A program made the position numbers and the translations under genes. Source: Sipunculus nudus (taxonomy: Eukaryota > Annelida > Sipuncula > Golfingiida > Sipunculidae). From it: 64,000 bases of DNA. The notes below the pieces were generated by a model that had not been told where the DNA came from, ran no database searches, and saw only the letters and a list, made by a program, of their open reading frames with translations. The stretch's first letter is position 1; each line of letters begins with the position of its first letter. Positions 1 to 64,000 of this stretch are shown here, piece after piece. The stretch spans positions 56,277,750 through 56,341,749 of the forward strand of contig CM049318.1 in NCBI GenBank assembly GCA_026874595.1, given 5' to 3'.

Positions 1-533
1 TTAGCTATCATGAAGTCTCACTCATCTGTAATTCTTGTATTGCCACATATTTCCTTGAAGTTTTCTCTAAGGTCATTTTTTCGTAACCCTTTTATTAATG
101 ATATATTGTGAACTTGACATATTTCCCCTAAAGTTGTATCATCAGGGCGATAAAGGCGTGCACAGATTACACCCGATGACTGTGCTGGTCCGGTAAAACA
201 GGTTTCATTGTTTAATACCTGTATGACCAAATCAAAATTCAGTTCCCCCATATTAATATATAGGTCTTTCATACACGGTTTAATGTCAGGCAATGATTTA
301 AATAAAAATACACACGGGAGAGCATTTCGAACATTATTATTCAATGTAACTGCGGCACTGTGGTTTACAGCTAAGCATACTGCCACGTTGTCCTCAACAT
401 GGTCCTCGATAAATGAAACGAGCCCACTCGTCTAATATATTTGTTTGCTGGATACTGCTGTTGGAAGATTCGGCAAGCTAGTCAACTCTTGTCGTTCAAC
501 AGGTTTATCTTTTAACATGCTTGCATTTTTTTC
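1..533 (-). pseudogene. GPCR ectodomain exon, decayed tandem copy (partial)
   Basis: This is a paralogue of the ectodomain exon of the intact receptor at 14,475-18,787. Reading the minus strand, the same landmarks appear in order: TAVSSKQ, VCLAVNHS, LPCVFLF, LNNETCFTGPA, GVICARLYRPD, CGNTRITDE. It is broken. There is an in-frame TAG at 432-434 where the intact copy has Ser, and a TGA at 18-20 where the intact copy has Trp (TDEWNF). It also lacks about 13 residues after the SFIEDH stretch, and its splice acceptor near 530 is degenerate. The exon runs off the left edge, so the transmembrane exons are not visible. It pairs with the signal-peptide exon at 5,253-5,347 across an intron enlarged by insertions. 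Confidence 0.82.
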
Positions 534-2511
534 CTTTTGGCAAATCTTTCTATATATTAAAATTACAAATAAATCATAAAACGTGACTTCAATGTTAAAT
601 TACTGATTATTTCCTCAATTGATGCAATTCCTGCTATAGGTATTATTTTCTTTCAGAAATGCCATTTCTCGAGGTTCTTGTATCCTTCCTTTTTAGTTTT
701 CAGCATAGGCGAAAATGCATCAACGTATTCTTCAAAAGAAGATTGTATCGAATTCAAATGGATACAGACATGTCAAGATATAATTATTTTTAAATGCCAG
801 TTGCACGATTAAACTTTACAAAATATATCATTGTGTGTTGATTACGAATACAAATAGTTTTTACACGTGTAAAGAAATATACATATTTACACTTAATGTT
901 TTACTGTAATTATAAGACTTTCTTCGATTGAAAACAGAGATGTATCATCTTATAATTAAGAAGTAGATTTTGACTTATTTCTGCATCAGTTCTGCTGTTG
1001 TATACATCAAGAACAACATCTGAAGATGAGAAGGCGGACGTTCTATAGTCTCCTGGACTTAAGTTCCAAAAATATTATAAAAATGATAAATTGCTCTCAC
1101 AAAATTCTTATTGCGATGGAAGCATCATATATTCCATGTAAAGAATTAAATCTATGTTTTATTATAAATTATGTATTTTGCACATAATAAATTGCCCAAG
1201 AGGACAGTTTTCTCATTTTGGCACATTGTACTGTAGTAACGTGGAGGTCTTAAAGAGAAAATGACAAAGCTGAGTCAGTTGTCAGTACATGCTCGAGGTA
1301 TTGACAGTGTTTGTTAACCTAAGACATCGGGTTTATAATGCTGACAATTAGTTCGATAATTTGGCCAGGGACGTTTCCAGTTTTTGACAGCCTAAATTAT
1401 AGTAAGAATCCCGCCACAGGTTACAAGACAACGAAGTAGTAATATTTAATGTCATACAATTGTCATATTTGGCTTGATTCAGTTCTTCTGTACTTTTTCA
1501 TACGCCATCGAATCCTCCACTAATTATGAGATGCTAGTTTTAATTAAATAGAATATTGTATCGCATTGGACAGTTTACAGTACTGGTGTTTTCGGAAATA
1601 TATCGATGTTTCCATGTTTCACAATATATATATAATAAATACATGATAATTTAAATTATATGAAATAACTATTATTCTTGAATTATGATACTCAATATTA
1701 TCTTCACTTGATAAGTAGTGATCAAATAGTGATATAAAAACAGCATGATATGTTTTATACCAATAACTGTCTTGTACAGGCATCATGTTTTTAATGTACA
1801 TTCTATGATCTGTTCCCCTTAGTGTTTCATAGACTCGCTGGGCACAGTTGTGCACGCTTGCAGGTGGCTCCCTACTGCATAGCAGTGCTGACCGAATAAT
1901 ATTTTAGCAATTACGGTTAATGCCATATGTTAACTACATGTTCTTCGTGTATGTGTGTGTTGTTTCCTTGCAATTCTTATATTATAAAATGCTAATTTCG
2001 AATCATAGTGTCTTTGTTTGTATAACTGAAAGAGCTTAAACGAGAGAAGAGATATTGCAAATATCCCTGCCATCCAGAAACCAGTAAAACAGCCAAGTGT
2101 GGCTTCATGTATGGTTTTGCTTCTGTTGCGTCCGCCCTGCATGGGATAAATCCCCGAGTCCTCGCTTATACTTTGCTGCCTTAGGGGGCATTGTCCCAAA
2201 ATTATACCAAGACTTACTACACTCACTTACCCATTTATATATAGTATTAAAATACTAAGATTCACGTTGGACAATCGTATACCTATAAATATTATCCGAT
2301 AAAAATGTGCCTTGTTCATTAACCATGTACTAGGGCCGTGGGACATTTTGTTGGTTTCGCATGTATGGGATAATAAAGTAAGAGTCACTCACACACACTT
2401 TCGCTATCTATCTCTGACACACTTGTGTGGTAAAGTGAAATTATATTCCAAAATAAATGAACAATAATGCTACGAAAATGTTTGGTACCAAAACATTGTA
2501 TCTACCTGTTA

Positions 2512-2513
<2 letters not shown>

Positions 2514-2564
<51 letters not shown>
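2514..2564. repeat. (TA)n microsatellite
   Basis: An uninterrupted TA dinucleotide run of about 50 bp, followed shortly by a C-run. It generates spurious Ile/Tyr ORFs in several frames. Confidence 0.95.
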
Positions 2565-2566
<2 letters not shown>

Positions 2567-2815
2567 ACTTAGCATAAAAGCTAAACTACCCCCCCCCCCC
2601 CTTCTATACTATGGCATTACTGGAGTATGGTCACATTTTATATTACTGTCACAGCTAAATGCTTAAATGTGTTAACAACTCTGTGGCCTGAGTACATACT
2701 GCCATAGCACCAATACTGCAATAGTCTAAATTTTAATTAGCTGTATATGATTAATTAAAATCATTGTTGAGACTCATTCGCTTATTAATGGCTACATCTA
2801 ATATTATACATGTAT

Positions 2816-3508
2816 CTGTTTATTATGCGCCTGGCGTTCTGATTCGTGATAGGCGCAAGCCCTGTGCGTTGCTATGGGAACCGTGCTTGTTGAACTGTGA
2901 CTTGCTTACGAAGTGTAAAGACAGCGTGTTCGGTGTAGTATAGAGGGTTCCAGAATGGAAGGTTCTGGGTTCCAGGTGAAAAAGCTATAAATAGGGGCTG
3001 TGTTGAGACCCGGCAGAGAGAAAAAATACGAGCGGACACGGAAGAGTGTGACTCTCTTGTCAGTGTTTTTTTTAACCTTTCCAATAATTGCAGAACTTAC
3101 AGATCTTCAACGGATTTTATACAGACCTTATATACGGATTGTCTTCAGTTTGCCTTTGAGATTATTACCAGAGCTTTATTTTTGGGTTACAACAGATTTG
3201 TTTTCGCTTTTAAATCGGACTATTCTCTGGGAAGATTTATTTAAACTATTTACGTGGATTAAATGTGTTGAATGACTCTGGTTGAGCTGTGTCAGTGGTG
3301 ATATCCAGAAATCAAAGCCTAGGATCACTCTGGTGATGTACATTTTTATTATTGTTATACTGTGTTATTGTATTGATATAGTGTATTGTAATGTTAGGAT
3401 TGTTCTAAGAATAAAGTATAATTATTTGTTAACGAAAAGCCACTGACTTCTTTCTTCATTCCCCTAGACATTTATGTTGCGGAATCTGATTTTTTTATCT
3501 CCGTAACA
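2816..3508 (+). mobile_element. LTR-like promoter/poly(A) unit, candidate solo LTR
   Basis: A ~690-bp stretch reads like an LTR on the plus strand. It has a TG...CA frame, a TATAAATA box at 2,986-2,993 with a downstream leader, and an AATAAA signal at 3,410-3,415 towards its right end. No flanking internal domain (gag, protease or reverse transcriptase) is seen, which would fit an old solo LTR. No clear target duplication was found, so the ends are approximate and the family is not assigned. It lies in the inserted part of the GPCR pseudogene intron. It could instead be the promoter and terminator of some other repeat. Confidence 0.33.
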
Positions 3509-4747
3509 AAATTTCTGCTCGTCACGATTACAATATGACAATAATACATATATTCCTAAGAATTTATTTAGTTCTAGTTTCCCCATTCCTGTCCCTTTGC
3601 TCTTTATTCATATAGTATAGCCCACTGTGACCAACTTGTCGCCAGCAGCTTGTGCAGCTAGCTGTAATCAACTTGTGACCAGCATGCGACTAGCTCTGAT
3701 CAGCTTAGGGCCATATCTCATAAGTTGGGGATACAATCCTGGCCGAAGCTGAATCTAAATATCCCCATATTTATAAAAGCACTATTGTCACGACTGAAAA
3801 GCAGGATTTAAGAGGTGATGTAAATACATTTTTGGGGCTAGAAGCTAAAGCTGGCTTCACTGTCAAGTCAGCTGGCGTGGGCCCTTATGGAGACGTCGAC
3901 CTGTGACCGACGAATGAAGTCAAGTGAACAAAACAAAGCCCGTTGGTCACACACGCTAAATTACACTATCTACACCTGTATCTTTCCCCTTACCAGTACA
4001 GAAGTGACGGGAATAATAAAAAGAGTTATCTTATAAAATTAATCATAAATGTTATAAGTTGTAAATGAGATAACATTCTTTGTGCACTGCGGCACCTTAC
4101 CTTTGAGATCCATGCTTTGGTTTTACTCCGCAGACAAAAAAATGGATTGATTACAAAAACAGTTATTAAGTTTTCTGACCTGATGACCCTATACCAGGCA
4201 AGATGTGTAATAAGATGATAGGCTACACCCCCGAATCATCGACTATGGCCTTGCTAGTCATGGGATCTGACGCTGAACTGCATACAACGTCCTGGAAACT
4301 TCTTTCTTGGAGCAGGGAGCAAACACTCTCGAACGATTATAAAGGAATAAACACGTGCAAATTACTGCTCTGTACATTAACTTTCTTTGCAAATGAATAA
4401 TTACTGTATACTAACAGTTCCAGTTCAGAAGCATAATTGATTCTACCCGATTCTTTATAAACCTATTTATGACTCATCCATTTGTCGAACATACGGTCAA
4501 TAGAAACATGTGGAGCAGGAGCATGGCAAAACTGATCATATATTTTTGAATGGTGAATAATAATATCTTTAAGAGTAATTCTACATCTAGGTCATCTCGA
4601 TATAACATGTAATAAATTTTAATAAAAAATATTCAATACTTGATAAATTTTATCATCATATGAGATTACTTCAGCAAAATCAGCAAAATGTTTTGTTTCT
4701 AAAACAATAATTACTTTCAACTATTTGATTTTCAAAAATACATAATG

Positions 4748-4752
<5 letters not shown>

Positions 4753-4791
<39 letters not shown>
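4753..4791. repeat. (TA)n microsatellite
   Basis: A pure TA run of about 40 bp in the inserted section of the pseudogene intron. Confidence 0.93.
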
Positions 4792-4794
<3 letters not shown>

Positions 4795-5252
4795 TGATAA
4801 ACTATATAAAACATTGTCACATTTCAAGATAGGGCAAGGAAAGGTTTTATTGGTAAAATCTGAAGATAGGTCTACACATAATTTAACAATACGTGGCTAG
4901 TATCGTATAACACGCGGATATGTCAGTAAACACCCATACAATAGACCACTGGTGCGTATGTACGCATTCTCTACATGTACCACGCAATTTCAGCCACAAA
5001 TCGGCGCGCAAGTCTATATTCCGCCGCTGCTGTATCCAAAAGAATAAGATTTTATCAAGACTAAAGTCATGAACTCAGTAGTAGAAGCGAGTAAAATACC
5101 CTGAACCCTTTGATTCGCATATTCAGCTCCCTCAGAGCAATGCTATCATTTTACAATCCCCATAAGTTAAATATACACACTTGTGCCTCTAAACATGTCC
5201 ACCTTAACTATATATATATTAAAATTATTATAATTATATAGATAATGCTTAC

Positions 5253-5347
5253 CTCATAAACTTGGAGACCATTCCATGTTGTTTCAATGGTTTTGGCCAC
5301 GATAAGCTGCAGATTAGGATTGCACTGATTACGCCTAGTTGGATCAT
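5253..5347 (-). pseudogene. GPCR signal-peptide exon, decayed tandem copy
   Basis: On the minus strand this begins MIQLGVISAILICSLSW, matching MFQVGLLSFILSCSLSW of the intact receptor, and ends at a GTAAGC splice donor in the same place. It is 95 bp long against 102 bp in the intact copy, because of small deletions after the Trp codon. The frame after the signal peptide is therefore lost. Together with the stops in its partner exon at 1-533, this marks the copy as non-functional. Confidence 0.78.
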
Positions 5348-6939
5348 TGCTACTTGTGATGTGAGTCGCAGAAGTTGCGGTACAGTTGAAAATGAAGCTC
5401 TGGAGATGACAAATTCATATATGTCCCAACATAATTTTACTAGATACGCTTAAAGCTCATTTTAATTATTGTTACTACTTGCATATTATAGCGTCATATA
5501 TATAATCAACATAATATGTACAATTTATTATATCCGTGTTTAATCACTTCTGTCAATCAAAGGAGACGCACGGCTGGGATTTGCCGAGATTACAGTTAAA
5601 GGCAAATACTACACAGGTATCTTAATTTGTAATGCACATGCCCAGCAACATTTTAGTAATTTACATATAGGTTGTGCCTCAAAGAAATCAAATTAAAGAA
5701 ATACTTTAGTTGATCTGTTTTAGAGACTATGCAAGCGAGATACATTAATTTTTTTAATCACTGCAATAATTAATTTATGGACAATTGTTTTGCATTGATA
5801 TATTACGTCAGTCACAACAAAGAAGAAATGGACAATGTCAGTGGTACTTAAATGACATTTTCCCGGATGGCCTGAGTGCATTTATTTTCATAATGTAATT
5901 TGCAATGCACTTAATTCTCTGATTCATACGAATATACATTATTTATTATTATAATTATTATTATTATTGCTGCTTCGAGATAGACAGTTCGAGACGCGTT
6001 GAAATATTGAAGGTGTTTTATCGTGTGTTTCATGTCTGATTTTTCAAGTAATTGTTGTTACCAGATGTATTTTGCTTTTAGGTGTTTGTTAAAAGTTTGC
6101 AGCATGTGAGCACAGGCGAATGTGTTACCAGAAACATTGGTCCCTGTCTAAACTTGTGTAAACATACTCAGGTCAGTCTCAGTGAAACGCCCGTTCCAGG
6201 TCGAAATAATACCTTAATGGAGATGGGCCCTTCAAGTGTAAATAATTCTAAAGCCGCTAAAGTACAACCGTGGTAATGGTGTTGTCATACAAAGCATAGA
6301 GCATGTAAAGCTTTTAACAACGAAGAGATACTCGCATCGGTGCCGCCAAGCTTCAAATAAACCCTAGTATTTCCTAATGTGTGACTTGAAATGTGATTTT
6401 AGGGACAGCTGTATTTCTTTCTGTTTCGAACTAATGTATGCGGAAAGCGACAGAAAAGCCTGTTTCTTTATTGAACATTATATTTCTTACTACTACCAAG
6501 CCCATTACTTAATCAATATCCCTTGGCATTCTTTTACATGAGATCAAAAATATACTAACAACCATAAAGTTGCCCATACAATTACCTATAACTATTGAAT
6601 CAAAGGTTGAACTGTCCTGGACATTTGTACAAACTGTATTAGGATGTATAAAAGAGAGATATGTTCAAAGTCATTTGAAAGTAATTTGTAATTGTGATGC
6701 ACTAAATATCTTTACCAAATTAAGAATTAAATTTTTTTACCTGTGTTCTAGGCTACACCATGTACATACGATGACGAAACACATATACGACCATATTTGT
6801 TTTTATTTTAGGTAACTTTATGCCTAGAATATAACATCTCCCACAGACCGTTACCACCAAAGAACCCCAATCCCTATTTTTGCACGTTTGTCTGTAACGA
6901 TATGAAAACCTTCTTACGGTAATGGCACATCCGTGTAAT
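5348..6939. other. 5' flank of the GPCR pseudogene; no gene seen
   Basis: Positions 5,400-5,700 align with the 5' flank of the intact receptor (18,840-19,200). Positions 6,360-6,830 align with 27,900-28,330. No open frame shows a recognisable protein. The 64-residue frame at 6,082-6,276 has no domain or splice context and is not called. Confidence 0.5.
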
Positions 6940-7110
6940 GACACATTCAAGAAAACATTTTAGAATTCCTCACTCAATTCTTAACATATATGGAACGCAC
7001 AAGTAAAGTTGATACTACACTACAAAAGCGCAGATAAACCAACAAACTTGACCAATTTCTTTTGAAACCTCGAAGGCTCAGCAGAAAGGCGTCAAAAACG
7101 CTCAGTGGTC
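6940..7110 (-). pseudogene. GPCR TM7-exon remnant (third receptor copy)
   Basis: About 170 bp aligns with the C-terminal exon of the intact receptor (14,515-14,690), from the cytoplasmic tail across the TM7 cysteine region. Shared stretches include GAATTCCTCAC at the tail and CAGCGCAGATAAA-type sequence over the Leu-Arg-Cys-Cys segment. No long open frame survives. The rest of this copy (TM1-6, ectodomain) is not found to the right, so it is a truncated relic. Confidence 0.68.
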
Positions 7111-8221
7111 AGCATTGTATCCGGCGTATATTAAAGGGACCTATTGACATACCAGGCATGTTTTCTCCTTACAACATTATGAAAATTACCAATATTTCGT
7201 TTTCTTACTCGTGAACAAGGAAAAAAAAAAGAAGTTTGAACCGAGCGCGATCAGGACCATTGATATAAAAATATGGGTCATCCCACCTGCCCTACCGCGC
7301 AACTTCACAATTCACGGTTTTTCAAACTTCAGTGTTTCTTCTTTGCTTCCTCGTTTAAATATTTGAAAACAGAATAAATCTCAGCAATAATATAACAAGA
7401 AAATGGAAGAAATACAGGCGCGGTCACAAAAAAAGAGCGACACCGGTTTTAACAGAATTATAGATATCCTAGCCCCCTTTGCAGCTTTTAATATTTTTTT
7501 TTCTGTTCCAGGCCTTATTAATTATATTCCAATCACTGATTGCCTTTATCCATAGATAGATCTTATATAATATGCATGAGCTTCTTTAACTAATTTGGTG
7601 TCGCATCTGTTCTGTGTTCGCCCAAAAACAAAATACATGTTGTTAGCACAACAACACAAATAGAGCATTGTAGTTCCGAAGAGAACCGTAAGAGGGCAGC
7701 CTTATCTGATTTTTATTTATTATTAATTTAAGGTAGACAACGGCCATGGAGATGTAAACAAGTAAGGGAGTGGAGCACTGGAAGTTGTCAAGAGGTTTTG
7801 GAAGTATTATAGATATATTTTTTTCTATTATGAACCTTAGTAGGATGAAATTACAAGATTTTACTTAAATTTTTTTTAAGTATACTTAAAGTATTTTTCA
7901 ATTCAGTCTCTATTTTGTTATACAATACGCAATACAGAGTGCTTCATACAAATCGATGCCATACTGAGAGTCAAATGAATGCTTACACTTCTGAGATACC
8001 GGTTATATTTTACTTTGGCATAATAACCTGATACTTCATGTATTCCGCTCTGTATTTTAGGCCAGGCGTATGTTTCAAATGCAAATGGAATAATGTTTTT
8101 CTTCAATCTAAACAGTCAGAAATCACCATATACAGTGAACCAATTTTCAGATTAACAGTGAGTAACATGATGCATACTGGTAGTTCAAGTAATTTCAATT
8201 ATGTATAATATGGAGTGCACA
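7111..8221. other. Unassigned, repeat-like; no gene seen
   Basis: AT-rich sequence with no recognisable exon. A short GC-rich piece around 7,235-7,320 (CCGAGCGCGAT, then TACCGCGCAAC) resembles pieces at 34,243-34,320 and 43,638, suggesting a dispersed repeat. Confidence 0.35.
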
Positions 8222-10800
8222 AAAGAGACCTTAAATAGATTTATATTTTTATTTAATGCCCGTAGCCTCCGTAATGCTACCAGGAGAAAATAAATGTTTT
8301 ACTGGTAACAGGTTAAGACGGTAGATATATTTTTATCCAAGAAACTCACAGCAGAAGGGAGATTAAACATATCTGGAGAGCAGAGTGGGGACATCAAATA
8401 TTTTTACCGTGGGAGTAATCAAGCTAGGGGAGTTGCTATTTTAATCAAGAATAACGTTGCATGCAAAATAATAGAACAAAAGAGAGATACGCAGGGAAGA
8501 TGCATCATTTAAGACTGCAACAAAGATGATGATAGGATAACACTTGCAAATATATATGGGCCAAACATCGATTCTCCACAATTTTTCAAAACATTCTTTC
8601 TGGATATTGAAAATATGGTAAATGACCACAAGATTTTTTATGGGGATTGGAATATCATGTTGGACAGTTTATTGGATAGAGCAAAGGGATCATGAAAAAG
8701 TAAAAAAACAAGCAATAATAATATTATTAGATTATATGGAAGAGACAGGCATAATTGATATATTGAGACTTGAAAACCGAAATACAACAAGATATACATG
8801 GTCAAGAGATAACCCCACACCAGTCTGGGGTCGTCTAGACTTTTTCTTGGTATCAATGAGTGTTAAAGAATGGATAAAAGCTATTGACATTATACCAGCT
8901 TATAAATCAGACCATTTCTCCTACTTTCGGAGGTTAAAAAAATTAATATCCGGAGAGATTCAATCTTATATAGTATATCTCTAAACAAAATCCAGTGATA
9001 CATAATAAAAAGGGAAAAAAACAATAAAGAATGAGCCAGAGAAATTAGTAGAAGAAAAAAACAGAGGCATAATTGTGCGCAGCAGAACAGGGGAAGTCAA
9101 CAAAACATTTTTTTTACACTTAGGGAAAAGAAATTATAACAAAAAGTACTTTATAAACTAATCTTAAATGATGGAAGGATTATAGAGAACACCCAAGATA
9201 TCTTAAAAGAGGAAAAACTATTTTATTAAAACCTGTACAAAGCTTAAACTAATATTCAAAAGTCCAAGGGCAAGATTTTATTTAAAGTCATCAAAATAAT
9301 AAAAAAAAACTTTCAGATAATAGGAGGACTATTGGTGATAGTTTAAAAACAGAAAACGCCGTTCTATAAACGTTAAAAAAGCTTTTCAAACAATAAAACA
9401 CCTGGCTTGGATAGGATACCAGGAGAATTTTATAAATTCTTCTGGAAAGACATAAAACAATATTTCATGGATGGCCTAATATATTCTTTAGAAACTGGCA
9501 ATCTCTGTTCGACCCAGACACAAGTAATTATTAATCTATTACCTATGAAGAACAAAACTTTAACATACCTCCAGAACTGGAGACCAATTACATTGCTAAA
9601 CACAGATTGTAAGATAATTTCCAAATTCTTTGCAAATAGAATGAAGTCATTTATAACTAAACTCATTAATCAAGACTAAACAGGTTTTATAAAAGGAAGA
9701 TTTATAGGAGAAAATATAAATAAGATGATTAATATTATAAAAAGTGCAAATGAATTAAGTATTTTCGGTTTTATTATGACAACTGATTTAAAAAAAGGCG
9801 TTTAAGTGTTTGGAATGGCCATTCATATGGGAATATCTGGATTATTTCAACTTTGGAATAACTTTCATAAGATGGATTAAAATAGTATACACTAACTGTA
9901 GTACATATGTTATAAAAAACAGATTTTTTAAACCAAGGCTGACAAGGCTGTCCACTTTCACCATATTTATTTATTTTATCTGCAGAATTGTTAGCTTCTG
10001 AAATAAGACACAATTACAAATTTAAAGGAATTACTTTAAATAGATATGAGTATAAAATACTTCAATATGCTGGTGATACTGTGATGTTGTTATTAATATT
10101 TATAGTATTAGAGAATCATTAAGCATATTTGAAAACTTTCATAATTCCTGTGCACTGAAATTAAATAAAGATAAAGTTTCATAATGCCTTTAGTAAATAA
10201 TACACCTATTTTAGAAGAAAACAAGAGACATGCAGGTACAGGACCTAGGTTTACAGTAGTAAACTGGACCTGTTAATACTTTGGATATATCATGACGGTC
10301 ATCACTAGTTAACTTAATTGAAGGATAAATGTTTTTATCAGCAGAGGACTGCAAGTCAATTTTAAATATTGGGAACCCTTTCTGGAGAGAGACAATGCAT
10401 GCATGGTGTAACTTTAATTTTGCTACACCTTGTACCATAGAAGATATTATAAGACAGACTTTATGGTATAACTCGTATATTAAAATTGCTAATAATCTGC
10501 TATAATAAATGGTATGCAGCAAATATAAGGTACATACGAGATATTTTGCACATTGGTAAAGAAAAATGTAAAGTTTTAAGGTACAAAGAATTATGTGCAA
10601 AATTCAATACGCATATTAACTTTTTAACATATCAAGGAATTTTAGGGGCAATATCTAGTTCATGGAAGAAAAGTGTTAAGTCGAGTGGATTCCCCAACAA
10701 CAAAGTCAAACATCAAGTTGATGACATAACAAATAGGAGGAAAATTACAAAATGATTAATGGCACTTGTATAAATATTGATAAACATGATTATTACAAAA
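8222..10800 (+). mobile_element. L1/Tx1-type LINE, degraded, 5'-truncated
   Basis: Frames in series show the APE endonuclease first (QETH near 8,335, YRGSNQARGVAILIKNN, NIYGPN, GDWNIML, then YTW and RLDFFLVS near 8,800-8,860). The reverse transcriptase follows (PGEFYKFFW at about 9,420, NWRPITLLNTDCKIISKF at 9,570, GFIKGRFIGENI at 9,690, LSPYLF-like and YAGD near 10,070), then a C-terminal tail to about 10,760. The phrasing NWRPITLLNTD...K is typical of the L1/Tx1 group. Many stops and frameshifts separate the frames, and the catalytic YADD motif reads YAGD, so it cannot be active. The 5' part and any ORF1 are missing. The 3' limit is approximate. Confidence 0.85.
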
Positions 10801-10889
10801 TGGATAAAGGATGCAGTGTCACTTGTAAAACTTAAAGTAAGAAAAGTTTTATAACAAAAGGAATGCATATATAAAAAGGTAATATTATT

Positions 10890-11340
10890 ATGATAAACTG
10901 ATCGGCCAATCGTGGGTGATATGCTGTTTAGTTTGTAATCATGACGTTGATTACACCATTATGTTGTAAATGGATTATTTGATGGATGGATGCAGGACTT
11001 TTTATTTCTGAATTCCCCTTAGGACCTCCTATGTTAGAATATTCAACAGCCATGGGGAACACCAGCTCACAGACCTATTTTAGCAATTATGGTCGGGTTA
11101 CAATGAACTCTCTTCTCCTATGCCTTCTTCTGTTAAACTTATATTGTCGTATGCAGTATACTGATTGCCTTGTACTTTCTTTAGGAAAAACTAAGGGATT
11201 ATGTTTTTATTTTAGATTTTACGGAGAACTTTACCTAATGTTCGGCTTTAAAGACATTCTTCCATTTAGATATCCAACCGGTAACGTTGGATAAGGTGAT
11301 ACCAAAGTCATGTTAGGAGAATTGGCATAACACTATATAA
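10890..11340. repeat. Duplicated block (partner 28,590-29,160)
   Basis: Non-coding sequence that recurs at 28,590-29,160. For example, ATGCTGTTTAGTTT then TAATCATGACGTTGAT occurs at both, followed by a matching CACAGACCT...TTTTAG stretch. It is part of the mosaic duplication. The 102-residue open frame at 10,986-11,294 is not conserved in the partner and is not called a gene. Confidence 0.6.
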
Positions 11341-11898
11341 ACGTCTACAATATATACATGTATTGTATGATATAATATTATTTTATATGACATTTAAAGA
11401 AATGAATCACCTAATTGATTTATCTGTATTCTTGGTTGAATGTTTATGATATTCTACGTTGGGTAATTTTAAAATATTTCTCCCGCTATTAAATAACCAA
11501 TGTTGGCATTCCTCACGTTCCCCTCTGTCAATTGATTTGGCCTCATGGACATTTTCCATTCATCATTGGTAGAAGTAGTAGTGGTAGTGCTGGTAGTTTA
11601 AGTAGTAGAAGTGGTGAATGGTTTTCTAATTCTGTTGTATTAAACCGTGTAGATTTGTTAGGATTTCCTTGTTTGCAAAGTGTTAACAGCCGTTTTAGTA
11701 GCTTTTTCTACTAGCTTGTACAGGAGTGTTATTTATGGTCTCATTTGAGCTAACCATAATGAACAATGCTGCATGATTATGAATACATTATTAAGGCATG
11801 TTTCGGGATTTAATATTATCCTTAGATTAATAGACATTAATAAACAAATAGTTTATTAAGAGCATCCTATGATTTTTTTTATAGTGAACCACTGAAAC

Positions 11899-12075
11899 CA
11901 CGAGTAAATAAACGTCGTGGGCGTAGTGTAGGGTAGTATGAAACTCGGAAACGTATGCACGAGTAAATGGAGATCATGGGTGTAGTGCAGGCTAATATGA
12001 AACTCGAAAACATATGCACAAGTAAATGGACATCATGGGCTTAGTGTTGGCTAGTATTGCAAATTATTATTTTAT
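11899..12075. repeat. 59-bp tandem repeat, three units
   Basis: Units start at 11,899, 11,958 and 12,017 (CACGAGTAAAT, CACGAGTAAAT, CACAAGTAAAT), exactly 59 bp apart. Each continues through a TCATGGG/TCGTGGG and GTAGTG-like core. The related positions at 23,690 and 31,258 hold a single unit, so the expansion is specific to this copy. Confidence 0.85.
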
Positions 12076-12273
12076 CATTTGTAATTATTATACCTTTAGC
12101 TTGGGGGAGGGGGCAGTGAATGAACGTTTATAAGTGAGTTTAAGATAGGTTCAATAGTAATTTATGGTGCGGCTAATGGTAATTACAAAGAAAAAATCTG
12201 AGTTGTTGAACTGTTGTTGAAAAGTTTTCATTTCCTAGGAATCTTAAATTTTAGATGCTGTATTTGTATTACC

Positions 12274-12274
<1 letters not shown>

Positions 12275-12320
<46 letters not shown>
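12275..12320. repeat. (TA)n microsatellite
   Basis: TA run of about 46 bp followed by CAATCAA, at the position equivalent to the (TA)n at 25,038-25,105 in the duplicated partner block. Confidence 0.95.
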
Positions 12321-12324
<4 letters not shown>

Positions 12325-13989
12325 CAATTAATTTGGCCTCATTGCCACCCGATTACACAACGTTAAAGATTCTCCTCCTTACATTCAACTGTCTTCACGG
12401 TCTGTCATCTATACGTTTAAAACGGCATAGTAGCCCTTCATGTTTCCATTTTTTTGTAGCCATGATAAAAAAGGTAACTAGGAAATGTCTGATGCATTTT
12501 ATATTGAGATAGACCGAGACTTGTTGTGTCAGTTTAACTGCTGAACTATGAAGATATTATTATGTAATTATTTGCAATTGTTAGGTAATTGTTAGACCAC
12601 ACACTCTAAACACTTTTTAAACACTTGTGTTACAGAGCAGCAACAAATAATATCGATGGTTAATAAACATTAAGGAAAGGGAGTGTTTGGTTAATGGGAC
12701 AGAGAAATTTACTTTGCAGAATCTTAAAAAGATAAAAATAGAGCAGTACTAATGTATTGGTATTGGTACAAAGTTAATGACGGTATTGAAAATAAATATC
12801 GTATTGTGATCTTTGCAACTGAGATTGTAGCTGGTTTGAACGTACATAAACGCTAGATGTGACCTCCATTCGAATACCAATCCCCAACAACCTTTAAATT
12901 AAAGTCAGAGAAATAAGAACCTAGTGACAATTCCTTTACTCATAAATCAAAATTAACTGGAACTAATTCTTAAGGTTATTTATGAAGAATTTTGGTGGCT
13001 GTTAGACCTTGGGGCTGTGGTCTAATTTGTGTCTTCTCTCACCTCATAATTTTTCATTCTCTCTGGTCCTCAAATCTCCATGCATAAAGGAAACAAGAAA
13101 ATTATTATCAATATGGATGTAATATATTTGTTACTTCTACTGCAATACACACTAGCCACAGCTCATTAGGCATATACATATAAGGATACAGAACACATTT
13201 CAGTGACAATGCAACACATGATAAAATAAGAAACAAATAAATCTGTTAGATACATATATAATCTATATACAATATTCATATGTTTCTATTTTCAAGGATC
13301 CCATGCACAATATATTTCATCATCTTCTTCTATAATATCGGGAGGAACATAATCTAAAATGTACGTCCAACGTCATGATCATCAATTGATCCGATGATGT
13401 CCTTGTGATGCACAGGACGTGTTTAAATGCTCATTGTTCTTGACTTGATTTGTAAAATTTTTGTTTGCCACCATGCTTTCAACAAAATAAAACGTGTAAT
13501 GCCCTGCACATCCTGCATTAATCACATCCTTGATTAGCCTTCATAGTTGAGAAAAGAACAGAGATATTTACGAAGAAGGAAGAAAAAAGAACCTACGGAA
13601 ACAGCTGACAGATATAGGCAGGATTTAAGGAAGTTTAGCCGGACATTGTTAGGTCAACGAGTCTTCTGACTTGCCCCATCATTTTAGAGGCAGTCCTATG
13701 GGAGTAGTTCTATAAGCCTAACAAGCAAGATTCCCCCCCCCAAAAAAAAAAAGTCATCGCTTTAGTCCGTTTCCTTTTCTTGAAATGTTTGTTTTAATGT
13801 AATTATATTTTTACCATATCATTTAGTTATTCTCATTTTTGAAACTCCGTACAAACCCTCCAACGACCCAAGCAGACTCGAAAATTCTATTTATCTGACA
13901 AAGTGTATAAAAACAAGATACATGCATATTTTTTCTACTTTTCCATTACACAATAAACCTTTCTTAAAAGAAATCGTTGCCGATAGAAA

Positions 13990-14175
13990 AATTTTACCCT
14001 CTCCAGCCCCATAGCTAAGTCATAATACCGAGGAACTCCGTGAAGGCGCACCCGTTTGTGAGTGAATCACGACTGTAGGGCACAGTCTCCCCGTTAAACC
14101 AGCAGAGCGATCACCCTGGGTGGTGGCCGACCGTCAAAAAGTTCACCGCCTCGTCCTAGATTCGAACTCCCTATC
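13990..14175 (-). mobile_element. tRNA-derived SINE, truncated
   Basis: On the minus strand a B-box-like GAGTTCGAATCTAGG is followed by a body containing CACCCAGGGTGATCGCTC and ACTCACAAACGGGTG. The same order of motifs is found in the SINE at 51,540-51,785 (CACCCAGGGTGAGTGCTC, ACTCACTAAACGAGTG). The A-box half of the tRNA-like head is missing here. Confidence 0.62.
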
Positions 14176-14290
14176 TAGTATGGATATTTGTTATTATGTA
14201 ACATTTCAACCGTCACACATCAGCAATAAAAATATATCATATTATACAGCCATGTCGTATTCTATTCATATAACATGAATTACGAGAAAG

Positions 14291-14296
14291 TTTATT
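14291..14296 (-). terminator. Poly(A) signal of the receptor gene (candidate)
   Basis: AATAAA on the minus strand, about 180 bp downstream of the receptor stop codon. It is the nearest canonical signal, but A/T richness makes chance matches common. Confidence 0.4.
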
Positions 14297-14474
14297 ACTC
14301 AGATACATTTAATACCAAAATTAAACATAGTTATTCTATGATCCAGAGAACTGTTCTTTAGACATTGTTCCTCTGATATACCCTGTATATATCGTGACGA
14401 TACATATACGAAAGAATATTTAGGCAAATATATGTTCCATTTAAATTTAATATCCCATACTCCGGTCAAGTTTT

Positions 14475-16348
14475 TTAACAAGAAGCGCATTTTGGATGAC
14501 GTATCCAATGGAAAAAACGCATGAATTCCTCACGGAATTCTTCAACAAATATCAAACGCACAATAAAAGTTATTAACCCGCTACAACAGCGCAGATAAAG
14601 CAACAGGGGGTACACGAATGAATTCTTAAGAAAATTTCCAAAATAGAACACAATAAAGGCGTCTAATATGCTGAGAGGAATTTCTACAAGCATAAATATT
14701 ACAATAGTAGAAATAACAACCAAAGTAATACGAAAATTTGGCAAGGATGGCAGATTCTGGGAGAGTCTTTTTCTTTGTTTGTTTTTAATAACGAGAACAG
14801 TTATCATCCACACAGACAAAATAATTACAATCAGTACAGGAACCGCAATAAATGCCACATGGTAGATGATCTTAGTAACCAGCGAGTACAGGTCGACTTC
14901 ATATCCGGCGTCTTCAAGGGCCCTAGGTGTTCCAGTGACACATGAGACAATGATGCTCATCAGAAGGCATACACCTACTCCCTAAAATTAAAGCATGAGG
15001 ATTGAATTTACATATTACGGCGTTTACACGTTACGTAGTCGTGTACAGGCTACGTAGTCCCTCTATGTTATTTTGGCGTGTACACATTACGTAGCCCCTC
15101 TATGTTATTAAGGCGTGTACACGTTCCGTGGTCCCTCTATATTATTTTGGCGTGGTTTCGCAAGGTTTTGCGATGTAGTTGACTTTTTATTATCATATTA
15201 GTTTCTATGCTGCTTGATAGCACAAAATTGCATATTCTATACATGAACATATTTATCATAATATAATTCTCTTCTCCTGGGCATACGTCTTAACAGCATC
15301 TCAACAACAACAAAAATAAAGTCGTCTTCATTTGGTTAATAGAGGTTAACCATTTTATAGGATCATCAAATGGTATTACTGTACGCACAGTTCACATATA
15401 TATATATATGGATACGTTTCTTGAAACAATGCATTTTTAATAAAGTATCCGAGCACCAAGTTAACACATTTTTCTATTTTAAAATCGTAATTTATCGGAT
15501 ATTAGCCCACTGATCAAATGAATTATGCATGCAAAAAATTAATAATAATAAACACATCCATTTAAAATGTGCTTTAAAATGCATCAGCAGCAAGAATTCA
15601 TTTGTATTTTGTGGTCCGAGGAAACATTATTTATTAAAATGACGACAAACATGCACTCACCAACAAAGTTCTCTTCCAGCTGCACCATGTATCCGCCTTG
15701 AATGGAAAGACTATAGCTACAAATCTGGTGAAGGTCAACTGCACGTGACATGACCCAGATAAAACCATGCCAATATAGTTGAAAAAGTTACTTGTAATAC
15801 AGGGGTACCACGGTGGGCCACAGTGCTTGGCTCTGATAATTACTATTACATGGGCAAGTCCCAATATATCTGCAGTTGATATCATGATAAACAGCAGAGC
15901 TATTTTCCCCATCTTTCTTGTTGCACGTATGCTTCCGAGGATACATGAGACCTCGATAACAATATTTATACCTGGAATGAAATAATATTTCAAAATAGTA
16001 TATCCTGTAAAGTAAGTTTCAGAGGCCACAAATTTGGTCTTACAATTTTATACAGAAATTATATTTGTCTACGTCCGGAGGGCATGCGTTCATTCCCGTT
16101 AGTGTGTTTTTGTGTGTTTGTGCGTTTGTTCTCAACTTAACTTATGCTATCATGAACGGAATCTCATGACATTGTCAGGGCATTTCGGGAATGGCCAAGG
16201 AAGATTCGATAGATATTAGACCTAGGATTATAGACCAGATATGTGATCTGGTTTCCAGAGAAAACCACATTAACGACCCCAACATATCGAAGGCCTGCAC
16301 TGCAAAAATGAAGAATTTTAGTTTTATATTGTGTTTATATATGTAAAG

Positions 16349-16384
<36 letters not shown>

Positions 16385-18787
16385 TTTAATGCAGTTGTAA
16401 TCGAAAAAGCAGAAATATTGTCCAGAATGTTTTTTCTAGTAAAGTACATTTTTCTTTATCTAATATATTACATAAACATACATCCAAATTATAGAAAATA
16501 TAGAAATGGTGTATGAGTTTGCTCGAGTGAGAGTGGTATTGCTTGAATGCTGACCCTTAGTTGGAAACCAATACATAAAAAACAGAATACCTGCAATTAT
16601 TTCAGGTCCACCAGATGCACTTTCTCTTATCCGTTCCATGAGTTCAACCCGAGATCGCAGTCCATGGTCTTGACAGGCACTTGGGTACTTAGCAATCTTG
16701 AAGTTCCACTCATCTGTTATTCTTGTATTGCCACATCTTTCCATGAAGATTTTTCGGAATTCATCTTTTGCAGTTCCATTAATTAATGTCAAATTATTAA
16801 CGTGACATATGTCTGCATCTGACGTACCATCAGGGCGATAAAGACGTGCACAGATGACACCCGATGCCTCGGCAGGTCCCGTAAAACAGGTTTCATTGTT
16901 TAGTACCTTTATGACCGAATCAAGATTTGGATCCCGCATATTAATCTTCATGTCCTTCATACACCACTTAATGTTATGCCATAATTCAAACAGTAATATA
17001 CAAGGGACAGCCTTTTGAACATTCGATGTAAGTACAGCGCTGTAGTTTATAGCCAAGCATGCAGAAACGTTGGACTCCGATAACATATATTCAGTAAATC
17101 GCATGCTAGGCCCGGCAGCACGGTCCTTGATAATTGTAGCGATACCGCTCGTCGAATATTGTTGTTTGCTGGATACTGCTGTCGGAAGATACGGAGAGCT
17201 AGTTATCTCTGGTCGTTCAGCAGGTTTCTCTGTAAATATGCTTGGATTTTTCTGGAATGTGATCACAAGGAATATTCAATATTTTAGAAAAAAAATACCA
17301 TTTACAATTATAATAATAAAACACGTTACCCCTTAATATTTTATTGTTATTTTAAAACCATATGCGTTTTCATAATAGAAATGTACATATCTAATTAGTC
17401 AGATGCACATTTTTGGCACTCTTTCCTGCACATATTCTGCCGTTGCACAAATCAAGAACAAGACCGTGTAGATGAGAAGACGAACACTCTTTGATTAATT
17501 GACAAATATGATAAGGGTGGATTGAATAATGATAATCTGATTTGATTTTTGAAAAAAGTTCTTATTACAATGGAAGGGTAAATGGAAGGCTTAACTGATT
17601 TTATGAGTTAGTTCTAAATATACTTGTAAATGATTTATTTTAGAACAAAATAGCTTGCTCATGAGAACAGTTTGCTGATGTGGCACAGTGTACTGTAGTA
17701 ACATTCAGGAAGGAAAATTATAAAGCTAGTATAAAGCTAAATCAGTTGTCAGTACATCCCCGTGGTATTGACAATATATTTGAACCTAGGACTCGTGGTA
17801 AAAAACGTTGCCAAAAAGTAGAATATTTTGCTCAGGGACCTTTCCAGTTAATACATTTGAGATCCGTTGATACTTTGAACAAAGCCGCAGGTCGCAAGAC
17901 AACTAGCTATTCATAATTAATATCATGTGCTGTCGTGTGTCACAGATTTAGATCATTAATGATGTCCACTGATAATAACGTACCACAAGTTTTGATTTGG
18001 CAGGGTTGTTAACGAGAGTGGTTTGCGCTCTCACTAGGTAGCAACGCTGAGGAACATTGCAGCTTTGTCCATTCGGGTCTTAATTGGGCTGATAGGTCAG
18101 CAGTAAGTGTTAATGTCGTATGTAAACTACGTGTTCTACGTGTATGTGGGTATATTTCTTGTAATTTGCAAAATATTAAAGGCATATTTGGAACCATTGT
18201 TCTTTTTTTGTGTTTATCACATATCATATACGGGAAAAGAGATGTGACAAGTATACCTTATACGCCAGAAACCAGTAAAACCACCAGTTGTGGTTTCAAA
18301 TATGGAATAGTTTCTACAAGTTTCATAGACTCGATGAAAAAGAATAAAACAGATAATGCAGTTTTGCTCCTGATTTTACTTATATTCACTTTAAGAGATC
18401 TATTGTTCACAAAATGTTGCGTAAATGTTAAAAAAAAATCTTGTGGCTAATGCCATAATATTTGCTTAATTTGTGTTTATATTTCCTCCCCTGGTAACTC
18501 AGTAGTAAAAGCAAGTAAAATACCTTGAACTGTTGATTAACATATTCATATCCTCCCGAGCAGTTTGTCAGTTTACAGTCGCTACCACTTACTCAAGTAT
18601 CATTAACACCTGTGCATCTTAACATGCTCTCATAAAAAGTATATAAACTATAATTATAAATTGTAGATATATAGATAAGGCTTACCTCATTAACTTGTGA
18701 ATCTGTAACTTTCCATGTTGTACCAATTTTTTTGGCCCATGATAAGCTGCAGCTAAGTATAAAACTGAGTAAGCCTACTTGGAACAT
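14475..18787 (-). CDS. Orphan class A-like GPCR with large cysteine-rich ectodomain
   Basis: Four exons read on the minus strand: 18,787-18,686, 17,251-16,591, 15,971-15,661 and 14,981-14,475. All introns are GT-AG, the phases are 0, 1, 0, and the sum is 526 codons plus TAA. Residues 1-18 form a signal peptide (MFQVGLLSFILSCSLSWA). Residues 35-250 are an ectodomain with many cysteines and five N-X-S/T sites (NVS, NYS, NET, NLT, NGT) that matches no domain I know. TM1-3 (about 250-345) carry TAD289 in TM2 and TRFVAIVFPF in TM3, an E/DRY-type variant with Arg337. The last exon gives TM4-7, with Pro460 in TM6 (VEIP) and SGLITFIVR in place of NPxxY. The tail HPKCASC could be lipidated. The short start exon was chosen for its signal peptide and good donor. 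It should act at the plasma membrane; the ligand is unknown. An extra small exon in intron 1 cannot be excluded. Confidence 0.85.
15019..15155. repeat. 37-bp minisatellite in receptor intron 3
   Basis: Units beginning GGCGT at 15,019, 15,075, 15,112 and 15,149 share ACACGTTACGTAG and CCCTCTATGTTATT. Spacing is 56, 37 and 37 bp; the first unit carries an internal duplication of GTGTACAGGCTACGTAG type. It lies in the intron between the TM1-3 and TM4-7 exons. Confidence 0.8.
16080..16215. repeat. Dispersed repeat in receptor intron 2 (inverted partner 33,540-33,665)
   Basis: About 130 bp is shared in inverted orientation with 33,540-33,665. Key stretches are CGTTCATTC, GGAATCTCATGA and GCATTTCGGGAATGGCC here, and their reverse complements there. 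The two copies in opposite orientation suggest a transposed repeat. No terminal repeats were resolved. Confidence 0.6.
16350..16385. repeat. (TA)n(TG)n microsatellite
   Basis: Adjoining TA and TG dinucleotide runs in receptor intron 2. Confidence 0.9.
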
Positions 18788-20260
18788 TGCTACTTGTGAT
18801 GGTGGTTGCAGAAGTAGCGCTAATGTTGAAAATGAAGCTCTGGGGAATAGAAATACATATATGTTTAATACGCAATGTAAACATCAGGTATTTAATGTCA
18901 AAATATACTGTTATGAAGTTTACATAATTCTGTCAAGGATCATTATATAGTTATCATTATAATGATTATTATTATTATATTGTCTCGTAATTTATACAAC
19001 CAGCTCAGCATGAACAATCTATTATATATCTCCGTGTTCTAAGTTCGTCAGCATACCAGAATAGTTTAGAAAACTGCATTAAAGGCAGTTTTAACAGTGT
19101 CTGGTTTAATGCACATACCAGAATCTATATGGCAATAACATTTTTTAATGTAAATATAGGCTGTGCTTCAAAGAAATAATATTTAAAGAAGCTTCCTTAA
19201 GTGTCTTCGTGTCACACTTTCCTACAAATGCCATTTCACTCAAAATATATACAAAAAATATAGGGAAAATATAATAAAATGAAATACTTATTACAGTTAT
19301 GTATTTGATATATAACGGAACTGATCGTTTGATGAAAAGAACAAAATATAGGCCTTGTCCTACACGCTAAACCTCATCCCCTTTGCGTATGCAAATTACT
19401 GATATTCATATACTTTCAATTTAAACCTGATGATTGATAAGAACTAACAGCACACTTTATAAAAACGTAGTTTTGAAATAGGGCAAAAAGTAATAATGAC
19501 TACCGGATGGCTTGTTAAATTCGGTCGTGTCATAGGGCCTATTATACTAGTATTTGTAAACGAGTCTTGCATTACAAGACACAAGTTTTAATCATTTTTA
19601 TCGGATTTGTTGACTGCTGGAATAAAATAAGACTAACTTAACACGTTGTATTTACAAAAATATGTAAGATTTATAGAAACATTACGAAGAATATATCATA
19701 TTCATATAGATTATATGAATTCTCGGCCACACAAACCGCAAAGCCGAATAAACATGAATTAGATCCTATTTCAACGTACTGCAATGATATATTAAGTTTT
19801 GAATAGTGGGTACAATAATGGAAATTTTCCTAATTTATCTAGTCAATTAAACAATTAACAAAGCATATCCTAAATTCGATCCTCACTCATTTCAGGTCAT
19901 ACTCAATAGGCCTTTGGACATGTTACGTGACTGCAGATGAAGCATGTAGTTACTGAATTTGTAATTTTAATTTTTATAATGCCTGGGCCTTATCCTGTTT
20001 CTACTTAAAAGGGCAAGAACCCCATCAAATACTGTTTTACCATTTTTCATACACACATATATATAAGCCGCATTTCATCGTTTCGTTCAGTGCAGATTAA
20101 TTTGCAAGGACTGACGAATTATTATCCAGATGTATCTGCCATTAAGTAACAATTTCACGTCTGTCAGCTGTAGTTTTCTGCATAGTCGAAAATATCATGA
20201 CGCTGAAATGCAAGATTTCGATACCCGGTCAAGGAAATGTAAATATAACTCTAAAATGAA
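18788..20260. other. 5' flank of the intact receptor; no gene seen
   Basis: Positions 18,840-19,200 align with the 5' flank of the pseudogene copy (5,400-5,700), so this part was duplicated together with the gene and should contain whatever drives it. No convincing TATA box or initiator can be picked out in such AT-rich sequence. The rest shows no recognisable feature. Confidence 0.4.
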
Positions 20261-20269
20261 GTAAGTATA

Positions 20270-21990
20270 AACAAGCATCAGAAACTGTATAAATGAAGAA
20301 CATACCTCCCATTCCAAAAAAGGTACTGTTAATGAAAGAAAAATATCCTGATGAATATTTTGCATTTCCATACCAAGGTGAAAAATATATTTTACACTAT
20401 TAATATCTGATTTCTTAACAAAATTATAATCATATTTTTCAATTAAGTTTATGTGGTATGCTATTAATTGAAGAATATCAATAATAATGCAAAGTTTATG
20501 CATCAACAATAAAAATACACGTATCTAATAATACATTTAAACTACATCGATGTAAAGAACTTAAGAATCATCGAAATCCGGCCGTAGGTAAGGAAATATT
20601 TAAACATGCACAGACGGTTGTGAAACGGATCCAGCGAAATACAAATAAAACTAAAAGTTTTCTAGTCAAAAAGTGGATTTATATTTACTTTCGAATCGGC
20701 GCCAGGGAGTCTAGGCTGAGCAGAGAGACATGGGTATTTAGAATCCTAAAATATTCGCATCAGCTAATTATCACTTCTTGTTCCTCCATTTGTAAAAATG
20801 CATATATGATTTCTTTTTTTCTCGCTTTCCTTGATTCATATTATTCGCTGTAATGATTTCGTTGGTTGACCATAAGCTATCCCTTGAAAAAAAATCCCCT
20901 GGGAAACTGTTGAAAGAGAAAGTCTACACCATGGGCGTGTTATAAGCTAACAATTAGTTTCACTAGTGCTCGTGGTATATATACGAAGATCCAGTTCTTC
21001 GTTACTAGTGATTGGATTCTTAATCTTCTTTATTTTAATTCGTATGTAAGTTTCAGAAAATACAATCTGACATTTAACGCATAATTTTAAAATTAATTTG
21101 CCTATTAAGTTTGATGCGTTTCGGTTTTATTACAAACAAACAGATTACTTCCAAGCAGACATAGAAACTTAGGATACTCATAGAATACGTACGCACATTT
21201 ATTTTATCTAACGTCGTGAACTGTGAAACGTGTAAACAAAATTTAATAATAGATATCGAAATAGCTAAAAGGACGTGTGAAACGTGTAAACAAAATGTAG
21301 TCACAGATGTTCAGATCGCAAAAAAAATATTAAAATAAACTGTTAATCCGGTTAACTTATATGGAATTCCCAAGACCCCCACTCGAACCGTATTTTAGCT
21401 TATGAATCTTAAGTTGGTACAAGTATAATTCTGTGCTATGCTTTTTATTTGTTCCTTTTTCTGTCGAGGGGCGGTAACAGATTATACTTAGAACTAATTG
21501 GTCCCAAGGAGAATGTTTTCAACAGTGCCCTTGGAAAACCTTCTCTATGGTTCACTTTAATCCAAGGTACCCTGTTATTAAGGAAATAGTGAGGGAGGTC
21601 CGTACTTAACACGATCACGTCAGTCCGTCCCCCCTTTAACAAGTTCTATGCGACATCTCATCTTCTATGCGATATCTAAAAACCATTTACTCCTTTCCCT
21701 TTTCTTATAAAAAAATCTGGTTTTGGTTACACTTGGACTTTTTCATGAATTATTTTAATATATTCTTAAATTCTAAATTATACACATTTCACTTATATTA
21801 CAATGTATAAACAACTTTTACTCGTATCTATTTATTAATAAAAAGTTTCTTCTCAATCGGTTAGATTTTGGTCACACCTTAATGGTTTTAGATTTTGTTA
21901 AATTTTGAAAGCTATAATTATATTTCATATGTTTCATTGTTTCATGTTTCATTTAAAGAAACAGTTAGTATGATCCACCTCTCATTGAAA
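20270..21990. repeat. Duplicated block (partner 29,200-30,870)
   Basis: Long colinear similarity with 29,200-30,870. Shared stretches include CATACCTCCCATTCCA (20,305 and 29,228), GAAATCCGGCCGTAGGTAAG (about 20,574 and 29,504), GCGCCAGGGAGT (20,700 and 29,630), CCTTGGAAAACCTTC (21,530 and 30,362) and GATCCACCTCT near the end (21,970 and 30,826). The minus-strand frames at 21,445-21,642 and 30,329-30,523 (GRTDVIVLSTDL and GRTDEIMFGTDI) correspond to each other and may be decayed exons of an unknown gene. Confidence 0.72.
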
Positions 21991-22179
21991 CGCTATGGTC
22001 TATTTGCCACTTTTTTTTTAATAAAGTAACGTTAGAGATTCTCATGTGAAACTTTTAACAAAACGGAATATTAGTGAAAAAAACTTGAAAATCAGGCGGC
22101 TGTAAAATGGAATAAATGAAGTGAGATTATATCTTATGCCTTAAAAAATAAAATAATCACAGACTGCATTTCGGTTTAC

Positions 22180-22335
22180 CTTATAATCCGCGACAGGGAG
22201 ACTAGTCTGAGCAGACAGGCATAGGCATTTCAGAGCGACAACTTCATCCTGCAGCTGATGTTCACTGCTTCTCCTGTCAGTAAAATACTCAATTGATTTA
22301 TGCAAGGGCGACCTGGGCGTCGTCCCAGATAGCAT
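22180..22335 (-). other. Exon-like open frame, repeated (partner 37,157-37,312)
   Basis: On the minus strand a 52-codon frame starts MLSGTTPRSPLHKSIEYF and ends LPVADYK at a good GTAAAC splice donor. The partner copy is open, has the same donor, and differs at 9 of 52 codons. I do not recognise the product. It has no signal peptide or membrane segment. Related but closed sequence sits at 20,680-20,800 and 29,620-29,740. It could be the first coding exon of an unknown lineage-specific gene, a relic of one, or chance. Confidence 0.35.
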
Positions 22336-22700
22336 TTCAATTAATTGCATAACCCATTCCAATGGACACTAATTAAGTAAAATTATATAATTAGGTGTAA
22401 TATTGAATTCTATGAGTCACGTTCATAATAGACTGTAAATTTATAAAATGATCTAATTAGTCGTAGCTAGTAACCGTTAAGCTCTTTGCCTTTAATTTGT
22501 GTTTTAGGTTTCAGGAAATTACGCTTTGTGTTTACCTCACCTATTTAACATTAATTTGCCTATTAGAGGGTGACATATACCTGCGCCTAATTAGACAGGG
22601 CAAGCCCAAGAACACGATCATAATCGTCACTACCGAGCTTTTCTAAAATGATTCGCGGAATGTTTTTCCAGTAAATATATTTCTGTTTAGAACATTTTTG

Positions 22701-22797
22701 TATATATATTTCTTTTTATTCAAATATGCAAACTCTCCATTAAATATGCACTTTCAATGGAGAATTTGCATATTTGAATAAATAAAAAATATATATA
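22701..22797. repeat. Long imperfect hairpin
   Basis: Arms of about 41 bp (22,701-22,741 and 22,756-22,797) with a 14-nt loop; the core TTCAAATATGCAAA and CTCCATT pairs with its complement almost perfectly. It may be a tiny palindromic foldback element or the product of a local inversion-duplication. Confidence 0.8.
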
Positions 22798-23976
22798 TTT
22801 TACATAAATATATTGATATTTTGGCTCTATGTAGGGAGAGTAATGTATAATGGGTACAAAATATTCAATTTGTATAAAATATAATATCAGTTAATATGAA
22901 ATTTGGTTTTAACCAATTAAGTACAGATAAATTATGCAAATTAGGCAAATTCGTAAGTTTCTTGTTAATACTGGTCCCAGAAAAAAATCAATAAACGTCA
23001 CTGCCAATATTTTCTCAATTGATCCTAGGGTATTTTTTTCCTGTAGAAACGATATCTGCTTGGGAATTTTCTTTTTATTTCTTTCATATTTTTTTACCAA
23101 AAAGCACGTCTTTTTTCATTTTTATACGTATGCAAGATAAAAGCATGAAATAACAGGTCAAGCAACACGTTGAAACCCATAAAGAAATTAAGTATCCGAC
23201 ATATATTGCAAACTAAGAAAAATAAACCGTTAATTTTTATAATGTAACGTCAATGAACCTACTGAAACGTATTATATATTGTGTCTTGCATTTGTACAGG
23301 TAAAATTCTATATTACAAATTTAATACGGCTCTTGCGCGCAGCTGAACTTAAGCATACTTCAAGCAGAGGGGTCTCAGCTGTTGAGCCCTGTCAAGGAAT
23401 ATGACGTTAAGGGATGTTTGTTGAAATCTATTTTTAAAAAAGTCAAGGACATCTAAAGGAAAAAAACTATTGGGGGGGGGGGCTAATAATTCCCTAGGAG
23501 GTGTAATTTCTGGTCCATGGACTAATAACTACGAATACATAATAACGGAATTAGTTTGGGTTGAAAACTTTACTCAGCTTTTTGGTTATAATGATACAAA
23601 AACCTACTAATAGCCATAATTCCTTAGCGTGTTTATTAAGTAAGAGAAGCCTATGATTTATCTTTAGTAAAACATGATAGCGTTTGCAAGGGTAAATGGA
23701 CACCATGAGAGTAGTACAGGCTATTATTTCAAACCATGTTTATCATTTGTAATTGGTACACACTTTCGCTTGAATAATTATTTTAAGACAAATTTCCTCA
23801 TGTTTAGTTATGTAATTAACATGCATGAACATATGTCAGGGTAACGGAAAGACTGCATTGATTACTTCGACTGATTATCTTGTGAGACATAATAGGACTA
23901 AGAATGCGGTCGGTTTTATGTATGCAAGACGTAAATAGGAAACAAGAGTTTAAAATTAGGCCGTCCTTCCTATGAC

Positions 23977-24017
23977 GGGGGGGTCGCAGGAAGAAGGCCT
24001 CTTCCTGCGACCCCCCC
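23977..24017. repeat. Perfect GC-rich hairpin with G-run/C-run arms
   Basis: Arms 23,977-23,994 and 24,000-24,017 are perfectly complementary: a G7 run plus TCGCAGGAAGA against TCTTCCTGCGA plus C7, with a 5-nt loop. The C-run continues to about 24,028. It is striking in AT-rich surroundings. Confidence 0.9.
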
Positions 24018-24090
24018 CCCCCCCCCCTACGTGACCAGTTACGCTTCATTGGACTAGTGCAACCACGATACCCGGTCGCACCAGTGGACT

Positions 24091-24624
24091 TGCTTCGTGC
24101 GACGGGGGCCTAGGATCGTGGCTGATTAAACCCGGTTATTTGGACAGAGGGATTAACCTGACGGCGGTCATTAATAAGATTAACGGGAAAAGCCTTGAAA
24201 AGACCGGTATTAATAAGAGCGAAGTGATTAGATAGTGATCGGACAATTCATTTTTTAACTTGATGGGGATGATTTTGTTCTCGTATAATTTGCGCATATA
24301 TGATCATCAGAAAAAAAACTCTTTAGTTCATAATAACGTCCAAGTAGGGAGGAAAAATGGCTTTATTTTAAAGTTCATTGTCAACTTTTAGCATTAGATA
24401 TTTTTGTCAGTTTAAGGATATGATTCAACAACTTTATTCACACAAATATCAATAGAACAAGACATTAATAGTGTCAATATATTAACTGATGATTGTGCAA
24501 AGATAATAACTGATGACTAAGCACCTAAATTATAGATCATGTTAATAGTGGCAAGTAGTGGGTTTCCGCCGGGAGGTTGCATTTCTATGTTACACCGGAA
24601 GTCAGACCCCCGTCGCACGAAGCA
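24091..24624. mobile_element. Candidate MITE with 18-bp perfect terminal inverted repeats
   Basis: TGCTTCGTGCGACGGGGG at 24,091-24,108 is exactly inverted at 24,607-24,624, giving a 534-bp unit without coding capacity. The left terminus sits in a further hairpin (CCACGAT and GGTCGCAC at 24,063-24,081 pair with GTGCGAC and ATCGTGG at 24,097-24,121). No clear target duplication was found, so the superfamily is not assigned. Confidence 0.55.
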
Positions 24625-25037
24625 CTCCGTTAAAATAAATACTTTGAAAATTATGATAGGATTGGGGTTTAAATATTCAGATGGCAAAATCAATTAAAGA
24701 AATATTCCTCTCTTTATATTATTGAATAGCCAAATTCACACACCGCCTCTCTGAACGTATTATATCTAATGTATCATCCCTAGTGTTACACATATAAACC
24801 GAGAGAACTGTTAGAGCAATGGGTAAAATATTAGAAATATGCTCCGATGTTCGGGGTTGGACAGTGAAGAAACGTTCCCAATAGTTTCTTCCCACATATG
24901 TCCTTTACTTAGGATCGCTTCCATTGCAAACTATGGCGCGGCTAACGTTAGGTATAAGAAAGAGTCCAAGTCGTTTAACTGTCTGAATAACAGTTTTCTT
25001 ACTTAAATTTTAGACATTGTACTTCAATTACCTAATT

Positions 25038-25038
25038 A

Positions 25039-25105
<67 letters not shown>
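25038..25105. repeat. (TA)n microsatellite
   Basis: TA run of about 68 bp with one interruption, equivalent in position to the run at 12,275. Confidence 0.95.
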
Positions 25106-25109
<4 letters not shown>

Positions 25110-27179
25110 CAACTGTCTGCACCGTCTGGATCCGCCTCACCTCTCACCTCTCACACTGCAATGTTTAGCTTAGAACATAAATTTATGCTTCTGGTTGAGC
25201 ATGATGACAGGTTGTTTTGGGCACTTCAGGTGCTTCAATTAATTTATCCGCTAATTTCGAGATTATTTTAACATTTAATTATTATTATTGCCATATTTAT
25301 AACCCATGTCGTCAAAATTAATATAATAAATGCTGTAGTTCTTGTTGCTCTTCTTTTTTCTCTCCTTTAATTTATTCTTGTTCTCATTTTTCTGCTTCTT
25401 GTTCGCTGTCAAAGGTGAAATTATGTTTCAGTTTGCTGGAATAAACTTGACTGCTAGACTATGAGGATATAATTATGTAATTATTTGTTATTGTCAGGCA
25501 ATTTGGCTCCCATTAAAAACACTAATAATGGATATTCATTTGCGTTGAATATCTGAAATAGTTTAATACGTTTGTTATATCTAGTGCTCGCTTCCAGTGC
25601 TCTCAAGGTGTATTTGCAACTAAATTATTTTTAATATAAATAAAAGCTGTGTTTGTGAAAGTTACTGAGGGTGCACAAGTCCTTTGTTGTCATATGTTTC
25701 GTTGTCGGTCGGTGTGCACGTTCCCATGTTCCATACAGGTTTATAGATGACCCATTAATTCTACACATGGATCACACATTCTAAGCACTCTTTATACACA
25801 GGTGGTACGCTACAGAAACAAATTATATTTCCCGAAAAGTAAGTGTGTTATATTCATCTTTCAAGGTGTGTATCCCAAGGAATGGTGTCCGGCATTTTCA
25901 TTGAATGGATAGTTTTGTAACTTATCCTTAGCATGTTAAAAGTATTGAAGATTGCTTTGACTGAATATATGTCTTTAGCATTTGTATTCTCGTTGACCTA
26001 TCCTCTAGAAACACCATGCATAAATGAAACAGAAGAAAATTATCATCAACAAATATATGATATTCATTTGTTGCTTCTGCTGCGATAGGCACTAGGTGCA
26101 GCGCTTAAGGCATACGAACATGCAGAAACACATTTCAGTGTCGAAGCAACACATTTTGAAATAATAAACAAAAAATTCTGCAAGGTATATAACAGGGGCC
26201 ACAATATATCGACATCAGGAAAAAATTAAATATTCATATGTTTTATTTTTAAGGATTTCATACATGGGGAATTTCATTTTCTTCTTCCTTAATAGTGGCA
26301 AGGGTAAAATCTAAAATCTACGTCCCACATCGTGATCTTAAATCTAGCTGATGTTTGTCCTTATGAATGCCAAAAACTTATTTAAATGTTCACTGTGCTC
26401 AAGACGATTTCAAAACCTACTTTAACTTCCCATCATGCATTCAACAAAATAAAACACGTCCGATGCCCTGAACATCCTGCAGGGATCATCTCCATTATTA
26501 TCCTTCTGAGAAAGGAACCCAGATATTAACGTAAAAAGTATCCTCTTGACACAGCTGATAGATATATTAAATAATTAACTCAAATTTAACCGGAATTCGG
26601 TAGGTGTCGCTGAGTCTTCTGTCTTCTTCCATCCTTTCATACGCAGGTCTATGGGAGTAGCTCTACAAGCCTATTAAACATGTTTCCCTCCGTAAAGTCA
26701 TCGTTTTAATACATTTCCTTTCTTCAAATGTACGTATTAATACAATTATTCAATTATGTATCCTCTTTTTTCAACTCCGTATAAACCCTCCAAAAAGACC
26801 AAAAGTCGAGTAGACTGGAAGAATATATTTCTCTTACACACCGTACAAGGCAAGATATCACTTTTATTTATTTTCTCATGACACAATAAACCTTGATGAG
26901 ACGAACTGTCGACGATAAAATACATTTCGACATTTCTACCATCACACATCAGCATTTGAGAAAATATGTCAGATTAGAGAGCCGTTTTGGTAATCTATTT
27001 ACATAACCTCTATTGTGGGAATGTTTATCACTCTGATACAGTAAACTAGAATACCAAAATGGTTAAGCTATGGTCCTGAGACCTGTTCTTTGGACCGGGC
27101 TCCTCTGATATACCTGCTTATATCATGACGAGACATATACGAACTTTAATTTATCAAATGGAGGTGAACGTGAATAACT

Positions 27180-27740
27180 GCTCATAACTCAGCCTTACAG
27201 CAACTGGAAGAATGCGCTGAAAGATATGCACAATCATTCTACCATTGACTACCACAAGCAGTCAATGACAGTAATAAAAGGACTCTGAGAAACACGCAAG
27301 ATGCCATCAACTCGTGTTGATCTTGTTCTGTTAGAGGAGGAAAAGAAGGTGGCGACAAGGAACCGTGCGTTCCTTGGATCTAAAATAAAAAATATTGAAT
27401 TTTGAAGCAGGCAGGGGATAGCCCTTTTTGGACATCGCGATTCGCTATAAAACACATACAGGATGAGGTGTTGACATGTGGGTCCTGCAGATGAGTATGA
27501 GGACAAAAATAGGGGAACATAATTGCACTTTTGGACCACAGGATTGCTGCCGGTGATGAACCATTGAAAGAACACCTTGAACAATACAAGGAAAATACGT
27601 CCTATACGTCCAATAGGAACCAGAATGATCTATTAGAATGCATTAAAGATTACAATCAAGGGACAATTCATGACCAATTTAAAAACAATAAATGGGTCCA
27701 TTGTGTGCCATCCAGGCAGACAAAGTAACTGACAGTGCAA
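27180..27740 (+). pseudogene. hAT-like transposase fragment (DUF4371 type)
   Basis: Plus-strand frames match the DUF4371/hAT family seen in ZMYM- and 52-kDa-repressor-like proteins. These include LEEEKKVATRNRAFL (27,337), GIALFGHRD (27,418), then LDHRIAAGDEPLKEHLEQ (27,530) and NASYTS-type NTSYTSNRNQNDLLECI. The pieces lie in different frames separated by stops, and only the N-terminal third of the domain is present. No terminal repeats are seen. It sits where the duplicated flank block at 23.6-27.2 kb breaks off. Confidence 0.72.
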
Positions 27741-27899
27741 ACTTCTCCAAATTTACAGCAGTTTTTTAATCCATTCCCCTCGCGAGATACTTCCCACTTT
27801 CTGACACTACTCGCATTCACGTGGAGCTTCGCTCAGATATTTTGCGGTCGTGAGCCCGCTCCCTTCCCCCTATGTTAAAACCCTCCGTACGCCCTTGAT

Positions 27900-29160
27900 G
27901 ACCATAAGTACCTTCTCATGTATTACTTGAAATGGGTTCAAAGGACTGCCTGTGTTTCTTCCTGTTTGCAACGTATTCATGAGTAAAGCGATAGGAAAGC
28001 TTCATTCCTAGACCAACATTAGCATTATTACTACTACTCGGCCAATTACTTAACCAATATGACTGTACTCGCATGGCTTTCTTTCATATCAGATCATAAT
28101 AGACATCACCATAAAATTTCCCTGATGAAACAAAAGTTAACATGTGCTGGACTTTTATAGCAAACAGTATCTCACACACAACAGAACTTATGAAGGATAT
28201 ATTAGAGAGACATTCATTCTAATTCATTTTTTATATTTTTTTAACGGACTGTGAGTAACAAATCATCAACATATACAGCTTATTACACATTGCCCATGAC
28301 GTATACATTATAAAAAAATTCATTTTTTATCCTTTTCTTAGCCAGTTCAGCATTTCGTATTACTTCAAATACTGGAGACATATTAAATTAAATCACAAAA
28401 TTTACACTACAAAGACTTTTAAAATGGAACAAAAAATATATATATTTATAGACTCAGTATACATTTAGAATACATGGGAAAACTAAAAACTTAAAACACT
28501 AAATATGATATTTATTTTTAGTTCAAATTTATTTCATAAGAGATATTATATGATATATATGTTCATATAATTATGATAATTTATTTATTGGGCAATCTCG
28601 TGTGACATGCTGTTTAGTTTTGTAATCATGACGTTGATGACAACAAATTTAATATTTGGTTGAAAATGAACAATCTGATTGATCGATCCCCCGAGGAACT
28701 TGTTTTGGCAGAATGTATAACAGCCCTGCCTGCGTCACAGACCTGTTTTAGTAATTCTCATTAGGTTACAATAAACCTTCCCTAAAGCCTTCTCCTTTAA
28801 ACATCAGATGTTGTTTACGTGCTGTTGGAAGATATGGAATGTGGTCTCCTTCATGTAAAACGAAAGCAAGTAAGAACGGGGTTATCATTTTGACCAATAC
28901 GAACGAGTATAGAACACACAAAATATTTCTTCATCGATCTGAATGTAAACGGAAGCTGAGGATGATATAACCGGTTATTTTTAAGGAAATATTAAGGATT
29001 TAATTATAAAGTTACATTTAAGAGAAACCTTTCTAAAATGTAAGGTTTTAAACCCATCCTACAATTTAAATATCCGATTACTATCATTGGTGGTCAATAG
29101 GATATGCTGATCTAGACCTGATAGGAGAATCAGCATCACATTATATTAAAATCTGTAATG
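27900..29160. repeat. Duplicated blocks (partners 6,360-6,830 and 10,890-11,340)
   Basis: Positions 27,900-28,330 match 6,360-6,830 (TTACTTGAAATG..., then TTCTTCCTGTTTG, CCAATTACTTAACCAATAT). Positions 28,590-29,160 match 10,890-11,340. In the left-hand region these two partners are separated by the LINE at 8.2-10.8 kb and the TM7 relic; here they are only about 260 bp apart. Confidence 0.6.
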
Positions 29161-29199
29161 TATTTTTATATTACTCTATAATAAAGTTAAAATTAACAA

Positions 29200-30870
29200 G
29201 CACCAGAAATTGTTTGAATGATGTACATACCTCCCATTCCAATAAAGGAGCAAACTGTTAATGAAAGAAAAATATCTTGCAAAGATATTTTGATTTTCAA
29301 TGCCAAAGTGAACAATAAATTTTACATTATCAATATCTTATTTCATAACAAAATTATTATCATAATTTTAAATTAAGTTTATGTTGTATGCTATTATTTG
29401 AAGAATATCAATAATAATCCAATGTTTATGCATGAAAAATAAGAATACATGTATCTAACAATACATCTAAATTTCATCGATGGAAATAATTTTAGACTCA
29501 CCGAAATCCGGCCGTAGGTAAGGAAATATTGAAAACTTGCAAATATGAAAGACGGTTGTAAAAAAGGATCTAGTGAGATACAAATATAACTAAACGTATT
29601 ATAGTCAGTAGATTTGCTTTTAAATCGGCGCCAGGGAGTTTAGGCTGAGCAGAGAGACATGGGTATTTCAAATCCTAAAATATACGCATCAGCCTATCAC
29701 CACTTCTTGTTCCTCCATTTGTTAAAATGCATACATGATTTTTTTCTCACTTTCCTTGATTCCTATTATTCACTGTAATGATTTCGTTGGTTGACCATCA
29801 GGTATCTCTTAAAAATCCCTTGGGGAAACTGTTGAAAGAGCAATTCTACACCATGGGCGTGGTATAAGCTAACAATTTAAATTATTTTCACTAATGGTCA
29901 TGGTATATATATAAAGATCAGGTTCTTCGTTATTAGTAACTGTATTCTTAATCTTCTTCGTTTTTATTCGTATGTTAGGTTTCAGGAAACAATAGCTGGT
30001 GTTTAGCGCATAATTTTAACATTAATTTTCTATTGATTTTGACGCGTTTAGCTTTATTCCTTCCAAGCACACATAGCAACTTAGAATACTCATAGAATAC
30101 GTTCGCCCATTTATTGTATTTTAATGTTCAAAAGACTGAAGAAAGAAACAGGAGTTTTAATTATTCTGTGAAACGTGTCAACAAAATTAAGTAGCATGTT
30201 CAGATCGCAATAAAATATTAAATAAAAAACAAAGGTACAAGGATAATTGTATGTTGTACTTTTTTGTTTGTTCCTTTTTGTGTGTTCCTTTTTCTGATGA
30301 GAGGCAGTAACAGATTATACTTGGAATATTATGGTCCCCAGGAGAATGTTTCAACAGTGCCCTTGGAAAACCTTCCTTTTGGTTCTTTGTTAACCAAGTG
30401 CTCCAAGTTATTAAGGAAATACCCAGAGATGTCTGTACCGAACATGATCTCGTCTGTCCGTCCCTCCTTTTCAATGTGACAACTCATCTTTAATGCGATA
30501 TAAAAAAAAAACAATTTACTCATATCTTCCTTTTCCTATAAAGGCAGGTGTGTATCATAGGTCCGCAGACCTGGTTGTGGTTACACTTTGATTTTTACAT
30601 GAATTCTTGTTATATATTATTAAATTCTTAATTATACATATTATATATTACAATGTATAAACAACTATTATTCATATCCACTTTTATTAATATGTTACTC
30701 TTCAACCGGTTAGATTATGGCCCCACCTGAATGTTCTTAGATTTTGTTAAATCTTGAAAGCTATACTTATATTTCATATGTTTCACAGTTTCATGTTTCA
30801 TTTTTTTTTCAAAAAGAGTCAGTATGATCCACCTCTTGTTGAAACGCCATGGTCTTTTTGCTACTTGATA
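29200..30870. repeat. Duplicated block (partner 20,270-21,990)
   Basis: Second copy of the block described at 20,270-21,990. After its end the sequence (31,011-31,340) resembles 11,650-12,060 and 23,620-23,760, so the order of blocks is shuffled relative to the left side. Confidence 0.7.
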
Positions 30871-31849
30871 GGGCTATGTATCTTCTTCGTTGACGTTGTG
30901 ACTTTAATTAAATTCTACGTTTGATTAATATTGTTAGTTTCTCCGTGTAATTATATTATAATCTTTCCCATGTGATAAAAAGCTGTAATATTGTTAGGAT
31001 TTCCTTGCTAGCAAAGTTTGAGTAGCTTGTGAACAAGTTTGCTAGGAGGCGTGGCCCAGGGTCTTATTTCAGCTAAGACAAGTACACAAAGCAGCTGGAC
31101 AACGATGATATAATGACCGAATAAGTAGGAATTGAATACTTTCCTCAGATTGCTGGGGTAAAAGGATAATAAAATACGAGCAGTCATTATTTCTTTTCAT
31201 GGTAATTTAGAAAGAGCGGTCTTCGATTTCTTTTTTTTCATTGAAAATGAAAATGTTTGCAAAAGTAAAACTACACCATTGGCGTAGTACAGGCTACCGT
31301 TTTATATTATTCTTATCAATTATTCAGCCAGCTGCATGGTGTTAAGGATTGTTACACCTTATCTTGAATCCGTGTGTTAATTTTCTCGGAATATTGCCTA
31401 ATTTTTCGTTGTTGAACTTAACGTTCTTTTATACATTTGAGGTTAAAGTTTTCTATTAAAAAGACCACATAGATTGCGAATGGTTATCATTTGTAATATA
31501 ATAAGACTAGCAATATATACACAGTGTATTACATATGCAAAATTTAAGTGAGAAAAAGAAGCTAATTCTTGAAAATGTAATTTACGAATAAATGTTAAAT
31601 ATGACTTTATTGTGATTGAAAAGTTTTGGACAGATCACCATAACAAATTTAATTTTATCCTCTCTTCTGTTACCGGATAGCCAAATGTATACACACCCAG
31701 TCTGAACGTATGATATCTAATGTATCTTCTTTTGGAAATAATTCTGGAGAAATACTAACAGAACTATGGATGCATCATTGCTCTTGGACGGCTCTAAATG
31801 TAGGTATGATTTAAACAGAGTCCCAGGGAGTTTACTGTCACAAAAGCAC

Positions 31850-32185
31850 TCGCAAGACACTCGCCAAATTAAAATGTAGCAACCAAAAATCAGCAGTAGA
31901 ATCAGGTCGACGTAAAGGAATTGATAGGGAAGAAAGAATATGCAAATACTGTTACAATCTTGGTTTTCATTTCATAGAAGATGAGAGTCTTTTTGTTAGA
32001 ATGCCCTTTGTATAATGATCTACGTGTGAAATATTTAAGAAATGATATGTAATATCATGAATATAATTTTAAAAGAATTTTCAATTTGGAATTTCAAATT
32101 TAGCAGCTTTTGTTCACTTTGGTTTTATGAAAAGACAAAAAAATTTAGATTATTGGTATTTAAAGGACCACTTCATGACACATTG
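31850..32185 (+). mobile_element. LINE C-terminal fragment
   Basis: The plus strand reads EERICKYCYN, then FIEDESLF and NDLRVKYL, and later FKGPLHDTLKN. This is the Cys-x-x-Cys...IEDE-HFL...CP-Y-NDLR tail common at the C-terminus of animal non-LTR retrotransposons. The frame is broken and the upstream reverse transcriptase is absent. Confidence 0.55.
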
Positions 32186-33940
32186 AAGAATTTAGAATTT
32201 GTTTCATAGTATTGTTCTTTTCTGTCTTACAGAATCACAAGTACTTATTTGTATTTGATATATCTTTGAATGCACATGTTTGTAAGAATTTGTTGGTTAA
32301 TGTTATGGCATATTGAATGTTTATAGTTGGAACTTTGGGACTGAGGCCTCTATTCCTGAATTTTCTCTTACTTACTTACTTAGCAGCTGCTTAAGAAAAT
32401 TCAAACTTTAGATCTTGTACATCTGATACTTTATTATATATATATAAAGGACTTTTTTCTCCTTTACTACGCTGTTGGTCGGTGTGTCCATTCCCATGTT
32501 TTGACAGGTTCATACGCGATCCATTTAACAGATAGACCACGCTCTTTATTGACTATAAACATTTCTATAAGGGGAGTGGTTTATTTGCAGCAATCTTATA
32601 CAGACAAAGAAGTAAAGAAATAAAGAAGTTCTAATGTATTGTTCAAAGACATTTGTTAAGTGACGACACACTAGGAATAAATGTCAGGTACCTGAAACAA
32701 CGGAATAAAAGGAATTTCGAGTTTGAAATTGGTAAGCAATTTTACTAGAATGAAATTCTGGCACACATCATGTTATTTTAAAGACAAAACACTGTAGTTT
32801 GTCATTTCTAAAATACTATTTTATGTGATTAGGTACCTTTAACACTGAGTTTATTTTCTTTGTAAGTTTTTTTTTATGGTTTTATATCTAAGATGGGATC
32901 AAATATATATTCTATATGAGAACTAGCAATGCAGATATTTTTTAAGGTATAAAAAAGTGACCATCATAATTTAATATTCACTTCAATCAGCATGCGTGAA
33001 ATTCTACGTCCCGAACTGACAAGATTATTTAGAACATGGTTTCCCTGAACTTTGACACGTTTTTCTCTGACAACAGACCAATCATTTTTTTATAAGCACA
33101 CGTTTTTGTGCAGGTTTTATGGAAATATATTACCAGAATGAATATTGATATTGATTAATATTGAATATATAATATATAAACACATATAAATGTGTGTGTT
33201 GTCAAAGCATTCATGCATTTCATTCAATGTGATGATAAAATTATAATGACATTCGAGAAGTCTAAGCAATTTTGTTTTATTTTAAAACACATATATTATA
33301 AGCAAATGACTACACATATGGAAACACACATGAAACAAATTATTTAGTTTGTATCAAGGCGTAGACATAGAGCAATGAAAATCATCAACAACTAGATATT
33401 TGCGTTCTAAAGAATGCAAGCCTCCGCCATGTGTTTGCATTCACTTGTTCGGCCCATATTCCCAGGGTCAGTCGTGCATTAGTTTTGTGAATATCCCTTA
33501 AGGATGCTCCTGAATCCGGATCAAGTACCGGATCCACACCAAATTCTAATCGTTTCTTTAATGGGCCATTCCCGAAATTCCCTAAAAGTTCATGAGATTC
33601 CTTTCATGTTTGAGCGTTACGTTGTGAAGAAACACCGAAACACACACATGAAAGTGAATGAATGCATACGCACCTGGCGAAGCCAACAATTACTGCTGCA
33701 TGGATATTGTATGATAACAATCAAATTTAAGGTGGTAGGCGTATTGTTCAAATCACTATTTGCTTAGCCGATTGAAATACTTGCTAAAATCCTTTAAAGA
33801 ATGTTCCATTTTCTGTTATGTTCAGGAATATTACCAGTACTAATTGCTATATTTTTTTCAAAATACTGAATTTGCTAGATATACACTTGAAATTTGCTAA
33901 AGAATGGAATACATGTTTCCTCTATCAACTATTATGGTAT
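32186..33940. other. Unassigned; dispersed repeat at 33,440-33,665
   Basis: No gene is recognised. Positions 33,540-33,665 are the inverted partner of the repeat in receptor intron 2 (16,080-16,215). The 87-residue frame at 33,504-33,767 overlaps that repeat and is not called. Confidence 0.45.
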
Positions 33941-34178
33941 ATGGACAGCTGAGTGGTAAAAGTCTCGGTCCTCTCCGCTGGCGACCCGGATTCGATTCCA
34001 GGCGTGACTAAGAGAGTGGGTTGTAGTAGCCCGTCCATGGTCGGTGGTTTTCATCGGATCCTCCCGTTTCCTCCGCCCTTACCGACTACGAAGTGCCAAC
34101 ATACAAGCCATAGAGAGTGCCACGTATTAGTTATTATAACAAGTTATACGATCCTTGTAAAATAAATAAAGTTTATAT
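33941..34178 (+). mobile_element. tRNA-derived SINE with Meta-SINE-like core
   Basis: The tRNA-like head has an A-box-like GCTGAGTGGTAAAAG and a B box GGATTCGATTCC at 33,988-33,999. It is followed by a central part, GGTTTTCATCGGATCCTCC then GTTTCCTCC, which resembles the conserved central domain of metazoan Meta-SINEs (GGTTTTCTCCGGG...CTCCGGTTTCCTCC). It ends in an A-rich AAATAAATAAAG tail near 34,178. Confidence 0.75.
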
Positions 34179-34242
34179 TTATTATGGAATCTGCCATGTT
34201 TTTGCTTTCAAGTCGTTTTTTTTCTGGTGTTCAGTGGATATA

Positions 34243-34560
34243 TTCTTGTACCGGGCGCGATTCGTGACACAAAACATTAACTTTCGCGCAAACCAACTAG
34301 TAGCCATACCGCGCAACATAACAAAGCAAGATTGTCCAAGCTTCCAACGGGTTTTTCGTTTACATGTCTTCTTTAATACTTCCTTTCTGGTTTCGGAGTT
34401 GCTGCGCATGCCAAAGGTCCGACCTCTGGTCTATCAAACATTTTGTTGTAAACAGACACACGTGGATTGTGTTTACTCACACACAGAACCATACCAACGT
34501 ATAAAACAAGTGAATCTGAGTGAATCCCGTGTGCCGGGATGGCTTTTGCTGGTAATCTGT
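34243..34560. repeat. Dispersed repeat, related to 43,638-43,920
   Basis: Both begin CCGGGCGCGAT and share GTAAACAGAC...TGTGTTTAC...CACACAGA-CCATA, with a local hairpin in the 43.8-kb copy. No ends were resolved. The 157-residue frame across this region (34,117-34,590) runs through SINE and repeat and is not a gene. Confidence 0.45.
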
Positions 34561-34755
34561 TCTGTCCGCTCGTGTACCCTTAAATGTTAACACTAACTTT
34601 GAAAGTTGTTAAAGCCCATTACATATCGTGATGCGAAAGACACGTTTCTCTTTTTGCATGTGTCATTTTGCTCTTATAAAGAAAAAGTTACAATTCAGAA
34701 GTTTCAAAACATTATTGGTGAAGATCAAATGAAGGAATGGCAATGTCTCGCCAGC

Positions 34756-34758
<3 letters not shown>

Positions 34759-34809
<51 letters not shown>
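34759..34809. repeat. (TA)n tail of the adjoining LINE
   Basis: TA run of about 50 bp directly abutting the 3' end of the minus-strand LINE at 34,810-36,140. Confidence 0.95.
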
Positions 34810-34811
<2 letters not shown>

Positions 34812-36140
34812 TTATTCGTACCACAAAAGAGTACATTTATTGTATACAATGAAAAACAAACAAACAAACAACGAAAGTGCAAAAATACAAAAATAGGACC
34901 ATTCAGTCCAAAGCATCACCTCAACAGTAGACAACACATTAATCAGCACGTTCACTTCCTCAGTTGTTAAGTGTGACGTACTTAATCCGTCTTTACAGTC
35001 AGTTAATTTCAATATTAATTCTATGTTAACAGACATTGGTACCTTTTGATAATGACTCTTTAAGGTATTAAGATTACCAGTGTCAACCCACATTCCATAT
35101 TTATCCATCTATCTTTCAAGATATCTTAGATCGTTTCCAAGTACACCGACAGATGTATACAATATTATTTTCAACAGTATACATAGTGCATAAAAATGTG
35201 ATAAAGCGTGCAATGAATATATTTATCACAGAAGAAGACCCTCCAAGACCATGAACAATACTCCTGTGTGAGTTATATGGCAAATGCCAAATATGACGCA
35301 AAGCCTTGTTATAAGATGTACATAAATTTTTCTTTTAATTGACTCTGTATTATCCAGGGCTGGCAGCCATAGAATGAACAACAAAAGGAATGAAATAACT
35401 TATTTACAACCCTCGTCGACAGACATCCAAAGTTAGACATTAAAACATTAAAGCTTGAGATAAATTTGCCCCTTTTATTCATTATATCATGATGATCTGA
35501 TAAGTCTGAGCTTACCATATTTCCTATGTACTGCACAGATTCCTCCCATTCCATCGGAACACCATTTAAGCATACGTTTTCTGGTTTAACTGCTGTACCC
35601 TTTTTGAACAGAACACATTTTGTTTTCTTTGGATTGAAAACCATGTCAAATTCTTTTGCAAAACGTTCACATTCTTTCAACATTTCCTGAAGGCCTGACC
35701 TACTAGGGCTTAACAATGTGAGATCATCAGCATAGCCTAATGCTCCTACATAATGACTACCAACATAACATCCAATATCTTTATTTCTAAGCCGATTCAG
35801 TAATTCATCTGTATTTATATAAACAGGAATACACTGGTGAACCATTCCATATGTAATGTCCAACTGTTTCCTTTAGGACCACTTTACACATGCTAGTTGA
35901 GCAGCCTTTTTTAAATGCAAACTGTAATGAGGAGGTACTGAGTTTATTTCCAATCCTATTGATGATTATAATATCGAGCAACTTACTCAAACAACTAGCT
36001 AAAGAGATACCTCTATAATTGTCACTACACGTGAGATCACCCTTACGATCTTTAGGTATGGGTACAATTACATGTATTCATATCTTTGGAAACATGTCCA
36101 TTGGAGATCATAAATTGAAACAGAATTGACTTCAGAATTA
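34810..36140 (-). mobile_element. CR1/Jockey-like LINE, 5'-truncated
   Basis: Minus-strand frames in order: DNYRGISL near 36,000, LSTSSLQFAFKKGCSTSMCK at about 35,900, then from 35,863 GYADDLTLLSPSRSGLQEM with an intact YADD motif and FNPKKTKCVLF. A KALRHIWHLPYNSHRS tail lies at 35,300, and the last frame is NIELILKLTDCKDGLSTSHL near 35,000. It ends at the (TA)n run at 34,759-34,809. About 1.3 kb remains, covering the RT palm and thumb and the C-terminus; the endonuclease is gone. A few stops or shifts separate the frames, so it is recent compared with the LINE at 8.2 kb. A 3'-end relative lies at 57,745-58,110. Confidence 0.82.
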
Positions 36141-36790
36141 GCTGAAGGCCTCAAGTTATACCTGCATCCGCAAAATGTTTCCGACCCTGATCGTAATAAA
36201 CCGACTTGGACTAATTATGACCTTTTCTGACACATAATGATCCCTTTTGTTGGATAAATCAGGATCGAAATCACAACTTAACACAATGAAGATTACCATT
36301 ATTGTTATGGAGCAGTAAGTTTTTAAATTTCCTGTTTATGTGGATGTGTAAGGGATTCTGATTAATTCATTAAAAAAAATAAAACTCAAGATTTTATTTA
36401 AATCAAATTCTATAGAATTCTAGATATTAATCATTATATACAGTGGAATTTAAAAAACTGCCCTCGTTTGAATAAAAGGTGCAAAATATTCAGAAAACAG
36501 ATATACCTTGCTTAGGAGAATAATGACACAGGAAAAGCATAATAAAATAAATATTAGTTGTGTTTCAAAGGATAATTCTCAGTGATAATATATCGCCAGT
36601 ATATAATCACTTGACTTCATATGATTTCACAATTAAAGAAAATGAAGTTTTAGGTTCAGTCACATTATATATGTATATCCAACTGACACATTGATAAAAA
36701 TAACGTTAGTATTTCTCATGTGAAATGTTTAACCAAACGAATTATTAGTGACAGAAACTTGAAAGTCCGGCGGCTTTAAAATAGAAAATG

Positions 36791-37088
36791 CCAAAAAAAT
36801 AAAAGGTATAGTTCTCAGGCTCCGCCCGCGTCAATTTTGACCCCCCGGATAAAAAAATTATTTTGATTTTCATCTTTGAAGACGATAAATTAATTCAATT
36901 TTGATAAGATTTCGTTTGTTATGTATTGCTTTTACCTGTTTGGGAAAACAATTCTGTGATTTTCATAATTTTCCCTGATCATATGGCATTTTCATCGAAA
37001 CATACAAAAAAAGGTAAAAAAATAAAATATCGCCCGCCCACACTGATTTCTGAAAAAAGTGCCTGAGAACCATACCTTTTTTGGGGCC
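36791..37088. mobile_element. 298-bp MITE with terminal inverted repeats
   Basis: The left end CCAAAAAAAT plus GGTATAGTTCTCAGGC (36,791-36,820) is inverted at the right end, GCCTGAGAACCATACC plus TTTTTTGG (37,061-37,088). The flanks match the uninterrupted paralogous sequence at 22,115-22,135, which gives the empty site. TG (perhaps TGA) is repeated on both sides. It has no coding capacity. Confidence 0.75.
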
Positions 37089-37156
37089 TGAGTGAAGTAA
37101 GATATATTTCTAATGCCTTAAAACATGCAGTAATCAAAGACTGCGTTTCGATTTAC

Positions 37157-37312
37157 CTTATAATCCGCGACAGGGAGACAAGTCTGAGCAGACAGGCATT
37201 GGCATTTCAGAGCTACAATTTCATCCTGCAGGTGATGTTCATTGCTTCTCCTGTCAGTAAAATACCCAGTTGATTTTTGCAAGGGCGACCTGGGCGTCGT
37301 CCCAGATAGCAT
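37157..37312 (-). other. Exon-like open frame, repeated (partner 22,180-22,335)
   Basis: The frame starts MLSGTTPRSPLQKSTGYF and ends LPVADYK before a GTAAAT donor. It is open over all 52 codons. Of nine codon differences from the partner, eight change the residue. The function is not recognised. It lies in the third copy of a block otherwise found at 22.0-22.6 kb, next to the MITE. Confidence 0.35.
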
Positions 37313-37407
37313 TTTAGCTATTTGCATAAACCATCCTAATGGATAATAATTAATTATGCTCGAATAACCACACCAGATACCGCACCACCAACTTCTTGAT
37401 CACCGTC

Positions 37408-38910
37408 ATGCCAAAGAAATCGAAAAAATGCTGCAAAAAAGGCACCTGGCCGTGGCCGTGGACGCCGACGCATGGCGGATCCGTCATCACCAACACCCTC
37501 ACGTTCACCCTCTGATGATAATGCAACTTCCAACGCCTCTCACTCATCAGTGGCATCGGTAGCTTCGTCGGTGGCCTCCATCTCGTCTCAGCCAAACCTT
37601 GCCAAGAAGAGGGCCAAGAAGACACAGTTTTGTCTTGATGTTCAAGAGGAGAAGCTCATGTGTGATTTCCATCAAGAAAACTCCATTCTCTGGGACATCA
37701 AGAAAACTGAATATCGGAGGGTGGACAAGAAGGCAAGGCTCTGGGAGGATCAAGCAAATGCCATGGGGAAGACTGTCAATCACCCTCAAGGGAGGTTCAA
37801 GTCGCTGCGGGACACCAACACTCAGCTCGACAAGAAGAAAAGTGGTGACGGCGCCACAGAACTTACAGAAAGAGTGCAGTGGGTGAAGGCAAACTTCGGG
37901 TTCTTCAAGAATGTGGTCCGCCATCGAGCTGAGGCCGTCAACAGTTTAAGTATAAACAGATATAATTATTAATATTCATTTAAATGTATTTCATTGTGAT
38001 TATAAATCATTAAATTTGCCTTGTATTTGTCTTTTATTTTATTCAACAATTGTCAAAACTGCATTTGCAGGTGAAGGAAACCATTGCAGCACACAGCGGG
38101 GACCTCGAGGTTGCAGAGGCTGCCTGTGCAGACATCATGATTGATGACGACAGCACACACTCCCCTGTCCCCTCCTTATCCTCACATCGCATGGGCAAGC
38201 GTGGCCAGGAAGAAGACCATGTGCTGCAGTCACTCCAGAAGAGGGTGTACTAGTCTGGGGAGCTCCTTAAAGGTCGCGCACAGCCTCAGCCCATCACAGC
38301 CACTGCAGCCTTCGCCAACTACGTGCGTGACAGCCTGGTCAGCTTGTCAAAGCACAAGTTCCAGAAGGCGAGGTCACACATCAACATCGTCCTCAGTGAG
38401 CTGATGGACGGGGAGAGTGATGAGGAAGAACCTCCAAAAGTCCCTACCTTTCCTGTTTCTGCCTCCATGCGACCCAGTTCAGCACCAGCTACCTACACCC
38501 CCACGGCGTCAGAGCAGTTCCAGCCATCTCCCCACATGTGGAGACACAAGTCACCGTCTGCGTCAGTCTGGAGTATACAGACAGCTGGCTTTGAAGACCA
38601 GTACACACAGCAGCCGCTGCAGCCACAGTTCCAACAACAACATCTTCAGTACCAGCGGATGATGCCTCCTCCTCAACATGGAATCCAACCCCTTCCTCAG
38701 ATCACGCAGCAGCCAAGCTCCGCCTCTGTATCTGATGCTCTAGGTTCGGCTGGCCAGGTACTGAACCAGAGCCCAAGCGCCCTTGACACTAGCAGCCAGA
38801 GTTTGTGTAACATCTCTGGACTATCAGGAATACTCAACGTGTCCAGTGGTCCTGTTGCTACAAGCAGCCCTGCCGGGGGACTGAAGACACCTCCACCACC
38901 AGAGAACTAG
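37408..38910 (+). pseudogene. Harbinger accessory MADF/Myb-like protein
   Basis: In autonomous Harbinger elements this protein binds the transposase and target DNA and helps nuclear import. Exon 1 runs from ATG 37,408 or 37,472 to about 37,940. A basic KKAPGRGRGRRR stretch just before MADPSS is in frame with it but sits one base out of frame with the upstream ATG. A Ser-rich stretch follows, then a MADF-like domain at roughly residues 53-150 of the second start (WDIKKTEYRRVDKKARLWEDQ...GRFKSLRDTN...WVKANFGFF). Exon 2 begins at acceptor 38,070 (VKETIAAHSGDLEVAE), continues into SGELLKG and a Pro/Gln-rich tail, and ends at TAG 38,908-38,910. One in-frame TAG at 38,251-38,253 interrupts it, and the exon 1 donor is unclear. 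Confidence 0.72.
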
Positions 38911-39022
38911 TTCCAGTGACAGTTGTGTTCTTCTAGGGAGTTTTGGCCATTTTTGTACCATTTTGTGTGTACATGTTTGACCATTGTTGACACTAACCAT
39001 TATTATTTTATGTTGAGCACAA

Positions 39023-39028
39023 AATAAA
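39023..39028 (+). terminator. Poly(A) signal of the Harbinger accessory gene
   Basis: AATAAA 113 bp after the accessory-gene stop codon, on the coding strand. Confidence 0.6.
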
Positions 39029-39972
39029 AGTTGAGTAAACTCTTGATTTATGTTATTTTAATGATTAATCCATAAGCAATAATAAACAATAATAGAAGAC
39101 ATACTGTATGACCCCTTTTGCCGTTTGTATGTTGATGAAAAGTAAGTGGGTAATATAAATTGTGTCAATCGTTATTAGCTTTTATCTAATAGGTGTTGAC
39201 ATTAGTCTTGCTCGTAAGTGAAAAATAAACTGTTAATTTCTATATACAAACAAAGTGATACGTTTTTTTAATTTTAAACGTAATATAAATATAGTCAATT
39301 CCACGCAAAAATGGACAACGGTTTACAAAAAATTGAGTTTGTCTTTTTCCTGAAATGCTCTCTCCTACTGATTTAAGGTTTAATAAGTATTTCTGAAACA
39401 GGCTTTGGATTTCACTAAACATTTTTGATGATTGGCATCGCAATTCTGAAATAATGCAACTAACAATAAATAACACAGTGTGTTCATTCATAACATGAAA
39501 ATAAAACCAGCATGAAAGTTACAACAAAAATAAGTTTTCAGGTCTTCTATTAATAAATGAACTGCGTAACTGGTATCTATGTAGAAAACATGTAATATAC
39601 AGGTTCAAATTATGTGTCCTTCCATAATCGTCCTCATAAGTATGCATAATTGATTACAGATTTATCATTGTGAAACATGTTGGAATTTCTCCTATTAACA
39701 CATTTTTAATGTTAAAAAGTGTTATCAATAAAAAAACCTTTTCCAGCAGCAATTGCTTGAACTTTGAAGATTGTGCCTGAATGTAATTTCGTTACCGTTG
39801 AATTGCCCATATACATCTTTATTCATACACTTTGAAAAATATATATTAATACTTTAAATGTACAGTCAACACAAACTTATTACAAATGAACAAGAATATT
39901 ATCATTGATGAATATTTATCAGTTGTACATATATTACAAAGTCTATATTACAAAATAGCCTCGAGAGGAATC

Positions 39973-41408
39973 TTATAGTCTCTGAGGTACTTTATTGCCT
40001 GAACAATGCAGTGATACAAACATCATCTTAATCATCCTATCTTGCCACGGAATTGTACCAGCCGAGCAATTAATCCAGTGCTTGAGGAGATTCGTCTCTT
40101 TCTTTCCGTCTTTGGAGGCAGTGTTGGGGCCACTGGCTGTCGGTGTATCCTCCAAGTGACGTCCCTCTCGCCATGCTCCTGGAACAAAGTCGCGGTTCTC
40201 ATTCTTTGCCCGGTCAAGCTGTAGGTTTTTAAGTCCTGGGTACCTAGAATTTGAATTTGTTTACTTATTTAGCTAGAATAATAACATATTCTAAAACACC
40301 GTACAAATAATATTTAAGGTAAAATCATATTATTTTTATAAACATTAGGGAAACGTTAATATGCATTGTAAATTGTATAAAGTATGCTACGTAAACATGA
40401 ATTACCTGGTCCTTATGAGGTTGTGCAGGATCAAGCATGCTTTGACAATGAGCAGTGGAGGGGTGATGCTGCATAGTACTTAGCAGAACCTGGAATCTAT
40501 TAACCAGGATGCCGAATGCATTTTCTACTACCCTTCTTGCTCGGCATAGTATGTAGTTGAAGATGCGTTCTTCATTCGTCAGACCCCGGAGACTGTATGG
40601 CTTCATCATGGTTGGTCGTAGGGCGAAGGCATCGTCACCGACGAAGAAGTAGGGGCAGTCCTGGTTGTCGTTGGGAAGAGGCTCAGGGTCAGGGAAACCT
40701 AGGGTACCGTCTTCAACGCATTCCTTCAGTTCACAATCATTGTATATCTGTGCATCTGATGCTGATCCAGTACCACCGACATCTGCCCAAATGAGTTTAA
40801 AATCAGCATCCACAAGTGCCATCAGAACAATGGAGTAGAATCCTTTGTAGTTGAAGTTATGGGAACACACTCTTTGGAGGACAGCGGCAGGCCACGTGAT
40901 TCCCATCAAGTGCCCCACATGTATGAGGAAAGTTCCATCTTTGGTAGAACGTGTTAGCAATGGTGCGCCAACCATCAGGAGTACTTGGACAAACTAACAC
41001 CTCATTCACGTATTCATCAATAATGGCTTGACAGACCTCTCTGACCACTAGAGACTGGGTGTTGTGAGGGACCCTCCATCCGAACTTCATTGAGGCATAC
41101 TTGTTCCCAGAGGCAAGGTGACGCAGAGTTAGGGCCAGCTTCATGCCAGGCTCGAGCAGATCCCTGTAGAAGGTGTACTTTTTTGTTATCCTTGGACCTA
41201 CTCTGGCAAGCAGCTCGTCGAACATCGCTGGGGGCATACGCACGAAGTTAATGAAGGATGCATGATCCTCGTTACGGAGTTCCACCATAAGCTGGTCGTA
41301 CATGCCAAAATGTCGTCGCCTCCCGATCCATTGTCTCACCCAGTTCCGTCTCCTCCGTTTACATCTTCTTCTCCTGGCTTTATTGGCACGCAGCTGGTAT
41401 AGTGTCAA
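39973..41408 (-). pseudogene. Harbinger DDE transposase (DDE_Tnp_4 type)
   Basis: It cuts and rejoins the element's ends through a DDE triad. Minus-strand order: basic RRRRCKRRRRNW, MPPAMFDELLARVGP, LALTLRHLASGNKYASM, WNFPHTCGALDGNHV (first Asp), YKGFYSIVLMALVDAD, WADVGGTGSASDAQI (second Asp), VGDDAFALRP, and RRVVENAFGILVNRFQ (Glu). The last exon starts at 40,243 after a 162-bp GT-AG intron (40,244-40,405) and gives YPGLKNLQLDRA...GTIPWQDRM to TAA at 39,973. One extra base near 40,866 shifts the frame between CRCPPKS and NFNYKGF, and a second shift lies near 40,465 before KACLILHNLIRT. The frame stays open upstream of 41,408 to about 41,480 without an ATG. It is inactive as it stands, but the triad is preserved. 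Confidence 0.85.
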
Positions 41409-41862
41409 ATCGATGAGGTCATGCTGATGTTGGAGGACAGCTAGTAGGTATTCTCGTCTCGTTGCCGGATCCTCCGTCTCTCTGATGAGATGGATATCTG
41501 CTCACAAAGGTGTATTGAGGAGAACTGACGGGGGATTCTTCAGAGTCACACCTTTATATACCAATTAAGCTGAACTGCAAATAAGGAATTATACGTTAGG
41601 TGTACGTTAAAAACAGGTTCCGTAAGTTCCATGGTCGTTGGGAAAACGCCAAACACGTCTACATACGCCAATATGCGTTTGAGATAAGTTACACATAGGT
41701 TCAAAGCACGTTACTCATAAGTTTTGAGTACGCTAGACATTATCTTGATATATTTGGACTTATGAGTAACTTACCTGTGACGTTTGTGAAGGATCGCATA
41801 ACTTACTTACAACTTATGGCCCGCGCATGCGGGACGTATGAGCCATACGCTGGCATACGTCG

Positions 41863-41888
41863 AAAATTTTGTGCATGCACAAAATTTT
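41863..41888. repeat. 26-bp perfect palindrome in subterminal region
   Basis: A dyad-symmetric sequence centred on GTGCATGCAC with AAAATTTT on each side. It lies amid repeated TACGCTGGC/GCCAGCGTA motifs (41,847, 41,970 and 42,012) in both orientations. This is the kind of arrangement expected of subterminal transposase-binding sites. Confidence 0.9.
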
Positions 41889-42050
41889 TGAACGACCTCG
41901 CCGTACTACGACGTATAACAGCGTGCTCCAGCGTGCTCCTAACGTATACAAAACTTACCCAGAACTTATTCGACGTACGCCAGCGTATTTGCCATTTTTT
42001 TTCTTACGTCGGCATACGCTGGCTAAATCGTCAAGACGTGACAGGTGCTT

Positions 42051-42543
42051 AAGCGATTTTGAAAATATCTTTGTGATGGCAGTGTTTAAACACTTCCTCA
42101 CAGCCTCAACTACATTTTAACAATAATTCAATCAAATAATTGCATAGATAGAACATAAAGCAGCAGTCCAATATTAATTTATTAATGATGTCATTAACAC
42201 ATTTAACATGACTGCATACCCTCGTATACAATGTTCCTATATTACCATAATCAACCTGATGCACTCTATATTTAGTTAGAATGGATATAGTATATATATA
42301 GCCCATAAGCGATTTTGAAAATATCTTTGTGATGACTGTTTTTAAAAACTTCCTCACAGCCTCAACTACATTCTAACAATAATTCAATCAAATAATTGCA
42401 TTGATAGAACATAAAGCAGCAGTCCAATTTTAATTTATTAATGATGTCATTAACACATTTAACATGACTGCATACCTTCGTATACAATGTTCCTATATTG
42501 CCATAATCAGCCTGATGCACTATTTATATAGTTAGACTAGATA

Positions 42544-42581
<38 letters not shown>

Positions 42582-42644
42582 CCCATAAGCGATTTTGAAT
42601 ATATCTTTGTGATGGCTGTTTTTAAAAACTTCCTCACAGCCTTA
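42051..42644. repeat. 256-280-bp tandem repeat, about 2.2 units
   Basis: Units begin AAGCGATTTTGAA at 42,051, 42,307 and 42,587. The first two are almost identical apart from a longer (TA)n in the second. The third stops after CCTCACAGCC at a C-run near 42,645. The unit holds no coding frame of note. Confidence 0.9.
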
Positions 42645-42654
42645 CCCCCCCCCC

Positions 42655-42760
42655 CGAACAAAATTTAAAGAACACATGCTGCTGGGCGCTACATTACCTC
42701 CAGATGGGAATCGGACCCACAAGAGTACGGTTCTGCTGATTAGGGTTTGTGGGCGTCACG
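42655..42760 (-). mobile_element. tRNA-like SINE head fragment
   Basis: The minus strand contains GGGTCCGATTCCCATC, a B-box-like sequence, preceded by a weak tRNA-like stretch. There is no folded cloverleaf and no tail. It may be a short SINE relic. Confidence 0.3.
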
Positions 42761-45700
42761 ACTTGAACACACACAATGCACCATGGCTTCAAGATACACA
42801 CATGGCGTGGATAAGAATTAGTGAAATGGGTAATGTAGTCCGTTCAAGTATGTAGGTTAAAATATTTTAAAGGCAATAACATAAACACTTGGTGTTTTTG
42901 TAATAAGGACTTCACGGAATAAATAGTATTTTAATGTTACATATATGAACAAAACATGAGATAATATTTCTTATAATTTACCACACGAATTCCAACCAAA
43001 AGGGTTTAAAAGTCAATAACCCCAACTAATTGGATAACTATCTATACGTATTGCCCATCAGGGAATTTGATAATTAAACGCTGATAAACCATTTATAATG
43101 CTAGTCTAGAATATACCCGTGTTAGCCAAGACAGCATGACATGAAGAAAAAATGTTGTTACACAAAACTTTTGGTCCCTGGCGGCCAGAACTGAAGTTTG
43201 AAGCAGTTTCGGCTACCGCAGTTTCCGCTGTCATGACGGACGGAGAGGCAAACCTCCGAGTACATTGATCGTTATTAATATAAATGTTGCATGAATACAC
43301 GTAAGTCAACCGTGAATGTAATATATATTATTTTCCTAACAGAGTGACGTCACTTCGTGTCTCACCTAGGTAAAATGACAGTTCTACAAGCAGATGACAA
43401 TGAAAAAAAATACTGTTAGAAATGGCGTGCACATCTACTTGTTAAAGAATTGATCCGATTCCTATAGCTTGTACTGCCACCTCAACGTCTTCAGTTAAGG
43501 GGCCCAATCACCTATAAAGCATGTTGAGTTACCACGAAACATAGATTCTTCCTTTTAAAATAAATCAGTACCTGCAAAAATATTGCCCTGAAACCGTTTG
43601 CTTTCTCCTGTAAATGAATGACAAGTGAACAGTGGACCGGGCGCGATGACAGGTGTCAACATAAACAAAGCGCGTGGGCAGTGTGCATCGCTGAGCCAAA
43701 ACCTGTGTCAATCAGGAGATGCCCTGACTGACTTGACCAAACAAAATTAAATTAAATGTTCCAGCCGGTGAAACACTGCGTGTTGCCCCTCTTAATAGGC
43801 CCTCCGGTCACGTGGCCTTGTTATGGTAAACAGACTGTGTTTACCAACACACAGAGCCATAACAAGGAGTTTAACAACCATATGCGAGGAAATGAGACCA
43901 TGTGCTGGGATGGTTTAGCTGGGATACATTTGTATAAAGTAAAACTGAACTGATAGTGTGAACGAATAGGCAAAAGTTAGCCCCTGATTATGTCCCTTTA
44001 ACTTAAAATCGACGTTTATGTGGCAGGCTGCCGCTATATCCATATGTGGTATCTATTTACCCTTGCAACCGTTTCCAATTACACTGCAAAATAAATCAAA
44101 GGCTTATAAGTTATATCTGTTGGGTCATGCTAAGGATTTCTATCCGTGTGTGTATTAATACTGATACTGAGGGCGCTATAACACATGTATGAATTCAAGG
44201 CACCCTAGTGTAGTAAATGTTATTCTCTGAATAGCCCTGACGTCACGTGAATGCTTGGTCACCAGACTCTTTGAACTACATGCCAACTATACTACAGTGG
44301 TAGCAGCCTGAGTTTTATGGTTGGAAATGTAAAAATAAAGTGTATCTCCTTCGCTTTCACCGCTGTTTTGTCTATCTTGATTTTGGGTTTCACCACCATG
44401 GCCAAGAATAATTATCAAACCGAGGAGAGCGGGATGTCACGGGGTTTAAAACTTGGAGTTGGATGCACAATGCCACATTCGGCTCAAATTGGTCTGATTG
44501 CTTTTTTATGTTTTATCATGTCCCGCCCACCCTAAATTAGACAGTGGAAAATATTTTCTGTTTGGACCACTGTACATACTACTCTGTACTTTAAACAAAC
44601 TACCCAGTAAGCTTAAAGTATACTAGTAAATAAGCTCTTTACTATTATATAGTCCTCGTTTTCATTGACGAGTTGTCTTATAATATCACTGCATGTATGC
44701 TGTGACGTATAAAATTCATGGATTATAAATACTAATCGTTAGTAGTAAATTAGCCCTGATTGTAATATAGCGGTCGTTTTCTTTGACGAGTTATCTCAGG
44801 ATATCTCAGTAAGTATGCTGTAAGGTATAAATTTAACTATTGTGTTATATGTGAGATGAAATAAAATGTGTCTGAAACGGTAAAATGTTATTCCTAAGTT
44901 ATTTTAGTTTCATATATTAAGCAAGAACAAATTCATCGTTGATACTAGCAATGTAAATTTCAAGCATTTTACCTATGGCACCCCTTGGTACATATTATGT
45001 TCCTTTAAATTTTTAATATGAGCGTTCCAATCTGCAAATAAATACACCTATAGCATTTCTACAGTTGGAAACGCAAGTCTTTACAAAGAATTGTATGTTA
45101 ATGAAAGACCGGTACAACTTTTACTCTACGAGTTTTTGTTTTGCGAGAATAAGAGACACATATAGCTATAGCTAAATTGATAAAAATACAAACATAAAAT
45201 GTGCCTCAAAGGAAGAGGACAGAGACAATTTGTATTTTATTACTCTATTAAAGATTATGTATCAATTAAATAATTTACAAAAACGTAATATCTAAGTCAT
45301 ATAGAGATGACGGTTAGTGTAGTCTTTGTTGTGAAACCTTCAATGTAACGACATTTTGTAGAGACATGACCTGGGGGAATTTAAAAATAATAATGATTAC
45401 ATGGCTGTAAAATGCTTCAAAAGAGCACACTAAATAGAAAAGTGTCAGTGAACCCCAGCATTTAGATCAAGAACTATACCTTACAACTGGTTATCATCGC
45501 CTGGACTGTCAGTATAACATAAAATTGATTTGTGGATGCGTGGCATCTCCATTTATTAGAAAGCATTACTCGAGTGTGTGCGAACATGATGGGCGTCATC
45601 GATTCCTAATTATTAAATCACATTCCGGGTTGACCATGATCAACCATATTTATCTAATTAGTCTTTGTTAGTGATTGTTAAACCCTTTGGCTTTAATTCA

Positions 45701-46859
45701 TGTGTTAGATATGAAGAAATAATGCCGTCATTTTGTTTACTCCTAAATGGTTAATACTTAATAAACAATTGATAATAAACCATAATAAATTATTAATAAA
45801 TAAGAACCTTTAATTTACCTATTTTATAGTGACGTTATTAAGACCTAGCTTGCTTAGTAATACCAGCGTTTGCTTTGTTTTGCAAGATTAAAGTAGGAAA
45901 CATGAGTTTATTAATCTAAACTGTGGAAACTTATAAAGAAATTTTAATATTAGACAATTTGATTGTAAAAATAATAAAATAAAATGAACGTTTCGCCTTT
46001 GTCTTCCTAAAATTGTCCGTCCAAAAACCAACTCTTCACGTATTATTGGGAAACTTATAAATATAAACCTCTATATAAAGTGGACATTTTAATTGGCCCA
46101 GTCCAAAGGGTGCTCGCATCATAAAGGTTTCACTGTATATATCAGGTCATAAGCTATAAAAAACAGTCAGTCGTGTAAACACTAACCCTTAAAAAATTTA
46201 CGTTAAATAAAAAAAATAATTTTACACAAAACTGCAATTATTTTCACATTTTAACCATTAATTGGGAGGCTGAAAAATCTCATGTGTCGCGCCAAAATTG
46301 TTGGCTTAAATGTCTCGGACACTTCAGATTGTCTTCTCATTGAAAGCCCTGATCCAGAGGCATTTGAGTACATGTCTTCTCACTTCTCAAAAATCAGTCC
46401 TCGAGATAGACGTCACTGAAATACGAGCATATAACCCAGCATAACTGAGGGGCATGCTGTCCCTCTCAAGTTCGAATGCAAGAGTCTCAAGAGTCTATGT
46501 AGAACAACTATTGTTGAGGAGTAGTTGAAGAGTTGAAAAAATACATATTATATCACTGAAGAATTGTTGACAAACAGAACTATCCATACGATCCAAACAG
46601 GCAAAACTTTCAATATAACAGAAAACTGTACACCGTCCCTGTACCAAATCTATTTCCTCGTGATTCTCACATATTCCTTGGTACGACTTCCTTCAATCAA
46701 TATGTTTATATTACTTCTAATACTTATATGATAATAAGATTCATGATATTTTGGTATGTGTAAGACAGTTTTATACTTCTGTATTGATATTTTTATCAAA
46801 TGCAACAACGTTTTACATTTTCACTGTTACTTAATTCCGTCCTGTATATTGTCAAGGCA
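42761..46859. other. Repeat-rich gap; one weak small ORF
   Basis: Positions 43,638-43,920 are a dispersed repeat related to 34,243-34,560. Positions 44,660-44,840 hold two ~120-bp tandem-like copies (TTTTCATTGACGAGTT and TTTTCTTTGACGAGTT). Positions 45,650-45,740 continue the paralogous block interrupted at 37,353. Apart from the frame at 44,317, no coding exon is recognised. Confidence 0.45.
44317..44535 (+). CDS. Candidate small membrane protein (72 aa), unsupported
   Basis: The frame starts MVGNVKIKCISFAFTAVLS and has two hydrophobic stretches (about residues 9-27 and 54-68). A second Met at residue 28 has a good ACCACCATGG context. About 80 bp upstream lies TGACGTCACGTG, a fused CRE and E-box match (44,239-44,250). 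No homologue is recognised and no splice signals define it. It may be a chance frame in a repeat-rich gap. Confidence 0.18.
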   Translation: MVGNVKIKCISFAFTAVLSILILGFTTMAKNNYQTEESGMSRGLKLGVGCTMPHSAQIGLIAFLCFIMSRPP

Positions 46860-46865
46860 TGATTT

Positions 46866-47117
46866 ATGTCAGCTGTTGATGTTTTTTTTTCAGCTCTGTA
46901 CTTGCGCAGATCAAGTTTTCGTAATGCTTCAGCAGCGCGTTTAAATTCTGAGATTTTGCAGCCTCTGGCTATTGATGCAGCTGCACCAGGTTGGGCGGTC
47001 CTGTTCAATGGTTTCCCATTTGTTCGCGTCGATGTTAAAAGACTCCCAGGAGGCTTTCAAGGTGCCTTTGAAACGTCTCTTCTGTCCCAAAGTTTTATCA
47101 GAAAATGCTGTCAATAG
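46866..47117 (-). mobile_element. LINE C-terminal fragment
   Basis: Minus-strand frames give QKRRFKGTLKAPWESFNID, NKWETIEQDRPTW, then GCKISEFKRAAEALRKLDLR. This is the RRFKD-LK...DP-WE--A-DR--WR...FE--R tail often seen at the end of animal non-LTR reverse transcriptases. The pieces are in two frames, and nothing of the polymerase remains. Confidence 0.55.
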
Positions 47118-47765
47118 TAAAATTTTCCAATCATTTTTTTTATGATAAGTGTAATCAATGCTTCATTTTTTATAACAATTCTCTATGCCAGTTGTAATAT
47201 GTATATACATGTATAAGATATTTTATTTATGCGAAGAACCAGTGTTATAAAATTATAAGTTCTATATATATTATTTTCATTGTATGAATTGAAAGTTTCC
47301 AGTTCCCCTTATTACCTGAAAGTTTCAATTTATTAAAAAATACATAAATATCAATATATAACTATTTTGCATTGTAAGTCAATAACTGTTAAAATAGTTT
47401 ATCTAATTATAATGTAAAAATATGTAACAGTTTCATTCATAGACCTGCCATGGTTTCTTAATTTTGATCTGAGGCGAACCTGTGTCGCAACATTGTATAT
47501 AGTACAATTGGAAAAAAATATATATATTAAATTAATACAAATATTATTTTAAATCCATATAAGACCGATGAAGTATACATTATATATACATGTTACTATA
47601 GTATTCTTTTTGTGGTACATATTTTTATATATATTTTTTTTTAAATTGTTCGCTCCTTTTCATATGGTATTTTCAGTTTTGACTCTATTATGCCTGTATA
47701 TCTACTTTAAAGGTAAATTTTACATTTTGTTCGAATATTTATTTATACAAGCTATTGGTAAACAT

Positions 47766-49296
47766 CAGGGTTGGGGCCAGGTACATGTGACAGTACCTAG
47801 GTACAGGTACAGGTACTTGCGAAATGGCCAGGTACAGGTACAGGTACAGCATTTTTGGAAAGTACCTAGGTACAGGTACAGGTACTTTAGAAAGTACCTA
47901 GGTACAGGTACAGGTACATTTTAAAGATATACGAACTAATGATAATTGCATTAAATTAATCTAGATATGCAATAATAAGTTATAATAGAATGGCAGAATA
48001 TATCATCATAAAGTATTAAATGATCACTTCCTATGTCCTCAGGGAAAAATACAGGCAAGGCAAATGTTAATGATTGCCTTTGGTAAATGTGATAAATGAA
48101 CAAAGCTGATAAAGTTTACAAAGTTATTTATACAGAAATAGAAAACTTTATAAAATATCTATATTTCAAATCAAGTTTTGAGCTTCGGAGTAATGGTTGA
48201 AAGTCTCTGGGAGCACCACACTTTAAAGTAAAGAGGCTTAATAGCTTGACTGAAAGGGAAAATCTTACAATCAATTTTATAGATAAACTTCATGACAATG
48301 ATATATACAAAATAAGAAGTAACAATACACATATTCATGGCAGAAAGTCACACTGAGGATGTTTTGAGCACCTGTATGTAATGTGTGAGCTGGGACTTTT
48401 CTGTAAAATGGGAAGTTCTGCTTTTGTTTGGCTTAACTTGAGTGTTCAGTGATATAATATGAATTTTCTTTTTTTCTACATTTATCCTACACCAATGTCC
48501 TTTATACATACTAGACAACAGGTATTAACATGGGGCATAAAAGCAACACTGTCCATATCCTTTGCTCTGTACCCTTTATATCTTATAAAGCCACTATGAA
48601 CTTCCTGTGTAGAGGCTGGAGGTAGCTAGGCCAGCATGCTACTAGCCCAAGTCCACTCAAGTTCAAAGGCTGCAGGGTTGAAAGCTTACCCCTGGCGCTG
48701 CCTGGTTTAGATAACAGCCCTGACAGGGATGACAGCTTAGTACCTCACTTGACCAAACCTGATGTCCAGATCCAGTATCTTACCTGTAATTCATATGACT
48801 GTGAATTGTGTGTACCTCAATACAGGTACAAGTACCTGGCCCCAACCCTGTTCAGTGTACATACTGGCCAACTTCAGACATGGGGCATGTTGGCAACCCC
48901 CTGTATCTATCCTTTGTTGGTTGCTGTATACTTGTCCTGATAATATAATGCTGCAATGAACTTCCTGTTTAGAGGCTGGAGGTTGACCAGCTTGCTAGCC
49001 ATGTAGCTAGCTACAAAGGCAGCAGGGAATAATGCTTTGTAATTACCCCTGCCTAAGATAGGGAACTGCCCTGACAGGGGTTAAGGCTTTGTACATGGTG
49101 CCCATTTCAAGTACCAGTATCACATTTGTACCTGGAGTACCTTACACCAGGTACAGGTACTTTAGTTCCAGGTACAGGTACAGGTACAAGGTACTTCCTA
49201 CTCATGACAGCCAGGTACAGGTACAGGTACAGATACTCTGAATTGTGTACCTAGGTACAGGTACAGGTACAGGTACAAGTACCTGGCCCAACCCTG
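47766..49296. mobile_element. hAT-type MITE filled with GGTACA hexamer repeats
   Basis: The ends CAGGGTTGGGGCCAGGTAC and GTACCTGGCCCAACCCTG are inverted. The flanks are a perfect 8-bp duplication, GTAAACAT, at 47,758-47,765 and 49,297-49,304, the length diagnostic of hAT elements. Tracts of AGGTAC-type hexamers lie at both ends (47,780-47,920 and 49,140-49,280). A third, internal copy of the right end lies at 48,836-48,852, and about 350-440 bp before it is repeated after it (GAGGCTGGAGGT, CAGCAGGG..., CCCTGACAGGG). No coding capacity is seen. Confidence 0.88.
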
Positions 49297-49949
49297 GTAA
49301 ACATGGTACATAAGCCAATGTTGACAAACAGAAAAACGATGAAACCAAAGATGGTAGGTTGCATACTTAACGTATGTAAGAAAGGTGAAAAGTCACTAAA
49401 GTTGCAAAACGCCTGCAAAATTCTTGTGCATTTTACTTTCCGTCAAGATGTGCATGTGTTTTGGTTATTTTGACGGAACCCCCCGCATGTTATAAAACTT
49501 TGATATAAACGAAACGAACAGCCTGTGTGTGGTGAGAACGGCGTTTTCTGACATATATTTGTAAAAGGTCCAAGGATTATCTTTAGTTCATAATCTTCAG
49601 ATATCGGAATGCGCTCCTTTAAAATGTTTAATTTAATTTGTCATAATATTAGAAAATAATTATTCTTAATCAACCCAAGTTTTACTTTCTGGATAACATG
49701 TCTGCATCCATTACAAACACTAATTTAATAAAGGTTTGTGAAGCTTGTTTTTAACTTAATATCCCCTCATATTTTTAAAGTGGCCTCTAAGTGGAGACCT
49801 TTCATTGCTGTTTGCGGTCTTGTAAGCCATTGACGCTGTACATGCCTCAGACTATAAAATGTCTTGAAAAGATTATCTCACATATAGTATTACTTTTAAG
49901 ATAGTTATCTCCCGTATATATTATTACACTATTTTTAAGACTTTTTGGG

Positions 49950-49951
49950 TC

Positions 49952-49996
<45 letters not shown>

Positions 49997-50060
49997 GTAG
50001 TAGTAGTAACGTACTACTACAACTACTACTACTACTACTAGCTACTACTAGTACTACTAT
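49950..50060. repeat. (ATT)n followed by (TAG)n/(CTA)n trinucleotide hairpin
   Basis: A TTA run is followed by GTAGTAGTAGTA and, after CGT, ACTACTAC. The TAG and CTA parts are complementary and can pair. Confidence 0.88.
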
Positions 50061-50339
50061 TCATTTTCATTTAAAACTAACGTAAGGGTTCGATACAAAA
50101 GAACATGTTAATTTGATGTATTTGTTTATGAAAATATACATATCTTGGATGTTAAACGTGTATTAAACAATTAGATTAATTATGAAGTTATGTTTGTTAT
50201 AGACCTTGAGTATTTCACATAATAATGCCAAGGAATGTTCTTTTTTCTTTTGTCGTAAATATAGAGAAGAAAGAACCTTTACATCAATTACATTTAATAC
50301 TTCATTAAAAGGCACAACTATGTTCTGATTCCACTGTTT

Positions 50340-50700
50340 CCTGATTTTACAAGTAGGCATCCAAGACTGACGTCCGCCCGTCCATCCGACTTGGCATCCG
50401 ACATCCGACTTCCGGGTTTTAGTACATACCGGTGAAGTCGGCATCCCTCCACAAGGTCAGGTTAAAATTCAGAACTGCCTTCTTTTTCACGGGCTGGCAT
50501 CAGCGTTAACTAATGGCAATCGTAATGGCCCGGCTTTTCGTTGCATCAATACATTTGCTGATTACTAACGTCCAATCACAAAACTTCACGACGCCTGAGT
50601 TAGTTTGTTTGACCATTACCATGGGCGATATTGAGAGACATTGACGTGTTTTACTGGCAACTTCAAATATTGGTTGATTTTATTTCATCTAAAGCTCAGA
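50340..50700 (+). promoter_or_regulatory. Possible ATPAF1 promoter and 5' non-coding exon region
   Basis: This stretch is less AT-rich than its surroundings and contains several CpGs and a CCAATCA box at about 50,571. The first coding exon of ATPAF1 begins behind a good TTTGTTTCAG acceptor at 51,882, implying a 5' non-coding exon upstream. This is the most promoter-like stretch before it. No donor or start site could be fixed. Confidence 0.22.
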
Positions 50701-50733
50701 TCCAGATGACACATTAAAATATTTATGAAATGA

Positions 50734-50737
<4 letters not shown>

Positions 50738-50771
<34 letters not shown>
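50738..50771. repeat. (TA)n microsatellite
   Basis: TA run of about 34 bp upstream of ATPAF1. Confidence 0.93.
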
Positions 50772-50774
<3 letters not shown>

Positions 50775-51276
50775 TACACATATATATAACATTTATATTA
50801 AATATTTAAATAATAATTATATTTATATATATATATTATTTATTTGGCCTGTGAATTGTGAGGGCCCTTAGAATCAATTCATTTGTCAATTCTTTACGAT
50901 TCTTTAGAAAATAAAAGCAATTTTAGCAAAATGGATGTTAGTAAAGTTAAGAAAATAAATGATAAAAATGTCGCCCTCCTGCTGTATGAATGTTTAAAGT
51001 AGATTTAGGGCACATACACAATAAAGAGACACAAAATGCTCTGTCAGATTTGAGAACTCACAGTGGACTTTTGGATGAAACATCCCCCAAAAATAATAAT
51101 TGAAATGAAACTAATTACAATTTAAATGAGGCCTTGCATTTCATTTGATCATTCTTACACCCCTTAATATTTATACATATATACACTTTTTAATTTAAAT
51201 TAAAATTTTATTTTTTGGTGGAGGTAACCACTTCCATTTTTTATGCTCTCTTATCTTATTCCTAATCTATGTATGT

Positions 51277-51450
51277 ACACAGTCGCATGAATTGTTGTGT
51301 CTTATATATGGTCCAAAACAAGATCAGTTCAGATGTAAACAGATAATTTGGGAAGTCTGTTCCTAAGTTGTGGGATCAGTATATATTGGCGGTTTTAGCC
51401 TGTTCTTGGCCAGAATAACTCCCACCAATAACAATTCATGCGACCGTGGT
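51277..51450. mobile_element. Short inverted-repeat element (~174 bp)
   Basis: GTCGCATGAATTGTT at 51,282-51,296 is inverted as AACAATTCATGCGAC at 51,430-51,444. Partly matching bases extend both arms to about 23 bp. It has no coding potential and the target duplication is unclear. A small MITE is the likely reading. Confidence 0.5.
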
Positions 51451-51539
51451 ATGAACATCTACAGAGTTCTATTTCGGTTAAAGACTGTGACAGGGAGGTA
51501 GCACTCGCTTCCTATTATATTATTTTTTTATCCTGGTGT

Positions 51540-51785
51540 CACAGTCTAACGCACCTGTGGGTCTTGGGTGTGTAATCACCCCAAGTGCTGGGTCATACTG
51601 CTGAGGAACCCCCAAAGATACACTCGTTTAGTGAGTGATACAAGTCTGTGGGGCACAGACTTCCAATTAAGCCTGAAGAGCACTCACCCTGGGTGGGGGC
51701 CAACCATGAAAATCTAACCTCCTCAGCTGAGATTCGACTTGCAACCTCCCGGCTTTGAGTCTGTGCCCTACCCCTGAGCCACAGA
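51540..51785 (-). mobile_element. tRNA-derived SINE upstream of ATPAF1
   Basis: The minus strand begins with GTGGCTCAGGGGTAGGGC (A box) and GCAAGTCGAATCTC (B-box variant). The body contains CACCCAGGGTGAGTGCTC and ACTCACTAAACGAGTG, as in the truncated copy at 13,990-14,175. The plus-strand start TGTCACAGTCTAACG is its 3' end. Confidence 0.72.
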
Positions 51786-51885
51786 AGTCAGTTATGCACC
51801 AAGTACTTAGTTAAGCTAGAATTATGAATTTTTGTGAAATAATTATTCATTGATTATTTATCAATTGATTGATTTGTTTCAGGGA

Positions 51886-54800
51886 ATGAAGAGTGTGCGG
51901 AGTTTATTCTCGGTGATCAGGACCCCATTGTGTGTCCTCCACTCTTCCCAGTATCAAGTCAGCTCAAAGACGGCTACACTGAACACACCAAGGACTTTGT
52001 GGTTCAGATGCAGTCACTCAAACAAACAAAAACCAGAAGAAGATATGGATGACTTACAAAAAAACCCATACTTTGCCAAATATGCTGATAAAATTAAAAA
52101 ATTACAAGAGTAAGTCAGGATTAAGATATTTTGTTAAATGTTATATGTTTTATGTTGTTATATGTTAAGAATTTAGACTTGCATTTGTATTAATTATAGT
52201 CCGTTTCATTACCAATGTCCCCGTTTGCCATCTTCCTATAACCTTATAATAAAATAAATCATACTTTTTCTCAGGAAAGCTTATTTTTACAATTTTTCAT
52301 ATTTTTTTTTCTGTTTTTAGCTCGACCTTAGGTCATCTGAGCAATTGTGATCACCCTTTGTCTGTCTGACCATCCGTCGGGCTGGCTGTACATCCGCTAA
52401 CAAGGCACAAATTGTAACTGTTAGACCTAGAAACTGCTTACTTGACATCAAAGTGCCATCTACATTTTCTTCATTTTTACGCTCTTCTTAGTGTATTTTT
52501 AGCTGACTGTACGTCATCTGAGCTGTAGCAATCACCCTTTGTCCATCGTCAGATTGTCCGGCTGTCAGTCCTTTAACAGGCACAAATCTTAACAGTTTGA
52601 CGTAGAAACTTCTTACTGTACATCCAGGGGGGTCCTAGGCAGATCTCCTTGGAAACCTGAAATTAGGTCATGGTGACCTATATTTTGTGAATTCAAGGCA
52701 GAAAACATGACTTTGATTACTCAGTCAGTCAGATGGGGTACAAATTGTATCCCCTAGCCCTACATCTTCTTATGTTACATCCATAGAGGTCCATAAAAAA
52801 TCTCCTTAAATAAGGCCACTTTGACCTATATCCTCGGAAGTAATTGGGCTCAAAAGCACCACCAAGAATAATTAAATTTTTTATATAAAAAGCTCCAGTA
52901 TCAATGCATCAAGTGCCATGTTTTTTTCCCATACATATTGATAATTGAGTGTTTCATCAATTCCTGAAGACAGGTGGTGCCACCTGTAATTTTCTAATTT
53001 TTACATATCATTTTCTTTGTTTTGAGTCCTTCAAATGAAGCAGTCCACCCGTTAACAGGGCATAAACCATAAGCGTTAAACCTAGAAACTTCTAACTTTA
53101 CATGTAAGGATGTCCTAGGCAAATCTACTTGGAAACCTGAAATAAGGTCATGGTTACTTATATTTTGCAAACTTCAAGTGGACAACAGGACTCTGAGCAC
53201 CCATTGAGTTTGGCAGACACACATTGTGTCTGCCAGCCCTAGAATCTTCTAACATTACATCCAGGGAGGTCCTGATGAAATCTCTATGGAAACCTGAAGT
53301 TAGGTCATAATGACCTATATTCCACAAGATGTGAAAGAACATTTGATTTTAGGACCCTATAGGACAGATTTGCCTGATTGGTTACAGTTGGACCTAGAAA
53401 CTTCTAATTTGATTGAGATCCAGGGTGGTAACTGTAAAAAAAATTTTGAAAATTGAAATTATGTCACTGTTACTTATATAATGTGAGTTTTGTGAAAGAA
53501 CATGATTCAGCTCTCTATTAGACAGATGGGCACAAATTGTAGCTGTTGGACAAAGAAACTTTTAACTTAGTATCTAGGGAAATCATGGAAAAATCTTCTT
53601 GGAAAGCTTAAATAAGGTCACTGTAACATATTTCAAAGGACGATCTGCAAAATGCATGATTTTAAGCACTCTGGGAGTCATTTACCCTTTGTTCAAGGTT
53701 CCTTGAATTCAGCTGAGCATCATGGCCCATGGGCCACTTGTTTCAGACGTTGTCATGTAGTAAAATTCATTTTCACAAATCCAGAGTGACAGCACTGCTT
53801 TACTGCATCATCTTCAAGTAGGCAAAGCTCTGGCAGCTGTGCTTCCAGAGACCTTGCTTTATCCAGACACTCTTCATACTACTCTGCATCTGTATGTGAT
53901 GGGGGCCAACATTACAATGCCCGGTCAAATCCAAAGTGACATCAGTAAACATTACTCATGCAGGAGTCAAAAATTTTCACTTGAGACATGAACAAGAACA
54001 CATGACCAGAAACTGGATAGGTTTACAAGCCTTTATTTGATTCATCAGATTCTTGTTTTCTTTCAACATTACAGGACCATTCATTTGAAAACAGCAACAG
54101 CTTTGTTTTCAATGATGCATAAAGGAGGCTTACAAAAACCATTTGATTGGTTCATTTTAATACCTGATTTATAAATGCTGAAATAATGCAGAGTGGCTCA
54201 GTGAAGTAAGGTCTGTGTAACCCCAGCTACCAGAGCCTTGCTTAAAGGAAGATGTTCTGCATTTAATTGATTTGAATTTTATTCTTGTTGTTATTTGTAA
54301 TTCACACAGAGCTTCGCCATCTGAGTTTGACAGTAAGTTAGATTCACTTCAGCAAACAAAGGAAAGAGAAAAGGAGATGAAAAAGAAGGATGCAGAGCAG
54401 CAGAAAGCAGAACTGTTAGCCAAGCAAAAAGAAGCTAAAAGCAAAGGCAGTGTCTCCTACAAGAAGTCCAGTGTAAGTACCATGTGTTCACACCTCGGTA
54501 ATACTTACAGCATTCACATATACAATTTGTATTTTTTTGGTCGAAGACCTGTAAAGCACAGAACTGATTTTTTACAGGACTTCACATTATTACTGACTCA
54601 AGAAGGTTACGCTGAGGTTGTATGTTCTCATCATGTCTGTTTGTTTGTTGGTCCACATAACGATTTCAAAAGTACACTCCTCCAACCTACTCCAACAAGG
54701 TCTGCATAGGTTATGTGTTCTCATCAGTCTGTTTGTTACCCAAGCAATTTTTACAAAAGTTAGTTTCGGTGAATTTCAGTGACATTTGCAAGAAGGTCAA

Positions 54801-55742
54801 GCCATTGGCAGAGAAATGATAGTATTTATTAGGACTTCAAATGTCCAAGCTCTTGAGAGTTCACTATATAAGCATGAAATCCAAGCACAAATAATCACTT
54901 ACTGCAATATCACTGTTTCACAAATCTTTTGAGAAACCTTAATTAAGTTTTAAAATAGCAAAGAATAAATAAAAAAATATCTGACTAGAACTAACTTGAT
55001 CTGAGGTACATATTTCTTATGCATAATATGACAAATTACATTGGTACTGAACAAATTTTAAACAAAATATTATGTTTTTACACATTAATCAATGTGCAGG
55101 GGATAGATGATATTCCTTTCAAAGAATTTACAAGGCAAAAAGTTCTTAAATCAATTTTTGTGTATCACCATCCTGTATCAAGAATAGGTTTGTCTCCTGA
55201 ATATCTGCATGGCAATACACAGCCCTAGAATTTATGGTAACATCTGTAAAATTTTAAAGCTTATCTTGACACAGATCCAAGCTTTGGCAGTTTCCTGCTT
55301 TTTAATACCCCTAGCAACACTTGTAATGAGATTTCTGGATACACCTGTCAAGAGGTTTGAATGTGACATGAAAATGCTCTGAGAATGAGAGAGTCCAGGT
55401 GAGAATCTATCTGCTGAGAGAGCTGACAAGGTTGCGTGTATTGGCAAAGTTAAAAGCAGGATAACGCTTTTTTTTTGACCGCACCCAAATTATAGTAGGA
55501 TAACTCCAAGCCTGAAGAAATCATTTTGTCACATTGATACTGTGATTTCACTTCAAGCAACTCATTGACATTTTGTAAAGACGATTAAGTTCAAAATTTA
55601 AAGAGAAAGTTTAATCTTCTGTGGTTTCTTTAAAGGGATTGGATGACATTATGAAAGTAGACCTCCTAAAAGACAAAACTGGAGAAGAAATAGGGAAGGT
55701 AAGTCTGAATGATTTGCTTGCTTTCATAAGAGTAATTCAATG

Positions 55743-55821
<79 letters not shown>

Positions 55822-58800
55822 ATGAGACTGATGCGTACAAGTAAAGTATCAGTGGCACAAAAATGCCTATAATTCTTTATGGCTCTTGCAAGAATTGATA
55901 CCGTTTTTGGAAGACCCTGAATAGAATTATTATAAAAGAGGGCAAGATCTCTTGATTTTAGAAGGGGCTTGGTCTCAGATTTCCTGATTATTTCCTGATT
56001 AGCCCAGATGACAAGTGAAATACCAGTAAGCTCCAGGAAGATCCTTCAGCCATTATTTGTCTGGTAATTGACACTGGTTGTAACCATTACACCTAAAATA
56101 GTTGACTTTGGAGAAATATCTTGGTGAAATAACAAAAATTAGACCAGAGGACAAAAACCTTGAAAGTCTGACTTTTCTTTGTGTTCAAGGTTGATTAAAA
56201 AGTATTTTCATTTAATCATAAAATTAAAATCATTTACACTTTTACTGTTAGAGCATGCAGTGGTTGAACCATGGTTGGGCAAAACCCCAGGTTTTAAAGC
56301 ATAAAGCCCAGCCCAGTGGGTTTTTCTTGGTAAACTGGGGTTTTTTGGGCAATATATGTTGTACATTTGAAATTGAGTATGGTTATATGCAGTGGTAAAT
56401 ATGTCTCTATGCTTTATCTTTTGTTAATATAAATCAATATCAAGAGCAATGTCTGATATATAATACCTAACACATATCTTAAGCAACTAATTATGAAGAA
56501 AACTAAAACAAAGAGAAAAAATCATGATGCAGTGAAGACCTACAGAACTCATCCCTCAGCCCATTATTTTAGTTTTTTTTAGCACATTATTTCAATGAAA
56601 AATGATAACTTTGGGTGAATACACTAACTGATGTAGAAGTGGTTACTGGCTATTGTTTTATTTTGGAGGTTTTCAGAAAAGTCCATATAATATTGCCCAT
56701 TAAAACCCACATGTGGGTTTTATGACTAATTACCTAACCTGGGTAAACCCAGGTAGTACCCACCTGGGTTTACTAACTGGGTATTGCCTGCCCAACCCTG
56801 GGTTAAAAAAAAAACTGGCTCAGCTAACAGTTGTGAAATTTCACTGCATACAGCACATTTTTCGTGTTAAATATGTAATCACTCTACCTCTGCCAGGGAG
56901 GTATAATACATTCCACTGGGTTTGTTGGTTTGTTTGTCTGTCAGCAACTTAAAGGAAAAAGGTTATGAACAGATCATTTTAAAGTAATCTGGATAACTAT
57001 ACTATATTTTTAATTTAAAGGACTAAATACCATTATGACACAGGGCAAAGAGGAGACAGCTTCATTCATATTTGTTAGGGCCTACTTTTGTCGAGCAGGT
57101 AAACCTGTGTTCCCAGAGCGTAAAAAGATATTACAACAGGTAGCGGTTTGACTAGTTTATAATATTTTAACATTTGCAGATATGGAAAGAGCATCATCTC
57201 CGTAAAGACTGTATATTTGGGGTTGTTCAGGTAAGTGGTATCACTATCAGATGGTAACAGATGATGTTTAAAAGGGCCTGATCACCTATCAGACCTTCAT
57301 AAACTAAAGATAATCCCTTGGAACTTTTATTAATATAGGCCATAAAACGTGGATATCACCATACATTGGCTGCCTGGTTTGTTTATATCAACATTTTTAT
57401 AATATGTGGGGGCCCACCAAAATTAACCATATTCAACAAGGACATCTGGTGGCAATTCAGATAAGCCCAAGCTATGTAAATGGTTGTTGATAAATAACTT
57501 CTTACATCTTTCACGGAGGCCTTGTTAGAACTTTTCATAACCAGAATTACCCTTAGATCATTTATATATACACAGAGGAAGCCAGAAATCACACAAAATG
57601 TTCAAAAAAAGCAAGTGAATGGGCACCATTAAACTTTCCAGTGTTGACAAGTTAATCAGCTGTTATATTAGTATATAACAGCACTTTGATTGAGAATTTT
57701 GGCTTTAACAAGTCCTACAAATGTAAAGTGTAACATCAGAATATATATATACCTTTATTTGTACAATGAAGTACAGTATAATATGAAATGAATGGAAATA
57801 TAAAATGACTGAAAATATACAAAAGGAAGGGAAAAAAAGTTCAGTCTATACTAATTACAAAGTCAGTAGATAATAAATCAATAAGAAATTTAATCTCATT
57901 TTAGGTCAAATATGAGGTACATATTCTATCTTTGCATCCATTCAGCTCTGAGAGTATATCTGTATTTATAGATGTTTTTACCATCATCAGATGTCTATTT
58001 AGGATTTTAATATTTATTATGTTGCGCTTTACACCATGGTTGAGCATCTGACTTTCCAGATTTCATAAATTGCCTCCTAGAACACCAATTGCTTTATAAT
58101 GAGTTCATTCTCAGAAAATTGACAAAGTCATTTGCAGCATTTGCAGCGTATATTAATACTGTGGTTGCCTTTTTGTTTGCAAGGGTTTCAAATTTGTGAT
58201 ATTTACGAAAGGGGAAATATTGTGAAAATAATGCCTTTGTGAATAAGAAGTCTCATCCTTGAAGGCTAGTTGAAAGGTAAAAGAATGATATAATGAATAA
58301 TAATATGTCTTGTATGCTCTAAGATTGCTATTATAAATGCCAAAATATCTGCTGGTAATGAATAGTGATTAACAATAATCATTTATGTCCATGTTTCTTT
58401 TGGTATCCTTGTATTTAATAAGATTCGCGCCATTATGTTTTATAAGTAATAAATATGATAATGGTTTCACTCTGTGCAGGTCTGTTGTACAGTGAGATCG
58501 TGAAAATGGAACCCTCGCAGATTACTAAAAAAGTGAAAAGACCATCACAGTATCTAAACTTCTGTGATTTTTTTAAAGGAAAAAGTGTTTCCACTGCAGC
58601 TGACCCTTTTTATGCCTAGGTCCTTCTCACTGCTGAGTCAGAAATAGTATCACCACCTAAAAACAATCAGGGGCATCAATATAGAGGGAATGGGGGATAT
58701 ATATCCCCCCACTTTTTAGCAAGGGGGGATGGTCAATGTCATCACTCCCAGACTATTCGTAGAATAATATTTATATATTGCATGGGAAAAATATTTATCA

Positions 58801-58930
58801 TTAGAATTGTTGACTTTGGTTCCATTTATGAGTTTACCATGAAATATTATATCTAACTTATACTGGAAATATAATACCTTATTTTCTAAAAAGCTTATAC
58901 TTCATTGTAATATATTTAAAATGTGATTAA

Positions 58931-59015
<85 letters not shown>

Positions 59016-59847
59016 AAATGTGTCATATGGATGCTAATATATATGAAATGGGTCATACAGATGCAATATATATATATATATCTGTGTGTGTGTTGTGTGA
59101 GTGACTTAGTGTGTAACTGTGAGTCATCTCCCCACCGTGGAATAATTTCATGCCACTGAAAACAATGCATTAGTTTGTTCTGTACATTAAAAGATAATAC
59201 AGGTAAACACAGACATTAAATTTAATTATTAACAAATTACAACATTTTATATTTTTTTGTGATTTCATTTGTAATTCTTAAGAAATAAATGTAAATGTGT
59301 ATTTTTCTAACAATAAATTAGCATAATAATAATGTGAGTGCTTGTGTATTTTAAGGCTGAAGAATATGATGTCATTTATGAGCGATCTCAAGAATGTCCA
59401 ATGGTGAGTACAAACCCTGAACACTAAGTCCTGGTCACTAAGGCTGAAACTGGAAACATATTTTGCACAAGAGGAATATAATGAATGCTATGACATGACT
59501 GGCCATGACAGCATGCTGCAACAGATTATTGATAGGTAAAAGTCGTAAAGTGTTTTTGTATATACTATAGATATTCTTGTACAGCCATTAACTCACATTT
59601 AGTGACATTTCTGTCCATTCACATCAGCCATTCATTCCACAGACTGTAGGACCATACCACTAGTAATTTACTATTTTGTGATAAATGCAGTTATTTATTT
59701 TGACACATGATGAATAGATTTAATGTTGTGATGTGTTTGATTTCTTTTCAGTTTATCTACCCATTACCAAGAGACAGTGGATATGAGTTTATCCTAGGGC
59801 AGTTTCAAGGTCATGAATGTCACTTCACACCTCTAATAAGTTATCAG
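51886..59847 (+). CDS. ATPAF1: ATP synthase F1 complex assembly factor 1 (5' six coding exons)
   Basis: This matrix chaperone (yeast Atp11) binds free F1 beta subunits so that alpha/beta hexamers form. Exons: 51,886-52,109, 54,310-54,472, 55,636-55,698, 57,180-57,230, 59,356-59,403 and 59,752-59,847. Every intron is GT-AG and the phases join (2, then 0 throughout), giving 215 residues before the window ends. Residues 1-45 are an Arg-rich presequence without acidic residues. [16 protein letters not shown] (60-75) matches the animal NPFYDRYRDKI region. Residues 84-125 are a charged coiled-coil-like stretch. [19 protein letters not shown], then [13 protein letters not shown] and [18 protein letters not shown], follow the human order closely. 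About 100 C-terminal residues lie beyond position 64,000. The start Met follows an acceptor directly, so an upstream non-coding exon is likely. Confidence 0.93.
52319..53745. repeat. Degenerate repeat in ATPAF1 intron 1, same family as 60,172-63,840
   Basis: It opens with AGCTCGACCTTAGGTCATCTG (restarted at 52,499) and contains CTTGGAAACCTGAAATTAGG at about 52,650 with variants near 53,130, 53,285, 53,440 and 53,600. It also contains GTTAACAGGGCATAAACC-type pieces at 52,570 and 53,053. It closes with CAGCTGAGCATCATGG near 53,710. The same sentences occur, better preserved and tandem, in intron 6. It resembles a dispersed repeat known widely in marine invertebrates; no coding is seen. Confidence 0.7.
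54589..54790. repeat. Dispersed GTCTGTTTGTTTG-type repeat (also 56,885-56,990)
   Basis: GAGGTTGTATGTTCTCAT then GTCTGTTTGTTTGTTG, followed by ACTCCTC and GGTGAATTTCAGTGA, matches a common invertebrate repeat of the form GAGGTTATGTTTTC...GTCTGTCTGT. A shorter relative is at 56,885-56,990 (CAGGGAGGTATAATAC, TTTGTTTGTCTGTCAGCAAC). Confidence 0.4.
55747..55818. repeat. (TA)n microsatellite
   Basis: TA run of about 72 bp, 49 bp into ATPAF1 intron 3. Confidence 0.95.
56270..56800. mobile_element. hAT-type MITE in ATPAF1 intron 3
   Basis: The left end CATGGTTGGGCAAAACCCC and the right end TGCCTGCCCAACCCTG are inverted and resemble the ends of the element at 47,766-49,296. The flanks GGTTGAAC (56,262-56,269) and GGTTAAAA (56,801-56,808) agree at six of eight positions, as an aged 8-bp duplication would. 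Inside are repeated CCCAGGT/ACCTGGG and CCCACATGTGGG palindromes. It has no coding capacity. Confidence 0.75.
57745..58110 (-). mobile_element. CR1/Jockey-like LINE 3' end in ATPAF1 intron 4
   Basis: The minus strand reads [21 protein letters not shown] and then [11 protein letters not shown], colinear with NIELILKLTDCKDGLSTSHL...VLINVLSTV at the end of the LINE at 34,810-36,140. Both have a Phe-rich tail that runs into TTTATTTGTAC and a TA run. Only the final few hundred bases are present. Confidence 0.65.
58932..59012. repeat. (TA)n microsatellite
   Basis: TA run of about 80 bp in ATPAF1 intron 4, the longest in the window. A short second run lies at 59,065-59,080. Confidence 0.95.
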
Positions 59848-59899
59848 GTGAGAACATCTTTAATAATAAAATAGATTACTTTTTTTTTTGTTAAAGGAA

Positions 59900-60152
59900 T
59901 GGTCCATGGCCGGTTGGTGGCACAGTCTATTGAATGAGGATGAAGGTATCCAAATGATAAGAATGATATGTTATTATGAAGCCTTCTTGATTTCAGCTTT
60001 TATATGTACGAGGTTAGAAATAATCCAGAAGTCATAACTTGTCGTAAAGACAGAATAAATCTCTGAGGTTCTATAACAAGATTTCACCTTTATGCCATTG
60101 AGGTACTGGCAGGGTTCGAACAAAGGACCTTAACCACTAAGCTACATCCTAC
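59900..60152 (-). mobile_element. tRNA-derived SINE in ATPAF1 intron 6
   Basis: The minus strand starts GTAGCTTAGTGGTTAAGG (A box), then TTGTTCGAACCCTG (B box, 60,110-60,124), at normal tRNA spacing. The body runs leftward to about 59,900. The body differs from the SINEs at 33.9 and 51.5 kb, so this is a third family. Confidence 0.62.
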
Positions 60153-60171
60153 CCTTTTTTTTTCTTTTTTT

Positions 60172-60463
60172 TTATAGCTCAACTGACTATAAGCCATCTG
60201 AGTTATTGTCATGGTCCCATTTCCATCATCCGTCCAGCCATTAACAGGGCACGTCTTGAATCCATTGAACCTACAAATCCAAAATTTTGCATACAGTTAA
60301 ATGTCCCAAAATACCCTTCCGTACCGACAAATTGGGTCACTAGGACTTCGTTCCTTCAAGATATTCAGGAAAAACCTCAAATTTTTTATTAAAAACCCAC
60401 TATTACACTTCAAAGCTGCCTAATATAAAAAACACTGATCTGTTTTTGATCATATTTCATATA

Positions 60464-60498
<35 letters not shown>

Positions 60499-63400
60499 AT
60501 ATATATATATATATATGTATAATGAAAAATCTCCTTGGAAACCAGAAATTAGGTCTCTGTTACCCATATCCTTGGAGCTATGGGGACCCAAAGTACCCCC
60601 CAGAAAAGTCAAAAATTTCATACAAAAACTTCAATATCTCATTAACTACTTGACTGATGGTCATGATATTTGGCATACATATTGATCATGAGATGTTCCA
60701 TCAGTTCCTGAGGACTGGTGGCGCCACCTGTATTTTTCGATTTTTTACGAATTTTTTTCTCTATTTTTGATACATTTTAAAATGTGAACATCTGTTAACA
60801 AGGCACAAATCGTAACGACTGGACCCAGAATCTTCATTATCGACACACTGAGAGACCTATGAAAAGTCTCCATGGAAACCAGAAATTAGGTCTCTGTTAC
60901 CCATATCCTTCCAGCTATGGGGCCCCAAAGTACCCCCCAGAAAAGTAAAAAATTTCATGCAAAAACTTCAATATCTCATTAAATACTTGACTGATGGTCA
61001 TGATTTTTGGCATACATATTGATCATGAGATGTTCCATCACTTCCTGCAGACTGGTGGTGCCACCTATATCGTTCAATTTTTTACTAATTTTTTTCTCTA
61101 TTTTTGAGACCTTTCAAAATGTGAACATCTGTTAACAAGGCACAAATCGTAAAGACTGGACCTAGAATCTTAATTCTTGACACACTGAGAGGTCCATGAA
61201 AAATATCCTTGGAAACCAGAAATTAGGTCTCTGTTAACCATATCCTTCGAGCTATGGGGCCCCAAAGTACCCCCCAGAGTAGTAAAAAATTTCATACAAA
61301 AACTTCAATATTTCAATAACTACATCACTGATGGTCATGATTTTTGGCATACATATTGATTATGAGATGTTCCATCAGTTCCTGCAGACTGGTGGCGCCA
61401 CCTGTATTGTTCGATTTTTCACGATTTTTTTTCCTCTATTTTTGAGACCTTTAAGGATGCTGTCATCTGTTAACGTGGCACAAATCGTAACAACTGGACC
61501 TAGAATCTTCATTCTTGACACACTGAGAGACCTATGAAAAGTCTCCATGGAAACCAGAAATTAGGTCTCTGTTACCCATATTCTTTGAGCTATGGGGCCC
61601 AAAGTACCCCCAAGAAAAGTAAAAAATTTCATACAAAAACTTCAATATCTCATTAACTTCTTGACTGATTGTCATGATTTGTGGCATAACTATTGATCAT
61701 GAGATGTGTCATCACTTCCTGCAGACTGGTGGCGCCACCTGTATGGTTGGATTTTTAATGAATTTTTTTTTTCTATTTTTGAGACCTTTCAAAATGTGAA
61801 CATCTGTTAACAAGGCAAAAATCGTAAAGACTGGACCTAGAATCTTAATTCTTGACACACTGAAAGGTCCATGAAAAATCTCCTTGGAAACCAGAAATAG
61901 GGGTCTCTATTACCCATATCCTTTGAGCTATGGGGCCCCAAAGTACCCCCCCCCCCCCCCGAGTAGTCAAAAATTTCATACAAAAACTTCAATATCTCAA
62001 TAACTACATCACTGATGGTCATGATTTTGGGCATACATATTGATCATGAGATGTTCCATCAGTTCCTGCAGACTGGTGGCGCCACCTGTATTGTTTGATT
62101 TTTTACGATTTCTTCCTCTATTTTTGAGACCTTTAAGGATGCTGTCATCTGTTAATGTAGCATAAATCGTAACGACTGCACCTAGAATCTTCATTCGTGA
62201 CACACTGAGAGACCTATGAAAAGTCTCCATGGAAACCAGAAATTAGGTCTCTGTTACCCATATTCTTTGAGCTATGGGGCCCCAAAGTACCCCCAAGAAA
62301 AGTAAAAAATTTCATACAAAAACTTCAATATCTTATTAACTTCTTGACTGATGGTCATGATTCGTGGCATACTATTGATCATGAGATGTGTTATCACTTC
62401 TTGCAGACTGGTGGCGCCACCTGTATGGTTGGATTTTTTTAATGAATTTTTTTCTCTATTTTTGAGACCTTTCAAAATGTGAACATCTGTTAACAAGGCA
62501 AAAATCGTAAAGACTGGACCTAGAATCTTAATTCTTGACACACTGAAAGGTCCATGAAAAATCTCCTTGGAAACCAGAAATAGGGGTCTCTGTTACCCAT
62601 ATCCTTCGAGCTATGGGGCCCCAAAGTACCCCCCCAGAGTAGTCAAAAATTTCATACAAAAACTTCAATATCTCAATAACTACATCACTGATGGTCATGA
62701 TTTTCGGCATACATATTGATCATGAGCTGTTCCATCAGTTCCTGCAGACTGGTGGCGCCACCTATATTGTTTGATTTTTTTACGATTTCTTCCTCTATTT
62801 TTGAGACCTTTAAGGATGCTGTCATCTGTTAACGTAGCATAAATCGTAACAACTGCACCTAGAATCTTCATTCTTGACACTGTGTCAATGACACACTGAG
62901 AGACCTATGAAAAGTCTCCATGTAACCAGAAATTAGGTCTCTGTTACCCATATCCATCGAGATATGGGGCCCCAAAGTACCCCCCAGAGTAGTGAAAAAA
63001 TTCTTACAAAAACTTCAATATCTCAATAACTACATCACTGATGGTCATGATTTTTGGCATACATATTGATCAAGGGGTGTTTCATCAGTTCTTGCAGACT
63101 GGTGGCACAACCTGTATTTGTTCGGGTTTTTTTATGATTTTTTCCTCTATTTTTGAGACCTTTAAGGATGCTGTCATCTGTTAGCGTGGCACAAATCGTA
63201 ACGACTGGACCTAGAATCTTCTTTCTCGATACACTGAGAGACCTATGAAAAGTCTCCATGGAAACCAGAAATTAGGTCTCTGTTACCCATATCCTTCGAG
63301 CTATGGGGCCCCAAAGTACCCCCCAGAGTAGTCAAAAATTTCATACAAAATCTTCAATATCTCAATAACTACAACACTGATGGGCATGATTTTCGGCATA

Positions 63401-63840
63401 CATATTGATCATGAGCTGTTCCATCAGTTTCTGCAGACTGGGTGCGCCACCTCTATTTTTTTCAAATTATTACGAATTTTCTTTCTCTTTTTTTGAGACC
63501 TTTAAAGATGTGGTTATCTGTCAACAGGGTACAAATTGCAACAACTGGACCTAGAAACTTCATTCTTGTCATGCAAGGAGGCCCATGAAGAGTGCCTGTG
63601 GAAACTTGAAATTAGGTCTCTGTTACCCATATCCTTCAAGCTATAGGACTCTGAAGTATCCCTCAGAATAATGGACAATTTGATACAAAAGCTGAAGTAT
63701 CTGAACAACTTATGCGGAGATCACCATGATTTTTTGCATGGATATTGACCATTAAGTGTTTTTATTAGTTTCTGCAGATTGGTGGAGCCACCTGTATTTT
63801 TGTATCCTCCAAAACGAAGTTTTGCAGATACTATGTTTTT
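60172..63840. repeat. ~338-bp tandem array in ATPAF1 intron 6, about ten units
   Basis: The phrase ACCAGAAATTAGGTCTCTG (or a close variant) recurs at 60,541, 60,878, 61,215, 61,553, 61,890, 62,235, 62,573, 62,925, 63,264 and 63,604. Spacing is 337-340 bp apart from two longer gaps explained by a C-run and a short duplication. Each unit also carries CTATGGGGCCCCAAAGTACC, TTCATACAAAAACTTCAATA and ACTGGTGGCGCCACCT. Two subtypes alternate in the middle (see findings). Before the array, TATAGCTCAACTGACTATAAG at 60,174 matches the start of the relative in intron 1. A (CTAT)n/(TA)n run lies at 60,461-60,516. Open frames in the array are by-products of the repeat. Confidence 0.93.
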
Positions 63841-64000
63841 GACCTGGTTCCTCCGCAGCTGCCACGTTTGTTTCCAGAGAGCTCCTCTGAGAAAAATGGA
63901 CGGATTTTTCTGAAACTTACACCAATTATCTAGTCACATGTGAACTAGTGCCTAACCAATTTGTGTTGACCTCTGACCTTTCCCCTCTATCCAGCGTCCA
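63841..64000. other. ATPAF1 intron 6, unassigned
   Basis: Sequence after the last recognisable repeat unit. No ATPAF1 exon is seen before the window ends; the remaining exons should lie to the right. Confidence 0.6.

Follow-up and report, generated by a model that had tools for sequence, protein, structure and literature searches.

Within a 64,000-nucleotide stretch of the 1.43-Gb Sipunculus nudus genome (C13:56277750-56341749; the whole of this stretch was analysed and is referred to here as the window), one gene reads as a seven-transmembrane (7TM) receptor with a large cysteine-rich ectodomain, which raises the questions of what kind of receptor it is, whether it stands alone in its genome and what its ectodomain might do. 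The answer that we favor, at a probability of roughly 60%, is that the gene is a working member of a multigene, divergent class A GPCR family, that its ectodomain captures an extracellular ligand, and that in its clade the disulfide between TM3 and ECL2 has been replaced by one between ECL1 and TM3.

A four-exon receptor gene and its relatives in the genome

The gene consists of four coding exons on the minus strand (18787-14475; Table 1), measuring 102, 661, 311 and 507 nt (1581 nt in total) and translating in an unbroken frame into 526 amino acids and a stop; its introns are all GT..AG, with phases 0/1/0. The predicted protein begins with a hydrophobic leader, followed by a linker of ~50 residues (38% Ser/Thr/Pro) and by the ectodomain with its eight cysteines (residues 99, 118, 131, 156, 168, 183, 207 and 227), and it carries five N-glycosylation sequons (residues 95, 103, 153, 187 and 192). 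Hydrophobic peaks were found at TM1, 2, 4, 5, 6 and 7, with one further peak beside TM5; TM3 (~318-336) has no peak over the cut-off and was located through the family alignment.

An earlier note on this DNA had proposed precisely this arrangement, namely four exons with GT-AG borders, a 526-residue frame, a signal peptide, a cysteine-rich glycosylated ectodomain and seven membrane segments, and the coordinates in Table 1 confirm it. The splicing that the note proposed also finds support at other loci of the family (each locus counted once, the outsider L052 excluded): the phase-1 donor of exon 2 is present at 16 of the 16 loci with the end of exon 2 in sequence, the exon-3 acceptor at 23/24 (in the remaining locus the alignment puts it one base away), the donor of the same exon at 23/24 (missing only from C16:46.75 Mb, whose exon 4 is broken too), and the acceptor of exon 4 at 29/32. 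Since the splice sites are conserved across family loci, the window gene model is not a product of chance. Candidate signal-peptide exons lie 5' of exon 2 at 9 of 11 loci (none in L039 or L040, and weak in L043) and are alike within two sets of relatives (L041/L050/L051 and L042/L044/L045); identified without a chance control, they are only supportive of an architecture shared with the window gene.

Table 1. Receptor-related features of the window, in window coordinates
Feature	Position	Strand	Basis
Exon 1: start codon, signal peptide, residues 1-34	18686..18787	-	Translation, GT donor; ATG-keeping homologous exon in broken tandem copy
Possible 5' UTR of exon 1, behind possible splice acceptor (TTCCCCAG)	18788..18839	-	Inferred from similarity to copy A and from the CAG common to both copies
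Exon 2: ectodomain, residues 35-254	16591..17251	-	Open frame; homologous exon in 18 aligned loci (1 partial)
Eight-cysteine core of ectodomain, residues ~85-254	17101-16591	-	Eight Cys and Trp invariant in 13/13 loci and 12/12 alignment rows
Exon 3: TM1-TM3, ICL2, with TRFVA instead of DRY	15661..15971	-	Acceptor and donor conserved in family
Cys305 (ECL1) and Cys312 (position 3.25), proposed local C-x6-C disulfide	15799..15822	-	In 7/7 receptors of the clade, all without the ECL2 Cys; codons checked
Exon 4: TM4-TM7, helix-8-like tail, stop codon	14475..14981	-	Homologous exon at 40 genome places
ECL2: short, without the class-A cysteine	14889..14933	-	Sequence
Copy A exon 1: one-base deletion causing frame shift	5253..5347	-	Homology
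Copy A exon 2: ectodomain 55% identical, in-frame TAG (432-434) and TGA (18-20)	3..530	-	Later exons lie beyond the window
Relic of exon 4 (TM7 region), another degraded copy	6977..7108	-	tblastn E 4e-4; DNA 81% over 83 bases

The gene has many relatives. A query with its last exon (exon 4) returned 41 rows from the genome at E<=0.01, which became 40 places after two rows were dropped, two pieces of one locus were merged and two places from a distant-member query were added; of the dropped rows, C8:45.36 Mb is another GPCR (87.5 bits to 7tm_1 in Pfam), and C6:70.68 Mb, a 431-aa frame, was taken as another GPCR from the frame alone. There are therefore at least 40 exon-4 places on nine numbered contigs (C1, C6, C7, C8, C9, C11, C13, C15 and C16), all genome match counts being lower bounds. 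Ectodomain searches of the genome, run from two distant members as well as from the window gene, placed an ectodomain exon within 8 kb upstream and on the same strand at 31 of the 40 (30 from one count, plus C16:16.86 Mb from a further ectodomain search), at an actual spacing of 1.1-6.4 kb. Neither matched stretch contains a stop at 24 of these 31 paired loci, and seven have one or more, in a count of stops only and not of frame shifts. Of the 33 ectodomain places listed, three are unpaired, one being the broken copy A at the edge of the window; conversely, no ectodomain was detected upstream at nine of the 40 exon-4 places, several of which are fragments or broken.

A distant member (C13:21.91 Mb) was also used for searching: its exon 4 recovered 36 places at E<=0.001, 34 of them already found with exon 4 of the window gene and the two new ones adjoining family members; because this query reached no other GPCR, the receptor family looks discrete. 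Its shared architecture is a signal peptide, a variable linker, a ~150-residue ectodomain with eight invariant cysteines and a 7TM bundle. The word 'orphan' in the earlier note, insofar as it meant a solitary gene, was wrong: exon-4 matches at no fewer than 40 places, on nine contigs and mostly paired with an ectodomain exon, rule out a lone gene. Among the papers listed by our searches of the open PMC literature, we found no description of the receptor family.

Copy A, a tandem copy on the same strand, occupies window positions 5347-3, 13 kb downstream of the window gene, and the exon-4 relic sits between the two.

The ectodomain and the class of the 7TM part

A profile built from seven members detected the ectodomain in 10 of 14 further loci (E 2e-22 to 6e-15) and weakly in L048 (E 2.5e-4), with no match in L047, in the outsider GPCR L052 or in the broken copy L053. 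Across 13 loci (a set that excludes the near-copies L045 and L050 as well as any locus that is broken or lacks one of the parts), eight cysteines, one Trp, and an Asn, Asp, Leu and Ile are invariant at a mean identity of 29%, and the same eight cysteines and Trp are invariant in a 12-row alignment (A3). Over the same 13 loci, ectodomain distances run parallel to 7TM distances (Mantel r 0.88, a value reached in 0 of 10000 permutations), with a distance ratio of 1.11 that indicates divergence at similar speed; such parallel distances are as expected from one old fusion whose parts stayed together. In L046, a mucin-like stretch of ~36 repeat units resembling ATDVATEAFS precedes the ectodomain.

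The window ectodomain matched no Pfam family at E<=10, so neither LRR nor LDLa repeats are present at that threshold and an LGR- or LDLa-type receptor was rejected; scans of 7 and 12 members gave one stray hit each (E 0.25 and 0.17). Against PDB sequences the window ectodomain matched nothing, and the profile hits were stray ones, to plant lectins and two enzymes, none of them better than E 0.43. The ectodomain exon was modelled in AlphaFold2 with copy A as the second row; the model had a low pLDDT of 31 and was discarded. For the whole protein, there was no Pfam match to GAIN/GPS or a class B 7TM, as an adhesion GPCR should have, and none to an Fz CRD or class F 7TM, so Frizzled/Smoothened was likewise rejected.

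The window 7TM part is itself a borderline case for Pfam. It scores 23.5 bits against 7tm_1 as a whole protein and 25.5 bits as the 7TM part alone (gathering cut-off 30.5), and 24.5 and 23.3 bits, respectively, against Srx (PF10328; cut-off 23.8). Nine of the 21 assembled relatives were scanned: six pass 7tm_1, two pass Srsx and one passes Srx, the last with a higher score for 7tm_1; in L051, Srsx scores above 7tm_1 (37.4 vs 32.3 bits), and L011, L012 and L016, all of the window's clade, pass no Pfam cut-off. The window gene keeps Asp2.50, Arg3.50, Pro5.50 and Pro6.50 (position numbers assigned in this analysis), and among the 13 loci Arg3.50 and Pro6.50 are present in 13/13, Pro5.50 in 12/13 and Asp2.50 in 11/13. 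The DRY position reads TRF in the window gene and (N/T)RF across the family; NPxxY is absent from TM7, where the window gene has GLITFIVRL and many relatives GxxNxxxR. With NPxxY absent and DRY replaced by TRF, coupling to a G protein is not assured. As judged from these profiles and motifs, the window 7TM is a divergent class A bundle and not Srx, because 7tm_1 is passed by 6/9 relatives and Srx by 1/9; Srx membership, for which only the whole window protein and that single relative pass PF10328, was rejected. A class A receptor with a large ectodomain free of any named module is what the earlier note had supposed: the ectodomain searches bear out the second half of that description, and the partly kept motifs and the scores of the relatives support a class-A-like assignment.

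Several known receptor groups invite comparison. LGR/RXFP and GRL101-type receptors join a class A 7TM part to a large ligand-binding ectodomain made of LRR or LDLa repeats, and they offer a model of how the window receptor might work, although neither repeat was detected in it. The family shares its 7TM core residues with class A receptors generally (PF00001), but differs in having TRF or NRF for DRY and mostly GxxNxxxR for NPxxY in TM7, in adding a signal peptide and an eight-cysteine ectodomain and, in the window's clade, in having lost the ECL2 cysteine. To the nematode Srx, Srsx and Srw families (PF10328, PF10320 and PF10324) the likeness lies in 7TM profile scores, Srx exceeding 7tm_1 in the whole window protein and Srsx exceeding it in L051, but the relatives pass 7tm_1 far more often; we know of no such ectodomain in those families. 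The Aplysia candidate chemoreceptors AcCRa/b/c are likewise rhodopsin-like gene families with a conserved Arg ending TM3, but they are described as having 319-433 residues, a short N-terminus and for the most part no introns (PMC2700072), whereas the window protein has 526 residues and a large ectodomain and is encoded by four exons. The platyhelminth PROF1 orphans are also a divergent rhodopsin-like family with eroded motifs; their genes are described as seemingly intronless (PMC3261222), unlike those of the present family with its conserved introns and cysteine-rich ectodomain.

Cysteines of ECL1, TM3 and ECL2

We compared 22 receptors with both TM exons (loci without both were omitted from table and tree). 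Fourteen have the ECL2 cysteine and no extra ECL1 cysteine and keep the canonical pair of C3.25 and the ECL2 cysteine; seven, including the window gene, lack the ECL2 cysteine but carry an additional one in ECL1, seven residues ahead of C3.25 (C-x6-C), so that the canonical C3.25-C45.50 pair is not found in them; and in the last, L042, neither C3.25 nor the ECL2 cysteine is present, a joint loss that fits a bonded pair. A broken locus on C15 also has C-x6-C and no ECL2 cysteine, and among loci represented by exon 4 only, the ECL2 cysteine is present in L018, L024, L025 and L029 and absent in L014, L015 and L027. The seven swap receptors form one side of a branch with support 88/96, found in 86% of 200 bootstrap trees (IQ-TREE, with the cysteine columns left in). 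This distribution suggests one relocation of the TM3-ECL2 disulfide to a local ECL1-TM3 bond in the window's clade; being a single event, the swap amounts to a pattern rather than to statistical proof.

According to one study, the C3.25-C45.50 disulfide occurs in 92% of rhodopsin-like GPCRs, and Y2R became inactive when the TM3 anchor of the bond was displaced by one helix turn (PMC10419011). The swap can be put to the test as a case where evolution seems to have relocated so common a bond; if the reading is true, the clade would amount to a natural experiment on how the class A activation scaffold can be rewired.

Selection, rival explanations and a proposed mode of action

The window gene is under purifying selection. 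Measured against C16:46.77 Mb, a relative whose matched stretches contain no stops, dN/dS is 0.41 (0.25-0.61) for the ectodomain, 0.19 (0.08-0.33) for exon 3 and 0.30 (0.17-0.50) for exon 4, all three intervals lying below 1. For the ectodomain, comparison with the broken copy A yields 0.59 (0.37-0.97), and 1.29 over the first 48 codons. Values for other pairs varied, and several that involve near-copies or a broken member have intervals reaching 1; in the six pairs with dS >0.1, ectodomain dN/dS is 0.40-0.64, and it exceeds that of exon 3 in 6/6 pairs with both measurable.

These values bear on two of the rival explanations. That the gene has recently died, or no longer signals, and merely remains open in frame is very improbable: the adjoining copy A is broken and has another relic next to it, and the TM7 and DRY motifs of the window gene are degenerate, yet dN/dS is well below 1 in three exons, all splice sites are kept and 526 codons contain no stop, and on these grounds we reject it. 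A family serving surface recognition in immunity, in allorecognition or between gametes, with an ectodomain that binds foreign or partner molecules, would account for the many loci on nine numbered contigs with their near-copies and broken copies, for the mucin-like stretch in L046 and for the higher dN/dS of the ectodomain relative to exon 3; we regard it as unlikely, since neither the 0.40-0.64 of the six pairs nor the 0.59 against copy A amounts to an excess of protein change.

Similarly unlikely is that these are ordinary class A neuropeptide or hormone receptors, binding their ligand in the 7TM pocket and using the ectodomain only as a folding or presentation module. The partly kept 7TM motifs would fit, as would the non-family GPCR at C8:45.36 Mb, also reached by the exon-4 query, which is an ordinary receptor scoring with 7tm_1/Srw; against this stand the eight cysteines and five other ectodomain residues invariant in all 13 loci, the similar speed at which ectodomain and 7TM diverge, and the presence of the domain at 31 of 40 places. 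We are more hesitant about the origin of the ectodomain, which might be a strongly diverged known cysteine-rich domain, such as a Frizzled-type or nematode-type extracellular helical domain. Eight cysteines per ~150 residues is a common layout, which favors this idea; set against it, the window member has no Pfam match even at E<=10, the member scans produced only the two stray hits, and the profile found nothing among PDB sequences beyond plant lectins and enzymes, so we consider it possible but doubtful.

Our preferred reading, a working receptor whose ectodomain captures a ligand, can be spelled out as follows. The window gene most likely encodes a surface receptor whose ectodomain would bind an extracellular cue and which would signal through a G protein. 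The ectodomain would fold as a disulfide-stabilised domain sitting on the 7TM bundle and capture a ligand from outside the cell, the likeliest candidate being a peptide or protein cue in a sensory or neuro-/immune-endocrine setting; binding would be relayed to TM1 and the extracellular loops through the short linking segment, and the conserved Arg3.50 would mediate coupling to a G protein. In the window's clade, the local ECL1-TM3 disulfide predicted from sequence would take the place of the TM3-ECL2 one and leave ECL2 free, which might be tolerated where the ectodomain has assumed contact with the ligand. We also entertain, more tentatively, the wider proposal that this is an undescribed animal GPCR family in which a class A 7TM part was fused once, anciently, to a ligand-trap ectodomain of new fold, and in one clade of which the TM3-ECL2 disulfide gave way to an ECL1-TM3 C-x6-C bond that freed ECL2. 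Dozens of class A receptors with a fixed, unclassified cysteine-rich ectodomain would be a receptor system with ligands and a role to find.

A genome search for PF14830, the mollusc haemocyanin domain, came back empty, as it did in the control genomes. Neither Rfam families (at gathering scores) nor tRNA genes were found in the window, which also contains a satellite, other repeats, transposon ORFs and a reverse-transcriptase fragment.

Duplicated stretches in the window

We found a segmental duplication within the window (20243-22012 vs. 29168-30866, identity 77-81%), and the stretch directly downstream of the receptor gene (13078-14412) is likewise similar to 26014-27143 (68-75%). It looks as if a former extra copy of the receptor gene had lain near 27-31 kb; tblastn revealed no convincing receptor exon there.

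Other features of the window

The DNA transposon, which we presume to be Harbinger-like, carries two domain-bearing ORFs, and a further ORF overlapping the nuclease ORF looks like its putative front part (Table). To our eye, the short open frames on the forward strand resemble exons encoding ATP synthase assembly factor 1; a Pfam scan returned no match for them. Pieces related to the 337-bp satellite also occur at 52.6-53.3 kb.

Table. Positions of repeats, open frames and mobile-element sequences (window numbering, except L046)
Feature	Position	Strand	Details
Reverse transcriptase fragment	35309-35872	-	RVT_1, 38.9 bits
DNA transposon	37400-41501		MADF-domain ORF + DDE_Tnp_4 nuclease ORF
MADF-domain ORF	37400-37972	+	in transposon
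DDE_Tnp_4 nuclease ORF	40325-40993	-	in transposon
Overlapping ORF	40857-41501	-	overlaps DDE_Tnp_4 ORF
Short open frames	51.8-55.9 kb	+	e.g. one of 16 residues
Satellite	60522-63798		337-bp units, ~9.6 copies, 84% matches
L046 tandem repeat	L046 5519-7303		within ectodomain exon; ~36 units, kind ATDVATEAFS

Individual family loci

Two receptor loci on contig C9, L044 (2.94 Mb) and L045 (3.78 Mb), lie 0.84 Mb apart and differ by four bases across the aligned parts of three exons; either one was copied from the other very recently, or the assembly contains the same locus twice. In another family member, L046, the repeat in the ectodomain exon is a mucin-like stretch.
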